Below are positions 1 through 64,000 of a stretch of 64,000 bases of DNA, in pieces (the first letter of the stretch is position 1; each line of letters starts with the position of its first letter). The position numbers and the translations under genes were made by a program. Source of the DNA: Desulfovibrio sp. (GTDB lineage: Bacteria > Desulfobacterota > Desulfovibrionia > Desulfovibrionales > Desulfovibrionaceae); the NCBI GenBank assembly GCA_016208105.1, contig JACQYS010000009.1, positions 1-64,000 on the forward strand, in the 5' to 3' direction. A model generated the notes under the pieces. That model was given only the letters and a program-made list of their open reading frames with translations, was not told where the DNA came from and did no database searches.

Positions 1-68
1 CAGGCCTTTTCGGTTCCGAACCGGCGCTGGAATGTAATCAGGTCCATATCGTGGTAAGGTTTGGCCAT
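1..68 (-). CDS. IS1595-family transposase, N-terminal fragment (runs off left edge)
   Basis: The first 22 codons of a leftward gene are visible, starting at an ATG that is preceded by a strong GAGGAGG ribosome binding site on the minus strand. The peptide contains MDLITFQRRFGTEKA, which resembles the start of IS1595/ISXO2-type transposases. In that family this segment comes just before a zinc-ribbon domain and a DDE nuclease domain. The rest of the gene lies outside the window, so it cannot be judged intact or broken. No terminal inverted repeat could be confirmed in the 140 bases to its right. The assignment rests on a short but characteristic N-terminus. Confidence 0.6.
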   Translation of the reverse strand, partial: MAKPYHDMDLITFQRRFGTEKA

Positions 69-206
69 GGCGAGCCTCCTCAACAGTCTAGATTCTTTCT
101 ATAAAGTATGGAAATTGCGGAGCGAAGGCAATAGCCACGTCCATCTATTCGTTGCTAAACTTCATAGAGTTGAGCCTATATCCACGAGCAGTAAGGAGTA
201 CGGCCG

Positions 207-833
207 ATGTCTTTCCGTTCCTCGACACCCGGCTTCAACAGCGCCACGACGTCCAAACCCGGGGGAAACGAGTTCACAGAGGGTTTCACCCGCATCGTCA
301 AAGCCTTGAACATATCTACCCAGCTCGAACTAGCAGACATCTTAAACATCAGACAGTCCAGCATTTCCGACGCAAAACGCCGCGGGGTCATTCCCGGGGA
401 ATGGGCCTTGAAGCTTTACAAGCAACACAAGCTCAACCCCAGATGGGTTTACGACGGCCTGCCCCCAACCTTCCTCTCGGCCTCGGAAATGAACACAGGC
501 GGCGCAACGTCCGATTCTTCGTCCTTTCTTTTAAAATATCCCGAAGGGTCCTTGGCTGCTGTCAGAATGTCCGACGCGTCCATGGAGCCCTCAATCAGAC
601 GAAACGCCTTTGTGGGTATATACCTGCACGACAAAGAGATGTCCCCCGGCGCTTTTCATGGCCTCAATCTTCCTCTGGAGGGCATCACCGTCCGCAGAAT
701 CCATCTGGACAGACAAACCGGCATGGCCCTCGTAAGCGCCGACAATCCCAGCATTCCGCAACAGCGAGTCCCGCTCGAGCGCATGCACAGCATCGTCTTG
801 GGCCGGGTAATCTGGATCATGTCCCCGGTTTGA
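207..833 (+). CDS. CI-like transcriptional regulator with degenerate S24 domain
   Basis: This is a 208-residue predicted cytoplasmic DNA-binding regulator. Residues about 25-85 form a CI-repressor-type helix-turn-helix containing QSSISDAKRRGVIPGEW. Residues about 115-205 resemble a LexA/S24 peptidase fold, with the likely nucleophile Ser125 in the motif DASMEPSI. The catalytic lysine expected near TVKR is arginine here (TVRRI, residues 161-165), so RecA-stimulated self-cleavage may be lost or altered. The start is supported by AAGGAG at about 191-196. It lies alone between the transposase fragment and panB. It may be a domesticated phage repressor or a standalone host regulator, and the sequence does not tell which. 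Confidence 0.7.
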   Translation: MSFRSSTPGFNSATTSKPGGNEFTEGFTRIVKALNISTQLELADILNIRQSSISDAKRRGVIPGEWALKLYKQHKLNPRWVYDGLPPTFLSASEMNTGGATSDSSSFLLKYPEGSLAAVRMSDASMEPSIRRNAFVGIYLHDKEMSPGAFHGLNLPLEGITVRRIHLDRQTGMALVSADNPSIPQQRVPLERMHSIVLGRVIWIMSPV

Positions 834-906
834 GCTCACCCCGCAAGAGACAATCCGCCCGTATTTGGCTATAGTCTCTCCCCCAAGCCATCTGCCGGGA
901 GGAACC

Positions 907-1758
907 ATGCGGGAAAAACGAATCACTGCGCCAGACATCACTGCCGCAAAGGGTGAACGGAAACTCACCGTCATAACGGCCTACGATGCGGGACAAGCCG
1001 GACTGGCCGAAGCAGCGGGAGCTGACATCCTGCTCGTGGGCGACTCGCTGGGGATGGTGGTTCTGGGTCAGCCGGACACGCTTGGCGTCACCATGTCCCA
1101 AATGCTCCACCACGTATCCGCGGTATCAACCGGAGCAACCAAAGCGCTGGTGCTGGCGGACATGCCGTTCATGTCCTACCAGGCGGACATTGCGCAGGCG
1201 GTCCGAAACGCAGGGCGGCTTGTAAAACTTGGACGAGCCCAAGCCGTCAAGCTTGAGGGGGGGGGAGAGATACTGCCTCAGGTTCGAGCCATCGTCGGGG
1301 CGGGCATCCCGGTGATGGGACACCTGGGACTCACCCCGCAACATGTCGCCGCACTTGGCGGCTACCGGGTCCAGGCCAAAACCGCCCGTGAGGCCCGGCT
1401 TCTTTTAGACGACGCCCTGGCCCTGGCCGAGGCCGGGTGTTTTGCCCTGGTCCTGGAATGCGTTCCGTCCCAGGTGGCCGAGATAGTAACCCAGACCATC
1501 CCCATCCCTACCATCGGAATCGGCGCAGGGCCGGCCTGCGACGGACAAGTTCTGGTGTTCCACGACCTGCTGGGGCTCTACGAGGGGGTCAAGCCTCGTT
1601 TCGTCAAATGCTACGCTGAACTCGGCGCCTTGGCCCGGGAAGCCCTCGGCCGCTTCACCCAGGAGGTCCGTTCCGGGCGGTTCCCGGCTCAGGAGCACGG
1701 CTTCGCCATGGATCCCGAGGAGTACAGCCAGCTCCGCCTAAGCCTGAAAAAAAACTGA
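907..1758 (+). CDS. panB: 3-methyl-2-oxobutanoate hydroxymethyltransferase
   Basis: PanB (283 residues) transfers a hydroxymethyl group from 5,10-methylenetetrahydrofolate to alpha-ketoisovalerate, making ketopantoate for pantothenate and coenzyme A. The family motifs are clear and in order: VGDSLGMVVLG, HLGLTPQ, VLECVP, TIGIGAG and CDGQVLV. Its length is close to the bacterial norm. The ATG at 907 is chosen over an earlier in-frame start because GGGAGGA lies directly upstream and the protein then starts at the conserved core. Its 3' end overlaps the convergent DksA/TraR-type gene by 21 bases. Another coenzyme A gene, coaX, lies about 12 kb away, but the two are not in one operon. Confidence 0.95.
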   Translation: MREKRITAPDITAAKGERKLTVITAYDAGQAGLAEAAGADILLVGDSLGMVVLGQPDTLGVTMSQMLHHVSAVSTGATKALVLADMPFMSYQADIAQAVRNAGRLVKLGRAQAVKLEGGGEILPQVRAIVGAGIPVMGHLGLTPQHVAALGGYRVQAKTAREARLLLDDALALAEAGCFALVLECVPSQVAEIVTQTIPIPTIGIGAGPACDGQVLVFHDLLGLYEGVKPRFVKCYAELGALAREALGRFTQEVRSGRFPAQEHGFAMDPEEYSQLRLSLKKN

Positions 1759-2124
1759 CGCGTCGACCGCTCTTAAGCGCTCCACATCCTCACGCCGCGA
1801 CTGACAGTGAACGCACAGGGCGGCCATGGGCTGTGCCTTAAGCCTGGCTATGGCTATCTCGTCTCCGCACTCTTCACATTCACCATATTCGCCGGACTCG
1901 ATGCGGCTCAGGGCTTCCCGGATGCGCGCAAGGGTTTGCCGGTCCCGCTCTCTCATAAGAAGGGCGAAGTTGCGGTCCGACTCCATGGACGCACGGTCCG
2001 CGATGTCCGGGGGCAGGGTTTCAAAACCGGCAAGCTCCTCCACTGTGGCTCGCATTTTGCCGGTGGTCCGTTCCAACATTTCATTGAGGGTCGCACAAAA
2101 CGTCTGAAGCATCTGATTGGTCAT
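1738..2124 (-). CDS. DksA/TraR-type zinc finger protein
   Basis: This 128-residue protein of the DksA/TraR family binds in the secondary channel of RNA polymerase and helps adjust transcription, usually with ppGpp. A helical N-terminal half is followed by CEECGDEI and CVHC, which form the usual four-cysteine zinc site, with IARLKAQP between them. The ATG at 2124 has CAGGAG upstream; a longer upstream extension exists but adds no conserved sequence. The gene converges on panB and overlaps its last 21 bases. It is shorter than E. coli DksA (151 residues) and may be one of several paralogues, so no symbol is given. Confidence 0.85.
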   Translation of the reverse strand: MTNQMLQTFCATLNEMLERTTGKMRATVEELAGFETLPPDIADRASMESDRNFALLMRERDRQTLARIREALSRIESGEYGECEECGDEIAIARLKAQPMAALCVHCQSRREDVERLRAVDASVFFQA

Positions 2125-2397
2125 GGCACGCTCCTGGCGCTTATTGGGCGGGGCTCTCAAGCGGCTCCCCAACCTCTTTCGCTAGATGACGTATGACCAA
2201 CGACCATTGAGGAGCTGTTTCACGAGTGTGACATTCAGGTTTCGCCTCCGCCTTGAATCCTCTCTTTTTCAAACCTTCCTTGCAATTTTTCGTTCTGCAT
2301 TTAGAATGACGGCGTCAACTCGTCGAAAACCCGTCTATCCCAGGCGTTCGGCGCTTGTTCAACCGACATTTGCAACGCTGCCGGGCGGAGGAATTTG

Positions 2398-3726
2398 ATG
2401 AAAGTGAAGGTTTACGATGAGGACGTTCGGGAGTTTGTCCTCCAACACAACGGCGTTTTCCTCGTTCTCAGCCAGGACCCCCTTTTCGACAGGAATCTGC
2501 GCGGCACTCTGCTGCGCCACCTGCACATCAAGGACGATTGCATCGTCAACGTAACGACCCCCGACCAGCTTCAAAAACAAATCCGCATCGTATTGGGGAA
2601 AGGCCACCGCATCGTTTTTTTTGTGGAGCGGGAAATAAACGGGAAATATACCCACGATCTTGTCCAATTCCTGAAAAACCAACATCCGGACGTACTGATC
2701 ATCATCCTGACCAATGAAGTCGCCAGGGAGGTGCTCATCTACCTGCACGAGCTCGGGGCGAACAACGTCATCACCAAACCGATTTCCCCGGACACGCTCA
2801 TCGAGAAAATCGCTTTCACTGTTAAGCCCCGCGGGCAGATTGGTGAACTCATTGATACCGGGAAACAGCTGAACGATACCGAGAGGTACGAAGAGGCTGC
2901 GGACATTGCCAAAAAGATACTCGAGATAAAACCTGGCAGCCCTGCGGCCTTGCTCGTTTTGGGGGACAGCCTCAAAGGTCAGGGCAAGTTAGAAGAGGCT
3001 CTGGAAGCCTACATGGAGGCCTCCCGCAATGGGAAGCTCTACCTGGAGCCCATCAAGAGAACGGCCGAGCTTCTCAAGGAAACGGGCAATATCAGTGAAG
3101 AGACAAAGTACCTGGAAAGATTGGACAGAATAAGCCCCCTCAATGTGGACCGAAAGATAAGCATCGGAGACAACTATCTGAACATGGGGGAGCGCGACAA
3201 GGCCGTCGAGATTTTCGACGGGGCCATCAAATTGGCGCACAAAGAAGCCATGGCGCTGGTCAGCCGGGTAACACGCACCATCGCTGAACTGTGCATATCC
3301 AGCGCGCCCGAGATATCGGAAAAGTACCTCAGGCAAGCCCTGGATATAAAGAAAGGAATGCTCGACAAAACCGACATCGAGACCTTCAATCGTCTGGGCA
3401 TCAGTCTGCGCAAACAGGGCCGGTGGGACCAGGCCATCGAGGAATACCGCAAGGGCCTCAAAATCTCCCCGAACGATGCGAATCTTTACTACAACATGGC
3501 CATGGCCTGCGGAGAGGGCCGCCAGTTCCAGGACGCTTACAACTACATCGACAAGGCCCTGCGGCTAAACCCTGAACTCTGGTCCATCAATGAGACCGTG
3601 TGTTTCAATATCGCCGCAGTGTATATGAGCGCTTCGAAAAAGGATCTCGCTGCCGAATACCTTCAAAAGACTCTCGAGATCAATCCGCATTTCGAAAAGG
3701 CCAAATCCATGTTGCGCGATTTATAG
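2398..3726 (+). CDS. Pseudo-receiver / tetratricopeptide repeat protein
   Basis: This 442-residue protein has two parts. Residues about 18-135 look like a CheY-type receiver with the conserved lysine (ITKPIS, Lys127) and a threonine (ILTN). Where the phosphorylated aspartate should be, after beta-strand 3 (RIVFFVEREI), there is valine-glutamate rather than aspartate. It may therefore act without phosphorylation or mimic the phosphorylated state. Residues about 140-442 form several TPR units, for example DQAIEEYRKGLKISPND. The ATG at 2398 follows GGAGGAA. A shorter TPR protein at 21488 has a similar repeat style. The role is unknown; a protein-interaction scaffold in signalling is likely. Confidence 0.75.
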   Translation: MKVKVYDEDVREFVLQHNGVFLVLSQDPLFDRNLRGTLLRHLHIKDDCIVNVTTPDQLQKQIRIVLGKGHRIVFFVEREINGKYTHDLVQFLKNQHPDVLIIILTNEVAREVLIYLHELGANNVITKPISPDTLIEKIAFTVKPRGQIGELIDTGKQLNDTERYEEAADIAKKILEIKPGSPAALLVLGDSLKGQGKLEEALEAYMEASRNGKLYLEPIKRTAELLKETGNISEETKYLERLDRISPLNVDRKISIGDNYLNMGERDKAVEIFDGAIKLAHKEAMALVSRVTRTIAELCISSAPEISEKYLRQALDIKKGMLDKTDIETFNRLGISLRKQGRWDQAIEEYRKGLKISPNDANLYYNMAMACGEGRQFQDAYNYIDKALRLNPELWSINETVCFNIAAVYMSASKKDLAAEYLQKTLEINPHFEKAKSMLRDL

Positions 3727-3829
3727 CATGACCGTACCAATCTTCACGCGACTTGCCTGGGCTCTAAACGGACAAACCTTCAAAGAATGAAACGTCCATG
3801 CCGCTTTCATTAAGGGCACAGCTTCCTCT

Positions 3830-4627
3830 ATGATCATCCACCCCGACTTCGACCCCGTTGCCTTGAACCTGGGCCCTCTCCAGGTCCGCTGGTACGGCCT
3901 CATGTACTTGCTGGGTTTTGCCGTCGGCTGGACGCTCGCCCGTTCCCGGGCGTCGCGGCCCGGTTCAGGATGGACCCCGGCCATGGTTGACGACTTCATC
4001 ACCTGGTGCGTGCTCGGCCTGGTGCTTGGAGCGCGTCTTGGCTACGTGCTTTTTTACGATCTTTCGGCCTACATACGTGAGCCCTTGTCCATACTGCAGG
4101 TGTGGCACGGGGGCATGAGCTTCCACGGCGGGCTCATCGGCCTGTGCGTGGTGGTCTGGTTCTTCGCTCGCAAGCACAAAAAGTCCTTCCTGGATATCGG
4201 GGACTTTTTATCCCCGCTGGCCCCTCCCGGCCTCTTTTTCGGACGGCTCGGCAACTTCATAAACGGGGAGCTGTGGGGCGGGCCCACGAACCAGCCCTGG
4301 GGCGTGGTGTTCCCGGACCCCAGAGCCGGAGCCATAGCGCGCCACCCGTCCCAGCTCTATGAAGCCGGACTCGAGGGTCTGGTTCTTTTTTGCGTGTTGT
4401 GGTTGTACTCGTCCAAGAAGAGGCCGCCCGGTGCGGTGATGGGGCTGTTTCTTACACTCTACGGTTTTTTCCGGTTTCTGGTGGAACTCATCCGCGAGCC
4501 GGATGCGCAACTCGGATACCTGGCGTTCGGCTGGGTGACCATGGGACAGCTTTTGTCGTTGCCCATGGTGTTCGTTGGGTTGTGGCTGATGCTCCGCGCT
4601 TATGCAAAGGCCGGGAAAAAAGCCTGA
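3830..4627 (+). CDS. lgt: Prolipoprotein diacylglyceryl transferase
   Basis: Lgt is an inner-membrane enzyme that moves diacylglycerol from phosphatidylglycerol onto the lipobox cysteine of prelipoproteins, the first step of lipoprotein maturation. The 265-residue sequence shows the expected RWYGLMYLLGF start, the HGGMSFHGGL motif, and the signature GRLGNFINGELWGG, along with about seven hydrophobic segments. Substrates in this window would include the PelC lipoprotein and the phage Rz1-like spanin. It stands between the TPR gene and a small convergent gene, 10 bases from the end of the latter. Confidence 0.96.
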   Translation: MIIHPDFDPVALNLGPLQVRWYGLMYLLGFAVGWTLARSRASRPGSGWTPAMVDDFITWCVLGLVLGARLGYVLFYDLSAYIREPLSILQVWHGGMSFHGGLIGLCVVVWFFARKHKKSFLDIGDFLSPLAPPGLFFGRLGNFINGELWGGPTNQPWGVVFPDPRAGAIARHPSQLYEAGLEGLVLFCVLWLYSSKKRPPGAVMGLFLTLYGFFRFLVELIREPDAQLGYLAFGWVTMGQLLSLPMVFVGLWLMLRAYAKAGKKA

Positions 4628-4637
4628 CCCGGCCGTC

Positions 4638-4880
4638 CTACTCCTTCTGGAGCGGTATCAGCGCGAATTCTCCGCAGACGTCCTGGGCCAAAGTTTCGGG
4701 CCACACCGTGATGAATGTCTTTCCCCGGACGGTCTCCACGTTCTCCACCAGAGGACGCGGCGCGTGCCGTTTACAGAAGCCCCATTCGCCCTTGCCCATG
4801 TCCTCTGGTGGACAGTAGCGGTTCTCGTAGGGGATCGGCCCCTTCCAGTACCGGCAGTTCTTGCATCTGACTTTCTTCAT
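4638..4880 (-). CDS. Small cysteine-rich protein, function unknown
   Basis: This 80-residue protein has five cysteines arranged as CKNCRYW at the start, then YCPPE, GFCKRH and DVCGEFA. That pattern suggests a small metal site, zinc or iron, but no enzyme family is recognised. Its ATG overlaps the stop codon of the upstream cyclotransferase gene by four bases (ATGA), so translation is probably coupled. I can describe the fold type only as a likely zinc-ribbon-like mini-protein. Confidence 0.65.
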   Translation of the reverse strand: MKKVRCKNCRYWKGPIPYENRYCPPEDMGKGEWGFCKRHAPRPLVENVETVRGKTFITVWPETLAQDVCGEFALIPLQKE

Positions 4881-5659
4881 GGTTTGGGAAGCCCCTCCAG
4901 GGCGAGTTCGAACAGTGCGGGCCAGTGTTTCCCTGTAACGTATAGCTTCTTGGCCGCAGCATCCCAGGCAATGCCGTTCAGGTCTGAATCCGGCGGCAGG
5001 GGACCGAGCCTGGCTCGAAGCGCGGAGCAGTCGATCCAGGCGGCCACCTTTCCCGAGGCTGGCGAAATGACTGCTATGCGATCCTCATGCCAGACGTTGG
5101 CCAGAATGAACCCTTCCACCCACTCCAGCTCGTTTAGCCTGTCCACTGGCCGGGATCCGTCGCTCACATGAAGCGTCCGCGTGGGCCGGAAGCTTAAGGG
5201 ATCGCGCCAGACAAGAGTGTTGCTTCCATTGCTGGTCACAAGCCCCCAAGGGGTGGATGCGATTCCCCAGCCCTCTGTTTCAAGAGGCAGGGTGCCCTTG
5301 AGTGTCAATGTTCCGGCGTCGTAGAGAAACACCTTTTTTGACAACCAGGTAAGCTGAAAAAGGGTGCCGTTCCATAAGGCCAACCCCTCGCCAAAATCGG
5401 CCCGGTCGAGGTCGACGCGGGCCAGTATCCTGCCGGTGGACGGTTCGACCTTGCGCAGGCTCGAATGTCCATTCAAGCCAGTGCTCTCGTAAAAGTATCC
5501 GTCCGCAAGTATCAACCCTTGGGAGAAGGCATTTGGGTCATGGGGCAGGACGCGTGTGACCGTATACCCCACGCTCCGCGCCCAGGCCTGCGTGGCGAAA
5601 AAAATCGCCAGGCATGCCGCGACGGCCACAACTGATACCTTACTTGAATGAACTCGCAT
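4877..5659 (-). CDS. Glutamine cyclotransferase (glutaminyl-peptide cyclotransferase, beta-propeller type)
   Basis: This secreted or periplasmic enzyme of the plant-type glutamine cyclotransferase family converts N-terminal glutamine of peptides to pyroglutamate. An N-terminal signal segment (VAVAACLAIFFATQAWA) precedes the mature part. Family features are seen in order: FSQGLIL, YESTGLNGHSSL, FGEGLALW, LTWLSKKVF, EGWGIA, LNELEWVEGFILANVW and LNGIAWD near the end. The in-frame TTG at 5683 would extend it by eight residues; the ATG at 5659 gives a cleaner signal peptide, so I use it. It is the first gene of a two-gene unit with the small cysteine-rich gene. The physiological substrate is unknown. 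Confidence 0.85.
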   Translation of the reverse strand: MRVHSSKVSVVAVAACLAIFFATQAWARSVGYTVTRVLPHDPNAFSQGLILADGYFYESTGLNGHSSLRKVEPSTGRILARVDLDRADFGEGLALWNGTLFQLTWLSKKVFLYDAGTLTLKGTLPLETEGWGIASTPWGLVTSNGSNTLVWRDPLSFRPTRTLHVSDGSRPVDRLNELEWVEGFILANVWHEDRIAVISPASGKVAAWIDCSALRARLGPLPPDSDLNGIAWDAAAKKLYVTGKHWPALFELALEGLPKP

Positions 5660-5991
5660 TCGTGGATGTGTCTTCAGGCCCAACGCAAGCTCCGTCCGCC
5701 GGCCTTCCAGGCAAGCCGTGAAATATATTCGCGATACGTTCCCCGAACTATCTCAACAGGTAGGCACCCAGCAAGCTCCGGCAGCCACACTGCGGGTCTC
5801 ACTCCACGACTTGAAACGAACCACTCGTCCTCTGCTCCAGTCCATTCCGCCTCTACCTGACAATTCATTGCTCTGCGATAGGAACGTGAACATTCTAAAA
5901 AGTGAATATTTTACCCTCGCTTCTATTGATGTTCACCTTGACCGTCCCTTGACGATGACTATTTTGTAATGATGTTTTCATGCAAAGCAGT
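5660..5991. other. Intergenic region without recognised gene
   Basis: About 330 bases lie between the divergent cyclotransferase and outer-membrane protein genes. Short open frames exist on both strands but none has a convincing ribosome binding site or family signature. The right half is AT-rich and leads into the promoter at 5992. Confidence 0.5.
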
Positions 5992-6021
5992 TTGACATGA
6001 GCCCAATGCAGAAAATATATC
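5992..6021 (+). promoter_or_regulatory. Sigma-70-type promoter of the outer-membrane protein gene
   Basis: A perfect TTGACA lies at 5992-5997. It is followed after 17 or 18 bases by ATATAT or TATATC at about 6015-6021. Spacing and direction fit a housekeeping promoter starting transcription about 30 bases before the gene at 6059. Confidence 0.6.
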
Positions 6022-6029
6022 TCGGCACG

Positions 6030-6044
6030 GCTGGAGGTTCCAGC
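6030..6044 (+). promoter_or_regulatory. 5' leader hairpin before the ribosome binding site
   Basis: GCTGGA (6030-6035), a GGT loop, and TCCAGC (6039-6044) form a small hairpin at the predicted 5' end of the transcript. It stands just before AAGGAGGA. Such a hairpin could protect the mRNA end or tune translation; this is inference. Confidence 0.4.
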
Positions 6045-6058
6045 TCAAGGAGGAATTT

Positions 6059-6628
6059 ATGAACACATTTTTTAAGAGAACTCTCATCCTGGGTCTGCTC
6101 GTGGCATTCGGTCTGAGCGCCGGCCTGGCCCAAGCCAAAACCCTGGACGCCGGCACAGTTTACGTCGAGCCCAAGGTGGGCATGTACGCCAACTCCAACG
6201 ACCGCATCAGCTCCATGTTCTCCTACGGAGTCGAAGGCGGCTACTTCGTGGCCGATGGTTTTTCCCTGAGTGTGGAGGCGCTGGGGTATGTGATCACCCA
6301 AAAGCGCAACCCCTGGTGGTCCGGCAACGCCAACTACGAAACCGTGAACGCGTTCAGCCCCATTGCCTTGGCGCGCTACCACTTCATCAACCAGGAGAAG
6401 TTCTCCGTGTTCGGCGGCATCGGCCTGGGCGGGTTCTTCTCGGGAGTGAAGGTGCCCCGCAACGGCTACTCCTCCAACCTGACCGAGGTGGGTGAAGTCG
6501 GCATGAACGTGTTCCTGAGCCAGGCCATCAGCCTGCAGCTTGCCGGACGCTGGCAGCACATCGGCGAGTTCAGCAACAAGGGTTCGGACAACTGGGGCGG
6601 CAACCTGGCCGTGAAGTACGCCTTCTAG
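6059..6628 (+). CDS. Small outer-membrane beta-barrel protein
   Basis: This 189-residue protein has a clear signal peptide (LILGLLVAFGLSAGLAQA) followed by alternating beta-strand sequence and a C-terminal aromatic residue (NLAVKYAF), as in OmpA/OmpX-like eight-strand barrels. Segments such as GVEGGYFVADGFSLSVEALGY and FGGIGLGGFF fit transmembrane strands and turns. The start has an excellent AAGGAGGA site. A strong promoter precedes it and a strong terminator follows, so it is probably a highly expressed single-gene unit. The exact role (structural porin-like, adhesion or stress) is not shown by the sequence. Confidence 0.8.
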   Translation: MNTFFKRTLILGLLVAFGLSAGLAQAKTLDAGTVYVEPKVGMYANSNDRISSMFSYGVEGGYFVADGFSLSVEALGYVITQKRNPWWSGNANYETVNAFSPIALARYHFINQEKFSVFGGIGLGGFFSGVKVPRNGYSSNLTEVGEVGMNVFLSQAISLQLAGRWQHIGEFSNKGSDNWGGNLAVKYAF

Positions 6629-6681
6629 GCTGATACGCCACACTGTGCGAATCGGCTGGCAACAGCTAAGAACAACCAGCA

Positions 6682-6710
6682 AGGCCCCTCACCCGAGGGG
6701 CCTTTTTCTT
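6682..6710 (+). terminator. Rho-independent terminator
   Basis: AGGCCCCTC, the loop ACCC, and GAGGGGCCT form a perfect nine-pair stem directly followed by TTTTCTTTT. It ends the outer-membrane protein transcript. Confidence 0.9.
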
Positions 6711-6789
6711 TTCCCGGAAAGTCTGTACAGCGTAAGGCGCCGCTCGAACCTGCGCGGCATCAAACGATCCTTTTCCAACCAAGGCACAC

Positions 6790-6906
6790 ATGGACAACAC
6801 CAACGATTCTTCCCAATCGCCCGACGAGTTCGAGACTCTCATCGAACCTGAGGCTTCCCTGCCTGAACTCACTCTCTAGGAGCTTCCCGAACAGCTGCGC
6901 CAAGCC
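6790..6906 (+). pseudogene. Interrupted N-terminus of the DEAD-box helicase (in-frame TAG)
   Basis: An ATG at 6790 opens a frame that runs in phase into the helicase: MDNTNDSSQSPDEFETLIEP, then LPELTL, a TAG at 6877-6879, and ELPEQLRQAMARAGWETL. The sequence on both sides of the TAG reads as one continuous Q-motif region, with conserved helicase spacing. TAG probably replaced a sense codon such as GAG (glutamate). Either the protein now starts later, or the stop is a sequencing error, or it is read through. Confidence 0.7.
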
Positions 6907-8805
6907 ATGGCCCGAGCAGGATGGGAGACCCTCATGCCCGTGCAGGCAAAAGCCTTGCCCTACCTGCTCACAGGCCAGGATCTCATGGTCCAGTCCCGCA
7001 CGGGCAGCGGCAAGACCGGGGCGTTTCTCATGCCCATCTTCCACCTGCTCGACAAGGAGAAGCCCCAGACCCAGGCCTTGGTTCTCTGCCCCACTCGCGA
7101 GCTGGCCAAACAAGTGGCCATGGATGCCGAGATGCTCTTTTCCGGCACGGATCTGAAAGTGGCCACGGTCTACGGCGGCGTCGGTTATGGCCAGCAGACC
7201 GACGAACTGCGCGCCGGAGCCCACCTGGTGGTGGGCACACCCGGGCGCATCCTGGACCATCTGCTGCGGCGAAACCTCACCCTGGACGGAATGCGCGTGC
7301 TGGTCTTTGACGAGGCCGACCGAATGCTCTCCATCGGATTCTACCCGGACATGAAGGAAATAAAGCGCTACCTGCCAAAGCGCCGCGTTTCCTCCTTTCT
7401 CTTCTCAGCCACCTACCCGCCCTATGTTCTTCGTCTGGCCGAAGAGTTCATGGACAATCCGAATTTCCTGTCTCTCTCGGCCAAACAGGTCCATGTGGCG
7501 GACATCCTGCACCAGTACATCGAAGTGCCGGGCATGGACAAAGACCGCTGCCTGGTGCGCCTGCTGGAAATTGAGAACCCCACCTCGGCCATTATTTTCT
7601 CCAACACCAAGGCCAACGTTCATTACATCACCGAGGTGCTCAAAGGCTTCGGCTACGATGCCGAGGAACTCTCGGCGGATCTCACACAAGCCAAGCGCGA
7701 ACAGGTCCTCATGCGCCTACGCAAGAAAAACTTGCGTTTTCTGGTGGCCACGGACGTGGCCGCACGGGGCCTGGACATTCCCGAGCTATCCCACGTGATC
7801 CAGTACGAGCCCCCGGAGGACCCGGAATCCTACGTGCACCGGGCCGGACGCACCGGACGCGCCGGGGCTTCAGGCACGGCCATCACCCTGGTGAACATCA
7901 TGGAAGAAATTGCCATAAAACGCATCGGCCAGCGTTTCACCATCGACCTGATAAAAAGGCCGGTTCCCACGGACGAGGACGTTTCAGCAGTGGTGGGCGA
8001 ACGTCTGACCGCGCTTCTGGAAGGCGAGCTGCGCAAAATGCCGCCTTTGAAAAAGGTACGGTTGCAGCGTTTTCTGCCCCTGGCTCAGGAGCTTGCCGCC
8101 ACCGAGGACGCCTCCATATTGGCCATGCTCTTGGACGAACGCTACCAGACCACCCTGTACGCCGTACCGGTGCAACCTGAAGGCGTGTCCCAGGAATCCA
8201 GAGGAGAGAGGCGGGAACGCGAGCCCCGTCGCGATCGCGAACCACGCAGGGAGCGTGAGGCATACCGGGAACGCGAGCCCCGCCGCGAACGGGAGCCTCG
8301 CATCGAATCCCGTGCCGACGAAAACGCTGGCGACGCACCCAAAGCAGACATTGCCCTGACCGGGAGCGAGATGCCCGCACAGGCCGACGCCGTGCTGGAT
8401 GCTGCTTCCGCCCCTGGCGGCGAGAACGCGGAGCAGAAGAAGCGCAAACGCCGCCGCCGTCGCAAGAAGAAGCCCGGCTCCCCGGACGCTCCCATGGCTG
8501 ACGTTGGGGTCGACGACCCGAGTGTAGTCGAAGCACAAGCGGTGCCGGCCGTCGCCCCTCCAGTTGCCAAGGCGCCTTCCCGAAAGGCAACTGCCTCGAA
8601 GGCCGCGCCCAAAGCCGCAACGAAGAAGACTGCCGAGATTGCAGCGGAAGCCAAGCCCAAGGCCAAGGCACAAACAAAAGCGGAACCTAAAGGACAAGCC
8701 AAAGTGCCGTCCAAGGCGAAACCCAAGACAAAGAGCGAACCGGCTGAGAAACCCGTGGAGCTCGAATACAAGCCGGATGAATACAAGGGCATCGAGTGGG
8801 ATTAA
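6907..8805 (+). CDS. DEAD-box RNA helicase with long basic tail
   Basis: This 632-residue ATP-dependent RNA helicase would unwind RNA in ribosome assembly, mRNA decay or cold response. All core motifs are present: TGSGKTGA, PTRELAKQ, GTPGRILD, DEADRML, SAT, ARGLDIPELSHV and HRAGRTGRAG. The C-terminal 250 residues contain arginine/glutamate repeats (REREPRR units), a patch KKRKRRRRRKKK, and a lysine-alanine-rich tail, likely low-complexity RNA-binding regions. The start given is the first ATG after the in-frame TAG at 6877; it lacks a good ribosome binding site at normal distance and loses the upstream part of the Q motif. The activity of this form is uncertain. It is probably monocistronic. 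Confidence 0.88.
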   Translation: MARAGWETLMPVQAKALPYLLTGQDLMVQSRTGSGKTGAFLMPIFHLLDKEKPQTQALVLCPTRELAKQVAMDAEMLFSGTDLKVATVYGGVGYGQQTDELRAGAHLVVGTPGRILDHLLRRNLTLDGMRVLVFDEADRMLSIGFYPDMKEIKRYLPKRRVSSFLFSATYPPYVLRLAEEFMDNPNFLSLSAKQVHVADILHQYIEVPGMDKDRCLVRLLEIENPTSAIIFSNTKANVHYITEVLKGFGYDAEELSADLTQAKREQVLMRLRKKNLRFLVATDVAARGLDIPELSHVIQYEPPEDPESYVHRAGRTGRAGASGTAITLVNIMEEIAIKRIGQRFTIDLIKRPVPTDEDVSAVVGERLTALLEGELRKMPPLKKVRLQRFLPLAQELAATEDASILAMLLDERYQTTLYAVPVQPEGVSQESRGERREREPRRDREPRREREAYREREPRREREPRIESRADENAGDAPKADIALTGSEMPAQADAVLDAASAPGGENAEQKKRKRRRRRKKKPGSPDAPMADVGVDDPSVVEAQAVPAVAPPVAKAPSRKATASKAAPKAATKKTAEIAAEAKPKAKAQTKAEPKGQAKVPSKAKPKTKSEPAEKPVELEYKPDEYKGIEWD

Positions 8806-8839
8806 GGGCAACCCCTGCGGTCTTCACCTGAACTACACC

Positions 8840-9586
8840 ATGACTGCCTGGTCCACCCGTTTCGTCTTTGTTCTGGCAACCCTCCTGGCGTTTGCCTGCG
8901 ACACCGCCTGCGCCCAGACGAACCCGGCGTCGCAGTCGAACCAGGTGCTTCTCGTCCTGACTGACGGCTGGGAGACGCGCAATGCTCAGATGCGCCTCTT
9001 TGAGAGAACACCTGGAAAAACCTGGAAGGCGGTCGGCCCACCCATACCTGTCATGCTCGGCAAGAATGGAATGGGCTGGGGGGCCGGTCTGCATAGCGAT
9101 ACTGGCCCCGGCCCTGTGAAGAGAGAAGGAGACGGCAAGGCTCCGGCTGGGATTTTCCTGCTGGGCCCGGCCTTCGGCACAGCCCCGGCCAGCAAGCGCG
9201 CGCTGAAGATCCCCTACACGCAGATGACCGCAGCATACGAGTGCGTGGACGACGCGGCCTCGCAACACTACAATCAAGTGCTGGACACCTCGACGTTGGC
9301 TTCCAAGGGATGGACCAGCTCCGAGCAGATGCGACGGCTGGACCACCAGTACGACCTTGGCGTCGTGGTGGCCCACAACGCCACGCCTCCTGTCCCGAAC
9401 GGCGGGTCCTGCATCTTCCTGCACATCTGGCGGACACCGGATTCCTACACGTCCGGATGCACGGCCATGTCCCGAGAGAACATGGAGCGCGTGGCCGCCT
9501 GGCTGGACGCAAAGAAGACACCCTTGCTGGTCCAGCTGCCCAAAGACGAACACGAGAGATTCTCCAAGGCCTACGGCTTACCCTAA
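8840..9586 (+). CDS. L,D-transpeptidase (YkuD family) domain protein
   Basis: This 248-residue exported protein has a signal peptide (FVFVLATLLAFACDTACAQ). The catalytic region is FLHIWRTPD followed by SGCTAM, the histidine and Gly-Cys signature of L,D-transpeptidases. Such enzymes form 3-3 peptidoglycan crosslinks or attach proteins to peptidoglycan in the periplasm. A variant of the family with a KAPAGIF motif and long inserts fits this sequence. It follows the helicase by 34 bases in the same direction. The ATG at 8840 is favoured because the signal peptide starts there. Confidence 0.8.
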   Translation: MTAWSTRFVFVLATLLAFACDTACAQTNPASQSNQVLLVLTDGWETRNAQMRLFERTPGKTWKAVGPPIPVMLGKNGMGWGAGLHSDTGPGPVKREGDGKAPAGIFLLGPAFGTAPASKRALKIPYTQMTAAYECVDDAASQHYNQVLDTSTLASKGWTSSEQMRRLDHQYDLGVVVAHNATPPVPNGGSCIFLHIWRTPDSYTSGCTAMSRENMERVAAWLDAKKTPLLVQLPKDEHERFSKAYGLP

Positions 9587-9624
9587 ACCATCGTCCCATA
9601 CTCCCCGCGAAGCTACATGGGATT

Positions 9625-9657
9625 CCAAAGGGCAAAGCCCTTTGGCCGCCGGAGGCC
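9625..9657. repeat. Tandem intergenic hairpins
   Basis: CCAAAGGGC, AAA, GCCCTTTGG form a perfect nine-pair hairpin, and GGCC...GGCC directly after it can form a second one. There is no T-run, so it is not a classical terminator. It may be a repetitive extragenic element or an mRNA 3' stabiliser. Confidence 0.5.
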
Positions 9658-9682
9658 TTCCTCCACCTCTCCTGACGCGAAC

Positions 9683-9716
9683 CAAAGAAAAAGCCCCGAC
9701 TGATCCCAGCCGGGGC
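9683..9716 (-). terminator. Rho-independent terminator of the oxidase-like operon
   Basis: On the minus strand GCCCCGGCTG, ATCC-type loop and CAGTCGGGGC pair with one mismatch, followed by TTTTTCTTT. It stands 35 bases after the end of the fused cytochrome gene. Confidence 0.85.
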
Positions 9717-9750
9717 CTTGCTCTGTCGCGACGAAACAACCCGCGTAAGC

Positions 9751-12288
9751 CTACTCCACCCCCATTCCCGGATGGTGCGCGGCCGAATCCATATCGATGG
9801 TGTGGCAGGCCCTGCAGTTCTTGGCGCCACCCAGGGCCCTGGCCTTGTGCTGGTACTGAAGGGGCTGGAGGTTGTCCCGGTCCTTCCCGTAGGGATTGTC
9901 CGCCGGGTACACCGCATGAACCGAGCCGTGGCAGGAAGCGCAGGTCAGCGAGTCCATGTCGTCCCGTTTTGCTTTGAAAAGTTCCCCCGCCCCGGACGTC
10001 CAGCTGCCATATGCCCGGTCGTTCACGGGAGACTTGTAGCCCACATGGCAGGTGACGCACTTGGGCTCGTTCACCCAGGGTGCGCGGGGCACGGGAGCAG
10101 CGTCGCGCTGCTTGATCAGCGCAAGTAAAGGCTTGGCCGCCTTGACCCCTTTCTGCTCCTCGCGCGTGAGCAGGGAAAGGGCGTGATCCTCCAAGGGGCC
10201 GTGGCAGTTGGTGCAGTCGAGCCCAGAAGCGGCGTGAGGATCGCGCAAGGCGCGGGTCGCTCCCTTGGGGGCCGTGGGGTGGCACATGTCGCACGCGTCC
10301 GCCCCGCGCCCGGCCAGATACACGGCATGCAGCCCGTGCACTGCGGCGGACAGGTTGAGCGAACGGTTGGCGCCCGTGGCCTGGTTGTCGTGGCAGGAGC
10401 GGCAGTCCACCTTGCCGGCGTCCTTGGCCAGGCTGGTGAGGCTCAGGCGGTCGTGGGCCTTGAGCACGTCCTGGGCCGTTGCCGGGGCAACGCCCGCCAC
10501 TTTGTGGGTCCACTGGCCTCCATGACAGTTCTTGCAGCCAAGCTCCGTGGACACGGGCAGCACGGCCTTGGTTTCCGCCAGGAGCTTGCCCGACGCGTCA
10601 AAGGCCTGGACCACGGCCACTGGATAGGGATTGAACCCCGACGGGGTCTGAGTGTCTGGTTGACCGGATGCCTGCTCCTTGGCCTGATCTCCTTGTGTGT
10701 ATGGCGACACCGGGACCACGTCGGCCCGGAAGGCCCTACCCGAAGCTTTGAGACTTCCTCCGGCCTGACCTTCGACCGAGTAGACCACGGTGACGCCTTC
10801 GGTGACCAGCTGGGGCGAAGGTCCGCGCCGGATGAGGTGCGCGGTCAGCCCCTGGGCTCCGATATTGAGCGACCACTGCCCCTTGGTGTCGAAAAGCATG
10901 TTGATGCCTTTGTCCGCCACCGCGGTGAGCACATAGGGCGCGGCATCTTCGAAGGCTGGCACTAAGTCCAGCGTCCGGTCAATGGCAACGGAAGACGGCG
11001 GTCTGGTCCCGTGCAGCCCTTCGGTGAGGTATGCGGCCAGAGCCTTTTTCTCCTCAGCGGTTCCCAGGAAGGGCGGCATGTACTTTCCTATCTTGCCCAG
11101 GCCGGTGAGCAGGGCCTCCATGCCAGAGGTGGAATACTTGGCTGAGCGGGGCAGAATATCCAGCATGGGGCCCCCGGTGCTGTGGCAACTGGAGCACTCC
11201 AGGTAGAAGAGCTCTCGGCCAGCCTCCAGGCTGTTCTCGGTTGTCACGGTCTTCACCCGGCTCCATTTGGCCGAAGCCAGCATGCCGTTCTGGTTTATGT
11301 CCTTGGCCCTTAAGACCGGGATGCCGTTGGAATAGATGTGGCCGGTTATGAGATACGGCCTGCGTGCGGCCTCGCGCATGTACTCGAATGAACCCAGAAA
11401 AAGAAACGACGCGGCCAGGGTGAACACGGCCAGAATTCTGGCCAAAGTCCGTGGCAGGCCGCCGGCCAAGAGCGCTCCCCCGGCCACCACGGCCGGCACC
11501 GCCCACCAGAACACGCGCATTCCCAGGGCCACTTCAGGAGAGCGGCCCAGGGCCAAGGCCTGCTGTTCCGGGGAGAGCACGGATATGTGCCACCACCCGG
11601 CCGCCACCACCAGGGGCACGGGCAACGCGGCCCACAGGGAGCAGAATCGGGACAGACGCTTGCGCATGGTCTCGTCTTCCACCCCCTGTGCGGTCATGAG
11701 CCCGAACACTCCGGCCAGCACCGCCGCCACTCCTGTGCGCAGCACAAGCCCCGGGAAGTAGGTCTGGTTGAAGAAACCGTCCCAGAAGCGATGCGTTTCC
11801 AGCCATTCGCCAGGAGTGAGCATGAAGGAAATGAAGCCCTGTACCACCGCCAGGGAACCGTAGGCAAAGGCGAAATACATCCAGGCCAGGATGAGCCTGC
11901 GTTTGGACTTCTCCGCCTCGAAAGAGCGCATGTAGGTAATAAGGGTGACAATCTCGGCCAGAAAGAAGGTCCACTCCGTGGCCCAGCCCAGCACGAAAGC
12001 ATGAATGAGCGTCGAGGTGGCGCCGGGAGCGGTGATGGAGATTGAAAACCAGATCCCAACGCCTGTAAGCCCACCCACCACCATGGTGAATACCAGGAAG
12101 AACTTGGCGTACCTACGGAGATAGTCCTTGAGGGAAACCAGACCCAGACGCTGCACCCTGGTTTCCATCACCGCGATGAACAGACCACCACCTACTGCGA
12201 AATGAGCGATAAACACATGGATGGTCGCAACCAGGGCGATCAGCAGGCCGCCGCCCCAGAAGTCCCAATGCAGAACGGGATATTCCAT
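9751..12288 (-). CDS. CydA-like membrane subunit fused to an octahaem cytochrome c region
   Basis: The first 310 residues of this 845-residue protein form about eight membrane segments resembling the cytochrome bd subunit CydA, with conserved-looking histidines (IHVFIAHFAVGGG, His24 and His29), a glutamate in GWATEWTFFLAE, and His234 in GWWHIS. The usual quinol-loop GRQPW motif was not found. A class I cytochrome c unit follows (Cys365-His369, likely axial Met in GKYMPPF). After a linker come seven more CXXCH sites at 585, 629, 666, 692, 744, 783 and 825. Eight c-type haems are therefore predicted, on the outer side of the membrane. It probably belongs to the OR-C-like branch of the bd superfamily and could take electrons from periplasmic cytochromes c to reduce oxygen, or run another way. 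The partner subunit gene lies four bases upstream. Confidence 0.82.
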   Translation of the reverse strand: MEYPVLHWDFWGGGLLIALVATIHVFIAHFAVGGGLFIAVMETRVQRLGLVSLKDYLRRYAKFFLVFTMVVGGLTGVGIWFSISITAPGATSTLIHAFVLGWATEWTFFLAEIVTLITYMRSFEAEKSKRRLILAWMYFAFAYGSLAVVQGFISFMLTPGEWLETHRFWDGFFNQTYFPGLVLRTGVAAVLAGVFGLMTAQGVEDETMRKRLSRFCSLWAALPVPLVVAAGWWHISVLSPEQQALALGRSPEVALGMRVFWWAVPAVVAGGALLAGGLPRTLARILAVFTLAASFLFLGSFEYMREAARRPYLITGHIYSNGIPVLRAKDINQNGMLASAKWSRVKTVTTENSLEAGRELFYLECSSCHSTGGPMLDILPRSAKYSTSGMEALLTGLGKIGKYMPPFLGTAEEKKALAAYLTEGLHGTRPPSSVAIDRTLDLVPAFEDAAPYVLTAVADKGINMLFDTKGQWSLNIGAQGLTAHLIRRGPSPQLVTEGVTVVYSVEGQAGGSLKASGRAFRADVVPVSPYTQGDQAKEQASGQPDTQTPSGFNPYPVAVVQAFDASGKLLAETKAVLPVSTELGCKNCHGGQWTHKVAGVAPATAQDVLKAHDRLSLTSLAKDAGKVDCRSCHDNQATGANRSLNLSAAVHGLHAVYLAGRGADACDMCHPTAPKGATRALRDPHAASGLDCTNCHGPLEDHALSLLTREEQKGVKAAKPLLALIKQRDAAPVPRAPWVNEPKCVTCHVGYKSPVNDRAYGSWTSGAGELFKAKRDDMDSLTCASCHGSVHAVYPADNPYGKDRDNLQPLQYQHKARALGGAKNCRACHTIDMDSAAHHPGMGVE

Positions 12289-12291
12289 GGC

Positions 12292-13347
12292 TTAGGCTCC
12301 CTTGGGGTCAATTTTGGGATGTCTTGCGGCCCAGATCACCACGCACAGGCTCAACGCGAAGCAGCCGAAGAACATGGCGGTGGTGGACGGTTCCGGAGTG
12401 ACCGGCAGGCTTTCGGGGCTGAAATACGACGCCAGATACAGTTGGCGCAGCACCCCGCGCATGGCAATCATAAGCCCCACCGTGAGGACAGCCGATCCGG
12501 CGGCAGGCATGAGTTTGCCTTTGAAAGAAAAGGCGATGGACGCCCCCGTGCCTGCCAGCCCTGCCATGAGAAGCGCCGTGGCAGCGTGGTCGCCGCCCAT
12601 GAAGGCCAGCATGACCGGCCTGGGCAGGCTCATGAGCCACCAGACCCCACCCAGAGACTGGGCCAGGGTGGCCCATCCGAACCAGCTAAGTCCTTCGGCC
12701 GTCAGGTTCGCCCCCTGAGGGTCGTGCTGTTTGGCTCGTTTATACCCAAGCATGGCAACCGCCAGCCCGCCCATGGCCACGGACGCAGTCACGTAGTGCA
12801 GCCAGCGAGGGATGAGGGTGGGGTCGCCCCAGGCGGTGAGCGTACCGGAAGGATTGTCGAAAAAGCCGCTCCAGAGGTCCGGGCGAATCAGCAACACCGC
12901 GTTGTGAGTCTGCACCAATGACGCGTAGAGCATGAGGAGGCTCATGAGGCCCCAAATGATGGTTCCGGGACGCTTGTTTCCATGCAGAGCGTACTTCTGG
13001 CGGTATGCAAGGCCGTAGGCGGCCATGACAGCCAGCACCAGGCAAAACCAATACACGGCCATGAGCGTGGAACTAACGTAGAGGAACTGCCCGTAGAGTA
13101 CCTGCACGAACAGAAGCGGGGCCACGCCGATGTTCACTGTAAGCGCCGTCATGTTGGGCACCAGCGCGGCCTGCTGCGAAAGCGCCTGCCCTCCGGACAG
13201 GGAGCGGACAAAGCCAAGCAGGGTGAGCCCCAGCATGGCGTTCATGAACAGTACGTGGACGGTGAAGGTCAGGTCGAGAAGGCCACGAAACAGCCACGGC
13301 GCGGCGGGTATGGCGTCCGCCGCTGGGATCAAAGCGTTTGGTTCCAT
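12292..13347 (-). CDS. Second membrane subunit of the cytochrome bd-superfamily complex
   Basis: This 351-residue integral membrane protein has about nine hydrophobic helices. Its N-terminal pattern (LDLTFTVHVLFMNAMLGLTLLGF) mirrors the CydA-like partner and suggests a CydA-related (CydA-prime-like) rather than classical CydB subunit. Histidines in membrane segments (VHVLFMN, RWLHYVTA, GGDHAATA) could ligate haem b. The ATG at 13347 follows AGAGGG; a TTG six codons earlier is less likely. The stop is four bases before the fused cytochrome gene, so the two make one transcription unit. No small CydX or maturation genes lie next to them. Confidence 0.75.
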   Translation of the reverse strand: MEPNALIPAADAIPAAPWLFRGLLDLTFTVHVLFMNAMLGLTLLGFVRSLSGGQALSQQAALVPNMTALTVNIGVAPLLFVQVLYGQFLYVSSTLMAVYWFCLVLAVMAAYGLAYRQKYALHGNKRPGTIIWGLMSLLMLYASLVQTHNAVLLIRPDLWSGFFDNPSGTLTAWGDPTLIPRWLHYVTASVAMGGLAVAMLGYKRAKQHDPQGANLTAEGLSWFGWATLAQSLGGVWWLMSLPRPVMLAFMGGDHAATALLMAGLAGTGASIAFSFKGKLMPAAGSAVLTVGLMIAMRGVLRQLYLASYFSPESLPVTPEPSTTAMFFGCFALSLCVVIWAARHPKIDPKGA

Positions 13348-13533
13348 GATTTCATCCCTCTTCAATTTTCACCAATGCGGCAGAAGTAGCCGAGAGAGCC
13401 CCGAACCGGACCTGACCGTTTCTTTGCAATGAGTGACTAGGCTATCACCTTTTCAAGTCCGCGAAAATAGGCTAGTAATGGTAGACTATACTTCCATGCA
13501 AAATGTCCCGGCGCTTCGCGCCCGAGGAATGAA

Positions 13534-14331
13534 ATGGCCCTTCTGCTTTTCGACATCGGCAACACCAACATCAAGATAGGCATCCACGGCAAGCAGTCCG
13601 GCCTGTCCTCCTATGTGTTGCCCACACCGCGCTCCAGCACGGCCGACCAGTTGGGCATGGACCTGGCCGCCCTGCTCGCCAGGGAGGGCCTCGACCCTGG
13701 CCAGCTTTATGACATCCTGGCCGTAAGCGTGGTGCCGCCGGTGAATCCCATGCTGCGCCAGGCCTGCAACCGCTTCCTGGGCCAGCCTCCGAGCTTCGTT
13801 CCCGAAGACATCCCCGTGCCCCTGGAAAACCTTTACGAACGCCCCGAGCAGGTGGGCGCGGACCGGCTGGTGGCCGCATACGCGGCCAGGCACGCGGCCA
13901 CCTCCCACTGTGTGGTGAGCGTGGACTTCGGCACGGCCACAACGTTCGATGTGGTGCGCGGCACCAGCTACCTGGGCGGGCTCATCTGCCCCGGCGTGCT
14001 TTCCTCGGCCAGGGCCTTGGCCCAGGACACAGCCAAGCTCCCGCAGATCGACCTTGAACCTGAGTCCCTGAAGCTCTCCATCGGGCGGTCTACCGTGGAA
14101 AGCTTGAACCAGGGGCTGTTGTTCGGATTCGCATCTCTCGTGGAAGGAATCCTTGACCGGCTGGAGAATCACCTGGGAGAGCCCATCACCGTGGTGGCCA
14201 CGGGCGGTTTCGCCCCGCAATTGGCACGTGTTTGCCCGGCAATCGCAAACGTCAGGCCCGAACTTCTTCTCGAAGGCCTGCGTCTTGTGTATGAAGGTGC
14301 AGCGGCGCGTAAACCTCGCCGCCCATCATAA
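13534..14331 (+). CDS. coaX: Type III pantothenate kinase
   Basis: CoaX phosphorylates pantothenate with ATP in the first step of coenzyme A synthesis and, in the type III family, needs a monovalent cation and is not inhibited by CoA. The 265-residue sequence has the phosphate-binding start LLLFDIGNTNIKIGI, the pantothenate-site ERPEQVGADRLVAAYAAR, and the motif VDFGTATTFDVV. It lies divergent from the oxidase-like operon and 32 bases before eno, so the two are probably cotranscribed. The ATG at 13534 has CGAGGA upstream. Confidence 0.95.
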   Translation: MALLLFDIGNTNIKIGIHGKQSGLSSYVLPTPRSSTADQLGMDLAALLAREGLDPGQLYDILAVSVVPPVNPMLRQACNRFLGQPPSFVPEDIPVPLENLYERPEQVGADRLVAAYAARHAATSHCVVSVDFGTATTFDVVRGTSYLGGLICPGVLSSARALAQDTAKLPQIDLEPESLKLSIGRSTVESLNQGLLFGFASLVEGILDRLENHLGEPITVVATGGFAPQLARVCPAIANVRPELLLEGLRLVYEGAAARKPRRPS

Positions 14332-14351
14332 TCCAAAACGAACATCCTTAA

Positions 14352-15662
<1,311 letters not shown>

Positions 15663-15731
15663 TCCCGACACCCGCCCCTTCCCGCTTTCGGCCCGCGACA
15701 GCCGATGCGGGAAGCCACGGCAGTGTTTTCC

Positions 15732-15755
15732 AGGGGGAGCTTCGGCTCCCCCTTT
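15732..15755 (+). terminator. Rho-independent terminator after eno
   Basis: AGGGGGAGC, a TTCG tetraloop and GCTCCCCCT form a perfect nine-pair stem, followed by a short TTT run. Confidence 0.85.
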
Positions 15756-15890
15756 GCATTCCAAGACAACCAAACTGACAATATTTGCCTATGCATCTGA
15801 TCAGGAACAATTACAACACCATACACGAACTATATCTTGTACAAACCTTTCCTTTCTGTTAATTCTCAATAAAATTATAGGGATTTTTAT

Positions 15891-16988
15891 ATGGGCAGCG
15901 GAGCGTCATCCTCCCACCGCATTCTCGTTGCCGACGATGAGATATTGAATCTCCGAGTTCTGGCGGCTTTTCTTCGCGATTTTGGCTATGAACCGGTGCT
16001 CGTCCAGTCAGGAGCCAAGGTGTTCGAAGTACTCGACGAAAGCATCGACTTGGTCCTGCTCGACGTCCTCATGCCCGCAATGGACGGATTCGATGTCCTG
16101 CGGCGTATACGCCTTACGCCGTCCTTCAAGGATCTGCCTGTCATCATGGTCACGGCGTTGAGCGGACGCGAGGAGCGCCTGGCCGCTGTGGAAGCCGGTG
16201 CCAGCGATTTCATAGCCAAACCCATCGACAAGACGGAACTCAGAGTGCGCATGGAGTCGCTCCTGCGCGTGAAACAGTCCCAGGACGAACTCAAGCTCTA
16301 CCAGGCCAAGCTTGAGGAAATGGTGGACGAACGCACCCAGGCCCTGCGTCTGGCCCTGGAAAACCTCCAGCAGATGCAGCTGTCCATTCAATCCTCCCAG
16401 CGCGAAACCATCTTTCGTCTGTCCGCCGCTGCGGAGCACAAGGACAGCAACACCGCCAGCCACATACGGCGCATGAGCGAGTATTCGGCCCTGCTGGCAG
16501 CGAAGCTTGGTCTTCCCGAGTACGACGTGGAAGTACTCCGCCAGGCGAGCCCCATGCACGACGTCGGCAAGATGGGAATACCGGATTCGATTCTCTTAAA
16601 ACCCGGCAAGCTCACCCCCATGGAATGGGCAGTTATGAAGGGGCATTGCGCCATAGGCCGGGATATTCTCAAAGACTCCGACTCGGAGCTTCTGCAGGTG
16701 GCCCAGGTAATCGCCTACTCCCACCATGAACGCTTCGACGGGACCGGTTACCCTGAAGGACTCTCAGGGAAAGAGATCCCCTTGTTCGGACGCATTTGCG
16801 CCGTGGCCGACGTGTTCGACGCCCTGACCACGCCCAGGCCCTACAAAAAAGCCTACTCGAACAAGAAAGCGATCGGCATCATGCGTGAAGAACAGGCTCG
16901 CGGACCCCATTTCGACCCTGAAATTTTCGCTCTTTTTCTGGACAATCATGAAGAGTTCCTGAATATACAAAGGAAATTCCAAGACTAG
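15891..16988 (+). CDS. Response regulator with HD-GYP phosphodiesterase domain
   Basis: This 365-residue RpfG-like protein has an intact receiver domain (residues about 10-125, acidic DD at 15-16, phosphoacceptor Asp58 in LLDVLMP, Lys110), a short coiled linker, and an HD-GYP domain (about 175-350). The HD pair is His223-Asp224 in HDVGKMGIPD, and GTGYPEG carries the GYP signature. It is expected to hydrolyse cyclic-di-GMP when activated by a sensor kinase. No kinase gene is adjacent. The AT-rich leader has AGGGAT as ribosome binding site. Because both exopolysaccharide systems in this window are c-di-GMP dependent, it may oppose them, but there is no operon link. Confidence 0.92.
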   Translation: MGSGASSSHRILVADDEILNLRVLAAFLRDFGYEPVLVQSGAKVFEVLDESIDLVLLDVLMPAMDGFDVLRRIRLTPSFKDLPVIMVTALSGREERLAAVEAGASDFIAKPIDKTELRVRMESLLRVKQSQDELKLYQAKLEEMVDERTQALRLALENLQQMQLSIQSSQRETIFRLSAAAEHKDSNTASHIRRMSEYSALLAAKLGLPEYDVEVLRQASPMHDVGKMGIPDSILLKPGKLTPMEWAVMKGHCAIGRDILKDSDSELLQVAQVIAYSHHERFDGTGYPEGLSGKEIPLFGRICAVADVFDALTTPRPYKKAYSNKKAIGIMREEQARGPHFDPEIFALFLDNHEEFLNIQRKFQD

Positions 16989-17012
16989 CGTACTACGTAA
17001 GGAGGAGTTTCC

Positions 17013-17252
17013 ATGGCCAAGGAAAACGTTCGCAAGGTGTTGGGGGTTACCGCCGCAGTGTTCGCCCAGCTTGGGCAGATTTCCAAGGAGGAAGCCTTGG
17101 AGATGAGCGGGCTCGACGCACAAGCCTTCGAAGAAGCCGCGAACCGGGCAAAAAAGGCCGAGGAAGAACTCAAAGCCGGAAAGAAAGAAGCCAGCTTCTA
17201 CGACATCGTCTCCAAGGCCACGGCCGAGTATATGGACGGCATCCGCAAATAG
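17013..17252 (+). CDS. Small conserved-looking protein, function unknown
   Basis: This 79-residue protein is soluble and rich in alanine, glutamate and lysine, with a predicted helical hairpin (EEALEMSGLDAQAFEEAANRA). It has a perfect AAGGAGGAG ribosome binding site and stands 24 bases after the HD-GYP gene, so it may be cotranscribed. No known family is recognised. Confidence 0.7.
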   Translation: MAKENVRKVLGVTAAVFAQLGQISKEEALEMSGLDAQAFEEAANRAKKAEEELKAGKKEASFYDIVSKATAEYMDGIRK

Positions 17253-17306
17253 CCCACGTTCCCGGGGGGGACTCCCTTGCTGGCGTCCCCCTCCCCAAGG
17301 TTCACC

Positions 17307-18575
17307 ATGTTTTTTTTCAAGAGCCTCACAGGCCTGGCGGAGCGGCACACGCCCCGCTTCATGGCGTTGGAGATATGGAAGTACATAGGCCCAGGCCTTT
17401 TGGTTACAGTGGGCTTCATCGATCCAGGCAACTGGGCCGCCAACGTGGCCGCTGGCGCGGGCTTCGGGTACAAGCTTTTGTGGATGGTGAGCCTCTCCAC
17501 GTTGATGCTCATCGTTCTGCAGCACAATGCCGCACACCTGGGCATCGCCACCGGGCTGTGCCTCTCGGAAGGAGCGGCACATCATCTGCCCCCAGCCGCG
17601 TCCCGCTTCGTGCTGGGAACGGCCGTTCTGGCCTCTATATCCACGGCCCTGGCCGAGCTTCTTGGCGGGGCAATCGCCCTGCACATGTTGTTCGGCATGC
17701 CCCTCTGGCTGGGCGCCCTCCTCTGCCTGGCCGTGGTGAGCTGGATGCTCTTCGCCAACACCTACCGCCGTATTGAGAAATACATCATCGGGTTTGTCTC
17801 GCTCATTGGCATATCTTTCGTGTTCGAATTGTCCATGGTCCATATCGACTGGGGTCAGGCCGTGTCTGGCTGGGTTGTTCCCGCATTCCCGGCGGGGTCC
17901 ATCCCCATCATCATGAGCGTTCTTGGTGCGGTGGTCATGCCCCACAACCTGTTTCTGCACTCGGAAATCATCCAGAGCCGCCAATGGAACCTGGACAACG
18001 ACGACATCATACACCACCAGCTCAAGTACGAATTCACGGACACGCTGGTGTCCATGATCATCGGCTGGGCCATCAACTCCTCCATGATTCTTCTTGCCGC
18101 TTCTGCCTTTTATTCTGGAGGGGTGGAAGTCACCGAACTCGAACAGGCCCAGAACCTGCTCTCGCCCCTGGTGGGCAGGTCCGCCGCAGTGGTCTTCGCC
18201 CTGGCGCTCCTGTTCGCCGGGGTGGCATCCTCAGTCACGGCGGGCATGGCCGGAGGAGCCATATTCGCCGGCATATTCAAGGAGCCCTACAACATCCACG
18301 ACATCCACACCAAAGTCGGAGTGGGGATAACCCTTTTCGTGGCCTACCTTATCATCTTGGTCATCCCTGACCCCTTCAAGGGGCTCATAGTTTCCCAGAT
18401 CGTGCTTTCCATCCAGCTGCCGTTCACCATCGTGCTGCAACTTTATTTGACTTCCTCCAAGAAAGTGATGGGCAAGTGGGCCAACAAAAAATCCACCGTG
18501 ATCATACTCGGGATCATTGCAGCCGTGGTGATCGCTCTGAACATCCTGCTTCTGGTGGACACTCTGGGGAGTTGA
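17307..18575 (+). CDS. Nramp-family divalent metal transporter
   Basis: This 422-residue integral membrane protein belongs to the Nramp/MntH family and imports manganese or iron with protons. The helix 1 metal-site motif appears as GFIDPGNWA (Asp and Asn of DPGN), and the helix 6 motif as MPHNLFLHS (methionine of MPH). About eleven hydrophobic helices are visible. The ATG at 17307 is preferred over an earlier in-frame TTG at 17277, with AAGG upstream. It lies between the small 79-residue gene and uvrA. I leave the symbol empty because mntH is not certain without a tree. Confidence 0.9.
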   Translation: MFFFKSLTGLAERHTPRFMALEIWKYIGPGLLVTVGFIDPGNWAANVAAGAGFGYKLLWMVSLSTLMLIVLQHNAAHLGIATGLCLSEGAAHHLPPAASRFVLGTAVLASISTALAELLGGAIALHMLFGMPLWLGALLCLAVVSWMLFANTYRRIEKYIIGFVSLIGISFVFELSMVHIDWGQAVSGWVVPAFPAGSIPIIMSVLGAVVMPHNLFLHSEIIQSRQWNLDNDDIIHHQLKYEFTDTLVSMIIGWAINSSMILLAASAFYSGGVEVTELEQAQNLLSPLVGRSAAVVFALALLFAGVASSVTAGMAGGAIFAGIFKEPYNIHDIHTKVGVGITLFVAYLIILVIPDPFKGLIVSQIVLSIQLPFTIVLQLYLTSSKKVMGKWANKKSTVIILGIIAAVVIALNILLLVDTLGS

Positions 18576-18640
18576 GCCAAAGCTTGCTTTTTCCCGCTCA
18601 AGGATTATCTGCCCCTTTCCAGCACATTCCCGGAGCATCC

Positions 18641-21394
18641 ATGAGCGACAAGAGAGTCATCCGCATCGAGGGGGCGCGCCAGCACAACCTCAAGAACATA
18701 TCCTTAGACATCCCTCGCGACCAGCTGGTGGTGGTTTGCGGCCCGTCCGGCTCGGGCAAGTCCACCCTGGCTTTCGACATCGTGTACGCCGAAGGCCAGC
18801 GCCGCTACGTGGAGTCCCTGTCCGCCTACGCGCGCCAGTTTCTGCCCCAGATGGACAAGCCCCAGGTGGACAAGATCGAAGGGTTGTCTCCGGCCATTTC
18901 CCTCGAGCAGCAGTCCGCTACGCGAAACCCGCGGTCAACCGTGGGCACGGTCACGGAGATATACGATTTTCTGCGCGTGTTCTTTGCCCGCCTGGGCAAG
19001 CCCCACTGCCCCAAGTGCGGCCTGCCCATCGCAGCCCAGACAACGGACCAGATCGTGGATGAGATCCTGGAACTGCCCGAGGGCGCCAAGTTCCTGGTGC
19101 TTTCCCCTCTGGTCGAGCACCAGAAGGGGTCCCAGGCCGAGAAGCTCAAAAAGCTCAAGGCCCAGGGCTTCGCCAGGGTGCGAGTGAACGGCGACGTTGT
19201 GAACCTGGAGCCTCTGCCGGAACTGGACAAGAACAAGCGCCACACCCTGGAACTGGTGGTGGACCGGCTGGTGGCCAAGCCGGACATCCGCAAGCGATTG
19301 GCCGATTCCGTGGAACTGGCCCTGGCCCAGGGCACCGAGCGGCTCATCGTTCATGACGTGGAGAAGAAAAATGATCGGTTTTTCTCCACAACCTCCGTCT
19401 GCCCAACCTGCAAGATAAGCGTCCCCCCGCCCACGCCGCAGCTCTTTTCCTTCAACAGCCCCCAGGGGGCATGCCCCACCTGCGCGGGGCTTGGCAGCGT
19501 GGAATACTTCGAACCGGACCTTCTGGCCCCCAACAAGGGGCTCTCGCTTTCCGGCGGGGCCATCCTGCCCTGGAAGAACGAACGGGTGTTCGCCCGCTAC
19601 CGGGACCAGTTGGCCGGATTGGGAAAACGCCACGGCTTCGATCTGGGTACACCCCTCAAGGAATTTTCACCTTCCGCATGGAGCGCCCTGTTTGACGGCG
19701 ATCCCGACATCGGCTGGAAGGGAGTGACCGCCCTCATGGACCTGGGCCAGGCTATGGGTTCCATCTGGCGAGACGAGCTCTCGCGCTTCAGGCAGAACCG
19801 GCCCTGCCCGTCCTGCAACGGGGCCAGACTCAAGCCCGAATCCCTGGCCGTACGCGTGGATGAGCTGAACATCTTTGAATTCTGCTCCCTGCCCATCGAG
19901 CGTTCCCTCGCCTGGCTTGGGGCGCGGCGCTTCCTGGGGGCGCGGCAGCTCATCGCCGAACCTCTGGTGAAGGAACTCCACCACAGGCTCAACTTTCTCT
20001 CCAATGTCGGCCTGGACTATTTGAGCCTGGGCCGGAACATGTCCACCCTCTCGGGGGGCGAAGCCCAGCGCATCAGGCTGGCCGGGCAGTTGGGCTCTGG
20101 CCTTGTGGGAGTCACCTACGTTCTTGACGAACCGAGCATCGGCCTGCACCCAAAGGACAACGAGCGTCTCTTGAGCACGCTGCGCATGCTGCAAAGGCGC
20201 GGCAACACCGTGCTGGTTGTGGAGCACGATGAGGCCACAATCGAAAGCGCCGACCACGTGATCGAGCTGGGCCCCGGCTCGGGCCTTCTGGGGGGCGAGA
20301 TCGTGCATCAGGGAGACGTGCGCAGTCTGCTCGAAGCTGACACCCTCACAGGCAAATACCTGCGCGGAGATCTGTCCATCCCCTATCCCGAGACCCGTCG
20401 CGCGGCCCAGGGCCACCTGGTGCTCAAGGGCGCCCGCACCAACAACCTGAAGAACCTGGACGTGGCCATTCCCCTGGGCTGCCTGACCTGCGTCACCGGT
20501 CCATCAGGCTCAGGCAAGAGCTCTCTGGTGGTGGATACCCTGTACAAGCACTTGGCTCTGTCCCAGGGCATCAAGGTGGACCTGCCTGGCGTTATAGACG
20601 GCATCGACGGGGCCGGACGCATCGAGAAGATCGTGTCCATCGACCAGGCGCCCATCGGCCGCACCCCAAGGTCAAACCCGGCCACCTACACCAAGGTCTT
20701 CGACGAGATACGCAATATTTTCGCAGCCACGGCCGACGCGAAAAAGCGCGGCTACAAGCCCGGCCGCTTCAGCTTCAACGTGCGCGGCGGCAGGTGCGAG
20801 GCCTGCCAGGGAGACGGGGTGATCACGGTGGAGATGCACTTTCTGCCGGACATCCACGTCACCTGCGAAGTCTGCGGGGGCAAGCGCTACAACCGCGAGA
20901 CTCTGGAGGTCCGCTACAGGGGGCTCAACATCGCGGAGGTGCTGGACCTGCCGGTGCTGGATGCCAGGCGCCTCTTCGAGAATTTCCCGGCCCTGGCCCG
21001 GCGTTTGGAGATACTGGAGCAAGTCGGGCTGGAGTATGTCCGCCTGGGGCAGCCGGCCACCACCCTTTCCGGGGGTGAGGCCCAGCGCATCAAGATCTCA
21101 CGGGAACTTGGCAAGCGCAGCCTCCCCGGAACCCTCTACATCCTGGACGAGCCCACCACGGGCCTGCACATGCACGAGGTGGGCAAGCTGATCCAGGTGC
21201 TGCATCAACTGGTTGCAAGAGGCGCCTCGGTGGTGGTCATCGAGCACAATACGGACGTGATACTGTCCTCGGATTACGTGATTGATCTCGGACCCGGCGG
21301 CGGCGAATACGGCGGGCGAATAGTGTCCCGGGGCACCCCCGAGGAGATCATGGCCGACCCTGAATCGATCACCGGGCGGTTCCTTACCCCATAG
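18641..21394 (+). CDS. uvrA: Excinuclease ABC subunit A
   Basis: UvrA (917 residues) is the DNA damage sensor of nucleotide excision repair; it dimerises and loads UvrB. Two ABC ATPase halves are seen, with Walker A GPSGSGKST near residue 35 and GPSGSGKSS near 620, and ABC signatures LSGGEAQRIRLA and LSGGEAQRIKIS. Zinc-binding cysteine pairs occur as CPTC, CPSC, CEAC and CEVC. The start at 18641 matches the family N-terminus MSDKRVIRIEGARQHNLKN; longer upstream reading adds unrelated sequence. Length is slightly below the common 940 residues. It is probably transcribed from its own promoter 66 bases after the transporter gene. Confidence 0.97.
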   Translation: MSDKRVIRIEGARQHNLKNISLDIPRDQLVVVCGPSGSGKSTLAFDIVYAEGQRRYVESLSAYARQFLPQMDKPQVDKIEGLSPAISLEQQSATRNPRSTVGTVTEIYDFLRVFFARLGKPHCPKCGLPIAAQTTDQIVDEILELPEGAKFLVLSPLVEHQKGSQAEKLKKLKAQGFARVRVNGDVVNLEPLPELDKNKRHTLELVVDRLVAKPDIRKRLADSVELALAQGTERLIVHDVEKKNDRFFSTTSVCPTCKISVPPPTPQLFSFNSPQGACPTCAGLGSVEYFEPDLLAPNKGLSLSGGAILPWKNERVFARYRDQLAGLGKRHGFDLGTPLKEFSPSAWSALFDGDPDIGWKGVTALMDLGQAMGSIWRDELSRFRQNRPCPSCNGARLKPESLAVRVDELNIFEFCSLPIERSLAWLGARRFLGARQLIAEPLVKELHHRLNFLSNVGLDYLSLGRNMSTLSGGEAQRIRLAGQLGSGLVGVTYVLDEPSIGLHPKDNERLLSTLRMLQRRGNTVLVVEHDEATIESADHVIELGPGSGLLGGEIVHQGDVRSLLEADTLTGKYLRGDLSIPYPETRRAAQGHLVLKGARTNNLKNLDVAIPLGCLTCVTGPSGSGKSSLVVDTLYKHLALSQGIKVDLPGVIDGIDGAGRIEKIVSIDQAPIGRTPRSNPATYTKVFDEIRNIFAATADAKKRGYKPGRFSFNVRGGRCEACQGDGVITVEMHFLPDIHVTCEVCGGKRYNRETLEVRYRGLNIAEVLDLPVLDARRLFENFPALARRLEILEQVGLEYVRLGQPATTLSGGEAQRIKISRELGKRSLPGTLYILDEPTTGLHMHEVGKLIQVLHQLVARGASVVVIEHNTDVILSSDYVIDLGPGGGEYGGRIVSRGTPEEIMADPESITGRFLTP

Positions 21395-21487
21395 AAGCAC
21401 GCCCACACACTCGATCGGTTTTCCCGGTGAGCTATTTTCTCGTTTCCCTTCCTTGCGCTGAAAAATCAAAACAGATATTTTACGATC

Positions 21488-22222
21488 ATGAGTGAGTATC
21501 CGGCAATACTTGGCGTTTTTTCCCTACGGCAAAACGAGGAGTTGGGCTCCGGCTCCACCCAGACCAAACACGCCCAGTTGACCTACTGGTACGCCCGGCA
21601 GCTCGACCATACCGTGGTAGAACTGCAGCCTCTAAACGTCTACCATGTTCCCTCCGGCATCAAAAAGCAGAGCGTGCTGGACGAATTTCTGCGCGCCTAC
21701 ACCCCGGAACCGCGGTATTACGAGGCCAACACCGTCCCGGCCTTGAAAACCCTAAAATCAAAAATCGACCAGGGCGAGAAGTTCTTCTCCATGGGGTTGC
21801 TCGACGATGCGGAAAAGGCCTTTCTCAAGGCACTCATGATCGACGAGATGAGCGTCCCGGCCAACTACGGATTGGGAGACGTGTACACGGAGAAGAAGGA
21901 CTTTCAGAAGCTGCGCAAGGTGCTCACGGTGCTCATGGGCATGGACGACTCTTTTTCCTTGGAATACCGGCAAAAGCTCAACAGCTTCGGCGTCAATTTG
22001 AGGAAACAGGGATATCTGGAAGAATCCATCGCCTTTTTCAACAAAGCCCTTGAGATCCGCAAGGACGACGAGCACATCTATTTCAACCTGGCTCGTGTGC
22101 ACTTCGACAAGGGCGAGATAGACAAATGCTTGGACATCCTGAACATGGCCACCACTCTCAATCCGGATTTCGTCGAAGCCCGCAAATTCATCAGCTATTG
22201 CGAAAAAATGACTGTGCAATAG
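21488..22222 (+). CDS. Tetratricopeptide repeat protein
   Basis: This 244-residue soluble protein has an N-terminal region of about 80 residues without known domain, then TPR units (for example GYLEESIAFFNKALEIRKDD and KGEIDKCLDILNMATTLNPD). The middle motif LGDVYTEKKDFQKLRKVLTVL resembles the repeat part of the pseudo-receiver protein at 2398, so the two may be related. No catalytic motif is seen; a scaffold role is likely. The next 370 bases have no gene. Confidence 0.7.
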   Translation: MSEYPAILGVFSLRQNEELGSGSTQTKHAQLTYWYARQLDHTVVELQPLNVYHVPSGIKKQSVLDEFLRAYTPEPRYYEANTVPALKTLKSKIDQGEKFFSMGLLDDAEKAFLKALMIDEMSVPANYGLGDVYTEKKDFQKLRKVLTVLMGMDDSFSLEYRQKLNSFGVNLRKQGYLEESIAFFNKALEIRKDDEHIYFNLARVHFDKGEIDKCLDILNMATTLNPDFVEARKFISYCEKMTVQ

Positions 22223-22591
22223 GACCGTTCCGCCATCGCGCCAAACGAAACGCGGCCCCATACTCCTCTCTTCCTGACGTGGCGTTTGCCACATACGTTC
22301 ATACTGCTCCCGCAGGTAATGCACGATACCGCTGAACTTTATTTTCTAAATATGTTGAGCTCTTGGGAATCGCGCAACACGAGATAGCCCCGGAAGAGTA
22401 TCGAAACAAGGGCCCCTCTAGGGATTCAAACAAGCGTGGGGCGCAGTCCAGGACTGCGCCCCACACCAGTGAACTCTCTTGATCAGACAGTCTCGCGACC
22501 ATCCGTTCCGCTCTGATGTGTCCCCGGTCAGCACCGGGCATCATGCGAATGCCCCAGGCATTGCCTGGCCAACGTAGTCCGGGGAAACTCT
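22223..22591. other. Intergenic region between convergent genes
   Basis: No gene is recognised in these 370 bases. They hold a weak hairpin (GTGGC-GTTT-GCCAC near 22279) and a long palindrome described separately. Confidence 0.5.
22436..22464. terminator. Long GC-rich palindrome, possible terminator
   Basis: GTGGGGCGCAGTCC and its exact reverse complement GGACTGCGCCCCAC are separated by a single A. On the minus strand a T-containing stretch (GCTTGTTTGAAT) follows, so it may end the NifU-like transcript 128 bases downstream of that gene. It could instead be a bidirectional terminator between the convergent genes. Confidence 0.5.
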
Positions 22592-22942
22592 CTACACTCC
22601 CTTCTCGAAGTTGCGCAGCGCCAGACGCAGTGCAGCCACGACATAGGTGTCGCAGTCGGACTGGGGGTCAATGTATTCCAGATTCTGTTTCAGATCCTCT
22701 CCGGAAAACTCCCAGGCCGAATCCACGTCCATACCTTTCACTATCGAGATCAAGGTGCCTAGGCACTGACGGCTATATGAGCACTTCACATCCCCGCCTA
22801 TCTCCGAAAGGACTCCGTCATGCACAAGAATCTGTACGGAAATCGGGCGCTTGCAGAACGTGCTTCCGTAGACAGCTTTGGCGGAAAACGTCTCAAGCGG
22901 TTTCACCAGCCCGTCGTTCTTGTATGTTTTCTTAGTGGACAT
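22592..22942 (-). CDS. NifU/IscU-like protein
   Basis: This 116-residue protein has the layout of the IscU/NifU N-terminal scaffold fold: a first cysteine after a short strand (GSTFCKRPISVQILVHDGVLSEIG), then VKCSYSRQCLGTLISIVKGM, and last SDCDTYVVAALRLALRNF. The spacing of these cysteines is close to the three cluster ligands of scaffold proteins. It may assemble or carry an iron-sulfur cluster in the cytoplasm. No cysteine desulfurase gene is adjacent. GGAGAC lies directly before the ATG. The assignment is by motif layout, not by strong identity. Confidence 0.6.
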   Translation of the reverse strand: MSTKKTYKNDGLVKPLETFSAKAVYGSTFCKRPISVQILVHDGVLSEIGGDVKCSYSRQCLGTLISIVKGMDVDSAWEFSGEDLKQNLEYIDPQSDCDTYVVAALRLALRNFEKGV

Positions 22943-23243
22943 ACTGTCTCCAGTGTCTGGGTCTTCGCGGCAATGCCGGACAAACCGTCATGCAGCCCGA
23001 AGGACGCCAGGTTGAAGGAGGGGCGCAACCCCCAAATGGACCAGAGAGTCCCACCAGACTCTGACCCCGCCAACAGATACAAATACGCTTTCAGTCCTGC
23101 CATCCGGAAAAGCTTACTGCCCGTTAGCTATCCGGATCATCCTCGGCCGTGTCTTCGCCACGGCGCTCTTTCGTTCTCCCGAGCCACGCCCACGAGGCCA
23201 GAGAGAACTCATGGCAATCAGTCCATTCGCCTGCCCTGGCGAA
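22943..23243. other. Intergenic region without recognised gene
   Basis: About 300 bases contain only short open frames with no ribosome binding site or family match. They must hold the promoter for the NifU-like gene and the end of the CBS gene transcript, but no convincing element was recognised. Confidence 0.4.
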
Positions 23244-23636
23244 TTAGGACACCTTGCAGTGAACGCCCTTGGCGATCATGATATCCCACATGGTGATCAC
23301 GCCAACCAGCTTCCCGTCATCGATAACCGGAAGACCGGCCACGTTCTTTTCGCCCATGGTCTTTGCCACCGTCAGCAGGTCGTCGCTGGATTTAACCGAG
23401 TACAGGGCCACGTTCATGACGTCCGCGACCTTGACCTTGCCCGGGTCGAGTCCGGCGGCGATCACTTTCTGGATCATGTCGCGCACAGTCACTGCGCCGT
23501 AGTCGCCGCCCGATGCGTCCTTGTCCACCATCAAGCGGCGCATGTTGTTTTCCGCCATCAGCCTCATGGCCTGGCCGGCCGTGGCATCCTTTTTCACGTA
23601 CATGATCCTGGTGGACATTGCGTCTTTGACTTTCAC
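23244..23636 (-). CDS. CBS-domain pair protein
   Basis: This 130-residue cytoplasmic protein consists of two CBS domains (residues about 1-60 and 70-128) forming one Bateman module, with motifs MSTRIMYVKKDATAGQAMRLM and NVAGLPVIDDGKLVGVITMWDI. Such modules usually bind adenine nucleotides and sense energy state; no effector domain is attached. It starts with GTG at 23636, supported by AAGGAGG six bases upstream. A divergent or partner gene is not present, so its target is unknown. Confidence 0.85.
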   Translation of the reverse strand: MKVKDAMSTRIMYVKKDATAGQAMRLMAENNMRRLMVDKDASGGDYGAVTVRDMIQKVIAAGLDPGKVKVADVMNVALYSVKSSDDLLTVAKTMGEKNVAGLPVIDDGKLVGVITMWDIMIAKGVHCKVS

Positions 23637-23762
23637 CGCTGCCTCCTTGTTAAAAAATTCACAGTTAGTATTTCTCTATGAGCAACACGGAGTTATGTCA
23701 ACGAAACCCTTTTAGTAGGAGTTCGTTTTTCTCCGAGGGAGGCAGTGTTCGTCCGGGGAATG

Positions 23763-23789
23763 AAAAGGCCACGGCATGCAGCCGTGGCC
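23763..23789 (-). terminator. Rho-independent terminator of the flagellin gene
   Basis: On the minus strand GGCCACGGC, loop TGCAT and GCCGTGGCC form a nine-pair stem followed by TTTTC. It lies about 120 bases after the flagellin stop. Confidence 0.85.
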
Positions 23790-23911
23790 AAAAAAAGAAT
23801 CGAGGGAGGGGTTTCAAAAACTCTCAGCGCGCCACCCGCAGACTATCGCCCAGCAGAGAGTCGCTGCAAGCCAAACTCCAGGAGGACCAAACTCGCGACT
23901 GTAGCCCGCCT

Positions 23912-24799
23912 TTACATGAGAAGCTGCAATGCCAGACGCGGAAGGATATTGGCCTGGGAAAGCATGGCTGTCGCGGACTGGGCGAGAATCTGTCCACGCA
24001 CGAAATTGGCCATCTCCTTTGCGAGATCCAGATCGGAGATCTGCGCTTCAGCGATCTGGAGGTTTTCCTCTTGAAGCTCCAAGGCCTGGATGGTGTTCTG
24101 AAGCCGGTTCTGCAAAGTTCCCAGGTTGGCCCGGATCTTATCCTTGGAGACTATGGCCTTGTTTATCTGATCCAGGGCCTGCTGAGCCAGACTCTGGGTG
24201 GAAATCGTTTTGCCATAGGTGCTGGAGGCAGTCATGCCCACCCCAAGCGCGGAGGCCGTGGAGAGACCAATCTGGACGTAATAGTAATCCTCGGCGGCTA
24301 TGTTGCTTGATCCGAAGTGTATTTTCATTTTTCCCGAGGATTGCAGTGCCGCGCCATTGTGCGTCGCCCCTGAGAGGTTCCCGTTGAGCAGATAGATTCC
24401 ATTGAAGTCCGTGGCCGTGGCTATCCTGGTGATTTCAGAGGCCATTGCCTGATATTCGGAATCGATTATCAGACGCTGGTCGGAGGTGTATGTCCCGGTG
24501 GACGCCTGGGTGGATAGCTCCTTCATCCGGATGAGCTTCTCGTCAATGACGCTCATGGCTCCGTCCGCTGTCTGGAGCATGGAGACGGCGTCGTTGGCGT
24601 TGCGGACTCCCTGGGACAATGAGGCAATTTCGGCCCGCATCAGCTCGCGCACCGCGAGCCCGGCCGGATCATCGCCGGCGCTGTTGATACGAAGCCCGGA
24701 GGCGAGACGCTGGGTCGAAACCGCGAGGCTGTCGTAGGCATCGGAAAGATACAAGGCACTGCTCATTGCCATGGGACTATGATTAATGAGAAGCGCCAT
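23912..24799 (-). CDS. fliC: Flagellin
   Basis: Flagellin (295 residues) is exported by the flagellar type III apparatus and polymerises as the filament. The conserved N-terminal D0/D1 region is present (LSTQRLASGLRINSAGDDPAGLAV-type motif, here STQRLASGLRINSAGDDPAG) and the conserved C-terminus (EENLQIAEAQISDLDLAKEM, then ILAQSATAMLSQANILP). The middle variable region is short, so the filament should have little surface decoration. The start at 24799 has GGGAGGGAG upstream. A near-consensus sigma-28 promoter lies 85 bases upstream. No other flagellar gene is in the window, so it is an isolated flagellin locus. Confidence 0.95.
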   Translation of the reverse strand: MALLINHSPMAMSSALYLSDAYDSLAVSTQRLASGLRINSAGDDPAGLAVRELMRAEIASLSQGVRNANDAVSMLQTADGAMSVIDEKLIRMKELSTQASTGTYTSDQRLIIDSEYQAMASEITRIATATDFNGIYLLNGNLSGATHNGAALQSSGKMKIHFGSSNIAAEDYYYVQIGLSTASALGVGMTASSTYGKTISTQSLAQQALDQINKAIVSKDKIRANLGTLQNRLQNTIQALELQEENLQIAEAQISDLDLAKEMANFVRGQILAQSATAMLSQANILPRLALQLLM

Positions 24800-24883
24800 A
24801 GCTCTCCCTCCCTGGATGCTCGACGTGAGTAAGCGGAAAACGGACAAGGACTTGAAAAGAATAAACCAGCCCTTCCGGAGTTC

Positions 24884-24910
24884 TTATCGGAAGCAAGAGG
24901 GAAGAGTTTA
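24884..24910 (-). promoter_or_regulatory. Sigma-28 (FliA) flagellar promoter
   Basis: On the minus strand TAAA (24910-24907), exactly 15 bases, then TCCGATAA (24891-24884). This differs from the TAAA-N15-GCCGATAA consensus by one base. It points at the flagellin gene. Confidence 0.85.
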
Positions 24911-24975
24911 GGGCAGCGGGCAATAAAACATGATTCGCCCAGGAAATCGTAAATGCTTGTTGACGGATTGCTCGA

Positions 24976-26343
24976 TCAGACCGGTTCGCGGGAGAATGTC
25001 ACATACTCCAAATCCCTCAGCGCTCTCTCCAGCAGTTGGTAGGCAACGGCCAGACTCACCAGGTTCGATGCGGCATATCCGTAACCGTAGAATTGATACC
25101 CAAGGCGGGTGGATAGCCAGGTGAACAGGGCCATGCTCACAAAATAGACAAAGGTGGTCAGCAGAACGCTCTTTCTGCGGTCGAAATAAAAAAGCACCAC
25201 GACTGTCACCGCCAACAGCGCTTGAATGAAAGTCCCCGCCAGGGCCACACGCATGATGGTCGACTGCACCGGGAACAGTTTGAGCGTTTCGACAAGAGCT
25301 GGAGCGAACGCGATGCAGCAACCGGTGATAGCAGACTGTACGACAAACAGGTAGCGCAGGTTCACCCGCAGATCATCCACAAGCAGCTTTTTCTGGGCCA
25401 GAATCTGGCTCATGGAGCCCTTGCCAGTGACATGGGCATAATAGGAGTGGATGCGTTCATGAAAACTCGTCTCCACCCGCAAAAGGAAAATGGCCATGCT
25501 GGGCACGATGGTCAGATAAGAAAAGAACATCGGGCTGTCATATAAATCGTGCACCCTGAGCCAGCCAATGATCATGCGCGAATCCGGGGCGTTCCAGAAA
25601 ATGACCTTATCGATCCAAATGGCCGCATTGTAGAATATGCCAACAAGGGCCATGATCCACATCTTGGGGAAATACCCCAGTGTGCCCCAATCCCAGCAGC
25701 CTGTTTCCTCGAACTCGGTGAGCATCCTGGAGACAAGCGACATGAAAATGATGCATTGCCCAAGCGTGAATCCAGCCAGATACCCGGTATAACCGAAATA
25801 TGAACCAAGCATGGTCGCAGCCACCACACCGACCGCGCATCCGCCGAAAAACGAGAACACCACCGCTTGGTAGTCCCGTATGGCGCCGATATAGATCATG
25901 GTGATCCAGACCATGCATACCGAAAGCAGGAGGAGCACTCCCCAGAAACTGCACGCAGCGCTCACGTCCAGGGTTGCGTACGCACAGAACCCGACCACAA
26001 GAGCCGGGACCAGGGTCACCACGGAATAGGTCAGGAAAGAGGCCATGGTCACCTCATGGCGGCCGATGTAATGCTGGTCCGCCAGATAGCGGGTGACCAC
26101 AAGCTGCCCGGAACCCACGAGGACCAGGCTCGCTCCATAGGTGTAGACACAGAGGGTCCGGAATATCTCCGCATCCTTGAGAGAAAGTTGCATGGATGCG
26201 TACACCGACAGAAGCGACAGGCACAGGATGCTCGCCAGCCAAGGGCCGGATGAAAGCATCGCTGCGTAAAACAGGGCCCCAAGCTCGCCAAGAAAGGTGC
26301 GCTTGGCGAGCATTTTGCGCAGTTCGAAGCCTATGCCCGCCAT
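24976..26343 (-). CDS. pelG: Pel polysaccharide inner-membrane transporter
   Basis: PelG (455 residues) is a polytopic membrane protein of the Wzx/MATE-like type and works with PelD, PelE and PelF to synthesise and move Pel polysaccharide across the inner membrane. It has about twelve hydrophobic segments. The N-terminus AGIGFELRKML and inner motifs such as YFPKMWIMALVGIFYNAAIWIDK and RVETSFHERIHSYY are typical. The start overlaps pelF by 13 bases. It is the last gene of the pel operon; no clear terminator was found before the flagellin promoter. Confidence 0.92.
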   Translation of the reverse strand: MAGIGFELRKMLAKRTFLGELGALFYAAMLSSGPWLASILCLSLLSVYASMQLSLKDAEIFRTLCVYTYGASLVLVGSGQLVVTRYLADQHYIGRHEVTMASFLTYSVVTLVPALVVGFCAYATLDVSAACSFWGVLLLLSVCMVWITMIYIGAIRDYQAVVFSFFGGCAVGVVAATMLGSYFGYTGYLAGFTLGQCIIFMSLVSRMLTEFEETGCWDWGTLGYFPKMWIMALVGIFYNAAIWIDKVIFWNAPDSRMIIGWLRVHDLYDSPMFFSYLTIVPSMAIFLLRVETSFHERIHSYYAHVTGKGSMSQILAQKKLLVDDLRVNLRYLFVVQSAITGCCIAFAPALVETLKLFPVQSTIMRVALAGTFIQALLAVTVVVLFYFDRRKSVLLTTFVYFVSMALFTWLSTRLGYQFYGYGYAASNLVSLAVAYQLLERALRDLEYVTFSREPV

Positions 26344-27875
26344 GGATCCTCCGGCAGATCCGGACTCGCCGCGGCCTTTTGGTATATTCCCCTGTACGTG
26401 GCGTTCAACTCCGACTCCGTGTAATAGCGGGCAATCCGTTCCCGCCCGGCCTTAACCATGGCCGAGCGCAACTCATGCTTTGTGAGGATGGCGATCATGG
26501 CTTCCGCGGTTTCAAGAGGGTTGGCCACCTTGGTGACTATACCCGAGGGACCGAGAGCCTTGTCCTCCTGGGTGCGTCCCTCCAGCAATTCCCGGCATGA
26601 GCCGACATCCGAGGAAACCGCCGGAATACCCGCGCAGTTTGCCTCCATGACCACCAAGGGTTGGGCTTCACTTATCGAGGTGAGAACCACCAGATCGAGC
26701 TTAGGATACCACTCACGGACATTCACGCGGCCGGTGAAGGTCACTTCCGCTTCCAGCCCGAGCATGCTCACCAGCTCCCGGCACTCCTCGTAGTATTGCG
26801 CGTCTTCGGTGCGGGGCCCCATGATGAAGAAGGAGACCTTGCCGGGAATGCGCATGGAAACAATCTTGCACGCGCGAATGAAGGTGTGCACGTCCTTGAT
26901 GGGTACCACTCGTCCGACAAACCCCACATTGAAATGTGTCTGGTCGAAAGAAGGATAGGTCTCGGGCTTTAGCCCCTGAAAATGTTCCAGGTTGATGCCA
27001 TTTGGTATCACTTCGGTCTTTTCCGGGTCGGCGCCCTCCTCGATCTCGAGTTGGCGGTTCCCCTCGTACAGACTGATGATGCGTTCGCAGGCACCGTAGG
27101 TCAGCCGCCCCAAGGACTCGAACAGCCTGATCCAAAATTTCTGGAAAACGCCCAGGTCGCTCTCCAGGCGAAGGCGCGTCCGGGTCTCCATGTGGATCCA
27201 ATCCGCCTGAGCGATTTCGATCTTGCGCTCCTTCACGTAGATACCGTGCTCCGTCAGGATGAGCGGGCGGCGATATATGAGCCTGGCCATCACCCCCAGG
27301 AACCCGGCGTACCCCGTGGATACCGCATGATAGACTTTTGCCCTGGGCGGAGTGAACCGCAACAATTTGAACAGAGGCAAATGCGTGAAACGGTATGTCC
27401 AGAAGTAGTCCAGGAAGGAAGAATCCTTGGCTCCTTCGCTGTAGAATTCATTGACCATCTTCCAGGGAACCCTTCCGTGGAGGTACTCGTGAAGCCCCGC
27501 CGCCTTGCCGTTGGCCGTGGCGACCATCAATGTTCTGAGAATCGCGGCGACCCCGGAAGCATCCTTTCGAAGAAGGTCCCCATGCATGCGCCTGAGCGGC
27601 TCGTCCAGGGGTCTTAACCGGGGGAAAAGGTAGGACCGCCGCACAGGTTCCCGGTCGTGCAGGTAGATGACCTCATGGCCGACGAAGTTGGAAGGCAGCT
27701 CGTACTTGAGCGGCCACTCCTGCGTGGAATCCGGCAGGATGCATACCGCGGAAAACCGGATATCCGGCAATGCCCTGACGAGGTTGTGGACCCATCCCGA
27801 GACCCCGCCGGCCACATATGGGTATGTTCCTTCCAAGAGAAGGCAGACGTCGGCTTCCGGAGTGGGAATGCTCAC
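26331..27875 (-). CDS. pelF: Pel glycosyltransferase (GT4)
   Basis: PelF (514 residues) is the cytoplasmic glycosyltransferase that builds the cationic Pel polymer from UDP-sugars. It starts with the family motif DVCLLLEGTYPYVAGGVSGWVH. Other GT4 features are NVGFVGRVVPIKDVHTFI and the EX7E-type end (SISEAQPLVVMEANCAGIPAV). The GTG at 27875 overlaps the pelE stop (GTGA) and has AAGGGGG upstream; the longer TTG start at 27899 is less likely. The C-terminus overlaps pelG. Confidence 0.94.
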   Translation of the reverse strand: MSIPTPEADVCLLLEGTYPYVAGGVSGWVHNLVRALPDIRFSAVCILPDSTQEWPLKYELPSNFVGHEVIYLHDREPVRRSYLFPRLRPLDEPLRRMHGDLLRKDASGVAAILRTLMVATANGKAAGLHEYLHGRVPWKMVNEFYSEGAKDSSFLDYFWTYRFTHLPLFKLLRFTPPRAKVYHAVSTGYAGFLGVMARLIYRRPLILTEHGIYVKERKIEIAQADWIHMETRTRLRLESDLGVFQKFWIRLFESLGRLTYGACERIISLYEGNRQLEIEEGADPEKTEVIPNGINLEHFQGLKPETYPSFDQTHFNVGFVGRVVPIKDVHTFIRACKIVSMRIPGKVSFFIMGPRTEDAQYYEECRELVSMLGLEAEVTFTGRVNVREWYPKLDLVVLTSISEAQPLVVMEANCAGIPAVSSDVGSCRELLEGRTQEDKALGPSGIVTKVANPLETAEAMIAILTKHELRSAMVKAGRERIARYYTESELNATYRGIYQKAAASPDLPEDPWRA

Positions 27876-28951
27876 GACGCCCCCTTGGAATGGCTCCAAA
27901 AGTTGTACGCAATTTTCTTGGCAGGATCACAGTCCGCACAGTCAGCCATGCTGAGCTTCCTGCGCAGAAGATAGAGGCTGTCGAAGTCACGCATGTCGTA
28001 GAAAATCTTGCACAGACCGAGCGCCGCTTCCACGAAGCCTGGGCCCCCCTCAGCCACGTTCTCGAAACACTCGCGTGCCTTCGCGTACTCCCCAATTTCC
28101 AGGTACAAGGAGCCAAGCCGGACCTTCAGCATGGCGTCGTCCGGAGACAGTGCCACCGCGTGTGAGAATGCCGAGACCGCCTTTTCCAGAAACTGTGCGC
28201 GCATCACTTCTTCCACAAGTCCAGAATCCGCATAACGCATGCAGGCTACGCCGAGCGCGGAAAAGCTTGAACCGTCATGTTCATCCAGCGCCGCTTCAGC
28301 GTTTTTGATGTCCTGGGAGAAGGCGTCGTCGATTTTTGTCATGGCGGCGTGGGCGTAGAAACGGACTTCCGAGCTTGTATCGGAAAGCGATTCCTTCAGA
28401 AGTTCCACGCACAACGGGGAGTGCATTCCACCAAGGAAACTTATGGCGCCGCGTTTGAGCCCGGCGTCCGATCCCTGCAGTATCTCCCGGATGGGCTCCA
28501 CGCTGGATTCCTTTTTCAGGAAATCCTCAAGATCCTCTACCCGTTCAATACCCAGCTTTTTGCACGTGGAGTGCATTTCGCCGGACAGAATCTCCACCAG
28601 CCCCTTTCGGCGAGAGCGGGCCTTTATTGACATTGCCGTCGCGAACCCGACCAGGCCCACCACGGGAAAAAAGGCAACTATCAACGCTGCCAGGGTGAAG
28701 ACATACCGCCGGGCCTCGGTTCTGGGATCACAACCTTCCGGCTTATCGGGCCTGGCCTTCCAGATGGACCATGCAGCGGCTAAATGGATGACTATCCCGG
28801 CCATGCCCCATGGCTCCCCAGCACCCAGCCAGAAGGCAAGCAGCACTGAGGCGGCCGATTCCAGGGCGATGCCAGGCCAAAGGACGCGTAGGCTGGAGAG
28901 CAAGCCCTTGGTCACCTGACGCGAGGTATCAGGATGTGTGGTGGAGGGCAT
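27872..28951 (-). CDS. pelE: Pel inner-membrane scaffold protein
   Basis: PelE (359 residues) is an inner-membrane protein with two N-terminal membrane helices (LESAASVLLAFWLGA region and FTLAALIVAFFPVVGLVGF) and a cytoplasmic helical part with TPR-like repeats (DAMLKVRLGSLYLEIGEYAK). In Pseudomonas it forms a complex with PelD and PelG. Its place between pelD and pelF fits. The start overlaps the end of pelD by 23 bases and the end overlaps pelF, so the genes are translationally coupled. Sequence conservation of PelE is low; context carries much of the call. Confidence 0.85.
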   Translation of the reverse strand: MPSTTHPDTSRQVTKGLLSSLRVLWPGIALESAASVLLAFWLGAGEPWGMAGIVIHLAAAWSIWKARPDKPEGCDPRTEARRYVFTLAALIVAFFPVVGLVGFATAMSIKARSRRKGLVEILSGEMHSTCKKLGIERVEDLEDFLKKESSVEPIREILQGSDAGLKRGAISFLGGMHSPLCVELLKESLSDTSSEVRFYAHAAMTKIDDAFSQDIKNAEAALDEHDGSSFSALGVACMRYADSGLVEEVMRAQFLEKAVSAFSHAVALSPDDAMLKVRLGSLYLEIGEYAKARECFENVAEGGPGFVEAALGLCKIFYDMRDFDSLYLLRRKLSMADCADCDPAKKIAYNFWSHSKGAS

Positions 28952-30338
28952 CCAAAGCCTGCTCTAAGAGAGCCATTCCATTGGCTGTCGATTCTCCGGA
29001 TTCCTGAACCGAGATTTGAAATGCCGCCGGGGCCATAGAGCCTTCCGCCTTGGTGTAGCGGAAGGCCTCCAGTTGTTCCATGAGCTTGCGGCTGACTATC
29101 CTGGCACCTTCAGCAGGAGTGCAGGGAAGAAGAAGGATCAGTTGCCCGGCGTTCTCACCAAGGAACAACATGTCTATCTTGCGCAAGAGGGTCCGCAAAA
29201 GCGAGCATGACAGCCTGAGGATTTCCTGCCCCTTCTCTTGTTCGTAGAATCCAAAGTCCTCGACCTGGAGCACGATGAGCGACAAAGGCAGGTTGTAGCG
29301 CCTGGCCCGGGAAAACTCCTCCTCAAGCCGTTCCTTGAGAAAGGAATACGTGTACGCGCTAGTGATTTCATCCTCGATGAGCAGACTCTTGGTTTCGGAA
29401 AATGTTTTTGCTGTCGCCAGGCTCGAACCGCACCAATCCGCCAGCAAGGTGAGCACACGCAAGGTGTGCGGAGTGAGCTTGTGGAACGGTATTTTCTCAA
29501 TGGCCAGCACACCCACGGGCTGCATTCCGTCCATGATCGGGGCCACTGCGACGAATGGCTCACCATCTCCATTTCCTGGAGGATTCGCATTGACCGACGT
29601 GGTCTGCTTGCCGTGTATCGCCTGGCCGGCAAGTCCCTTATGGGCGGGCCTGACCTGGGGTCTTTTCGCGTTTTCGCCCCGAGACTCCTTGAGAACCAGA
29701 TCCGGCCCGTCGAGAAGATAGACCGACGCAGCTTCCGTTCCGGAATACCGCTCCATGAGATCAAGAACCGCCGGATAGATCTCGTCTTCGGTCATGGCCC
29801 GCAGACCTTGGGAAGACTCATACAACATGGAGAGAGTCTGCTCCTGGGTGATGACCGACATATCCAGGGTTTCTTTGGCCTGGCTCAAAGCCTGATACTG
29901 TTTGGTGAGCGAATCCAGGGTATGCTTGAGTTCGTCACGCTCCAAACTCATAAGGCTGACCTCGCGCTCCCGGCTCTCCCGAATCTCACCAAGCACGAGC
30001 CCCACGGCGAAAAAGAGAAGCGGCGGGCCCCAGTATTCCCAGGAGCGCATGTCAATTGGCGACAAATCCGGCCTGGTGGGGAGCAGCAACGCCAAGTACA
30101 AAAGCGAGCAAGCCCCTGCCGCGAAAAGGCCGGCCTTGAAGCCATAACGCGACGCTATGGGGAGAAGCACCAGAAAATACGGATGCGGGGAAACAGTATT
30201 GAAGGCTGGCGTATCCCTGAAAACGAAAAAGTTCAGCAACGCGAGCGCCCCGAGACCTATGAGGGTCTCGATCATGTAGCTGCGTCTGACCGAAAGCCCC
30301 TGGCTTGGGGGGTGTACGGTCATGGATGTCTGGTTCAC
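28929..30338 (-). CDS. pelD: c-di-GMP receptor of the Pel system
   Basis: PelD (469 residues) binds cyclic-di-GMP and activates Pel production post-translationally. About four N-terminal membrane helices (residues 25-120) are followed by a coiled linker, a GAF domain (about 180-315) and a degenerate GGDEF domain (about 325-460). The GGDEF core reads GENAG (394-398), so no diguanylate cyclase activity is expected, while the inhibitory-site motif RxxD is kept as RKID (Arg386 to Asp389). That motif is the c-di-GMP binding site known in Pseudomonas PelD. It starts with GTG overlapping the stop of the upstream barrel gene (GTGA). Confidence 0.93.
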   Translation of the reverse strand: MNQTSMTVHPPSQGLSVRRSYMIETLIGLGALALLNFFVFRDTPAFNTVSPHPYFLVLLPIASRYGFKAGLFAAGACSLLYLALLLPTRPDLSPIDMRSWEYWGPPLLFFAVGLVLGEIRESREREVSLMSLERDELKHTLDSLTKQYQALSQAKETLDMSVITQEQTLSMLYESSQGLRAMTEDEIYPAVLDLMERYSGTEAASVYLLDGPDLVLKESRGENAKRPQVRPAHKGLAGQAIHGKQTTSVNANPPGNGDGEPFVAVAPIMDGMQPVGVLAIEKIPFHKLTPHTLRVLTLLADWCGSSLATAKTFSETKSLLIEDEITSAYTYSFLKERLEEEFSRARRYNLPLSLIVLQVEDFGFYEQEKGQEILRLSCSLLRTLLRKIDMLFLGENAGQLILLLPCTPAEGARIVSRKLMEQLEAFRYTKAEGSMAPAAFQISVQESGESTANGMALLEQALDALHHTS

Positions 30339-32101
30339 ATTGTCACCTTGAGGCCGGTATATAAAAGCGTGCTGGGGGCATCATCCCGGATGAGCCGCGT
30401 CTCACTGCGGTATTCCCCCCGGGTTTCCCACTCGATGTTTTCACTCGGACGGATGACGAGGGCCGGAGCAAGAAAATAGTAGGGATGGGTACGGTAGAGA
30501 TCGCGGCCGATTCCTCCGTAGAATCCCAACTGTATCCAGTTGCGCGGTTGCCAGACACTGTTGAGGGACAACTGATGGATGGCTTCGTTCAGTTGAAGCG
30601 CTACCGGACGCGTTCCTACCACTATGGTGTCGGCGGAGACCTGAACGTTCTGAGGTTGCGTGAGGTAGTGAGCCTTGGCAGGAGCGAATGTGTAGGCCAG
30701 CCAGGTATTGGGAACGCTGAATATCTTTCGGGAGATGGACGCGGTCATGGCCAGGCGGTTGGCGTAGGGCACAGCGTCGTAGAGTTTGTACTGGGTTCCC
30801 TGGAACTCCAGGACCATGCCCCAGCGGTCCTGGAAGGTTGTATCCAGGTTGATTTTAGCCGTATCGTAAGAACCTTGGCGTGGCGCCGCTTCGGGCGGAT
30901 CGTACCAGGGGGAGTTGCGTTCAGCCTGGACCGTAAGCCTGGAACCGGCCCAGGGAGTGTAGCGCACCGTCGCGAACTGCCCGAACTGCCCTCCGCCGCT
31001 GTTGAAATAGCCCACCCCACCCTCGAGTTCCCATCCTCCGGGCCCCTGCCATAAAACCGAGGTACGATAGTAATCCATATCAACCGCGATGGGGGGGGAG
31101 CCTCCCTGAATGGTTATCCCGGCCAGCCTCTGCACCTCGGTGACATCGGTGAATTGTCCAGTCTGCGTGAACGTGGTGGTCTGGCCCGTTTCAGGGTCGG
31201 TGTCGGTAAAGGTTTCGGTGAAGGTCTGGGTCTGGCTGACTCTGTCAGTGACGATAACTGACGTTGCGCTCTGCCCGTAGTTGTTCTTGCCAACAAAGAT
31301 GCGGTTGTACCCGACTTTCAAGGAGAACCTTCCCCCAAGAGGGGTCTGGCCTTCTGTGCTCGCGGTGCTAATGAGCGTGCCCTGTCCCTGGGTGTATCGC
31401 TGGTAGGACGTGCTCACCTTGGGATTGCGGGATCTCTCGATCTCCTGGGCGTAACGGACGAATTCCCTGTTGTCCGGTTCGAGGCTGACGGCACGCTTGG
31501 CTTCCTTGATGGCCAGGACAGGGTCCCCTGACTCGGAGTATGCGGAAGCCAGGTCGATGTGGAGAGCGGCATCGTTGGGGGACGCCTCCGAAAGCGACTT
31601 GAGTATCGGCAGGGCCCGCCCAGGCATGCGGGCCTCCATGTAGATTCTGGCCTTGAGACGCATCAGGCGAGAATCCGGTTGACCGGCTTTCTCCATCCAT
31701 GCAAGCGCGGAGTCCAGTTCACGCTGGTCCACAAGAAGTTCGCAGAGAGCTATTATTATTTCCTGGTCGCCCGGATAGTCCGAGGCCAGCTGGAGGTATA
31801 ATTTCCTGGCCTCGCCGTGCCGGCCCAAACGAGAGAGAACCAGGGCTTCGCTGAGTTTTTTCTGACGCAGAGGAGCGTCTTCGGCTATTTCAGGCAGAGG
31901 TTGTTCTTTTGGCTTTGGGATCGACACGGCTGGATTTGCCCCGGGCATCTGGGAGGGCATTCTGGCAGTCGGATCGCTCACGCCCGCCCCCACTTGGGCG
32001 TTCGCCAGACCGAAGGAAAATGCCATGGCGGTCCCAAACCCGAGAGCCAGGAGCAGCCGCAGCCCGATTGCGGGAAATATCGCTGTTTGTATGCATTTCA
32101 T
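30335..32101 (-). CDS. pelB: PelB outer-membrane barrel part (split PelB)
   Basis: This 588-residue exported protein has a signal peptide (LRLLLALGFGTAMAFSFGLANA), about four TPR units (residues 80-215; EARKLYLQLASDYPGDQE and following), and a C-terminal beta-barrel (about 230-588) with alternating strands and long threonine-rich loops. In Pseudomonas these regions are the C-terminal part of one 1,193-residue PelB, the export porin. Here they form a separate gene, 14 bases after the long TPR gene. The ATG at 32101 is chosen for the signal peptide; upstream in-frame sequence runs inside the neighbour. The barrel should let Pel cross the outer membrane. Confidence 0.85.
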   Translation of the reverse strand: MKCIQTAIFPAIGLRLLLALGFGTAMAFSFGLANAQVGAGVSDPTARMPSQMPGANPAVSIPKPKEQPLPEIAEDAPLRQKKLSEALVLSRLGRHGEARKLYLQLASDYPGDQEIIIALCELLVDQRELDSALAWMEKAGQPDSRLMRLKARIYMEARMPGRALPILKSLSEASPNDAALHIDLASAYSESGDPVLAIKEAKRAVSLEPDNREFVRYAQEIERSRNPKVSTSYQRYTQGQGTLISTASTEGQTPLGGRFSLKVGYNRIFVGKNNYGQSATSVIVTDRVSQTQTFTETFTDTDPETGQTTTFTQTGQFTDVTEVQRLAGITIQGGSPPIAVDMDYYRTSVLWQGPGGWELEGGVGYFNSGGGQFGQFATVRYTPWAGSRLTVQAERNSPWYDPPEAAPRQGSYDTAKINLDTTFQDRWGMVLEFQGTQYKLYDAVPYANRLAMTASISRKIFSVPNTWLAYTFAPAKAHYLTQPQNVQVSADTIVVGTRPVALQLNEAIHQLSLNSVWQPRNWIQLGFYGGIGRDLYRTHPYYFLAPALVIRPSENIEWETRGEYRSETRLIRDDAPSTLLYTGLKVTM

Positions 32102-32115
32102 TGCGATTGGCCCGC

Positions 32116-35028
32116 CTAATTCACAGCCCGAGATGGTTGCCGCAACAGCTTCAACGCCTTCATGTAGTTGGCGTGGGCCTTTGCCTCGTTGCCCAGAGCC
32201 GTTTCCAGCTCGCCGGACTGTATGCGCGAATCCGCATCCTGCGGATTGATTTTGTTGTGGGAATCCATGAGCCTGGCTGCATCGTGGCGCTTTCCCTTGT
32301 CGGAAAGAACCGTGGCCAGGCCCCTCAGAGCTTGCGGGTTCTGGGGTTGGTCCTTCACGGCCTGCCTGAAGATGTCCCTGGCAAGATCGAGACGCCCTCC
32401 CTGGTAGGCAATCTCGCCAACACGAATTAGATCCGCAGGGGAAGACGCGCACCGCTGCGCGAGAGATTCGAGCAAGGGTGTAGCCTCATTCTTCCTGGAC
32501 GTGTTGTCCAGCGCCTGACAGAAGAGGAGTTGGCCTTCCAGGTCAAGCTTGCCCAGCTTGGCCACCTGATCGAGACGGCCGAGAACTTGCGGCCATTGCC
32601 GCAACGCCGCATGCGCCTGAGCGAGGGCGATGTTGTCCTCTGGGGTTAGCGAGGCACGACGCTCCAACTCGAAAAGAATTTCCTGCGTGCTTCTTTGCCT
32701 GTTGAGAGACTGATAGGCCTGGGCAAGAAGCCTCAGTGCCTCCACACCTCCCTGCCCGGACGCCCTGGCCTTCTCAAGCCACGGAAGCGCCCTGGTGGCT
32801 TCACCGGCCGCCAACCAGGCGGTTCCCGCCTGAAGCTGGTACTTTTCTCCGCCCGGCTTGCCGGCGAGCTTTTCCGAGAGTTCGGCGGCTATCTTCGGAC
32901 GGTTGTTCCACAGGGCGTAGTTGATGGCCTGGGCCGCCACCTCACGGTTATTCGGGTCTTGCTTCAGAATATCCCGCAGCATTTCCAGGGCAGCGAGTCC
33001 CTCCCCAGCGGATTCTTTGAGAGCGGCCAATTGCAAAAGATCAGCCGTGCTGGCATGGCCGGCTGCGGCCAGCCTTGCGAGCATACCGGCTGCTTGGGAG
33101 TACCGGTTTGTCCAGGAGTATATGTCGGCCAGTTGCCGCATCCCCCAGGTATTGCCCGGCTCGAGTTTGAGCAGCCTGATCGCCTCTTGTTCGGCCTGGA
33201 CCAGATCGCTGTTGCCCATTGCAAGTTCAACGGCCTGTCGTGCAAGAGCCGGATCATTGGGCAGGAGCGCACGAGCCAGCTTCACGGCTTCTCGCGCGTC
33301 TTCGGAGCGGCCCGAGGACTGGGCCAGCTCGATCATCCGAGAGACATGCGCAGGATCGGGGGATAGCTCCGCCGCCCGGCGCGCGGTCTGATAGGCGAGG
33401 ACGGGCTTGTCGATTTCCAGATAAACATCTGTAGCTAAATCCAGCGTCTGAGGGGTCTCTCCCACGTATTTAAGGCCCAAATCCAATGCGTCTTCGGCCA
33501 TGCCTTTCGGATTGGACGACTCGCGCGCTGCGGCCACAAGCTGCGCAAACTCTTCATAGTTGTGGGTGAGAACAAGGGTGCGCCGGAAGAGACCTACGGC
33601 CTGATCGGGGCGCCCTCTGGCCATGGCGTTGCGAGCCGCCAGGCGAAGAAGCGTCACATCCTGGGGACTCAAGGACAGCGCCACGGTAAGGGCCTCGGCC
33701 ATTGCCTCGGGGTTGAAGTCGCGGTTCTCACTGAGCAGGCTCTTCAAGAGCTCAGGAGCCTCCGCTGGAGAAAACTCGTAAAGAACCTTGTATATTTCCG
33801 AGACCTTGTTCAGGTCGTGCAAGGCAATGGCCAAACGCACCCTGGCTGACAAGATATCGGGGGCGGGATTATTGACCTTCTCCGCCTCGTTGGACACTTT
33901 CTGCATGAAAGGTTCGTCGTTGGAGACGAAGGCCGCGGCCATGACCTGCCTCACGAACCGGACGCCCTCGCCGGTGAACCAGGCCAACCTGTCCATCAAT
34001 TCGGCGATGCGGTCATAGTTGCCGCTCTCAACATACAGGCCGATCAACTCGGTTTTGTACCGTTCCTGCCTGGGATTCACGCTGGCAAGGCGTTCAAGCA
34101 CAAGCGTCTTTGTGTCCAGATCGCCCTGCTGCTCTCCCAATTCCAAAAAAGCCAGAAGCGCGTTTTCCTGATCCGGCGCCTTCTTGGCCATCTCAAGCAT
34201 CACCGGCGGGACGCGGTCGCTCAGGCCGGCAAGGTCCAGGACCGTGAGCAGCTTGAAGCGTTCGGTCAAAGCCAGGCCATTTCCGTCCAGGGCCAGAGCC
34301 AAGGCCAAGGCCTCGCCCTCGAAGCCAGATTTGACGTACTCCATGTAGAGCGTTTCGGAATTGGGTGGCGGGAGATCCTCATTACTGTTGAGAATTTTGA
34401 ACAGGTTGGCCGACATGAAATAGAGCAGATCGTCTTGCAGGGTGGAAACAACGTTCTCCCGAGTGCCTTCTGCGGCGGCAAGCCTGTCTCTGGCTAACGA
34501 CGCGAGCCCGTTGATCCACGGTTTCATCAGGGGGTTACCGGCCAGCCGCTTGGGGATCGTCCGTTCTTGGGCAAGCCATTTGGCCGACCAAAAACCCGCC
34601 AAGTCAGAGCGGTCCAAGTACTTGGCGATGCTGGCGATCTTCATGGCCACTCCCGGCCTGCCGGGATCGCGAATTTCAACTCTTTCCCAAGCGGCCAGCG
34701 CGTCATCAAGGCGCATGGCCCACTCCAGATAGGTAGCCTGCAGAATGAGCGCCCGCAGATTGTTGGGCTTTATTGAAACCGCCTTGGCCAAATCGGAAAT
34801 CGCCGCGTCCACCTGATCATGGGCCCAGTGGAGCTCCCCGGAGAAAACCAATAAATCGAAATCCTCCGGGTCTTTGATCAGGGCCTGCTCCATGAACCGT
34901 TTCCCTTGAATGGGATCGTCGCTCTGCAGATGCAGAAGCACCATTTCAGTGTTCGTCGGATAGAGAAAATAGAGAAGGCCCACAAATCCCAGGAAAAAGA
35001 GCAGCCTCTTCCACGGAGACAGAATCAT
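32116..35028 (-). CDS. PelB TPR scaffold part (split PelB)
   Basis: This 970-residue protein has one N-terminal membrane helix (LLFFLGFVGLLYFLYP) and then an almost continuous array of TPR units reaching the C-terminus, all predicted periplasmic. It matches the N-terminal TPR scaffold of PelB, which recruits and stimulates PelA and spans the periplasm. No beta-barrel is attached, unlike in Pseudomonas; the barrel is in the next gene. The ATG overlaps the stop of the deacetylase gene by four bases. How the scaffold meets the barrel protein, which carries its own TPR units, is open; TPR-TPR contact is a reasonable guess. Confidence 0.82.
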   Translation of the reverse strand: MILSPWKRLLFFLGFVGLLYFLYPTNTEMVLLHLQSDDPIQGKRFMEQALIKDPEDFDLLVFSGELHWAHDQVDAAISDLAKAVSIKPNNLRALILQATYLEWAMRLDDALAAWERVEIRDPGRPGVAMKIASIAKYLDRSDLAGFWSAKWLAQERTIPKRLAGNPLMKPWINGLASLARDRLAAAEGTRENVVSTLQDDLLYFMSANLFKILNSNEDLPPPNSETLYMEYVKSGFEGEALALALALDGNGLALTERFKLLTVLDLAGLSDRVPPVMLEMAKKAPDQENALLAFLELGEQQGDLDTKTLVLERLASVNPRQERYKTELIGLYVESGNYDRIAELMDRLAWFTGEGVRFVRQVMAAAFVSNDEPFMQKVSNEAEKVNNPAPDILSARVRLAIALHDLNKVSEIYKVLYEFSPAEAPELLKSLLSENRDFNPEAMAEALTVALSLSPQDVTLLRLAARNAMARGRPDQAVGLFRRTLVLTHNYEEFAQLVAAARESSNPKGMAEDALDLGLKYVGETPQTLDLATDVYLEIDKPVLAYQTARRAAELSPDPAHVSRMIELAQSSGRSEDAREAVKLARALLPNDPALARQAVELAMGNSDLVQAEQEAIRLLKLEPGNTWGMRQLADIYSWTNRYSQAAGMLARLAAAGHASTADLLQLAALKESAGEGLAALEMLRDILKQDPNNREVAAQAINYALWNNRPKIAAELSEKLAGKPGGEKYQLQAGTAWLAAGEATRALPWLEKARASGQGGVEALRLLAQAYQSLNRQRSTQEILFELERRASLTPEDNIALAQAHAALRQWPQVLGRLDQVAKLGKLDLEGQLLFCQALDNTSRKNEATPLLESLAQRCASSPADLIRVGEIAYQGGRLDLARDIFRQAVKDQPQNPQALRGLATVLSDKGKRHDAARLMDSHNKINPQDADSRIQSGELETALGNEAKAHANYMKALKLLRQPSRAVN

Positions 35029-37196
35029 TGCAGTCTGATCTCCAGCTCTCCCGAGGAGAGGCCCGAAAGGTCGCCAATGCCGCGCTCATCGGCAACCAAC
35101 CAAAGCCGTTTTCCACCCACGGCAACGCCTTCAGCCTGAAGCCGCGCCCCGGGACGAAGGCCCCCGATGCTTATGCGGCCTTGAGACTTCGCGAACTCGA
35201 GTTTCGCCTGAATAACGCCTGTGGCCGCCTTGAAGCTGCGCACGATGCCACTGGCGGTTTTAAGATACGGTGTCTGCTTGAGCGTGTCCCCAGGTTTGCT
35301 CAGAACCAATCGGGCCCTTGTGGCCTCTGGTGCTAGGTGAACGTACATACCTTCGGGCTGGACATCGAAACCCAGGACATTCTCACATTTTGAGAGGTCC
35401 GGCTCCGGGGATTCCTTCTCCAGCCGGACGCTCAGGCAAGCGCCATAGTTTTCCACCAGATAAGAGCCTGGCCCGGCCTGGCTCACGCGGACATTCGTCC
35501 AATCCATGACGGAACGTATCCAGAAGGAAGTCCAGACCGGGGCAATGGGTTGGGAAAGGACCCAGGCGTAAACCTCCTTCAGAGCTTCGATGCCCGCGAC
35601 CTTTTCCGCGGTGAAGGTGTGATAGTAGATGTCTATGGGTTTCAAACGACGGGGGGACCCGGTGCGTTTCATGGTTTCGATAATGTTCCGGTAACCGTTG
35701 AAAGGGCCGCGCCAAAGGTTGGTAAGTATGTTGTCGTTTGCCTGTCCGATATGGATCTGATTCAGGCCGGGTCTCAACGGCCGGATGAGGGGGGCCACGC
35801 CGAAGAGGGAATCGTGGGCTGGGTCCCAGAGGGTGTCTCCTCCGTTGATGGCCAGTATTCCGTTCTCATTTGCCATTTGCTGGTGCTCGGCCAGAGGGTC
35901 GCAGGCACCGCTCCAGAAGAGCAGGCGGCAGGACTTTCCATCCGGGCACAGTTCGTCCGTGACGAATTCCACGGAGTTTACGATCTCTTTGAAGGCGTCG
36001 AACTTGTATCCCGGAATATCGAAAGCGAAGCGGTCGTCGTAACGGTCCTTTTGCGAACTCTCCGGATCCCAGAAAAAAGGATGAGAGAAGGTGTGTGAAG
36101 CGGGCTCAATGTTGTCGAGTTCCATGATCGAACGGGCCACGTTCATGAGGTGCTCGGAACCTTGCACCGCCGGGTCTATCTCCGCCTGAATCACGGAGTA
36201 GGAAATGGGGAAGTCGATGGTCTTGAAAATTGCATCCCGCATGATTTCGGCGCAGACCTTCTTCCGGTCGATCTGGTTCGTTCCGGAAAAACCATCAGCA
36301 TCAACATGGGAGAAGGCGACACGCAGGCCGTTTAACGTCGTCGGGTCCGGGATGGGCGTATTCTTAATATCAAGAGTTCTAGAGAGAAATGCAAAGGGGT
36401 CGATGTACCACTTGTGTTGAAATGACAAGGGGTCTTCCCAGTATGCATAGTCTGGCAATACTACCCCTCCAATTGATGAAAATGCCACAACGGAACTTGC
36501 TGAACTTGGATTATCTTTCTTCAAGACTGTAACAATAGGGACAGTCTCTTTGCCTATAGGCACAATGCAAGAATACATTGGCGGTGTATCTGGATAGGAA
36601 CGCTCGAATCCAGTAATTTCATTATTTATGCTTCCATATTGTAACTTAGTACGATCTCTTAGAAGGTCCCCAACAAATCTAAGCCCTAAACGAGAATATA
36701 TCTGAGAATGTAGATTATTTGCCTCCTGATTTGAGCGGTCTATGCTTGATCCCAATTCTCCTACAATAACAAGTCGTTTCCCATCATCAACATTATTTAG
36801 TACCCATTGCAGATAAGGAACTACATCTTCAACTGCAGATGAATTAAGAGCTACGATAATTGCGCGGACACCATCCATAATAATAGCATCTGGCAATGGA
36901 CGTTGAGAAATATCAACATATTCCGGTAGTAATCCATAATAGTTTAAAACAGTTTGATATCCCTGGCCAACCAAATTGTTCGTGGCGCTCTGCCCGGTGG
37001 CGCTATTATACAGTATTACGACCCGCCGCTCGATGGGTTGAGGTGCGGTTTGCACAGCGGCCTGAGGCTGGGACGGGGCCGCAGCCTTCGGTGCGGCCTG
37101 AGCCACGGCTGCCAGGCTCAGAGAAAGGACCAGGGCCACAATGCTAATGCGTGAGCGCACGAGTGGAGACCGTATCGAGTTTGGGAGTGCTGACAT
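35025..37196 (-). CDS. pelA: PelA deacetylase part (split PelA)
   Basis: This 723-residue periplasmic protein has a signal peptide ending near AVAQAAP. After a region of unknown fold (about 55-285) comes the Pel polysaccharide deacetylase domain: HVDADGF (Asp299 and Asp301) and SHTFSH (His368 and His372, the HxxxH metal site). It should remove acetyl groups and make Pel positively charged. In Pseudomonas the same protein also carries the glycoside hydrolase domain, which is encoded here by the preceding gene. Residues about 74-279 are encoded by a strikingly AT-rich stretch. It overlaps the hydrolase gene by 53 bases and pelB-TPR by four. Confidence 0.88.
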   Translation of the reverse strand: MSALPNSIRSPLVRSRISIVALVLSLSLAAVAQAAPKAAAPSQPQAAVQTAPQPIERRVVILYNSATGQSATNNLVGQGYQTVLNYYGLLPEYVDISQRPLPDAIIMDGVRAIIVALNSSAVEDVVPYLQWVLNNVDDGKRLVIVGELGSSIDRSNQEANNLHSQIYSRLGLRFVGDLLRDRTKLQYGSINNEITGFERSYPDTPPMYSCIVPIGKETVPIVTVLKKDNPSSASSVVAFSSIGGVVLPDYAYWEDPLSFQHKWYIDPFAFLSRTLDIKNTPIPDPTTLNGLRVAFSHVDADGFSGTNQIDRKKVCAEIMRDAIFKTIDFPISYSVIQAEIDPAVQGSEHLMNVARSIMELDNIEPASHTFSHPFFWDPESSQKDRYDDRFAFDIPGYKFDAFKEIVNSVEFVTDELCPDGKSCRLLFWSGACDPLAEHQQMANENGILAINGGDTLWDPAHDSLFGVAPLIRPLRPGLNQIHIGQANDNILTNLWRGPFNGYRNIIETMKRTGSPRRLKPIDIYYHTFTAEKVAGIEALKEVYAWVLSQPIAPVWTSFWIRSVMDWTNVRVSQAGPGSYLVENYGACLSVRLEKESPEPDLSKCENVLGFDVQPEGMYVHLAPEATRARLVLSKPGDTLKQTPYLKTASGIVRSFKAATGVIQAKLEFAKSQGRISIGGLRPGARLQAEGVAVGGKRLWLVADERGIGDLSGLSSGELEIRLQ

Positions 37197-38010
37197 AGGG
37201 GATGAAGCCGTGCTTGCGGGAAAATGCCGTGGCAGCCCTTATCCCTGAGTGGTCTTTGGGCGAAATGTAATCCAGGCTGAGTAAAGTCAGTTCCGGATTA
37301 GCCTTCCTGGCCATGGCCGCAGCGGCCAGCAACTGGGCTCTGTCGGGTTTACTGGTCAGCACGAACCGTTTCTTTTTGAAGTCGTAGTCGCCATAGAGGC
37401 ATTCAGCCAATACAAACTGAACCTTCGGCGCCAACTCCTGCCACAATGGAGCCGCCCGGTTGATACAAATAGGGATTTCCGGGAATCTATCTCTGATAGC
37501 CCCCACGAGATCCAGTGCCGCCTGCCGCATTCCGCTGAACTCATCGGGCTTCTGGTCTTCAAGGTAGAGGCTTGAGTCCAGGGTATCCAGAAAGACGCCA
37601 TCATACCCCCTGGCAAGGACATCAGTAACCAGCCGTTCCAGGACGAAAGCCCGCCACTGGGGCGCGCGAATATCAACCAGTTTCGAATTCCATGCTTCGC
37701 TTTTGCCCTGCAGGAAGGTCTCACTCTTGAGGCTGTCCCAGTAGCGGCCATCCATGTCGACTTCGCCCAGGCTTATATACCCCAGGGAAATCGGCTTTCC
37801 GCTTTTTTTGGCAGGTGGAGCCAAATGGCCAGATTCCAAAACCACCAGATCGAATCGGGTCAATGAGGGGTTGTCCTTGGAACCATAAAAACACGCCCAG
37901 CTGTCCACGCGGGGCAATCCCGCGGCCCAACAGCTGGAAGCCGCTAACAGGAAAGAGAGAGCCATGGCCATGACCATACGAGCCTTCTTGGGCCGCGAAG
38001 AGGAGATCAT
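37144..38010 (-). CDS. PelA-type glycoside hydrolase part (split PelA)
   Basis: This 288-residue secreted protein belongs to the GH114/GH166-like family, the fold of the PelA hydrolase domain that cuts Pel and partially N-acetylated galactosamine-rich polymers. It has a signal peptide (MVMAMALSFLLAASSCWA) and a TIM-barrel with RGYDGVFLDTLDS and VLAECLYGDYD as likely active-site strands. The domain covers the protein alone, with no deacetylase attached. An alternative start at 37977, with AAGAAGG upstream, gives the same signal peptide without eleven residues. It follows pelC by 17 bases. Confidence 0.85.
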   Translation of the reverse strand: MISSSRPKKARMVMAMALSFLLAASSCWAAGLPRVDSWACFYGSKDNPSLTRFDLVVLESGHLAPPAKKSGKPISLGYISLGEVDMDGRYWDSLKSETFLQGKSEAWNSKLVDIRAPQWRAFVLERLVTDVLARGYDGVFLDTLDSSLYLEDQKPDEFSGMRQAALDLVGAIRDRFPEIPICINRAAPLWQELAPKVQFVLAECLYGDYDFKKKRFVLTSKPDRAQLLAAAAMARKANPELTLLSLDYISPKDHSGIRAATAFSRKHGFIPYVSTPKLDTVSTRALTH

Positions 38011-38027
38011 ACTCGAATGTGTTGGCG

Positions 38028-38609
38028 CTATCCGGCTGTACCGGACTTGTGGGCGCCCTTGCGCAAGAATTCTTTCTGAAGGCTGTTCACAAGGTCTTTG
38101 CAAACCTTTTGGGCAGTGCTGGAGAGCGTGTCTCCCCCAAAGGAGCAACAACCACCCGCCTTCGATAAGGAGGCACCCCAGAGAATAGTGCCTGTGCCCA
38201 CGTCCATCAAACGGATGGCCACTCCGACCACGGGCTCTTCGTCGACACCGCGTTTGTAACGATACTCGGTGACCGATCCGAACACAGCGGCATCCACTCC
38301 GAGTTGAAGAGCCGTTTGACGCACGTTCTGATGGAGAGCCGCTTCTTCCAGATCCGTCTCTTTGCCCTGAAAGGCCTTCCATGATTCAGCATTGCTCATC
38401 ACACTGAACTGCTGGACGCTCTTGAGTTCAGTGAAAAGGAGTTCGCCTATTATCTGGCCCGCATACGGATGGGTGGTCAGGTTCGCCATAGGGAACACAG
38501 CCACTTTTCGCGGCATTGATCCCAACGCTTCCGTAGAGAACTGGGAAAGACTCGAACTTCCACAGCCTGCCAACATGCTGATCAATAGAAATAAACAGAT
38601 AATTCGCAT
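38028..38609 (-). CDS. pelC: Pel outer-membrane lipoprotein
   Basis: PelC (193 residues) is a lipoprotein: the signal peptide ends in the lipobox LAGC, with Cys16 lipidated by Lgt. In Pseudomonas PelC forms a dodecameric ring at the inner side of the outer membrane that guides Pel to the PelB pore. The CsgG-like fold is suggested by RKVAVFPMANLTTHPYAGQI and QLGVDAAVFGSVTEYRYKRG. It is the first gene of the pel operon here, whereas pelA and pelB come first in Pseudomonas. AGGAT stands five bases before the ATG. Confidence 0.88.
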   Translation of the reverse strand: MRIICLFLLISMLAGCGSSSLSQFSTEALGSMPRKVAVFPMANLTTHPYAGQIIGELLFTELKSVQQFSVMSNAESWKAFQGKETDLEEAALHQNVRQTALQLGVDAAVFGSVTEYRYKRGVDEEPVVGVAIRLMDVGTGTILWGASLSKAGGCCSFGGDTLSSTAQKVCKDLVNSLQKEFLRKGAHKSGTAG

Positions 38610-39193
38610 ATCATCCTATTACGCGAGGATATGATTTTGATCTTGGTCTCTCTCGCCATGTGTGGCGTTAATGTAATCAAATGTGCAATGCAATTCGGCA
38701 TTTCGTGTAACCCTACCAGTTCAAGAAAAATACATCAGAATAAGCGAACCAGTACGGCTCAAGGTTTCATTTTGTCTATGCACGCACGCACTTTCTCCTG
38801 TCGGAGTCGATCACTCTGATCATTCGAGAGTGTGGAGAACCGCCTCAAGATTCAGGGTTCGAAGCAAACAAGCATGTACCGCCTGAACGCTCAAGGTGGC
38901 CCCTTCAAGACGGGAATTTGTGGCCTTTCGTATTTTGGGGACTGTTGCAGCCGACACTTTGCCGCCCGAAGAGTCACAAAATCTTTTACTTGCTCCACGT
39001 TACGACGAGTCTGTCCACACGTGCATCGGCCGGTAACAGTCCGCTTCATCTGAGAAAACGGGGCGGGAGCTATAGTTCAGCCTCGGGGTTGGGGAGGGGA
39101 GCTGCAACGCAACCGTTCGTGAAAACCCTTAACCGGCAAGGCTTCGCCTTCTAGCTGTTGCCACGGCTCGGGCACGAGGCAGTCTGGCCGGTT
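38610..39193. other. Intergenic region between the nfr and pel operons
   Basis: These 584 bases have no recognised gene. They must contain the end of the nfr operon transcript and probably the pel promoter. A small stem AAGGC-TTC-GCCTT lies at about 39137 but lacks a T-run. No cyclic-di-GMP riboswitch of the GEMM type, and no sigma-54 motif, was recognised. Confidence 0.5.
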
Positions 39194-40210
39194 CTAGCGG
39201 CCAGTTGTCAGGTACTGCCGGTAGTCGCGGTAGAAAGCAGCCTGGAGTGGGCCCACTGAGGGCAAGGCGTATTCGGGAAGGGAGAAGGCCGTGATGCCCT
39301 GTTGCGCGTAACGCCCGGCCACAGCCAACTGTCTGGCCACCCGGGAGAAGTCCGCCGGTTCGGCCTGGAAGGGTTCTTTGTCCATGGGCTCGCCGTGGGT
39401 CTGGGTGAAAATTTCCACCACGGGGCGCAGGGTTCCCCCACCCTGGGCGACGCCCTTGGCCGCTGCCCCAAGGTAAACGGGGAGTTCTTCGAGGCTTAGC
39501 TTGCGCACGCCCACCCCGTCCTGAAGAAAGAAGAGTTCGATCCCCGCGGCCGCCGTCAATTCTCGCAACCATTCTTGATAAGCCGCTGGATCCAGGAAGC
39601 CGTTGACGAAACCGGAAATCCCCACTGGGCGGCCGGGATCGATGCGCCGCAGCCCTTCCCGCAGTGCTCGCACATGGTCCACTATGAGGTTTCGGCGCGG
39701 CCCGTTCCAGTTCACGTCGTCGAGTTCCTGGGGAAGGTACCAGCCTCCGAAGGCGGGCGAATCCTTGAACCGGGCGTGCACTTCCGTGGCCAAACGCAGG
39801 TTGTCCTGCTCCAGGCGGCGCAGGTATACCTCCACGACTTCAGGGGAGCGCGTGATCTTCGACCACCAGTCCTCTTGGTGGGTCAAGCCAAGGCGCAGGG
39901 TCATGCCGCGCGCCTGCGCCAGTGACAGAAGGTTCTCCAGCAGGGGAACACAGTCGGCCCCGCAATCTCCTTGCCTGAAGAAACGTACCTTCCCGTTGGC
40001 GCTCCACTGGACCACCAGCTCTTTGACGCCCAGGGCGGAAAGGTCGTCGAACATACGCTCCCAGCGTTCCTGGGGCCACGCGCCGTGGCCGCTCAGAGGC
40101 TGGAAGAAGCTGGCCTCGAAGCGAGGTGGTGGCGTGGGAAGGCTCTGGGCCTGAGCCCCCCAGGAACAGAGGAGGATGGCCAGGGTCGCCGTGAGCGTGC
40201 GGAGTGTCAT
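39194..40210 (-). CDS. DUF4434-type glycoside hydrolase-like secreted protein
   Basis: This 338-residue protein has a signal peptide (LTATLAILLCSWGAQAQ) and a TIM-barrel-like DUF4434 domain. Typical parts are SFFQPLSGHGAWPQERWERM, LGVKELVVQWSANG and GWYLPQELDDVNW. The domain looks like a glycoside hydrolase, with acidic residues in YLPQELDD as candidate catalysts. It is the last gene of the nfr cluster, 16 bases after the barrel gene. In E. coli the gene ybcH takes the same position after nfrA. A polymer-trimming or processing role in the periplasm is a reasonable inference. Confidence 0.78.
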   Translation of the reverse strand: MTLRTLTATLAILLCSWGAQAQSLPTPPPRFEASFFQPLSGHGAWPQERWERMFDDLSALGVKELVVQWSANGKVRFFRQGDCGADCVPLLENLLSLAQARGMTLRLGLTHQEDWWSKITRSPEVVEVYLRRLEQDNLRLATEVHARFKDSPAFGGWYLPQELDDVNWNGPRRNLIVDHVRALREGLRRIDPGRPVGISGFVNGFLDPAAYQEWLRELTAAAGIELFFLQDGVGVRKLSLEELPVYLGAAAKGVAQGGGTLRPVVEIFTQTHGEPMDKEPFQAEPADFSRVARQLAVAGRYAQQGITAFSLPEYALPSVGPLQAAFYRDYRQYLTTGR

Positions 40211-40226
40211 GGCAATGCTCTTTGCA

Positions 40227-41597
40227 TCAGTAGTGCACGATGGTGGTCAGGTACGCGCCGTCGACGTTCTGTTCCGACGTCCTGTTGTAGAGCCGGCCGG
40301 CCTTGTACTGGGCCAGTATCTCCAGGTAGGAGCGCGGCGTTGTGTACCGGGTCTCGTTGAAAAGGTATTTGAACGAGATCCCAGCGCCCCCCTCCCAGAG
40401 TGAAAGCCGGTTGTCATCCGGTGTCCATATCCGGGCGTTGGCCACCAGATGGGGAGTGATCATGGCATTGCGCCCCACCTTGAAGGTCCACCCCTGGCGC
40501 ACCTCGCCGTTGAAGAGGAAGCGGCTGGGGCTGTCCAGGTAGCGGTCAGCTTCCAGATAGAGGTAGCTGAAGTTCCAGTTGGAACGTTCTGGGTCCAGGT
40601 CGTACCCGTTGGTCCAGGAGCCCATGGCACGCAGGAGCCAGTTGTCCTCGGCATTCTTGCCGATCTTGATCAACCGCTCGGCACCTAAGAAGATATTCTG
40701 GCTTTTCAGTGGCTTGTAGCGAAAGCCCACGGCAGCCTGGGTCGAATCGGGGTCGAAGTTGAAGCTTTTGCGCTCAAGAGTCCAGTTGATGCGCCCAACC
40801 AGTTGCAGGATGCGGTCGTCGCGCATGCCGATCACGGGGGGCGTCCAGGCCATCTCCAGGCCGCTTGCCGAGGGCTGGTAGATGCCGCCCTGGCCCCCGG
40901 GAGTGTCGGAAGCTCCGGCGCGGCTGGTGTAGTAGGTCATGTAGCCGGTGAGGGAGAAGCTCGTGTCCAGCTTTGAGACTTCCTTGCGCAGGCGATGGAC
41001 GGTCTCGCGCACGGCCTTGGCTTCCTCCTCGGTGCGGGCCGGGTAGAGGGGCTGGTTGTCGATGGCGGACTTGAAGCGCTCCATGGCCGTGCCGTTCTTG
41101 CACAGCACCATGTACGCGTAGCCGGCATCCTCCCAGAGACGAAGGCGTTCCGGTTCCAGAGCCAAGGCGCGGTCCCAGGCGGCAACCGCCTTTTGGCGCT
41201 TGCCCTGGGCCAGCAGGCAGTAGCCCATGTCCGCCAGATCCTGGGGATCCTCGCGGATGGCCAGGGCCTTGGAATAGTTTTCCACGGCCAGGTCGTTGCG
41301 CCCCATCGCCTGGTAGAACTTGGCCAGCTGCGAGAGGCTCTCCGGCGTGGGCTCGATGGCAAGCGATGCTTGCAAGGCTGCCTCGGCCTGTTCCGGCTCC
41401 TTGAGCTCCATGAGAGTTTTTGAGAGCTCGTCCAGGAAGAGCAGCTGGTCGCTACGGCTAAGCGATGCGGGGGGCTGGGCCTGGGCATCCTGGGCCAAGG
41501 CGCGGGGAGCAATGGCCAGCGGTGCTGCGATCCAGACCAGGGCCAGCAGGAACGCCCTAACAAAGGCCCGCCAGGCGGGGCGACGACCATTTTTCAT
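40227..41597 (-). CDS. nfrA: NfrA outer-membrane barrel part (split NfrA)
   Basis: This 456-residue exported protein has a signal peptide (AFLLALVWIAAPLAIAPRALA), about three TPR units (residues 60-185) and a C-terminal beta-barrel (about 212-456). The barrel matches the N4-adsorption-protein-A C-terminal type: AERLIKIGKNAEDNWLLRA, then MITPHLVANARIW and GGAGISFKYLFNETRY. In E. coli NfrA is one 990-residue protein with TPR part and barrel, the receptor for phage N4 and exporter of the NGR polysaccharide. Here the barrel is a separate gene whose ATG overlaps the stop of the TPR gene (ATGA). Confidence 0.87.
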   Translation of the reverse strand: MKNGRRPAWRAFVRAFLLALVWIAAPLAIAPRALAQDAQAQPPASLSRSDQLLFLDELSKTLMELKEPEQAEAALQASLAIEPTPESLSQLAKFYQAMGRNDLAVENYSKALAIREDPQDLADMGYCLLAQGKRQKAVAAWDRALALEPERLRLWEDAGYAYMVLCKNGTAMERFKSAIDNQPLYPARTEEEAKAVRETVHRLRKEVSKLDTSFSLTGYMTYYTSRAGASDTPGGQGGIYQPSASGLEMAWTPPVIGMRDDRILQLVGRINWTLERKSFNFDPDSTQAAVGFRYKPLKSQNIFLGAERLIKIGKNAEDNWLLRAMGSWTNGYDLDPERSNWNFSYLYLEADRYLDSPSRFLFNGEVRQGWTFKVGRNAMITPHLVANARIWTPDDNRLSLWEGGAGISFKYLFNETRYTTPRSYLEILAQYKAGRLYNRTSEQNVDGAYLTTIVHY

Positions 41598-44500
41598 CGG
41601 CCGAACCTCACCAGAAGTCCCTCTGGGGTGTTCTCCACTTTTTGATCGCCCGGTCTGCCCGCAAGGTCCAGCACCACACGCAGCTTGTCCGGGTGGAGGC
41701 CCGAGCGGACACCCTGGACGCGGCCGCCCGGACCGGACAACACTGCCTTGTCCTGCATGCGCCACTTGCCTGGAAGATCAAGAACTAGGCGGTTCGGGGA
41801 TTCAAGGGCGAAGACGGCCGGCCGGACATCAGAACCGACGCCCTTGAAGAGCACCATGGTCCCCGAGGCGTCGTCCGCCACGAGCACCACGGACACTGCC
41901 CTGGAGGAGTCCGGCGCCTGGGATGGCTGATCCGGGGGAGCCGCGGCTGGTGGGCGGCGCCCGGTCTGGAGAGCGGGGGCAGGCTGCCCGTCAGGCGATG
42001 CCTGCGTGATTCCTGGTCCGGTGGGCGGTGCTGCCTGCGCCGAAGGCACGGGCGAGCCTGAGCCCATTTTCTTGGCTGAAGCAGGCCGGTTCAATCCGGC
42101 CTCAACAAAGGACACTTGTTCGGTCCGTACACCAGCCAAGTCCAAGCCGGGCATTGCCTGGGCCTGAACAAGCCGTAAAAGCCGCAAGGCCTCCTGTGGG
42201 TTGCCATTTAAGCGTTCCATGCGTGCCAGGCGGAGCATCACCGCCGGGTCCTCCCGAACAGCAAGACTCTGACGGTAGGCCTCGGCGGCCTGGTTGTTGT
42301 CGCCGGTCCGGGCATAGAGGTTCCCCAGGGCGAAATAGTATTCACGCTTTTCTTCTTCGGAAAGTCCAGCCTGTTTGGGAAACACTTCCCTCATGTTGTG
42401 GATGGCCAGGCCCGGCTTGTCGAGCGCCTCATAGGAGCGGGCCATGGCCAGCGAGACTCGTGGCCCGGGCTTCTCCCCCTTCACCATCTGGAACTGTTCC
42501 AGGGCCTGGGCGTAGCGTTTGGCTTGGAAAAGGGCCAAGCCCATGGCGAACCGCGCACGCCATGGCTCCATGCCTTCACGCATGGCCTGCTCGAAGAGTT
42601 CCACGGCCTTGGCAGGCTCTGCGCCGCGCTGGGCTATGGTGGCCAGGGACACCAAAACATCAAGGCGCATGGCCTTGGGCAATGCGCCCGTGGCCAGCGC
42701 CTGATTCAGTGTCTGCCCGGCCAGGGTCATGTCGCCCTGGCGCAGGGCCAGCATCCCGGATCGTGCCAAGCCTTGGGCGCGCACCGCCAGTGGCAGCCCC
42801 GGCAACCGGAGCAGGCGCTCCAGTATGGGGCGGGCTTCTTCATCGCGGCCCGCGTCGAGCAGCTCGCCTGCCGCTCTGGCAAGCAGCTCAGCCCGGCCCG
42901 TAGGCATCTTGTCGTAGGAGAGGACGAAAGAGTGCGCGGCCCGCTCGTGGCGGCCGGTCATGGCCTCTAGCGTGCCCAAACGCTCCAGCAAATCGGCTTC
43001 CTTCTGGGTGTCCCCGGCGGCCAGGGGCAGTGCCTGACGCAAAAGGTCGGCAGCCTTTCCTGTCTGCCCAGTGAGGGCCAGGAGCACTGCCAATGAGGAC
43101 GTGGTCTCCAGGTCGGGCTTGGCGTCGCGGGCTGCCTGGGCGTAGCGGACCGCGCCCTGGATGTCGCCCAAGCGCTGGCTCAGGGCGGCCATACGGGAAA
43201 GCAGTGCCGCGTCGCCCGGCCGCCTGGACAGGGCCGTCCGCCACGCCTCCAGGGCCTCCCGGTGCTTCCCGGCCTTGTCGAGCAGAAAACCCATTTCCTC
43301 CGAAGCGGCTACCCGCGCCTCGTCCGTCAATTCTCCGGCCAGGGCGCGCTCCAGTATCCTGGCCGCCTCGCCGGGGTTGCCGGCCTTGTCCGTGAGCCCG
43401 GCCAGTCTGAGCAGACGCTGGGCCGTAGGGGAAGCCTCCAGGGCCTTGCGTTGGGCCAGGGCCGCCTCCTGAAAACGGCCCAGACGCTCCAGGCTGGAGG
43501 CGAGTCCTTCCAGGGCGGACACGGGTTTGTCCCCCCCTGCCGCCTGCGCGAAGATTTCCGTGGCGGCCGCATCGTCTCCGGCCAGGGAGAGGGCGTTGGC
43601 CTGTCGAATGAGCTGGCGTTCGCGTTCAGCCGGGCCCTTGGCCGAGGAGGCCAGTTCCGCAAAGATTTGCGCCGCCTCGCCCGGCCTGCCCGCCTGGATC
43701 AGGGCGTTGGCAAAGAGTTCACGAGCGGCGGGTGTGGTTTCAAGGGATTGTGCCTTACGCGCATATTCCACTGCCTGGCCGGGCTCCTTGCGTCGCATTG
43801 CGTTATCAGCCAAGGCGCGAAGAGTCGCGGGAGTATCCGGCAGTATCCGAAGGCTCTCCAGCAGACGCTCCCTGGCCCCGTCCAGATCGCCCATATCGGT
43901 GAGCCCTTGAGCCAGAACGGCCAGCGCGTCCGTCTTGTCTTTGGGCGTTTGGGCGCCGGCCAGGACTCGTTCCAGCAGAATCAACGCTTCAGGAGCACGG
44001 CCAAGCCCCAGGAGCGCCTGCGAACGCAACAGCATCGCCACGGGGGAGTCCGCCCCGCTCTTCATCGCGTCTAAGAGTTCCAGGGCCTGTGCATACCGCT
44101 TCTGGCGCAGCCGTATGGCGGCCAGCCCGGCCAAGGCCTGGCGTGCGGATTCCTGGTCCAGGGCCGGGTCTTGAAGCAAGAGTTCGTAATCCGCTGCCGC
44201 CGGGGTGTCGCGGTTCAGGCGGGAAAGAAGGTTGGCCCGCACGAGACGGAGCTTGGCCAAGCCCGGATGATCCTTGAGGATGGCGTCGGCACGGCCCAGG
44301 GCCTCGTCGATGCGGCCCTCGTCGGCCAAGAGGTTGACGAAGAGTTCCTGCACCTTGAAATCGGTGGGGACTATCTCCAGGTATTGAGCGAATTCGGCAA
44401 CGGCATCGGTACGGCGCCCCTGGGAGAGCAGACGGTAGGCCTTGTCCAGGTGCGGGAATGAGCGCAGACGGGTGAGCTCTCGCGTGAACCAGTTACCCTC

Positions 44501-44680
44501 CAGCACCACCGAGTCCGGTAAAGTCTGGGCCTCGGCAACCGGCACATGGAGAACGAAGAACATGAACGCGGTGGCAAGCGCCAGGAGGGCCATGCGAAAG
44601 GCATGACGCCATCCTGTTCGGGCCTGCGGAGTAGGGGCACGGTGAGGGCCTCGCCTCACCATGGAATCCAAAACGTGCAT
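41594..44680 (-). CDS. NfrA-like TPR scaffold with C-terminal AMIN-type domain (split NfrA)
   Basis: This 1,028-residue protein has an N-terminal hydrophobic export segment (MALLALATAFMFFVLHVPVAEAQ) and a long TPR array (about 75-870). A proline/alanine-rich linker follows, and then an AMIN-like domain near the C-terminus (SPNRLVLDLPGKW and LRVVLDLAG), a fold that binds peptidoglycan or secretin-type partners. E. coli NfrA has no such separate scaffold. The ATG at 44680 lies 15 bases after nfrB ends, with GGAG and GAGG upstream. The likely job is to hold the exporter in the cell wall and pass polymer to the barrel. Confidence 0.8.
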   Translation of the reverse strand: MHVLDSMVRRGPHRAPTPQARTGWRHAFRMALLALATAFMFFVLHVPVAEAQTLPDSVVLEGNWFTRELTRLRSFPHLDKAYRLLSQGRRTDAVAEFAQYLEIVPTDFKVQELFVNLLADEGRIDEALGRADAILKDHPGLAKLRLVRANLLSRLNRDTPAAADYELLLQDPALDQESARQALAGLAAIRLRQKRYAQALELLDAMKSGADSPVAMLLRSQALLGLGRAPEALILLERVLAGAQTPKDKTDALAVLAQGLTDMGDLDGARERLLESLRILPDTPATLRALADNAMRRKEPGQAVEYARKAQSLETTPAARELFANALIQAGRPGEAAQIFAELASSAKGPAERERQLIRQANALSLAGDDAAATEIFAQAAGGDKPVSALEGLASSLERLGRFQEAALAQRKALEASPTAQRLLRLAGLTDKAGNPGEAARILERALAGELTDEARVAASEEMGFLLDKAGKHREALEAWRTALSRRPGDAALLSRMAALSQRLGDIQGAVRYAQAARDAKPDLETTSSLAVLLALTGQTGKAADLLRQALPLAAGDTQKEADLLERLGTLEAMTGRHERAAHSFVLSYDKMPTGRAELLARAAGELLDAGRDEEARPILERLLRLPGLPLAVRAQGLARSGMLALRQGDMTLAGQTLNQALATGALPKAMRLDVLVSLATIAQRGAEPAKAVELFEQAMREGMEPWRARFAMGLALFQAKRYAQALEQFQMVKGEKPGPRVSLAMARSYEALDKPGLAIHNMREVFPKQAGLSEEEKREYYFALGNLYARTGDNNQAAEAYRQSLAVREDPAVMLRLARMERLNGNPQEALRLLRLVQAQAMPGLDLAGVRTEQVSFVEAGLNRPASAKKMGSGSPVPSAQAAPPTGPGITQASPDGQPAPALQTGRRPPAAAPPDQPSQAPDSSRAVSVVLVADDASGTMVLFKGVGSDVRPAVFALESPNRLVLDLPGKWRMQDKAVLSGPGGRVQGVRSGLHPDKLRVVLDLAGRPGDQKVENTPEGLLVRFGR

Positions 44681-44697
44681 CCGCCTCAGCTCCGCTC

Positions 44698-46968
44698 CTA
44701 GACCTGTTCGCACTTTTTAGCGAGAGCGTCCTTGATGGACGCGTTCTTCACACCCATGCCCTCCAGGATGTCACCCAGGAGGCGTACTTTGGCCGTCTGG
44801 ATTCGTAACGCATGGTCCAGTTGGCTTTGCGTGATGTAGGAATTCTCTACGAGAAAATTGCCGAAACGGCCAGTGGGGCTTCCACTCTGGAAAAAGTCCG
44901 ATATGGCTTGCTGGAGCCGCTTGAACGGCAAGAGCCCTTCCATGACAAGTATGTCTCCCAGACGCGAATAGCTCCCTCGTTGTTCTCTGAGGGCGCTGTC
45001 CAACTGTTCCGAGGTGATCACGCTTTCTTGCAGCAGGCGTTCCCCCAGGTGGCAGGACGCGGGGACATCCTCGACCTGCAGCCGTTCATACCCGCGTTGC
45101 AGGGCAAAGGCCATATTGCTCTTGGATGTGAGAACCATCTCCAGAGGACGCCCCAGGGCCTCTTCCAGGCGGCTGCGATCCGCGCTTCCCAGGGGGCTCA
45201 GCACGGCGACCCGCAACGCCCCGGCGGTATCCAGCCCTAGGGGGAAGATGTCGTTTCTCTGGGCTATTTCCTTGGGGATAAGGCCCAGCACATTCAGAGG
45301 AACGGCATAGGGGTCGATCTGGGAAGTGCTCAGGCGGAACTGCGTTCCCAGGGTCTGCACCAGGTCGTCCTCCTTTATGAGCCCCAGGGAGAGCAGCACA
45401 TCGCCCAGGGCGCGGCCGGTCTTTTTCTGTTGTTCCAGGGCCTCATCCAACTGGTGGACCGTAATGTAACGTTTGTCCAGCAGCAGGTCGCCCAGGCGGC
45501 GGCGATAGGCACGCATTTCTTCTTCGGAGGGGTAAACGTGGGCCGTCTTGTCCCAGGCGATGATCTTGCCGGTGACCAGGTAGCGGGCATACATGCGCAG
45601 TGCGCGCATTGTGGCGCAGAAGTTGATCAAGTTCCCCCAGAAAAGGCGTGGAACAGACAGAAGCCCCTGCCACGGGCCGTAGATGCGCGTGGTGTACAGG
45701 CCACGCCACAACATGCGCCAGAGAAGGAAGAACATGTTGATGTACAGCATAATCCAGAGAGGCGAATCCGTGTCCACCAGGGGCGGATACCTGTATCCCT
45801 CCGGGTCGAGCGCCCTGTAGAGCCAGAACCCCCCGATGATGGGCACGAGCATGTTGCCCAGCATGTTCACCTGGTTGGTCAGGAGGGACTTTCGGTCGCG
45901 CGCGAGCATGTAGCGTGTCCAGAAGTTGCCTTGCCACCCGATGGATGCCCAGCCCTGGAGCGCGATGCCGATGACCCATCTGGATTTCTGCCGGATGGCC
46001 GTGCTCAAGGTGCCGGGGAAGAACTCCTGGATGACCACGTACTCGCGGCGAATCCCCTCCCGGGGGCGGCCGAATATCCCGCGTTTCTTGACCTTGCGCA
46101 GGATGGCGTGGCGTACGAAAATCTGCTTGAAGCCGTGTTTTCCAAGGCGCATGCCGAAATCGTAGTCCTCGGTGAGGGAATTGATGTTGAAGAGCTGGTT
46201 GTTGGATTCCGCGGCCAGAGTATCCAGCGCGCGCCGGCTGTAGGCGCTGCCCACCCCGGCCGAGGGTACGCTCTTGCTCAGCACTTCGCGAACGGTCATG
46301 TCCTTGCAGTGGTTCTCGGCGAACTCGTCCAGGTAATGCCCGCGCGTGAGGTTCCACCACACCCCAGGCAATGGAAACACGGGCAACTGCACCATGTCCT
46401 TGGCCGGAATCAGGTAGTTGAAGAGCTTGAGGTAGAGCGGATGGACGATGTCCTCGGAGTCGTTCATCACGAAGATTTCGAACGTGAGGTTGTTGTCCTT
46501 CTCGAAAACCTTGATGCCCTCGTAGACCCAGTTGAGGCAATCGGCCTTGTTGGTGGGGCCGTCCTTTGGGCAGACGATTCGCTGGACATTGTCGAAACTC
46601 TCGCGGGCGATCTCCACCTCGCGCTGGGTGGCCTGGTCGTTGGGATAGGTTCCCACAAAGATATAGTAGTTCGAGTAGTTTACGCTCCGAATGGTGTTGG
46701 TGAGCATCTTGCGGATCACTGCGGACTCGTCCCAGCATGGAATCATGACAGCTATCAGCTTTTCGGGCACGGACAGCAGCTTTTGCTCAGTCAGCGGCTC
46801 GAACTTGGGCAAAATGAACAATCTGCGGTACACTAAGCGCACCAGGTAGACGAAATCGAAGAAGAGTTCGTCTATGCCGCTCAGGAAGAAGACGATGCTC
46901 AGGGCGATGAGCACGAGCTTGAGCCCCAGCAGGGCGAACGGAGCAATCAGATCAAAATCCCACATCAT
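44698..46968 (-). CDS. nfrB: NfrB glycosyltransferase with three tandem MshEN-type c-di-GMP motif pairs
   Basis: NfrB (756 residues) is an inner-membrane GT2 polymerase, E. coli NfrB being the c-di-GMP-activated synthase of a ManNAc-containing polysaccharide and needed for phage N4 infection. After one or two N-terminal helices the GT2 domain shows FVMNDSEDIVHP, TEDYDFGMRLG and QKSRWVIG (QxxRW), then more membrane helices. The C-terminal 270 residues contain MshEN-type pairs of 24-residue motifs spaced by five residues: 491-543, 640-692 and 701-753, for example RLGDLLLDKRYITVHQLDEA, KKTGR as spacer, then ALGDVLLSLGLIKEDDLVQT. MshEN motifs bind cyclic-di-GMP. The gene starts four bases after wecB ends. 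Confidence 0.9.
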   Translation of the reverse strand: MMWDFDLIAPFALLGLKLVLIALSIVFFLSGIDELFFDFVYLVRLVYRRLFILPKFEPLTEQKLLSVPEKLIAVMIPCWDESAVIRKMLTNTIRSVNYSNYYIFVGTYPNDQATQREVEIARESFDNVQRIVCPKDGPTNKADCLNWVYEGIKVFEKDNNLTFEIFVMNDSEDIVHPLYLKLFNYLIPAKDMVQLPVFPLPGVWWNLTRGHYLDEFAENHCKDMTVREVLSKSVPSAGVGSAYSRRALDTLAAESNNQLFNINSLTEDYDFGMRLGKHGFKQIFVRHAILRKVKKRGIFGRPREGIRREYVVIQEFFPGTLSTAIRQKSRWVIGIALQGWASIGWQGNFWTRYMLARDRKSLLTNQVNMLGNMLVPIIGGFWLYRALDPEGYRYPPLVDTDSPLWIMLYINMFFLLWRMLWRGLYTTRIYGPWQGLLSVPRLFWGNLINFCATMRALRMYARYLVTGKIIAWDKTAHVYPSEEEMRAYRRRLGDLLLDKRYITVHQLDEALEQQKKTGRALGDVLLSLGLIKEDDLVQTLGTQFRLSTSQIDPYAVPLNVLGLIPKEIAQRNDIFPLGLDTAGALRVAVLSPLGSADRSRLEEALGRPLEMVLTSKSNMAFALQRGYERLQVEDVPASCHLGERLLQESVITSEQLDSALREQRGSYSRLGDILVMEGLLPFKRLQQAISDFFQSGSPTGRFGNFLVENSYITQSQLDHALRIQTAKVRLLGDILEGMGVKNASIKDALAKKCEQV

Positions 46969-46972
46969 CTTG

Positions 46973-48148
46973 TTACCAGGACAGCTTCAAATTGAACTGC
47001 TCGCTAGGCTCCAGAAGGGGATAGCTGCCGCCGGACCAGCGCAACACCGCCTGGACAATGCGCTCGGAGGCGCGGCCATCGCCGTAGGGGTTGCCTCGCC
47101 CGGTCATGGCCTCGCGGGCCTTGGGGTCCGAGAGGATTCGCGAGGCTTCTGTGACGATGCGCGCTCTGTCCACGCCCACCAGGATGGCCTGTCCGTTCAG
47201 GCTGGCTTCGGGACGTTCGGTGACCGTGCGCAGCACAAGCACCGGAGTGTCGAAGGTGGGGGCCTCCTCCTGGATCCCGCCGGAATCCGTGAGGATCAGC
47301 TCCGCACGCTGCATCAGATGGATGATTCCCGGGTAGTCAAGTGGCTCCACCAGATGCACGCCGGGACAATCACCCAACACGGTCTGCACCACTTGGCGCA
47401 CATTTGGATTGAGGTGCATTGGGTAGACCAGGGCTACATCCGGGAAGGCGTGGGCCAGGTCGCGCAGGGCCAGGCAGATGCGCTCCAGACCTCCGTCGAA
47501 GGATTCGCGACGGTGGGAAGTGACCAACACCAGACGCTTGCCATCCAGGGGAAGCCCTTCCAAAGGCGTCCCGGCAGTGTTGTACGGGATGGCCGCGAGT
47601 TCCAGGAGAGCGTCCACCACGGTGTTGCCAGTCACCACGATGTTGCGCTCCGGATAGCCCTCACGCATCAGTTCGTCGCGTGCGCCTGAGGTTGGTGCGA
47701 AGTGCAGTTCAGCCAAAACACTGGTTATTTTGCGGTTGGCTTCCTCGGGATAGGGATTGGCCAGGTCGTGGCTGCGCAGCCCGGCCTCCACGTGCCCCAC
47801 GGGTATCCTTTGATAGAAGGCGGCAAGTGTGGCCGCGAGCACCGTGGTGGTGTCGCCCTGCACAAGGAGCAGTTGGGGCTTGAACTCCTGGAGCGCGCAG
47901 GTCATGGCGGTGAGCGTCGCCGCGGTGAGGTCGGGCAGGGTCTGGTTGTCGCGCATGAGGCGCAGGTCCCTCTCTACCTCCAATCCGAAGGGGGCCAGGG
48001 CCTGGTCGAGCATCTGCCGGTGTTGGCCGGTGGAGATCACCGACACATCGAAGGCGTCCGCCCGGGCGCGCATGGCCTTGACCACTGGCGCAAGCTTGAT
48101 GACCTCGGGGCGTGTACCGAGTGCTACGGCTATGCGCAATTTATTCAT
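46973..48148 (-). CDS. wecB: UDP-N-acetylglucosamine 2-epimerase (non-hydrolysing)
   Basis: WecB (391 residues) interconverts UDP-GlcNAc and UDP-ManNAc in the cytoplasm. Typical motifs are ALGTRPEVIKLAPVV, VQGDTTTVLAA, HVEAGLRSHD, TSHRRESF, PMHLNPNV and TDSGGIQEEAP. It is the first gene of the nfr cluster and directly precedes nfrB, so it probably supplies UDP-ManNAc to the polymerase; E. coli WecB does this from a distant locus. The leader contains a nested inverted repeat about 80 bases upstream. The ribosome binding site is weak. Confidence 0.95.
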   Translation of the reverse strand: MNKLRIAVALGTRPEVIKLAPVVKAMRARADAFDVSVISTGQHRQMLDQALAPFGLEVERDLRLMRDNQTLPDLTAATLTAMTCALQEFKPQLLLVQGDTTTVLAATLAAFYQRIPVGHVEAGLRSHDLANPYPEEANRKITSVLAELHFAPTSGARDELMREGYPERNIVVTGNTVVDALLELAAIPYNTAGTPLEGLPLDGKRLVLVTSHRRESFDGGLERICLALRDLAHAFPDVALVYPMHLNPNVRQVVQTVLGDCPGVHLVEPLDYPGIIHLMQRAELILTDSGGIQEEAPTFDTPVLVLRTVTERPEASLNGQAILVGVDRARIVTEASRILSDPKAREAMTGRGNPYGDGRASERIVQAVLRWSGGSYPLLEPSEQFNLKLSW

Positions 48149-48224
48149 AATAATCTAGCAACCTTTCTATTGGGAACCGCCGATTGCCGGAGCGCCTAAC
48201 ATTATTTGCTCATGGACTTCTCAT

Positions 48225-48267
48225 CTCCAATGTTCCGGATGAAGTGTCTTCATCAGTACGATTGGAG
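48225..48267 (-). promoter_or_regulatory. Nested inverted repeat in the nfr operon leader
   Basis: CTCCAAT (48225-48231) pairs with ATTGGAG (48261-48267), and inside it GATGAAG (48238-48244) pairs with CTTCATC (48248-48254) around TGT. A weak promoter candidate (TTGATC at 48303-48298, CATAGT downstream) would place the dyad just after the transcription start. It could be an operator or a regulated leader hairpin. Confidence 0.45.
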
Positions 48268-48767
48268 GTCGGGGTCACTATGAAGCTTTCCCTGATTGAT
48301 CAAGGATTTGTTTGCGTCCGTAACAATTGACTCCGCTATAGTTTTCTCAGGTTCATTTCCGGTTACATGATCTCGGATGGGCAACTGACAACGGATGGCC
48401 GTCAATCCATTCCCTCTTCTCACATGAAGATCGTATTTTTACATGCCAGCCGTCATTTTCTGATCATCTGACCTTCATTTTACGGGGTTACATTTTCAGA
48501 TGACCTATCCTGAATCATATGACTTGGTTCAATTAACTAGTTTATCACTTCCTTGTTATTCACAAGGTGGGAAACCCCTACTTGAGCCCCCTAAGTAGCC
48601 GGAATCTTAGTTGCGGTTTTTTCCGCCCTACCCAATGGGCCACGAAGAGGCGCTCCAATTTCCTTTGTATAAAGGCTCAGGAAACCAAGCACGTGCGCAT
48701 CTGTAAGCGCGGACGAGATCGGAAAGTTGCCTGTATGGTTTTGGGGCAGAACTGGGGAGGCGAGCAG

Positions 48768-48915
48768 TTTGGCACTAACAGATGTGATCGAGAAATCGGC
48801 GGGAAGCCAAGCCACGCCAGGATTTGTGGCTAGATAGGCGTGGTTATCGGATTTGGCACCGATCAGTCGAAACTGATGCCATTATATTCGGATTTTGCAC
48901 GAGAAATGGCACTAG
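48768..48915. repeat. Repeated TTTGGCAC-type motifs, candidate left end of the Mu-like element
   Basis: Related motifs occur at 48768 (TTTGGCAC), 48852 (TTTGGCAC) and 48893 (TTTTGCACGAGAAATGGCAC). The last partly resembles the Mu end consensus YGTTTCAYNNNAARYRCGAAAR. The second overlaps the inverted repeats ATCGG/CCGAT and ATCAGTCGAAACTGAT. A cluster of transposase sites just outside the repressor gene is where a Mu left end should be. The exact terminus could not be placed. Confidence 0.4.
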
Positions 48916-49108
48916 TCCGCTAGAGATATGGCTTTTTATGAGAAGGACACCGTTGAATGCGGCAAGCCGATATCAAATTACAACTACCCGTAAACAATAA
49001 ATAAATTATTGCGTTCAATAACCTGATTCGCTATACGGGCAACCCTGGGAAAATAACTACGTCCTACAAAAAATCTATCAATATAGTTTATATACTAAGC
49101 ATTTTCCG

Positions 49109-49564
49109 TTAGGCGCTCTTACGGGCCGCCTTATTGTCGTGCTCATCCGTAGTGTCTACCGATGGAGCCCCACGAGGCTTCAGTTCTGCAACCGCGACGC
49201 GCAGATCGGCGTTTTCCTTGAGCAGCGCGCGGTTCTCTTGGCGAAGTTCCCGGTTCTCCTGGCGCAAATCTCGATTTTCCTTCCATAAGGCGTCCATTCC
49301 TCCTGCTGGAATGGACGATATTTCTGAACCCTCGTGTGACTGCGCTCCAGCCTGTTCCCCCACATTCATTGGGCCTTCACCCAACAGCAACCAAGCTGGA
49401 TTGAGGCCGTACTCAGCGCAGATTAGGGCTAATATGTCAGAATTAGGCAGAGAGAGACCTTGTTCATAGTTCCGCAAGGTGTTGACGTTCACGCCGACCC
49501 GCCTAGCGAACGAAGCCCTGCTTTCATCCCCGCGAGCCTTTAGAATTCTCGATTTGATGGTCAT
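49109..49564 (-). CDS. Mu-like prophage repressor, HTH plus coiled coil
   Basis: This 151-residue DNA-binding protein has an XRE-type helix-turn-helix in residues about 1-65 (ASFARRVGVNVNTLRNYEQG and the following LSLPNSDILALICAEYGLNP). No peptidase or other known repressor domain follows. Instead residues about 95-130 form a regular heptad pattern (KENRDLRQENRELRQENRAL), predicted to be a coiled coil for dimers or higher oligomers. It is read towards the prophage left end, as is the c repressor in Mu, and stands opposite the early genes. It is the likely lysogeny repressor. The lack of an S24 domain means RecA-mediated cleavage is unlikely. Confidence 0.8.
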   Translation of the reverse strand: MTIKSRILKARGDESRASFARRVGVNVNTLRNYEQGLSLPNSDILALICAEYGLNPAWLLLGEGPMNVGEQAGAQSHEGSEISSIPAGGMDALWKENRDLRQENRELRQENRALLKENADLRVAVAELKPRGAPSVDTTDEHDNKAARKSA

Positions 49565-49840
49565 TATGCAAATGTTCCCGTGGTGAAGTTTTGCGTGAAG
49601 CCTTGCGCCATCAGTTTGTCATAATCATATATAATAACTAATTATTCTGTAAAATTTGCCTACATTTAACTTTTGCGCCTATTTTTACTTGCATTTGCTA
49701 TTAAAAATAGGCAAACAAGGGCCGTGGGCGGTAGACAAAAACACTAGTCAAGTCACCTCTTTCTCTACCTGCCCGTCAACCAAGGGTCAACGTCCAGCGA
49801 CGAGTCTATTTTGGACGCTGGTTCGAGCAAAAGGTGAACG
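49565..49840. promoter_or_regulatory. Prophage early control region
   Basis: This AT-rich stretch between the leftward repressor and the rightward early genes should hold both promoters and the operators. It contains several TTTTGCG and TTTGC motifs and one perfect inverted repeat listed separately. A start-proximal AAGGTG precedes the gene at 49841. Confidence 0.6.
49677..49712. promoter_or_regulatory. Perfect inverted repeat, candidate repressor operator
   Basis: GCCTATTTTTA (49677-49687) and TAAAAATAGGC (49702-49712) are exact reverse complements around a 14-base spacer that contains TTGCATTTGC. TTTGCCTA at 49655 repeats part of one arm. Confidence 0.55.
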
Positions 49841-50281
49841 ATGCGGCAGCTCAATCTCTTTGACGACGACACCACCTCGCTGGCCGGTGTTGTTCAAGCC
49901 ATCAGGGCGGCCATGAACTCCGCCGCAGGTGCGAGCGAAGAGGGCCGCAAGCTCTTGGTGGACCGGCTAAACGCCTTGGCCGGAAGTGCCAACGTCCGTC
50001 TGACCTCAGGAAATACCCGCTCCATCAGCAAGGACACCCTGGATAAATGGCTCTCGCCATCGGATCGTGATCACCCGCCATCAATTCTCGCGGTTTTGGC
50101 CCTTTGTCTGGCCACCGGGGACCTTAGAGCGATTCAGGCGATGCTTCGTCCCCTGGGCGTGGATGTGATGACACACGAGGACAGGAAACTGCGCGACTAC
50201 GGGCGCGCTTGCATCGAAAACAAGGCCAGGGCCAAAGCGAAGCGTCGCCTGGAGGAAGAAATTTTGGAGGAACTGCGGTGA
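49841..50281 (+). CDS. Prophage early protein, function unknown
   Basis: This 146-residue soluble protein is the first rightward early gene. Its middle (ISKDTLDKWLSPSDRDHPPS) suggests a compact helical DNA- or protein-binding region, and its C-terminus is rich in arginine, lysine and alanine. Position corresponds to ner or an early regulator in Mu, but no clear family match is seen. The stop overlaps the GTG of the next gene (GTGA). Confidence 0.65.
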   Translation: MRQLNLFDDDTTSLAGVVQAIRAAMNSAAGASEEGRKLLVDRLNALAGSANVRLTSGNTRSISKDTLDKWLSPSDRDHPPSILAVLALCLATGDLRAIQAMLRPLGVDVMTHEDRKLRDYGRACIENKARAKAKRRLEEEILEELR

Positions 50282-50514
50282 GCAACCGGTCGGATAAGAA
50301 AAGGAATTTTTGGCGCATCCGTGAATTCCTGGCCTCAAACGGTCTTTCAATGGCCGCTGTTGGTCGCGAGGTGGGCGTGAGCAGAAATCTTGTGAGGGAG
50401 ACCCTCCTGGGCATGCGCAACAATAAAAAAGTGCTCCTTCACATGCGCTACCTGGGCTGCCCGGCGCAGTGGCTCCATCTGCCTGAATGCTTGACCACGA
50501 AGAAAGCTGCTTAA
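50278..50514 (+). CDS. Small prophage helix-turn-helix protein
   Basis: This 78-residue protein contains a helix-turn-helix (LASNGLSMAAVGREVGVSRN, then LVRETLLGMRNNKKVLLHMR). Size and position next to the transposase gene fit a Ner-like early regulator of Mu-type phages. It starts at GTG overlapping the previous stop. It ends 11 bases before the transposase start. Confidence 0.7.
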   Translation: MSNRSDKKRNFWRIREFLASNGLSMAAVGREVGVSRNLVRETLLGMRNNKKVLLHMRYLGCPAQWLHLPECLTTKKAA

Positions 50515-50525
50515 CGAGCTTATCC

Positions 50526-52589
50526 ATGGCAGACGCATACACTTCCCAGGAACTTGCCGGATTCCTTAGCGTTGTGGTCAGCTCGGTCCTGCGCCGAGCT
50601 AAGCGTGAAGACTGGCAAGCCCGCAAGCGTCAGGGGCGAGGCGGAGGGAATGAATGGCTCCTCGCCTCAATGCCGACTGACACGCGCGACGCCATTGCAG
50701 CGGCCATGATTGCATCAGACCCGCAGGATACTTTGGCGCACGCCCCGGCCATCCCTGATACTTTTAGCAAGTTCTCCCAGAAACAGCGGGATACGGCGTT
50801 AGCGCGTCTCCTCTTCGTTAGAGAAATCGAACGCGTCTCCCAGGCCGTGCAGAAGGAAAAGGCCATCCGGCAACTTGTGGAGGCTTCCACTAAAGGAAAG
50901 CTTTCCCCATCGTTGGCCAAAGCTGTTGCCGTAGCCAATGACCGCTATGGCAACGGTGAGCATCGCGGTCTTTCTCGCCGCCGCCTGTATGAGTGGTGCT
51001 CCTTGTTCGCCGAGGGCGGCGAGGCTGCCCTGGTTCCCAGGCACCAGGGCAAGGACATGACCGTGCCCGCCTGGGCTCCAGCCTTCCTGGCCATATTCCA
51101 GCAGCCGCAAAAGCCCACCATTGCTGACGCCTACCGGCGGTTCGCCGACGAATACAAGGGCAAGCAGCCCTCAATTTTCGCCGTTCGCCGCTGGCTGGAC
51201 AAGGTGGCCCTTCCGGACAGGGAAGTCGGACGCGCCACCGGCAACGCTCTGCTTAAGCTTCGTCCGCACAAGCGGCGTAAGACCGATGAACTTTGGCCCG
51301 GCGACGTGTACACGGCCGACGGAACCACCTTCGACGGGGAAATTCAGCACCCACTTCACGGCCAGCCCTTCAAGCCGGAAATAACCCTGGTGATCGACGT
51401 GGCCACGCGCCGGTGCGTGGGGTTGTCCCTGGGGCTGGCCGAAAGCGCCTTCACCGTATTGGACGCCCTGCGCATGGCCTGCCTGTTCGGCGGGATTCCG
51501 GCCATCCTCTACACGGACAACGGCTCCGGCTACAAAAACGCGCTTATGCGAAGCGAAAGTACAGGCATGCTGGCCCGCCTGGGCATCGAAATGCGCAACA
51601 GCATCCCCGGACGCCCGCAAGGCAAGGGCCTGATGGAGCGCGCCGTGAAAACCATCTGCGGCCCGGTGGCCAAACGTTTGCCGTCCAGCATGCACGCGGA
51701 CATGGACGTCGATGCGGGCAAGAAGGTCTACAAGATCACTCGGGCGGAGATCAACAAGCTCGGAAAATCAAATCTGTTGCCCACCTGGGAAGCGTTCAAG
51801 ACCGCAATGCTGGCCCGCGTGGAGGAATACAACGCCACCCCGCATCGTGGCCTGCCCAAGATCGAGAACAGCTCCACAGGGAGGCGTCGGCATCTGTCCC
51901 CGGATGAAGCCTGGCGCAATTACGAACTGCGCAACTGGGAGCCGGTGCGGGTGGCCGAGTCCATCAAGGACGAGCTGTTCATGCCGGGCATTCCTCGCAA
52001 AGTGCGCAACGGCATGGTGCAGCTGTTCAACGGCAGCTATTACTCTGAAGATTTGGCCGACTTCCACGGCGATTATGTGGAAGTCCGCTACGACATTTGG
52101 GATTCCTCACGGGTATACGCCTGGACCACCAGGGGCGAGAAAATCTGTACCGCCGTGCTCGACGGAAACTCCATCCCCTATTTTCCCCAAAACCAGGTTG
52201 AGGCCGCACGTGACAGGCGGGCCAAGGCCCAAATCAGCCGCCTTGCGGACAAAGTCGCACGGATCGCTCCGGGCGCGTCCGTCCAGCTGCCGGAAGCGCC
52301 CCAGTACGACACCCTTGTGGCGGACACCCTCAGCGCACCGAAGCCCGTGGTGTTGGACTTGCCCGTCATCAAACCCGCAGAAGCCGCCGCACCCGCAAGA
52401 CGTCCTCTCTTTACGAGCGTGCAAGAACGTTACGCCTGGCTCATGCGCAACCGGGACCGTTGGACCGGCGCGGATGACGACTGGGCGGCCGAATATGTGC
52501 GCTCTCCGCACTACGCGGACCTGCACGATTACTACCGTTACGAAGGCATAGCCTGGGACGGTTCCACCGTTCAGGCCCAAGCGAAATAG
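50526..52589 (+). CDS. Mu-type transposase A
   Basis: This MuA-like DDE transposase (687 residues) joins prophage ends to target DNA in integration and replicative transposition. A Mu-type DNA-binding N-terminus (residues about 1-50, SQELAGFLSVVVSSVLRRAK) and a second helical binding region (about 130-235) precede the catalytic core. The DDE residues are Asp265 (VYTADGT), Asp331 (LYTDNGSG) and Glu371 (GKGLMERA), close to Asp269, Asp336 and Glu392 of Mu. A beta-barrel and C-terminal domain follow (GSYYSEDLADFHGDYVEVRY). The ATG at 50526 gives the natural family N-terminus. It appears intact. Confidence 0.95.
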   Translation: MADAYTSQELAGFLSVVVSSVLRRAKREDWQARKRQGRGGGNEWLLASMPTDTRDAIAAAMIASDPQDTLAHAPAIPDTFSKFSQKQRDTALARLLFVREIERVSQAVQKEKAIRQLVEASTKGKLSPSLAKAVAVANDRYGNGEHRGLSRRRLYEWCSLFAEGGEAALVPRHQGKDMTVPAWAPAFLAIFQQPQKPTIADAYRRFADEYKGKQPSIFAVRRWLDKVALPDREVGRATGNALLKLRPHKRRKTDELWPGDVYTADGTTFDGEIQHPLHGQPFKPEITLVIDVATRRCVGLSLGLAESAFTVLDALRMACLFGGIPAILYTDNGSGYKNALMRSESTGMLARLGIEMRNSIPGRPQGKGLMERAVKTICGPVAKRLPSSMHADMDVDAGKKVYKITRAEINKLGKSNLLPTWEAFKTAMLARVEEYNATPHRGLPKIENSSTGRRRHLSPDEAWRNYELRNWEPVRVAESIKDELFMPGIPRKVRNGMVQLFNGSYYSEDLADFHGDYVEVRYDIWDSSRVYAWTTRGEKICTAVLDGNSIPYFPQNQVEAARDRRAKAQISRLADKVARIAPGASVQLPEAPQYDTLVADTLSAPKPVVLDLPVIKPAEAAAPARRPLFTSVQERYAWLMRNRDRWTGADDDWAAEYVRSPHYADLHDYYRYEGIAWDGSTVQAQAK

Positions 52590-52607
52590 ACAAACGCGGG
52601 AGAAGTC

Positions 52608-53351
52608 ATGCGTAAGCAATTCGTCAAAACCGAAAACTACTCGCACTTTACGGCAGGGATACAGGCCGTGGAACAGCGCGGGGCCGCCGAAGCGGGAATG
52701 ATGCTTGTTCACGGGTTCCCCGGCTTCGGCAAAAGCTGCATCGTAGAGCGTTGGGCCAGCGAAACCGGAGCCGTGTTTTTGCGCGCCAACGTGGACTGGA
52801 CCCCGAAATACTTCCTGGTGGAGCTGGCCAAGACTCTCAGGGTGGACCCCAGCGGCACAGCGCAGCAACTCTTCGGCCGCCTACTTGAACGAGTGATTGA
52901 GGCGCAGTTGCCCATCGTGATCGACGAGGCCGAATTCACCCTCCACAAGAACGCCGCAGCCCTGGAAAAGGTTCGCGACCTCTCGGACCGGGCCGAAGTG
53001 ACGGTGGTGCTCATCGGCATGGAGAGAATCCAACAGCTGGTGGCCAGGCACAAACAGATCAACAGCCGCATAGCGCATGCGGTGGAGTTCAAGCCCGCCA
53101 CCCAGTCGGACGTGGCCCACGCCTGCGAGCAGCTGTCTGAGGTCACCTTGAGCGGCGCGCTCAAGGCCGAAGTGCATCGCATATCGGGCGGACGCATGCG
53201 GGAAGTGCTGAACGTTATTGCGACAATCGAGCGCATCGCCAAGCTGAACGGCCTGAAAGGCGTGGACGTCGCCGACTTGGAAGACACTCCCCTCTCCTAC
53301 GATTGGGTCAGCCGCACCACTAAGAGCGTGCGCAAGGCCGGGGGGCGTTAG
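52608..53351 (+). CDS. MuB-like target-selection ATPase
   Basis: This AAA+ ATPase (247 residues) binds DNA, picks target sites and activates MuA. Walker A is GFPGFGKS (residues 36-43), Walker B is LPIVIDEAE (Asp106, Glu107), and GMERIQQLVARHKQINSRI holds sensor and arginine regions. It is shorter than Mu MuB (312 residues), lacking most of the N-terminal DNA-binding part, as in other Mu-like phages. It follows the transposase gene by 18 bases and abuts the next gene. Confidence 0.9.
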   Translation: MRKQFVKTENYSHFTAGIQAVEQRGAAEAGMMLVHGFPGFGKSCIVERWASETGAVFLRANVDWTPKYFLVELAKTLRVDPSGTAQQLFGRLLERVIEAQLPIVIDEAEFTLHKNAAALEKVRDLSDRAEVTVVLIGMERIQQLVARHKQINSRIAHAVEFKPATQSDVAHACEQLSEVTLSGALKAEVHRISGGRMREVLNVIATIERIAKLNGLKGVDVADLEDTPLSYDWVSRTTKSVRKAGGR

Positions 53352-53927
53352 ATGGCCTGGAACGGGCGTACCATCCTAAACGCCCTAGCGGACGGCCCCC
53401 GCCTTACGCGGAAGATCGCGGCCGCCCTGGGCAAGCCCTCACGCGACGTTACCGGCTGCCTGGGCGCGTTGCGCGAGCGGGGATTCATCACCACCGTCGA
53501 GGGCGTCCACGAGATCACCCAGGCTGGGCGTGCCGCTCTTGCCACGAGGCGCGAGATCATTTCCGGACCCTGCAACGGATCGGCCATGAGCCGCCAAGGC
53601 CAGACACTCCGGGCCAAAGCCTGGCGCTTCATCCGCATGCGCGACGGATTCAGCCTGGACGACGTGTTGAGCACCCTGTGCGACGGCGGCGAACCTTACG
53701 CCGCAGACAACCTGCGCAACTACCTCTCGGCTCTTGAGGCCGCCGGATACCTTCAGCGTTTGCCCCGTCGAGGCGAGGCCGGACAGCGCCGTTTCCGGCT
53801 CAAGCGCGACAAGGACACCGGACCCGAGGCTCCGGCCTGGAACAAGGCCACCCGCATTTTGCGGGACCACAACACCAGTGAGGAGTTCGCGATACCCAAG
53901 CAGAGCAAGGAGGCCATCCATGCGTGA
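53352..53927 (+). CDS. Prophage winged-helix protein
   Basis: This 191-residue protein has two winged-helix-like segments: residues about 5-65 (ILNALADGPRLTRKIAAALG) and 85-155 (LRNYLSALEAAGYLQRLPRR). It starts directly at the end of the MuB-like gene. The role is unknown; control of the early region or a DNA-binding function is probable. Its last eight bases overlap the next gene. Confidence 0.7.
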   Translation: MAWNGRTILNALADGPRLTRKIAAALGKPSRDVTGCLGALRERGFITTVEGVHEITQAGRAALATRREIISGPCNGSAMSRQGQTLRAKAWRFIRMRDGFSLDDVLSTLCDGGEPYAADNLRNYLSALEAAGYLQRLPRRGEAGQRRFRLKRDKDTGPEAPAWNKATRILRDHNTSEEFAIPKQSKEAIHA

Positions 53928-54249
53928 TTGGCTGGCTCTTCTTTCCAGCGAAGCCGAACGCTCTAGCATAGCGGCCACGGCCCGGAGGCTTGGGTACTCC
54001 CGTCCGTCCATCAGCCTGGCCCTGGCTGGCAAGTATCCCGGCGGCACAGAGAAACTGGCCGCCAAGGTGTTGGAGGTGCTTGGCACCACGGATTGCCCGC
54101 ACCTGGGTCGGCCGGTGAGCGCGGCCGAATGCGCAGACAATTCCGGAACGATGCCAACCTCCAGCCCCGGAGCCTTGAGGCTGTGGCGGGCTTGCCAGGG
54201 CTGCCCCAACAAACCCGAGAACGCTCAACCCGAAAGGAGGGCGGTATGA
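53920..54249 (+). CDS. Prophage HTH protein with C-terminal cysteine cluster
   Basis: This 109-residue protein has an XRE-like helix-turn-helix (IAATARRLGYSRPSISLALA) and four cysteines further on (TTDCPHLG, AAECADN, CQGCPNKP) that may bind zinc. This layout is seen in several Mu-like phages, in a similar position. The ATG at 53920 has AAGGAGG at perfect distance and lies inside the end of the previous gene. The stop overlaps the next ATG (ATGA). Confidence 0.75.
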   Translation: MRDWLALLSSEAERSSIAATARRLGYSRPSISLALAGKYPGGTEKLAAKVLEVLGTTDCPHLGRPVSAAECADNSGTMPTSSPGALRLWRACQGCPNKPENAQPERRAV

Positions 54250-54410
54250 CCCTGCTCAGACTGCGCACCATTCAGCTCATGCTGGTGGCGCTCATGATTG
54301 CGACCCCGAAACCCTATCGCCGGGAACTGGAAACCTGCTTCAACCGCCTTGATGACGAAGCCAAGACCATGGAGCGCGACCCCGGCAAAACCAAGGAGGT
54401 TATCCAGTGA
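54246..54410 (+). CDS. Small prophage protein, function unknown
   Basis: This 54-residue product has a hydrophobic first half (LRTIQLMLVALMIATP) and a charged second half, so it might sit at the membrane. It is translationally coupled on both sides: ATGA with the previous gene, GTGA with the next, and AAGGAGG upstream. No known family is seen. Confidence 0.6.
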   Translation: MTLLRLRTIQLMLVALMIATPKPYRRELETCFNRLDDEAKTMERDPGKTKEVIQ

Positions 54411-55015
54411 ACCAGATTCCAGACGGATACATGGAAGACGCTCAAGGCCGTCTGGTGCCCGTGGGCATGGTGAAGGACGTGGACAAAGCCCGGCATGAAC
54501 TGGTGCTCGAAGTGGTGGGCAAGGCGCAGGCCCTCCGGGAGTCCATGGCCCAATTCCGCGACGACGCCATGGGCGACATGGCTGCCTTCGTCCAGCTCTC
54601 GGCCGAGAAGTATGGAGCCAAGATCGGCGGGGACAAGGGAAATTTGACCCTGGTGTCCTACGATGGCCGGTTCAAGGTGCAGCGTCAGGTGAGCGAGACG
54701 CTGGTGTTCGACGAACGGCTCCAGGCCGCCAAGGCGCTCATCGACGAGTGCATCACCGAGTGGACCGAGGGCAGCCGCGACGAACTCAAGGCACTCATCA
54801 ACGACGCCTTCCAGGTGGACAAGGAAGGCCGGATCAACACCGGCCGCGTCCTTGGCCTTCGGCGGTTGAACATTAGCGATGCCCGCTGGGTTCAGGCCAT
54901 GCAGGCCGTTTCGGACAGCCTGCGGGTGGCCGGATCGAAGACCTATGTCCGGGTCTACGAGCGCCGCGAGGATGGCAAGTACATGCCCATCGCCTTGGAT
55001 TTGGCGGCAATGTGA
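54407..55015 (+). CDS. DUF3164 family prophage protein
   Basis: This 202-residue protein matches the DUF3164 family common in the early region of Mu-like phages, with the typical start PDGYMEDAQGRLVPV. The C-terminal half (FQVDKEGRINTGRVLGLRRL) is the most characteristic. The molecular role is not established; genes of this kind lie with the replication and recombination genes. It starts at GTG overlapping the stop of the preceding gene. Confidence 0.8.
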   Translation: MNQIPDGYMEDAQGRLVPVGMVKDVDKARHELVLEVVGKAQALRESMAQFRDDAMGDMAAFVQLSAEKYGAKIGGDKGNLTLVSYDGRFKVQRQVSETLVFDERLQAAKALIDECITEWTEGSRDELKALINDAFQVDKEGRINTGRVLGLRRLNISDARWVQAMQAVSDSLRVAGSKTYVRVYERREDGKYMPIALDLAAM

Positions 55016-55092
55016 AGCGAAACCGCCCTGAGTTGGGCGGTCGCCAGGCGGTGGCGCGCCTGGCCTGACGAGCAGCCACATGGAGTAAAGTG

Positions 55093-55263
55093 ATGTTTGG
55101 CTTTCCCTACCACTGCCAGCCGGTCGATCCTCCTGACAATCACCCGTGCATGTCCTGCCGGACACACGGTCCGAACTGCACGGACTGTTGCCCGGTTTTG
55201 GACGCCTGGCGCGAGGCGCAGGAAAAGCAAGTTCAGCGTAAACCCCCCGAGGTTGCATCATGA
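55093..55263 (+). CDS. Very small cysteine-rich prophage protein
   Basis: This 56-residue protein has six cysteines (HCQPVD, PCMSCRTHG, NCTDCCPV), a likely zinc knuckle. Its ATG follows GGAG at good distance and its stop overlaps the next ATG by four bases (ATGA). It is real by coupling and composition rather than by family. The 77 bases before it hold no gene. Confidence 0.6.
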   Translation: MFGFPYHCQPVDPPDNHPCMSCRTHGPNCTDCCPVLDAWREAQEKQVQRKPPEVAS

Positions 55264-55661
55264 AGAGGATCGAGAGCCGAAAGAGCCTGTTGGCTAAGGT
55301 CCATATCGCCAAGAAGGACTTGGGGTTGGACAACGACACATACAGGTCCGTCCTGGAACGAACCACGGGCCAGCGTTCCGCCGGGGATTGCGCATATCAG
55401 GAGCTGGTGCGCGTGGTTGCCGAGTTCCGCCGCCTTGGCTGGAGCCCGGACAAGAAACCCGCTCCTCCAAAGGGTAAGGCCGCGCTCAGGGGAAAGATCA
55501 CGGCTCTTCTCGCGGAGGCCAATCGGCCGGACGCCTACGCCGAAGCCATGGTGTTGCGCATGTATAAGCGCGACAAGCTGGCATTCTGCACCCCGAAGGA
55601 ACTGCAAGGCATCATCGCCGCCTTGAGCAAGGACGCCAAGCGCCACGGAAGAACAGCGTAA
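55260..55661 (+). CDS. GemA-like (Mu Gp16) regulatory protein
   Basis: This 133-residue protein matches the GemA/Gp16 family of Mu-like phages (AKVHIAKKDLGLDNDTYRSV, ERTTGQRSAGDCAYQELVRV). In Mu this gene influences host gene expression and DNA supercoiling and lies in the semi-essential early region just before mor, as here. The end contains a basic helical part. Typical family proteins have around 130-190 residues. Confidence 0.85.
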   Translation: MKRIESRKSLLAKVHIAKKDLGLDNDTYRSVLERTTGQRSAGDCAYQELVRVVAEFRRLGWSPDKKPAPPKGKAALRGKITALLAEANRPDAYAEAMVLRMYKRDKLAFCTPKELQGIIAALSKDAKRHGRTA

Positions 55662-55663
55662 CT

Positions 55664-56083
55664 ATGCCTTCGGCCGTCCGTTCCTCCTTCATCGCCGACC
55701 TGGTTCCCCTGGTAGGGCAGGCCGTCGCCTCCGAGCTGGTGCGCCAGCTCGGAGGCACCACTTTCCCGGTGCCAAAGCGCGAAACTGCACAGGGGGAAAT
55801 CCGCTACCGTATGCTGGTGGCAGTGATCGGCGAGGCGGCGGCGGACTTACTGATTTACCATTACGGCGGCACGGAACTGTATATCCCGCGCGGGGCCAGA
55901 AGCATCCAGGAACACCGTGATGCCGCCATAAATGAGGAAGCCACGGCGGCGATCCGGGCCGGGGTGTCCACCACAGTCATCGTCAACGAGTTGGCCAGGA
56001 AGTACCAGCTCACGGACAGGCGTGTTTGGGACATCCTCAAAACCCTACCCAAACCGGAAACGCAAAAGCTTAGCCTGTTTTGA
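55664..56083 (+). CDS. Mor-like middle transcription activator
   Basis: This 139-residue protein fits the Mor/C family, dimeric activators of the middle and late promoters of Mu. The dimerisation part (LVPLVGQAVASELVRQLGG) is followed by the C-terminal helix-turn-helix (VIVNELARKYQLTDRRVWDI). No separate C gene is seen between here and the lysis genes, so this protein may drive late genes by itself. It starts two bases after gemA ends. Confidence 0.85.
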   Translation: MPSAVRSSFIADLVPLVGQAVASELVRQLGGTTFPVPKRETAQGEIRYRMLVAVIGEAAADLLIYHYGGTELYIPRGARSIQEHRDAAINEEATAAIRAGVSTTVIVNELARKYQLTDRRVWDILKTLPKPETQKLSLF

Positions 56084-56143
56084 AAGACCGAGCCTGACTT
56101 GCTTGATTGACCGGAATTGCGCGGCGTAGCATAAGCGTTCCCT

Positions 56144-59100
56144 ATGGCTGACGATATGGAACGCTTTATCACCGAGTGGAGGGCCTCCAGCGGTTCGGAA
56201 AGAGCCAACTCCCAACCTTTTCTCGTAGACCTTTGCCGTCTGCTTGAATTGCCGCCTCCTGAAAAAGCCAACCAATTCACGGAAACCACTTACGGATTCG
56301 AGCGCAAAGTCATTTTCAAACACGGCGACGGCACGAAGAGTTCCGGCTTCATCGACTTCTACAAACGAGGGGCCTTCGTGTTGGAATCCAAGCAGGCCCA
56401 GGAAGATGCCGTGCAGCAGGTATTCCTTCCCGGCGTTGGTTCCAAGGCCGGTATCAAGCGTGGCACAGGTGCTTGGAAAACCGCCATGGTCCGGGCTAAG
56501 AACCAGGCGGAATCCTATGCCCGCGCGTTGCCTGCTTCCGAGGGGCGTCCACCCTTTCTTATCGTGGCCGATGTAGGGCACTGCTTCGAGCTGTATTCGG
56601 AATTCACCCTTACTGGCGCTACCTATACACCCTTCCCGGACCCCAAGAACCACCGCATCCAGATAGAAGCTTTGCAGGACCCGACCGTCCGGGAACTGCT
56701 GAGAACCGTCTGGCTCGATCCTATGAGCCTGGACCCCAGCCGACGCCAGGCGGAAGTGACGCTCAGCGTCGCCGCGAGCCTAGCCCGCCTAGCTAAATCC
56801 CTGGAAATCGAACATGCGCCTGAAGTGGTGTCTGCATTCCTGATGCGCTGCCTGTTCACCATGTTCGCCGAGGATGTTGGACTCTTGCCCAAAGGCTGTT
56901 TCTCCAGCCTGCTCGGCGTGCTTCTGGAGAAACCGTCGGGGTTTGTCCCCACATGTGAAGAGCTGTGGACAAAGATGAATTCGGGCGGCTTTTGCGTAGC
57001 CCTTCAGGAAGAAGTGATCCATTTCAATGGCGGGCTTTTCAAGGAAGCCAAAGCTCTTCCGCTCAACCGAAACCAGCTCGTGATGCTGCTTGAGGCGGCA
57101 AAAGCCAACTGGCGCGACGTTGAGCCCGCCATATTCGGCACGCTCTTGGAGCAGGCCCTCGACCCCAAAGTCCGTCACAAGCTGGGGGCGCACTACACCC
57201 CTCGTGCCTATGTCGAGCGTTTGGTGCTACCAACCGTCATCGAGCCGTTGCGGGAGGAATGGAACGGCGTTCAGGCCGCTGCCACGCTGTTGTTTCACCA
57301 GGGCAAGCAGCTTGAAGCCTGGGAGGCGGTGAAGGATTTCCATAAGCGCCTCACACAGATCAGAGTACTTGATCCGGCCTGCGGCACTGGGAATTTTCTG
57401 TATGTGAGTCTGGAGCACCTGAAACGACTGGAAGCCGAGGTATTGGATTATGAGAGCGATCTGGGGCGGGAGGGGTTATCGCAGGCATTCCTTGCGGAGA
57501 TGAAGAATCTCACCGTGGACCCCCGTCAATTGCTCGGACTGGAGCTTAATCCCAGGGCTACGGCTATCGCGGAGCTGGTACTTTGGATCGGATACCTGCA
57601 ATGGCACTTCCGGACCAAGGGCGATGTGCAGCCCCCCGTTCCGGTTATTCAGAACTTCGGAAATATCCAATGGCATGACGCGCTCATAAACCATGGCGGT
57701 CTTGAGCCAGTCATCGGCAAGGATGGCTCCCCACTCATGCGCTGGGATGGAATGAGCACCAAGGTGAACCCGGCCACAGGTAAACCCTTGCCTGACGAGA
57801 CCAAACAAGCGCCTGTCATGCGCTTCAAAGACCCCAAGCCCTTCCAATGGCCGGAAGCGGATTACATCGTGGGGAATCCGCCATTCCTTGGGGGAAAGGA
57901 TAAGCGCGACGGATTCGGAGAAGCTTACTTTGAAGCCATCCATAAAGCCTACCCGAAGGTGCCGAAATCAGCGGATTTTGTCATGTTTTGGTGGTATAAA
58001 GCCGCTTTGGCTGCGCACGATGGCAAGCTCCGGCGTTTCGGTTTCATCACTACCAACTCCATGACCCAGACTTTCAACCGTCGGGTTGTGGAACCTTTTC
58101 TTGCCGATGCCAAGCACCCCGTAAGCATTGTCTACGCCGTGCCGGATCATCCTTGGAAAGACGACAGCGGCGCGGCTGACGTGCGAATCAGCATGACCGT
58201 GGGGGAGGCGGGGCATTCAGATGGCCGCCTTTGCCGGGTTACTGCCGAGAAGCCGGGCGAACATGGTGAGGTAAGTGTGGAACTGCTGGAATACTTTGGG
58301 AGAATCAACCCTGACCTTTCCATCGGAGCTGACCTAACCATTGCCGAGGGGCTAAAAGCCAACGAGAATTTGAGTTGTCCAGGTGTCAAACTTCACGGCG
58401 CGGGGTTCATCGTTACCCCAGAGCAGGCCGCAATTCTTGGCCTGGGCAAGAGGCCCGGACTTGAGAAACACATCCGGCCTTATGTCAACGGCCGGGACCT
58501 GACGGCAAACTCTCGCGGGGTCATGGTCATCGACTGCTTCGGTCTGAGCGAGAATGAAGTACGCGACCGGTACCCCGAGGTCTACGAATGGTTGCACGAC
58601 AGGGTGAAACCCGATCGGGATGCAAATGCATCAAAAACCAAGGACGCTGCGGGCTATGCCAAAAAGTGGTGGCTATTCGGGAAGCCAAGGGAAACCTTCC
58701 GCCCGGCCTTGGCAGGCCTATCCCGTTACATTGCAACCGTGGAAACAGCCAAACACAGGGTTTTCCAGTTCCTTGACGCAGCGATACTGCCGGACAACAT
58801 GCTCGTGAACGTCGCCAGTGAGGACGCCTATAACCTGGGTGTGCTTTCGAGTAGATTCCATGGATTGTGGGCAGTTGAGGCAGGTGGACGCTTGGGGGTT
58901 GGGCACACCCCCCGCTATAACAAAACCCGTTGTTTCGAGACCTTCCCCTTTCCGCCTACTCCGGCTCCGGGTTTTAAAGCTCGCATTCGAGACCTTGCAG
59001 AGCGCATTGACGCCCACCGCAAGGAACGGCTGGCTATGTTCCCGGAGCTGACCCTGACAAAGCTTTACAACGTCCTCGAATCGTTGCGTGAAGAACGTGA

Positions 59101-59590
59101 CCTCACAGAAGAAGAACGCGACATCAAAGAAAAGGGGCTCGTGGGGTTGCTTCTTGAGTTCCATGAAGACCTCGACGACGCCGTGGCCGAGGCCTACGGC
59201 TGGCCTGCTGGTCTTGAAGAACAAGAAGTCCTTTCGCGTCTCTTGGCCCTCAATCAGGAACGCCTCGTCGAGGAAGCCCAAGGCCTCATCCGCTGGCTGC
59301 GCCCCGAATATCAGGCCCCGCAAGCCCCCAGAACCGTGCAGTTGCCTTCCGGCTTGGTCGCCATGCCAGCCAAGGTCAAGAAAGCCATCATCCCCTGGCC
59401 AAATACTTTGCCGGAGCAGGCCACCGCCGTGGCCGCAGTCCTGGCCGCTCAATCCAAGCCCGTGAACGCGGAGCAGATCGCAAAGGCTTTCAAGCGAGCC
59501 AAGCGCGAACGCGTGGCCGAACTACTGGAAACCCTAGCCAGTCTGGGGCAAGTTCGTCGCTTAGAGGAAGGCCGGTACTCTGTCGCCTGA
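56144..59590 (+). CDS. MmeI-like type IIL/IIG restriction-modification enzyme
   Basis: This 1,148-residue single-chain protein should both cut and methylate DNA. The nuclease motif D-X9-ExK is Asp71, Glu81 and Lys83 (GFIDFYKRGAFVLESKQ), the same spacing as in MmeI. A helical linker follows, then the gamma-class methyltransferase with SAM motif VLDPACGTGNFLYVSLEHL (Asp410) and catalytic NPPF (578-581). The region after about 750 is probably the target-recognition part, and the last 60 residues look like a winged helix (AKFRRA-type EQIAKAFKRAKRERVAELLE). MmeI has 919 residues, so the tail is longer. It lies as cargo between the mor and holin genes, 60 bases after mor. Confidence 0.9.
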   Translation: MADDMERFITEWRASSGSERANSQPFLVDLCRLLELPPPEKANQFTETTYGFERKVIFKHGDGTKSSGFIDFYKRGAFVLESKQAQEDAVQQVFLPGVGSKAGIKRGTGAWKTAMVRAKNQAESYARALPASEGRPPFLIVADVGHCFELYSEFTLTGATYTPFPDPKNHRIQIEALQDPTVRELLRTVWLDPMSLDPSRRQAEVTLSVAASLARLAKSLEIEHAPEVVSAFLMRCLFTMFAEDVGLLPKGCFSSLLGVLLEKPSGFVPTCEELWTKMNSGGFCVALQEEVIHFNGGLFKEAKALPLNRNQLVMLLEAAKANWRDVEPAIFGTLLEQALDPKVRHKLGAHYTPRAYVERLVLPTVIEPLREEWNGVQAAATLLFHQGKQLEAWEAVKDFHKRLTQIRVLDPACGTGNFLYVSLEHLKRLEAEVLDYESDLGREGLSQAFLAEMKNLTVDPRQLLGLELNPRATAIAELVLWIGYLQWHFRTKGDVQPPVPVIQNFGNIQWHDALINHGGLEPVIGKDGSPLMRWDGMSTKVNPATGKPLPDETKQAPVMRFKDPKPFQWPEADYIVGNPPFLGGKDKRDGFGEAYFEAIHKAYPKVPKSADFVMFWWYKAALAAHDGKLRRFGFITTNSMTQTFNRRVVEPFLADAKHPVSIVYAVPDHPWKDDSGAADVRISMTVGEAGHSDGRLCRVTAEKPGEHGEVSVELLEYFGRINPDLSIGADLTIAEGLKANENLSCPGVKLHGAGFIVTPEQAAILGLGKRPGLEKHIRPYVNGRDLTANSRGVMVIDCFGLSENEVRDRYPEVYEWLHDRVKPDRDANASKTKDAAGYAKKWWLFGKPRETFRPALAGLSRYIATVETAKHRVFQFLDAAILPDNMLVNVASEDAYNLGVLSSRFHGLWAVEAGGRLGVGHTPRYNKTRCFETFPFPPTPAPGFKARIRDLAERIDAHRKERLAMFPELTLTKLYNVLESLREERDLTEEERDIKEKGLVGLLLEFHEDLDDAVAEAYGWPAGLEEQEVLSRLLALNQERLVEEAQGLIRWLRPEYQAPQAPRTVQLPSGLVAMPAKVKKAIIPWPNTLPEQATAVAAVLAAQSKPVNAEQIAKAFKRAKRERVAELLETLASLGQVRRLEEGRYSVA

Positions 59591-59639
59591 TACGTCAGCT
59601 CAGCAATAAGCCGCCTACTGAACCCTTTCAACTATCACT

Positions 59640-59676
59640 GCCCCCGTCGGCCGCCTACTTAGGCGGCGACGGGGGC
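59640..59676 (+). terminator. Strong hairpin after the restriction gene
   Basis: GCCCCCGTC-G-GCCGCCT, loop ACTT, then AGGCGGC-GACGGGGGC form a sixteen-pair stem with one bulged G. T-run is weak (GGGTTCGTTT). It could separate the cargo gene from the lysis operon. Confidence 0.6.
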
Positions 59677-59717
59677 GGGTTCGTTTCCGCCTCAAATGAA
59701 AACAATGGAGTGCGGAA

Positions 59718-60167
59718 ATGGAACTCAAACTCATCGCCTTGCTTACGATCCTGGCCGGATTGGCGGCCTTGATACTCCTGGCCAAACGCTACCAGGCCGA
59801 CATCAAAACCTTCTTCGACCAGCGCGCCAGCGCCAACCCCTTCCGCATGATTCTGTGCGGAGTAGCCGCTGTGGCCGCCCTTGCGGTTGTGGCCCTGTTA
59901 TCCCCGGCGCAGTTGCCCGTGGCCCTCTACAAGGTGTCCCTGGTGCTGCTGGCGGGTTACCTCGGCTACTGGCTGGACGTGATGCTTTTTCCCTATTCGC
60001 GCCCGACCGGCTACCTCGCCCGCAACTGGCAGAACTACCAGGGCTTTAAGGAGTCCGAGGCCGACCACGCCATCGTAGCAGGTTACGAGGCTGTATTCGC
60101 TGCCGCCCTGATTCGCCGGGCTCTGGTCATCGGCTTTTGCATGTTGGCTGTGGGGCTTGGGCTGTAG
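59718..60167 (+). CDS. Putative phage holin
   Basis: This 149-residue membrane protein has three to four hydrophobic helices (LIALLTILAGLAALILLA, ILCGVAAVAALAVVALLSPA, LYKVSLVLLAGYLGYWLDV, and LVIGFCMLAVGLGL near the end). It stands directly before the transglycosylase and the spanins, where the holin should be, and would open the inner membrane at the end of the cycle. Its start has GGAG upstream, and it begins the lysis operon. Context supports the call more than sequence. Confidence 0.75.
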   Translation: MELKLIALLTILAGLAALILLAKRYQADIKTFFDQRASANPFRMILCGVAAVAALAVVALLSPAQLPVALYKVSLVLLAGYLGYWLDVMLFPYSRPTGYLARNWQNYQGFKESEADHAIVAGYEAVFAAALIRRALVIGFCMLAVGLGL

Positions 60168-60169
60168 CC

Positions 60170-60865
60170 ATGAGACCGCGTCTTACCCCGTTGCTAGTGG
60201 AACTCTTCGCCTGCGTGCTTATCGTCCTTGTGTCGATAGCCTCGGCTGGTCAGTTGTTCGGTGAGCGCGGCGCGGCCCAACTCACCACGTCGTCATCGCC
60301 CACCACGAAGATTATCCCCGCACAGGCCGCCCGCTACCGGGCGGACCTGACCAGGTGCGCCCGTGTCCACTGGGGCCTTGATGCCCCGGTGGCCACCTTC
60401 GCGGCTCAAATCCATCAAGAAAGCCGCTGGCGCGCTGACGCTAAAAGCCCAGTAGGCGCTCAAGGCCTCACCCAGTTCATGCCCGCGACCGCCAGGTGGA
60501 TGGGCAACATAGACCCGGAACTTGCCGATGCCCAACCCTACAACCCCGGCTGGGCGCTTCGAGCGCTGGCCGCCTATGACCATTGGCTTTGGGAGCGCGT
60601 GGAGGCCAGTACGCCCTGCGACCGTATGGCCATGACTTTATCGGCCTACAACGGCGGGCTTGGTTGGGTGGGCAAGGACAAGGCCCTGGCCCGCAAGCGC
60701 GGAGCGGACCCGTTAGAATGGTTCGATTCCGTGGAGCGTTTTAACGCCGGACGAAACCCGGCCGCGTACAAAGAGAACCGGGGATACCCCCGCCGCATCC
60801 TGCTAGAGCTGGAGCCGGTCTACGCCACCGCCGGTTGGGGCCGGGGGGTGTGCCGTGTTCGCTAG
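60170..60865 (+). CDS. Phage lytic transglycosylase (endolysin)
   Basis: This 231-residue protein has an N-terminal hydrophobic segment (LVELFACVLIVLVSIASAG), likely a signal-anchor, and an SLT-type muramidase domain (about 65-200) with catalytic glutamate in IHQESRW, then PVGAQGLTQFMPATARWMG and TLSAYNGGLGWVGKD. It cuts peptidoglycan during lysis. Signal-anchor endolysins can be exported by the host Sec system and released by the holin. The ATG starts two bases after the holin stop. Its end overlaps the Rz-like gene by 11 bases. Confidence 0.85.
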   Translation: MRPRLTPLLVELFACVLIVLVSIASAGQLFGERGAAQLTTSSSPTTKIIPAQAARYRADLTRCARVHWGLDAPVATFAAQIHQESRWRADAKSPVGAQGLTQFMPATARWMGNIDPELADAQPYNPGWALRALAAYDHWLWERVEASTPCDRMAMTLSAYNGGLGWVGKDKALARKRGADPLEWFDSVERFNAGRNPAAYKENRGYPRRILLELEPVYATAGWGRGVCRVR

Positions 60866-61409
60866 CCCCTCGGTGCCCATCCTGCTGGCTCTGGCCATCT
60901 TCGGCGGCGGGTACTGGGCCGGATATTCCCGTGCCGACATGGCCCGCGAAGCCGAGGTGGCCAGCCTCAAGGAGGAATACGCCGAGGCATACGCCAAGGC
61001 GGAGGCTGAGGCCCGCGAGCGTTTGGAGGTCGAAACGAAGAGGGCAAATGGCCTGGCCGTGAAGCTCCAGGGCGCGAAGAAGCAAATTGCCGCCCAGACC
61101 CAATCCATCACCCGGAGGATACGCAATGCCGCGCAAGCTGGTGCTGCTGGTTGCAGCTTTGGCCCTGATTTCGTGCGCCTGTACAACGAAGCACTCGGTT
61201 ACGGCGGCGGTGCTTTGCCCCAAAACGCCGGTGCCGCCGGAGCTGACCACGGCTCCAGACCCGCCCCCGCCCCTGGCCCCGGATTACTTCCGGGACGCCC
61301 CGTGACGCCCGAAGACCTTCTGGCCCACGTGCGCGATTACGGGGCCTGGTCCAGGGGCCTGGAAGCGCAGCTGCGCGCCCTGGGTGAATTCGTCAGGGAG
61401 GGCCGGTGA
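60855..61409 (+). CDS. Rz-like inner-membrane spanin
   Basis: This 184-residue protein has an N-terminal membrane helix (PILLALAIFGGGYWAGYSRA) and then a long coiled coil (about 35-90, rich in Glu, Ala and Lys), the usual layout of inner-membrane spanins, which help fuse the two membranes at lysis. The second half is rich in alanine, glycine and proline where the Rz1-like gene lies nested in another frame. It starts with GTG at 60855 inside the end of the transglycosylase gene. The stop touches the ATG of the next gene. Confidence 0.75.
   Translation: MFASPSVPILLALAIFGGGYWAGYSRADMAREAEVASLKEEYAEAYAKAEAEARERLEVETKRANGLAVKLQGAKKQIAAQTQSITRRIRNAAQAGAAGCSFGPDFVRLYNEALGYGGGALPQNAGAAGADHGSRPAPAPGPGLLPGRPVTPEDLLAHVRDYGAWSRGLEAQLRALGEFVREGR
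61126..61305 (+). CDS. Rz1-like outer-membrane lipoprotein spanin, nested in the Rz gene
   Basis: This 59-residue product lies wholly inside the Rz-like gene in a different frame. It has a lipoprotein signal (KLVLLVAALALISCACTT, with the lipobox cysteine near residue 17) and a proline-rich mature part (PPELTTAPDPPPPLAP), as in lambda Rz1. The ATG has GGAGG six bases upstream. Together with the host gene it forms an embedded two-component spanin. Lgt at 3830 would lipidate it. Confidence 0.82.
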   Translation: MPRKLVLLVAALALISCACTTKHSVTAAVLCPKTPVPPELTTAPDPPPPLAPDYFRDAP

Positions 61410-61690
61410 TGGAAACCGCCTCGCTGGTGGCGCTCATTATGACCGGCCTGTTGACTGTGGCGGGTGGGCTTGGCGGTCTGTGGGCCAAGAATCTGTACGA
61501 CCAACACAAGCTGTTGGCGGCCAGGTGCGAGCGCCTGGAGCAGGACCTGGCCAGCCACCGCGAAAAGACCGCCGAGGTTTGCGTGCGGCGGGATGACTAT
61601 CAACTGATGCGCCAAGAGATGCTGGACCAACTGCACGCCATCCGGGAGAAGTTGGACAGGATCGTTGAACGCATGGGAGCACGACCATGA
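61409..61690 (+). CDS. Prophage membrane-anchored coiled-coil protein
   Basis: This 93-residue product has one N-terminal membrane helix (LVALIMTGLLTVAGGLGGLW) and a coiled coil (LLAARCERLEQDLASHREKT and following). Such small genes are common between the spanins and terminase in Mu-like phages. The function is unknown; it may relate to lysis control. Its end overlaps the next ATG by four bases. Confidence 0.65.
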   Translation: METASLVALIMTGLLTVAGGLGGLWAKNLYDQHKLLAARCERLEQDLASHREKTAEVCVRRDDYQLMRQEMLDQLHAIREKLDRIVERMGARP

Positions 61691-61881
61691 CCAAGGCGAA
61701 ATCGGAAGCACAAACCGAGCTGGAGCTGCTCCGGAGCATTGACGGGAAGGTCGATTCCCTCGGTGACCGCCTGGACAGCGTGAACCGGCGCGCCGTTGTG
61801 GCGGGCGGTTTATCCGGCTCGCTCGCGGGCGGCATCGTGGCCACGGCCATCTGCTACCTCAAAGCGAAGTGGGGGCTGTAG
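61687..61881 (+). CDS. Small prophage protein with coiled coil and C-terminal membrane helix
   Basis: This 64-residue product has a short coiled coil (ELELLRSIDGKVDSLGDRLD) and then a glycine-rich hydrophobic helix (GGLSGSLAGGIVATAICYL). Its orientation is reversed relative to the previous protein, so the two might pair in the membrane. This is inference from layout. Confidence 0.6.
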   Translation: MTKAKSEAQTELELLRSIDGKVDSLGDRLDSVNRRAVVAGGLSGSLAGGIVATAICYLKAKWGL

Positions 61882-62382
61882 ATGGCCCACGGCCGCGAGA
61901 TGCGCGACGCGGTGCGCGCCGCATTCATCTTCGAGCGCCTGCCCATTGAGGCCGCCGCCGTGAAGGCCGGGGTGCCCGCGAGCACGGCCGCGCGCTGGAA
62001 GCGCCAGGCCAAGGAGACAGGGGACGACTGGGACAAGATGCGCGCCGCCTGCCTGCTTTCCGGCGAAGGCGTGGAGAGCGTGGCCCGGCAGATGCTGGCC
62101 GACTACGTGGTGCAGCATAAAGCCTTAATGGAAATCATCACCACCAGCGCGGACATGAAAGCCGAAGTCAAAGTGCAGATGCTGGCTAGCCTGGCGGACA
62201 GCTTCAACAAAACGGTGGCAGCCAGCAAACGCGTGCTGCCGGAAACCAGCGAGCTGGCCACGGCACTCAACGTCCTGGACCGGCTTTCCAATTTCATCCG
62301 TGAGCGATTTCCCCAGCACGGCCCGGCCTTCGTGGAGGTGTTGGAGCCATTCGGCGCGGAGATCGCACGAGTGTTCGGGTAG
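61882..62382 (+). CDS. DUF1804 family protein, probable small terminase subunit
   Basis: This 166-residue protein begins with a helix-turn-helix typical of DUF1804 (LPIEAAAVKAGVPASTAARW, KRQAKETGDDWDKMRAACLL), followed by helical segments. It lies directly before the large terminase gene, which supports a role in DNA recognition for packaging. Mu-like phages of this type have the same order. It starts right after the previous stop. Confidence 0.8.
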   Translation: MAHGREMRDAVRAAFIFERLPIEAAAVKAGVPASTAARWKRQAKETGDDWDKMRAACLLSGEGVESVARQMLADYVVQHKALMEIITTSADMKAEVKVQMLASLADSFNKTVAASKRVLPETSELATALNVLDRLSNFIRERFPQHGPAFVEVLEPFGAEIARVFG

Positions 62383-62394
62383 GGAGCCACGTGC

Positions 62395-64000
62395 GTGAAA
62401 CTCAAGCGTAAAGACTTCCTCCTCGAACTGACCCGCATGGCCGAGGGCCTGCGCCGGACCATCGAAGCCGAGTGTGAAGGGTTCTCCCCCGATCCGGAAG
62501 CCTCCAGAAAGCGCCGCAAGATCGCCATGCGCGATTTCGCCTTTTTCCGTCGCACCTACTTCCCACATTACGTCCGCTTCGGGGATTCCGTGCTCCACAC
62601 CTGGCTGGACGAAACCTTGCCCGCCCTGGTGAACCACCCCGAAGGCCAGCGCCTGGCCGTGGCCGCTCCGCGCGGCGAGGCCAAGTCCACCCTGGTGTCT
62701 CTCATCTTCGTGCTCTGGTGCGTGGTCACCGGGCGCAAACGCTATATCCCCTTGATCGCGGACGCCTTCGAGCAGGCCGCCGCCACCCTGCTGGAGCCTA
62801 TCAAAGCAGAACTAGAAGCCAACCCGCGCCTGGCCATGGACTTCCCCGAGGCATGTGGGCCTGGCCGCCTGTGGAACGTGGGCGTGGCCATCACGGCGGG
62901 TAACGTGAAGCTCCAGGCGTTCGGCTCCGGCAAGCGCATGCGCGGGCTTCGCCACGGGCCGCACCGGCCCGACCTGGTCATTTGCGACGATCTTGAGAAC
63001 GACGAGAACGTGCGCAGCCCTGAACAGCGCGACAAGCTGGAAAGCTGGCTCAAGCGCACGGTGCTGAACCTCTCCGGCGCGGGCGACACCATGGACGTGA
63101 TCCTGGTGGGCACCGTGCTGCACTACGACTCCGTGCTTGCCCGGCTCTTGGGCAACAAGCTCTGGCGCTCGCACAAGTTCAAGGCGGTGATCGAATGGCC
63201 GCACCGTCTGGACCTGTGGGACCGTTGGGAAGAGATCCTTTTGGCCGAAGGCGAGGAAGCCGCCCGAGCCTTCTATGTGGAGCGCTCCACGGCCATGGAG
63301 GAAGGGTCCGTGGTGTCCTGGCCGAGCGCCCGGCCGCTCTACAAGCTGATGCTCAAGCGCGCCCGCGATGGCCACGCCGCCTTTGACTCCGAGCAGCAGA
63401 ACGACCCTCTCGCCGGGGAAGGCGCGCCGTTTTCGGCCTGCATCACCTTCTGGGTGGAGCACCGCGACGATTGGCTCTTCTTTGGGGCCGTGGACCCTTC
63501 CCTGGGCAAGTCCGGCTCCGGGCGTGACCCCTCCGCGATCCTGGTGGGCGGCTACTCCCGTGAGCGCGCCGTGCTGGACGTGGTGGAGGCTTCCATCCGC
63601 AAGCGCGTGCCGGACCGCATCATCGAAGACGTGCTGGCTTTCCACGCGCAATACCGTTGCCTGCTTTGGGCGGTGGAGACCGTGCAGTTCCAGGAATTTC
63701 TGCGCACGGAGCTGATCCGCCGGGCAGTCGAACGCAAGCTGGTCATCCCGGCCCGTGGCGTCACCCCGATAGCGGACAAGGCCCTGCGCATCGAAGCCAT
63801 GCAACCCTATTTCGCGCAGGGTCGCATCCGCGTGCATCCCTCCCAGCGCACGCTGGTCGAGCAACTCAAACACTTCCCCAAGGCGGACCACGACGACGGG
63901 CCGGACGCGCTGGAAATGCTCTGGCAGGCCGCCACCATGGGCTTTACCGTTATGGAGTTTACCCCTGTGCCCAAAACAGGCGGGCGCGGGATGATCCGGA
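62395..64000 (+). CDS. Terminase large subunit, partial at right edge
   Basis: This packaging motor (Mu Gp28-like) cuts and pumps phage DNA into heads; at least 535 residues are present and the gene runs off the window. The ATPase part shows a Walker A-like VAAPRGEAKSTLVSLIF and Walker B DLVICDDLEND. The nuclease part shows acidic sites in GAVDPSLGKSGSGRDPSAIL and DHDDGPDALEML. The GTG at 62395 with GGGAG upstream is preferred; a GTG four bases earlier is out of frame. No mutation is seen. Confidence 0.9.
   Translation, partial: MKLKRKDFLLELTRMAEGLRRTIEAECEGFSPDPEASRKRRKIAMRDFAFFRRTYFPHYVRFGDSVLHTWLDETLPALVNHPEGQRLAVAAPRGEAKSTLVSLIFVLWCVVTGRKRYIPLIADAFEQAAATLLEPIKAELEANPRLAMDFPEACGPGRLWNVGVAITAGNVKLQAFGSGKRMRGLRHGPHRPDLVICDDLENDENVRSPEQRDKLESWLKRTVLNLSGAGDTMDVILVGTVLHYDSVLARLLGNKLWRSHKFKAVIEWPHRLDLWDRWEEILLAEGEEAARAFYVERSTAMEEGSVVSWPSARPLYKLMLKRARDGHAAFDSEQQNDPLAGEGAPFSACITFWVEHRDDWLFFGAVDPSLGKSGSGRDPSAILVGGYSRERAVLDVVEASIRKRVPDRIIEDVLAFHAQYRCLLWAVETVQFQEFLRTELIRRAVERKLVIPARGVTPIADKALRIEAMQPYFAQGRIRVHPSQRTLVEQLKHFPKADHDDGPDALEMLWQAATMGFTVMEFTPVPKTGGRGMIR

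Follow-up and report, generated by a model that had tools for sequence, protein, structure and literature searches.

The window, a 64,000-nucleotide stretch of a Desulfovibrio sp. contig, carries five consecutive genes on one strand that encode an epimerase, NfrB, a TPR/AMIN protein, a TPR/NfrA_C protein, and a DUF4434 protein (Table 1). On the domain assignments, this operon is an ordinary nfr set in which NfrA is split in two. A pel-like locus encoding PelF, PelG, and a protein with GAF and weak GGDEF matches adjoins the nfr set. The genome contains 41 GGDEF matches, and c-di-GMP is therefore very likely made.

The identification of the nfrB product in the first-pass annotation, which was made from the sequence alone, was borne out by Pfam, NCBIfam, and the GT2 signatures. 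The latter, DxD (D170), TED (T266-E267-D268), and QxxRW (Q327/R330/W331), were invariant among 18 sequences including that of E. coli. The protein scored 669 bits with the PRK15489 model, above the cut-off of 537, and 645 bits with the NfrB equivalog NF008411, below the cut-off of 1170. By these matches, the gene product is NfrB, with a GT2 domain bearing processive signatures followed by MshEN.

Table 1. Coordinates of the nfr genes in the window and of the C-terminal motifs of NfrB.
Feature	Positions	Strand	Basis
wecB-like UDP-GlcNAc 2-epimerase	46973..48148	-	Epimerase_2, 372 bits
nfrB (756 aa), GT2 synthase, MshEN region at C-terminus	44698..46968	-	Open reading frame and Pfam/NCBIfam
Module 1, motifs 1a (residues 491-514) and 1b (520-543), canonical MshEN_N	45340..45498	-	NF053729 profile 1-53; Z 12.4 to 5htl_B within whole MshEN domain
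MshEN_C subdomain, about residues 548-630	45079..45327	-	Pfam MshEN 551-627; alpha/beta part of model
Motif 2a, residues 640-663, half of putative outer bundle	44980..45051	-	Profile, alignment, model; outer pairing from fold search
Motif 2b, residues 669-692, predicted first half of inner MshEN_N bundle	44893..44964	-	Pair profiles, conservation, fold search
Motif 3a, residues 701-724, predicted second half of inner MshEN_N bundle	44797..44868	-	Pair profiles, conservation, fold search
Residues 667-727, predicted inner bundle of MshEN_N type, candidate for a second c-di-GMP site	44788..44970	-	Superposes on MshE 7-64, Z 9.8
Motif 3b, residues 730-753, 23-residue, degenerate, half of putative outer bundle	44710..44781	-	Profile, models; outer pairing from fold search
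NfrA part 1, TPR protein with C-terminal AMIN	41594..44713	-	Domain scan; start by longest frame
NfrA part 2, TPR and NfrA_C barrel	40227..41765	-	Domain scan from 41609; start by longest frame
DUF4434 protein in ybcH position	39194..40210	-	Domain scan

MshEN-type motifs at the C-terminus of NfrB

The C-terminus had been described as three tandem modules, each consisting of two 24-residue MshEN-type motifs separated by five residues (1a and 1b, 2a and 2b, 3a and 3b). Codon arithmetic placed the six motifs at residues 491-543, 640-692, and 701-753, exactly at the bases originally assigned to them. The replacements of the motif Arg (A520, H640, and L730) were also as described; K or L is reported to be admissible as the first residue (PMC11731258). 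The loss of a final Gln was correctly noticed at F692 but overlooked in motif 3b, which also lacks this residue. Likewise, the 24-5-24 form held for the other motifs but not for motif 3b, whose turn comprises four residues instead of five in both structural models. As a result of the shorter turn, I745, L749, and K752 occupy the places of L17, L21, and Q24. A count of three sites based on the 24-5-24 spacing was rejected because the sixth motif is out of register in both models. At position 10, motifs 1a, 2a, and 3a carry R500, S649, and S710, respectively, in place of the turn Gly.

Module 1 is, as originally read, a full MshEN domain with its connecting subdomain: Pfam MshEN matched residues 551-627, and the model of module 1 and MshEN_C superposed on c-di-GMP-bound MshE (5htl_B) with a Z score of 12.4 (rmsd 2.8, 138 residues; Foldseek E-value of 5.7e-8). 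NCBIfam profile NF053729 (c-di-GMP_motif, 53 positions) detected three stretches in the window NfrB (142 bits), the best of which, residues 491-543, covered profile positions 1-53. When the remaining fragments were scored in isolation, residues 641-690 reached 54.8 bits and residues 701-751 reached 42.4 bits, for a curated cut-off of 38. An HMM built solely from module 1 of 18 sequences gave 39.7 and 28.5 bits in the remainder of the C-terminus, and the best of 2000 shuffles gave 5.8 bits. Tail motifs are thus far above chance in the window NfrB. The MshEN-like character attributed to the tail was upheld by the stretches exceeding the NF053729 cut-off, but modules 2 and 3 were not supported as structural units (see below). 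Pfam gave no MshEN match in the tail, where its sole hits, DUF4388 and DUF2949, fell under their cut-offs. Of 14 sequences listed by a PDB sequence search with E-values up to 1, none was named NfrB.

The same searches were applied to E. coli NfrB. NF053729 detected two stretches, versus three in the window protein, and the module-1-only HMM scored the tail copies at 15.1 and 10.7 bits, versus 11.8 for the best shuffle. HMMs of modules 2 and 3 gave 61.1 and 59.6 bits, the E. coli sequence being one of the 18 from which these models were built.

Distribution of the tail among NfrB-type proteins

Matches were found at 104 loci, of which L002 and L005 both correspond to the window and were counted once; one contig scan contributed its top 80 loci out of a longer list. 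Removal of six loci (three open at a contig end and three identical) and of a short piece of L097 left 97 proteins, including that of the window. Classified by alignment positions occupied to at least 70%, rather than by motif scores, and with some alignment noise in the smaller classes, 81 of these 97 NfrB-type proteins had a tail, 9 had module 1 only, and 7 had neither; L041 was classed as having module 1 although it gave no HMM match. The 2b and 3a positions were filled in all 81 tails, and MshEN_C was missing from eight of the nine proteins with module 1 only. All four tail motif positions were filled in 43 of the 97 proteins, including those of the window and of E. coli, which ruled out a triple array peculiar to the window genome. 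Within the window's family, all 17 matches, from 16 of 288 genomes (window included), reached query residue 735 or beyond.

NfrB of E. coli K-12 aligned with the window protein over its full length, with all four tail motif positions present in worn form. On the alignments, therefore, the tail is common in the NfrB family and not special to the window protein. E. coli NfrB had been described as activated through one such domain; since it also carries two extra stretches, it does not provide a one-module protein to set against the window NfrB. The main texts of the open-access literature yielded no description of the NfrB tail. In their accessible portions, both papers on E. coli NfrB report one MshEN domain, to which one of them adds a 'domain of unknown function' (PMC8669469, PMC8669472).

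Pairing of the tail motifs

AlphaFold2 models were obtained for residues 478-756 (56 sequences; pLDDT 92.5, pTM 0.87) and for the tail alone, residues 628-756 (27 sequences; pLDDT 86.5, pTM 0.71), which comprised eight helices. The alpha/beta part was present only in module 1, and the tail was all helix in both models. A PilF-type C-subdomain after each unit was not found in the window NfrB, in which module 1 alone has one. The fold search with the whole C-terminus was uninformative on the tail because module 1 filled the MshEN rows. With the tail model, the ten best VIA-align chains were those of MshE, PilF GSPII-B, and PilB, all aligned with model positions 40-42 to 99-101, which correspond to residues 667-728, and residues 669-692 were paired with residues 701-724 in each of the ten rows. 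The best match was to residues 7-64 of 5htl_B, the ligand-binding subdomain of MshE (Z 9.8, rmsd 1.8 Å, 58 residues, 31% identity). Fumarase domains came next (Z 6.2 over the same range), and the Foldseek E-value for the tail was 0.14. In view of this E-value, and of the ease with which helical bundles reach middling Z scores, sequence is needed too for the assignment to the family; the aligned range, from which the pairing is read, did not vary among these rows. The comparison with MshE suggested at the outset gave a superposition for module 1 and, in the tail, a predicted bundle of residues 667-727 rather than bundles of residues 640-692 or 701-753.

The inner bundle is predicted to bring together two RLG...L...L..Q motifs, with I689, F692, and F702 as deviations, in a single four-helix bundle. 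Both Gly3 residues and the second Gln24 are present, and the first Gln is replaced by Phe. CARD-type chains aligned over 57-59 residues within positions 7-129 of the tail model (Z 3.8-5.0), and these rows would fit the helices of motifs 2a and 3b together. Judging from the first and last aligned residues, the inner bundle seems to be surrounded by a worn outer one made up of motifs 2a and 3b.

Conservation was analyzed in a set of 79 proteins (effective number 44), obtained from the 97 by excluding the 16 tailless ones together with L034 and L103, which are divergent. Pair profiles were built from 21 of the 79 and used to score 54 others (24 with two-motif tails, 12 of the Pseudomonas type, and 18 of the gamma/beta type), leaving aside L070, L073, L080, and L094. 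The 2b+3a profile was best for 19 of the 24 two-motif tails, by at least 20 bits in 14 of these 19; judged by record titles, all 19 belonged to Hyphomicrobiales and Burkholderiales. The remaining five (Kiritimatiellae, Aminicenantes, and others) were best matched by 3a+3b in four cases and by 2a+2b in one. The 2b+3a profile was also best for the 12 Pseudomonas-type tails, with margins of 0.9-7.8 bits; this set (10 Pseudomonas and 2 Thalassospira according to record titles) is nearly one sequence and, with an effective number of 1.1, counts close to one observation. Among the gamma/beta tails, 3a+3b was best in 13 of 18 and 2b+3a in 5 of 18; by this sequence comparison, these tails do not decide the question. 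Scored motif by motif, free of the spacer, the first motif was of the b type in 16 of 24 two-motif, 12 of 12 Pseudomonas-type, and 21 of 22 gamma/beta tails, and the second was of the a type in 19 of 24, 12 of 12, and 19 of 22, respectively. The lengths before 2b and after 3a covaried (Spearman 0.62 for all 79 proteins and 0.79 once three with long additional C-termini were set aside), as expected, relatedness being left in, if 2a and 3b belong together.

Positions 2, 3, 17, 21, and 24 of the motif were taken as ligand positions. Their information content in the 79 proteins was 2.66 and 2.96 bits in module 1, 2.38 in 2b, 2.61 in 3a, 1.44 in 2a, and 0.72 in 3b. Ligand positions exceeded core positions in 1a, 1b, 2b, and 3a, were level with them in 2a (1.44 versus 1.39), and fell below them in 3b (0.72 versus 0.83), which is the least conserved motif and lacks the Gln. 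In the clade of the window protein, the ligand positions of 2a were also above the core (1.89 versus 1.48); in the gamma/beta proteins, those of 2b were not (2.09 versus 2.16). Motif 3a retained Gly3 in 76 of 79 proteins and Gln or Asn at position 24 in 76 of 79. Motif 2b retained Gly3 in 66 of 79, E. coli NfrB having Ala at this position, and lacked Gln/Asn24 in 72 of 79 (Phe, Tyr, His, or other), position 24 being conserved as an aromatic residue rather than as Gln. Position 21 of 2b was other than L/I/V/M in 16 of 21 proteins of the window clade and polar in most of them; the window protein keeps Ile.

Three tandem modules, with motifs paired as 640-692 and 701-753, had originally been described; the tail model, most of the two-motif tails, and the conservation of ligand positions favor the pairing of 2b with 3a. 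On sequence and model taken together, the unit of the tail is probably 2b+3a (residues 667-727), and modules 2 and 3 are probably wrong as structure. The same three lines of evidence leave at most two likely sites: NfrB would probably have not three equal sites but bind two signal molecules at most.

Motif similarity within the window clade counts against the pairing of 2b with 3a. Motifs 1a, 2a, and 3a are mutually 50% identical in the window NfrB. In its clade, 2a and 3a scored higher with the 1a than with the 1b model, by averages of 5.8 and 4.4 bits, and 2b and 3b leaned to the 1b model by 1.1 and 2.0 bits. By sequence, these motifs resemble tandem copies in the original register, 640-692 and 701-753. 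The tail may thus stem from the duplication of a whole unit and have later paired across the junction. Ancestry gave no family-wide answer on pairing in the 79 proteins, since 2b preferred 1a in 36 and 1b in 40, and 3a did so in 44 and 35, respectively.

Proposed working of NfrB and comparison with known systems

By analogy with E. coli, the window NfrB would be an inner-membrane GT2 synthase activated by c-di-GMP, and its polymer, made from UDP-ManNAc, would exit via the NfrA proteins. Module 1 (MshEN, residues 491-630) would bind one c-di-GMP and gate the synthase. In the tail (residues 636-756), the 2b+3a core would fold as a second MshEN_N four-helix bundle devoid of MshEN_C, with an almost full set of ligand residues (R669, L670, G671, L685, and I689 in 2b; R701, F702, G703, L717, L721, and Q724 in 3a). 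Motifs 2a and 3b would pack round this core as a worn outer bundle, mainly structural in role. A second c-di-GMP, probably bound more weakly, would occupy the core, and polymer synthesis would respond at two c-di-GMP thresholds if the two sites are of unequal affinity. We give this scheme, a canonical site in module 1, a second site in the core, and a mainly structural shell, an even chance of being correct; we would rate it higher were the two-motif tails of the 2b+3a type not all from Hyphomicrobiales and Burkholderiales, with five others that do not fit. Binding of the second c-di-GMP is predicted as likely since both Gly residues are kept in the inner bundle and since MshE and PilF provide precedents. 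In MshE, changes of the Gly residues are reported to abolish binding and those of Arg9, Asp12, or Gln32 to cost about fivefold at most, and MshEN_N without MshEN_C still binds c-di-GMP (0.35 µM) (PMC5013675). In PilF of Thermus thermophilus, two of three GSPII units are reported to bind c-di-GMP, with KD values of 17 and 460 nM (PMC11731258).

It is rather unlikely, although more probable than the other alternatives, that the tail is a structural or dimerization element that has kept the MshEN_N fold and lost c-di-GMP binding, module 1 being the sole sensor. The replacement of Gln24 in 2b and the polar residues at its position 21 in the window clade would fit such a loss, and there are parallels: GSPII-A of PilF, in which the Gln and Gly positions are changed, is described as binding no c-di-GMP (PMC12002112) while keeping the fold (PMC12002112, PMC11731258), and XpsE is reported to have likewise lost binding (PMC5013675). 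In E. coli NfrB, moreover, changes of G491 in module 1 are reported to abolish N4 infection. However, in 2b and 3a, conservation is higher at the ligand positions than in the core over the 79 proteins, the window protein keeps both Gly residues on which binding by MshE depends, and extra DgcJ is reported to restore infection, that is N4 sensitivity, in the E. coli NfrB G491L mutant (PMC8669472), which a second site or residual binding by module 1 could explain. A tail-containing fragment of E. coli NfrB, residues 414-745, is reported to bind c-di-GMP with a Kd of 1.0 µM, changes of G491 being the most harmful (PMC8669469).

The scheme first proposed, in which residues 640-692 and 701-753 each form an MshEN_N bundle for up to three tandem c-di-GMP sites, appears improbable. 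It accounts for the fit of both stretches to the 53-position profile in its register, for the identity of 1a, 2a, and 3a and the motif preferences of the clade, and for the gamma/beta tails best matched by 3a+3b, and tandem MshEN_N units are mentioned in PMC5013675. Yet all ten best rows of the tail search paired 669-692 with 701-724, most two-motif tails keep 2b+3a, and 3b is poorly conserved and lacks its Gln. Least probable of all is a tail reusing the MshEN_N fold mainly as a docking surface for a partner, for example a diguanylate cyclase or NfrA. NfrB and DgcJ are reported to interact directly in E. coli (PMC8669469), and the absence of the tail from 16 of 97 NfrB-type proteins indicates that it is dispensable for synthesis as such, but the conserved positions are those of ligand type rather than others.

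A sensor-like second bundle is common to most of the collected relatives, and NfrB may thereby respond to two signal molecules, not to one or three. More tentatively still than for the window protein, NfrB synthases at large, perhaps including that of E. coli, might harbor a second c-di-GMP site that arises where two duplicated units meet (2b+3a) and is enclosed by 2a+3b, with two thresholds resulting from unequal affinities. Control of a polysaccharide synthase and of phage N4 entry through MshEN has been studied in E. coli NfrB, which is interpreted on the basis of one site; a second conserved bundle of the MshEN_N type would, if real, alter the reading of the E. coli binding data and mutants. 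It would also suggest that MshEN motifs can pair across a duplication, in which case a sequential count of motifs could lead to incorrect domain borders and site numbers in other proteins. The observation is an oversight in a known system and not a new kind of system.

The E. coli phage N4 receptor system is similar in combining GT2 and MshEN, in the NfrA and YbcH partners, in the short overlap of nfrB and nfrA, and in the four tail motif positions. In contrast, the E. coli tail is more worn (Ala in place of the 2b Gly and no Arg in this motif), NfrA is encoded by one gene instead of two, and it is in the window that a wecB-like gene adjoins nfrB. V. cholerae MshE (PDB 5htl) corresponds to module 1 over the whole domain and to the inner tail bundle over MshEN_N only. 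The latter bundle differs from MshE by the lack of MshEN_C, the 8-residue spacer, Phe in place of the first Gln, and the two additional motifs around it. Wang et al. (2016; PMC5013675) mention (MshEN_N)2 proteins, which likewise comprise more than one MshEN_N without MshEN_C. Thermus PilF, with several MshEN-type units of unequal conservation in one chain, is the nearest precedent. However, PilF is an ATPase whose units have the spacing of complete GSPII domains, whereas in the window NfrB, a glycosyltransferase, the extra unit would be an MshEN_N on its own, flanked by two half-motifs.

NfrB-type synthases with a reduced C-terminus

By alignment position, the MshEN region was wholly absent from seven NfrB-type synthases (loci L011, L036, L037, L042, L046, L047, and L048). 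Eight more (L012, L038-L041, L044, L045, and L106) stopped after motifs 1a and 1b, the pair forming module 1, and lacked the MshEN_C subdomain. Together, the synthases devoid of MshEN and those retaining only 1a and 1b provide a natural series for testing the role of each part.

The nfrB gene of Hafnia alvei GB001 (L097, 5914-8220) was interrupted by an in-frame stop codon at approximately residue 123; other Enterobacterales among the matched loci carried intact copies.

MshEN matches were also detected in two further proteins of the window's genome (G000), whose open reading frames are 562 aa (L001 on contig C19) and 573 aa (L003 on contig C1) long.

Genes in and around the nfr operon

In the window, NfrA is made up of two genes. 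The Mu-type transposase and the ATPase constitute a Mu-like element near the nfr operon. The GAF protein of the pel-like locus is presumably PelD-like, based on its position. The pel-like locus and the nfr operon are predicted to be two adjoining polymer systems of c-di-GMP type.

Features of the nfr region
Feature	Position	Strand	Remarks
pel-like exopolysaccharide locus	24976-38382	-	directly downstream of nfr operon
PelG	within 24976-38382	-	413 bits
PelF	within 24976-38382	-	519 bits
GAF + weak GGDEF protein	28929-30338	-	in pel-like locus
Large TPR proteins	within 24976-38382	-	in pel-like locus
GH114 protein	37144-38382	-	in pel-like locus
NfrA, first gene	within 40227-44713	-	1039-aa TPR protein, C-terminal AMIN domain
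NfrA, second gene	within 40227-44713	-	TPR + NfrA_C barrel protein
Mu-type transposase	within 50487-53351	+	Mu-transpos_C, rve, Mu DNA-binding domain
AAA/TniB-like ATPase	within 50487-53351	+	after Mu-type transposase
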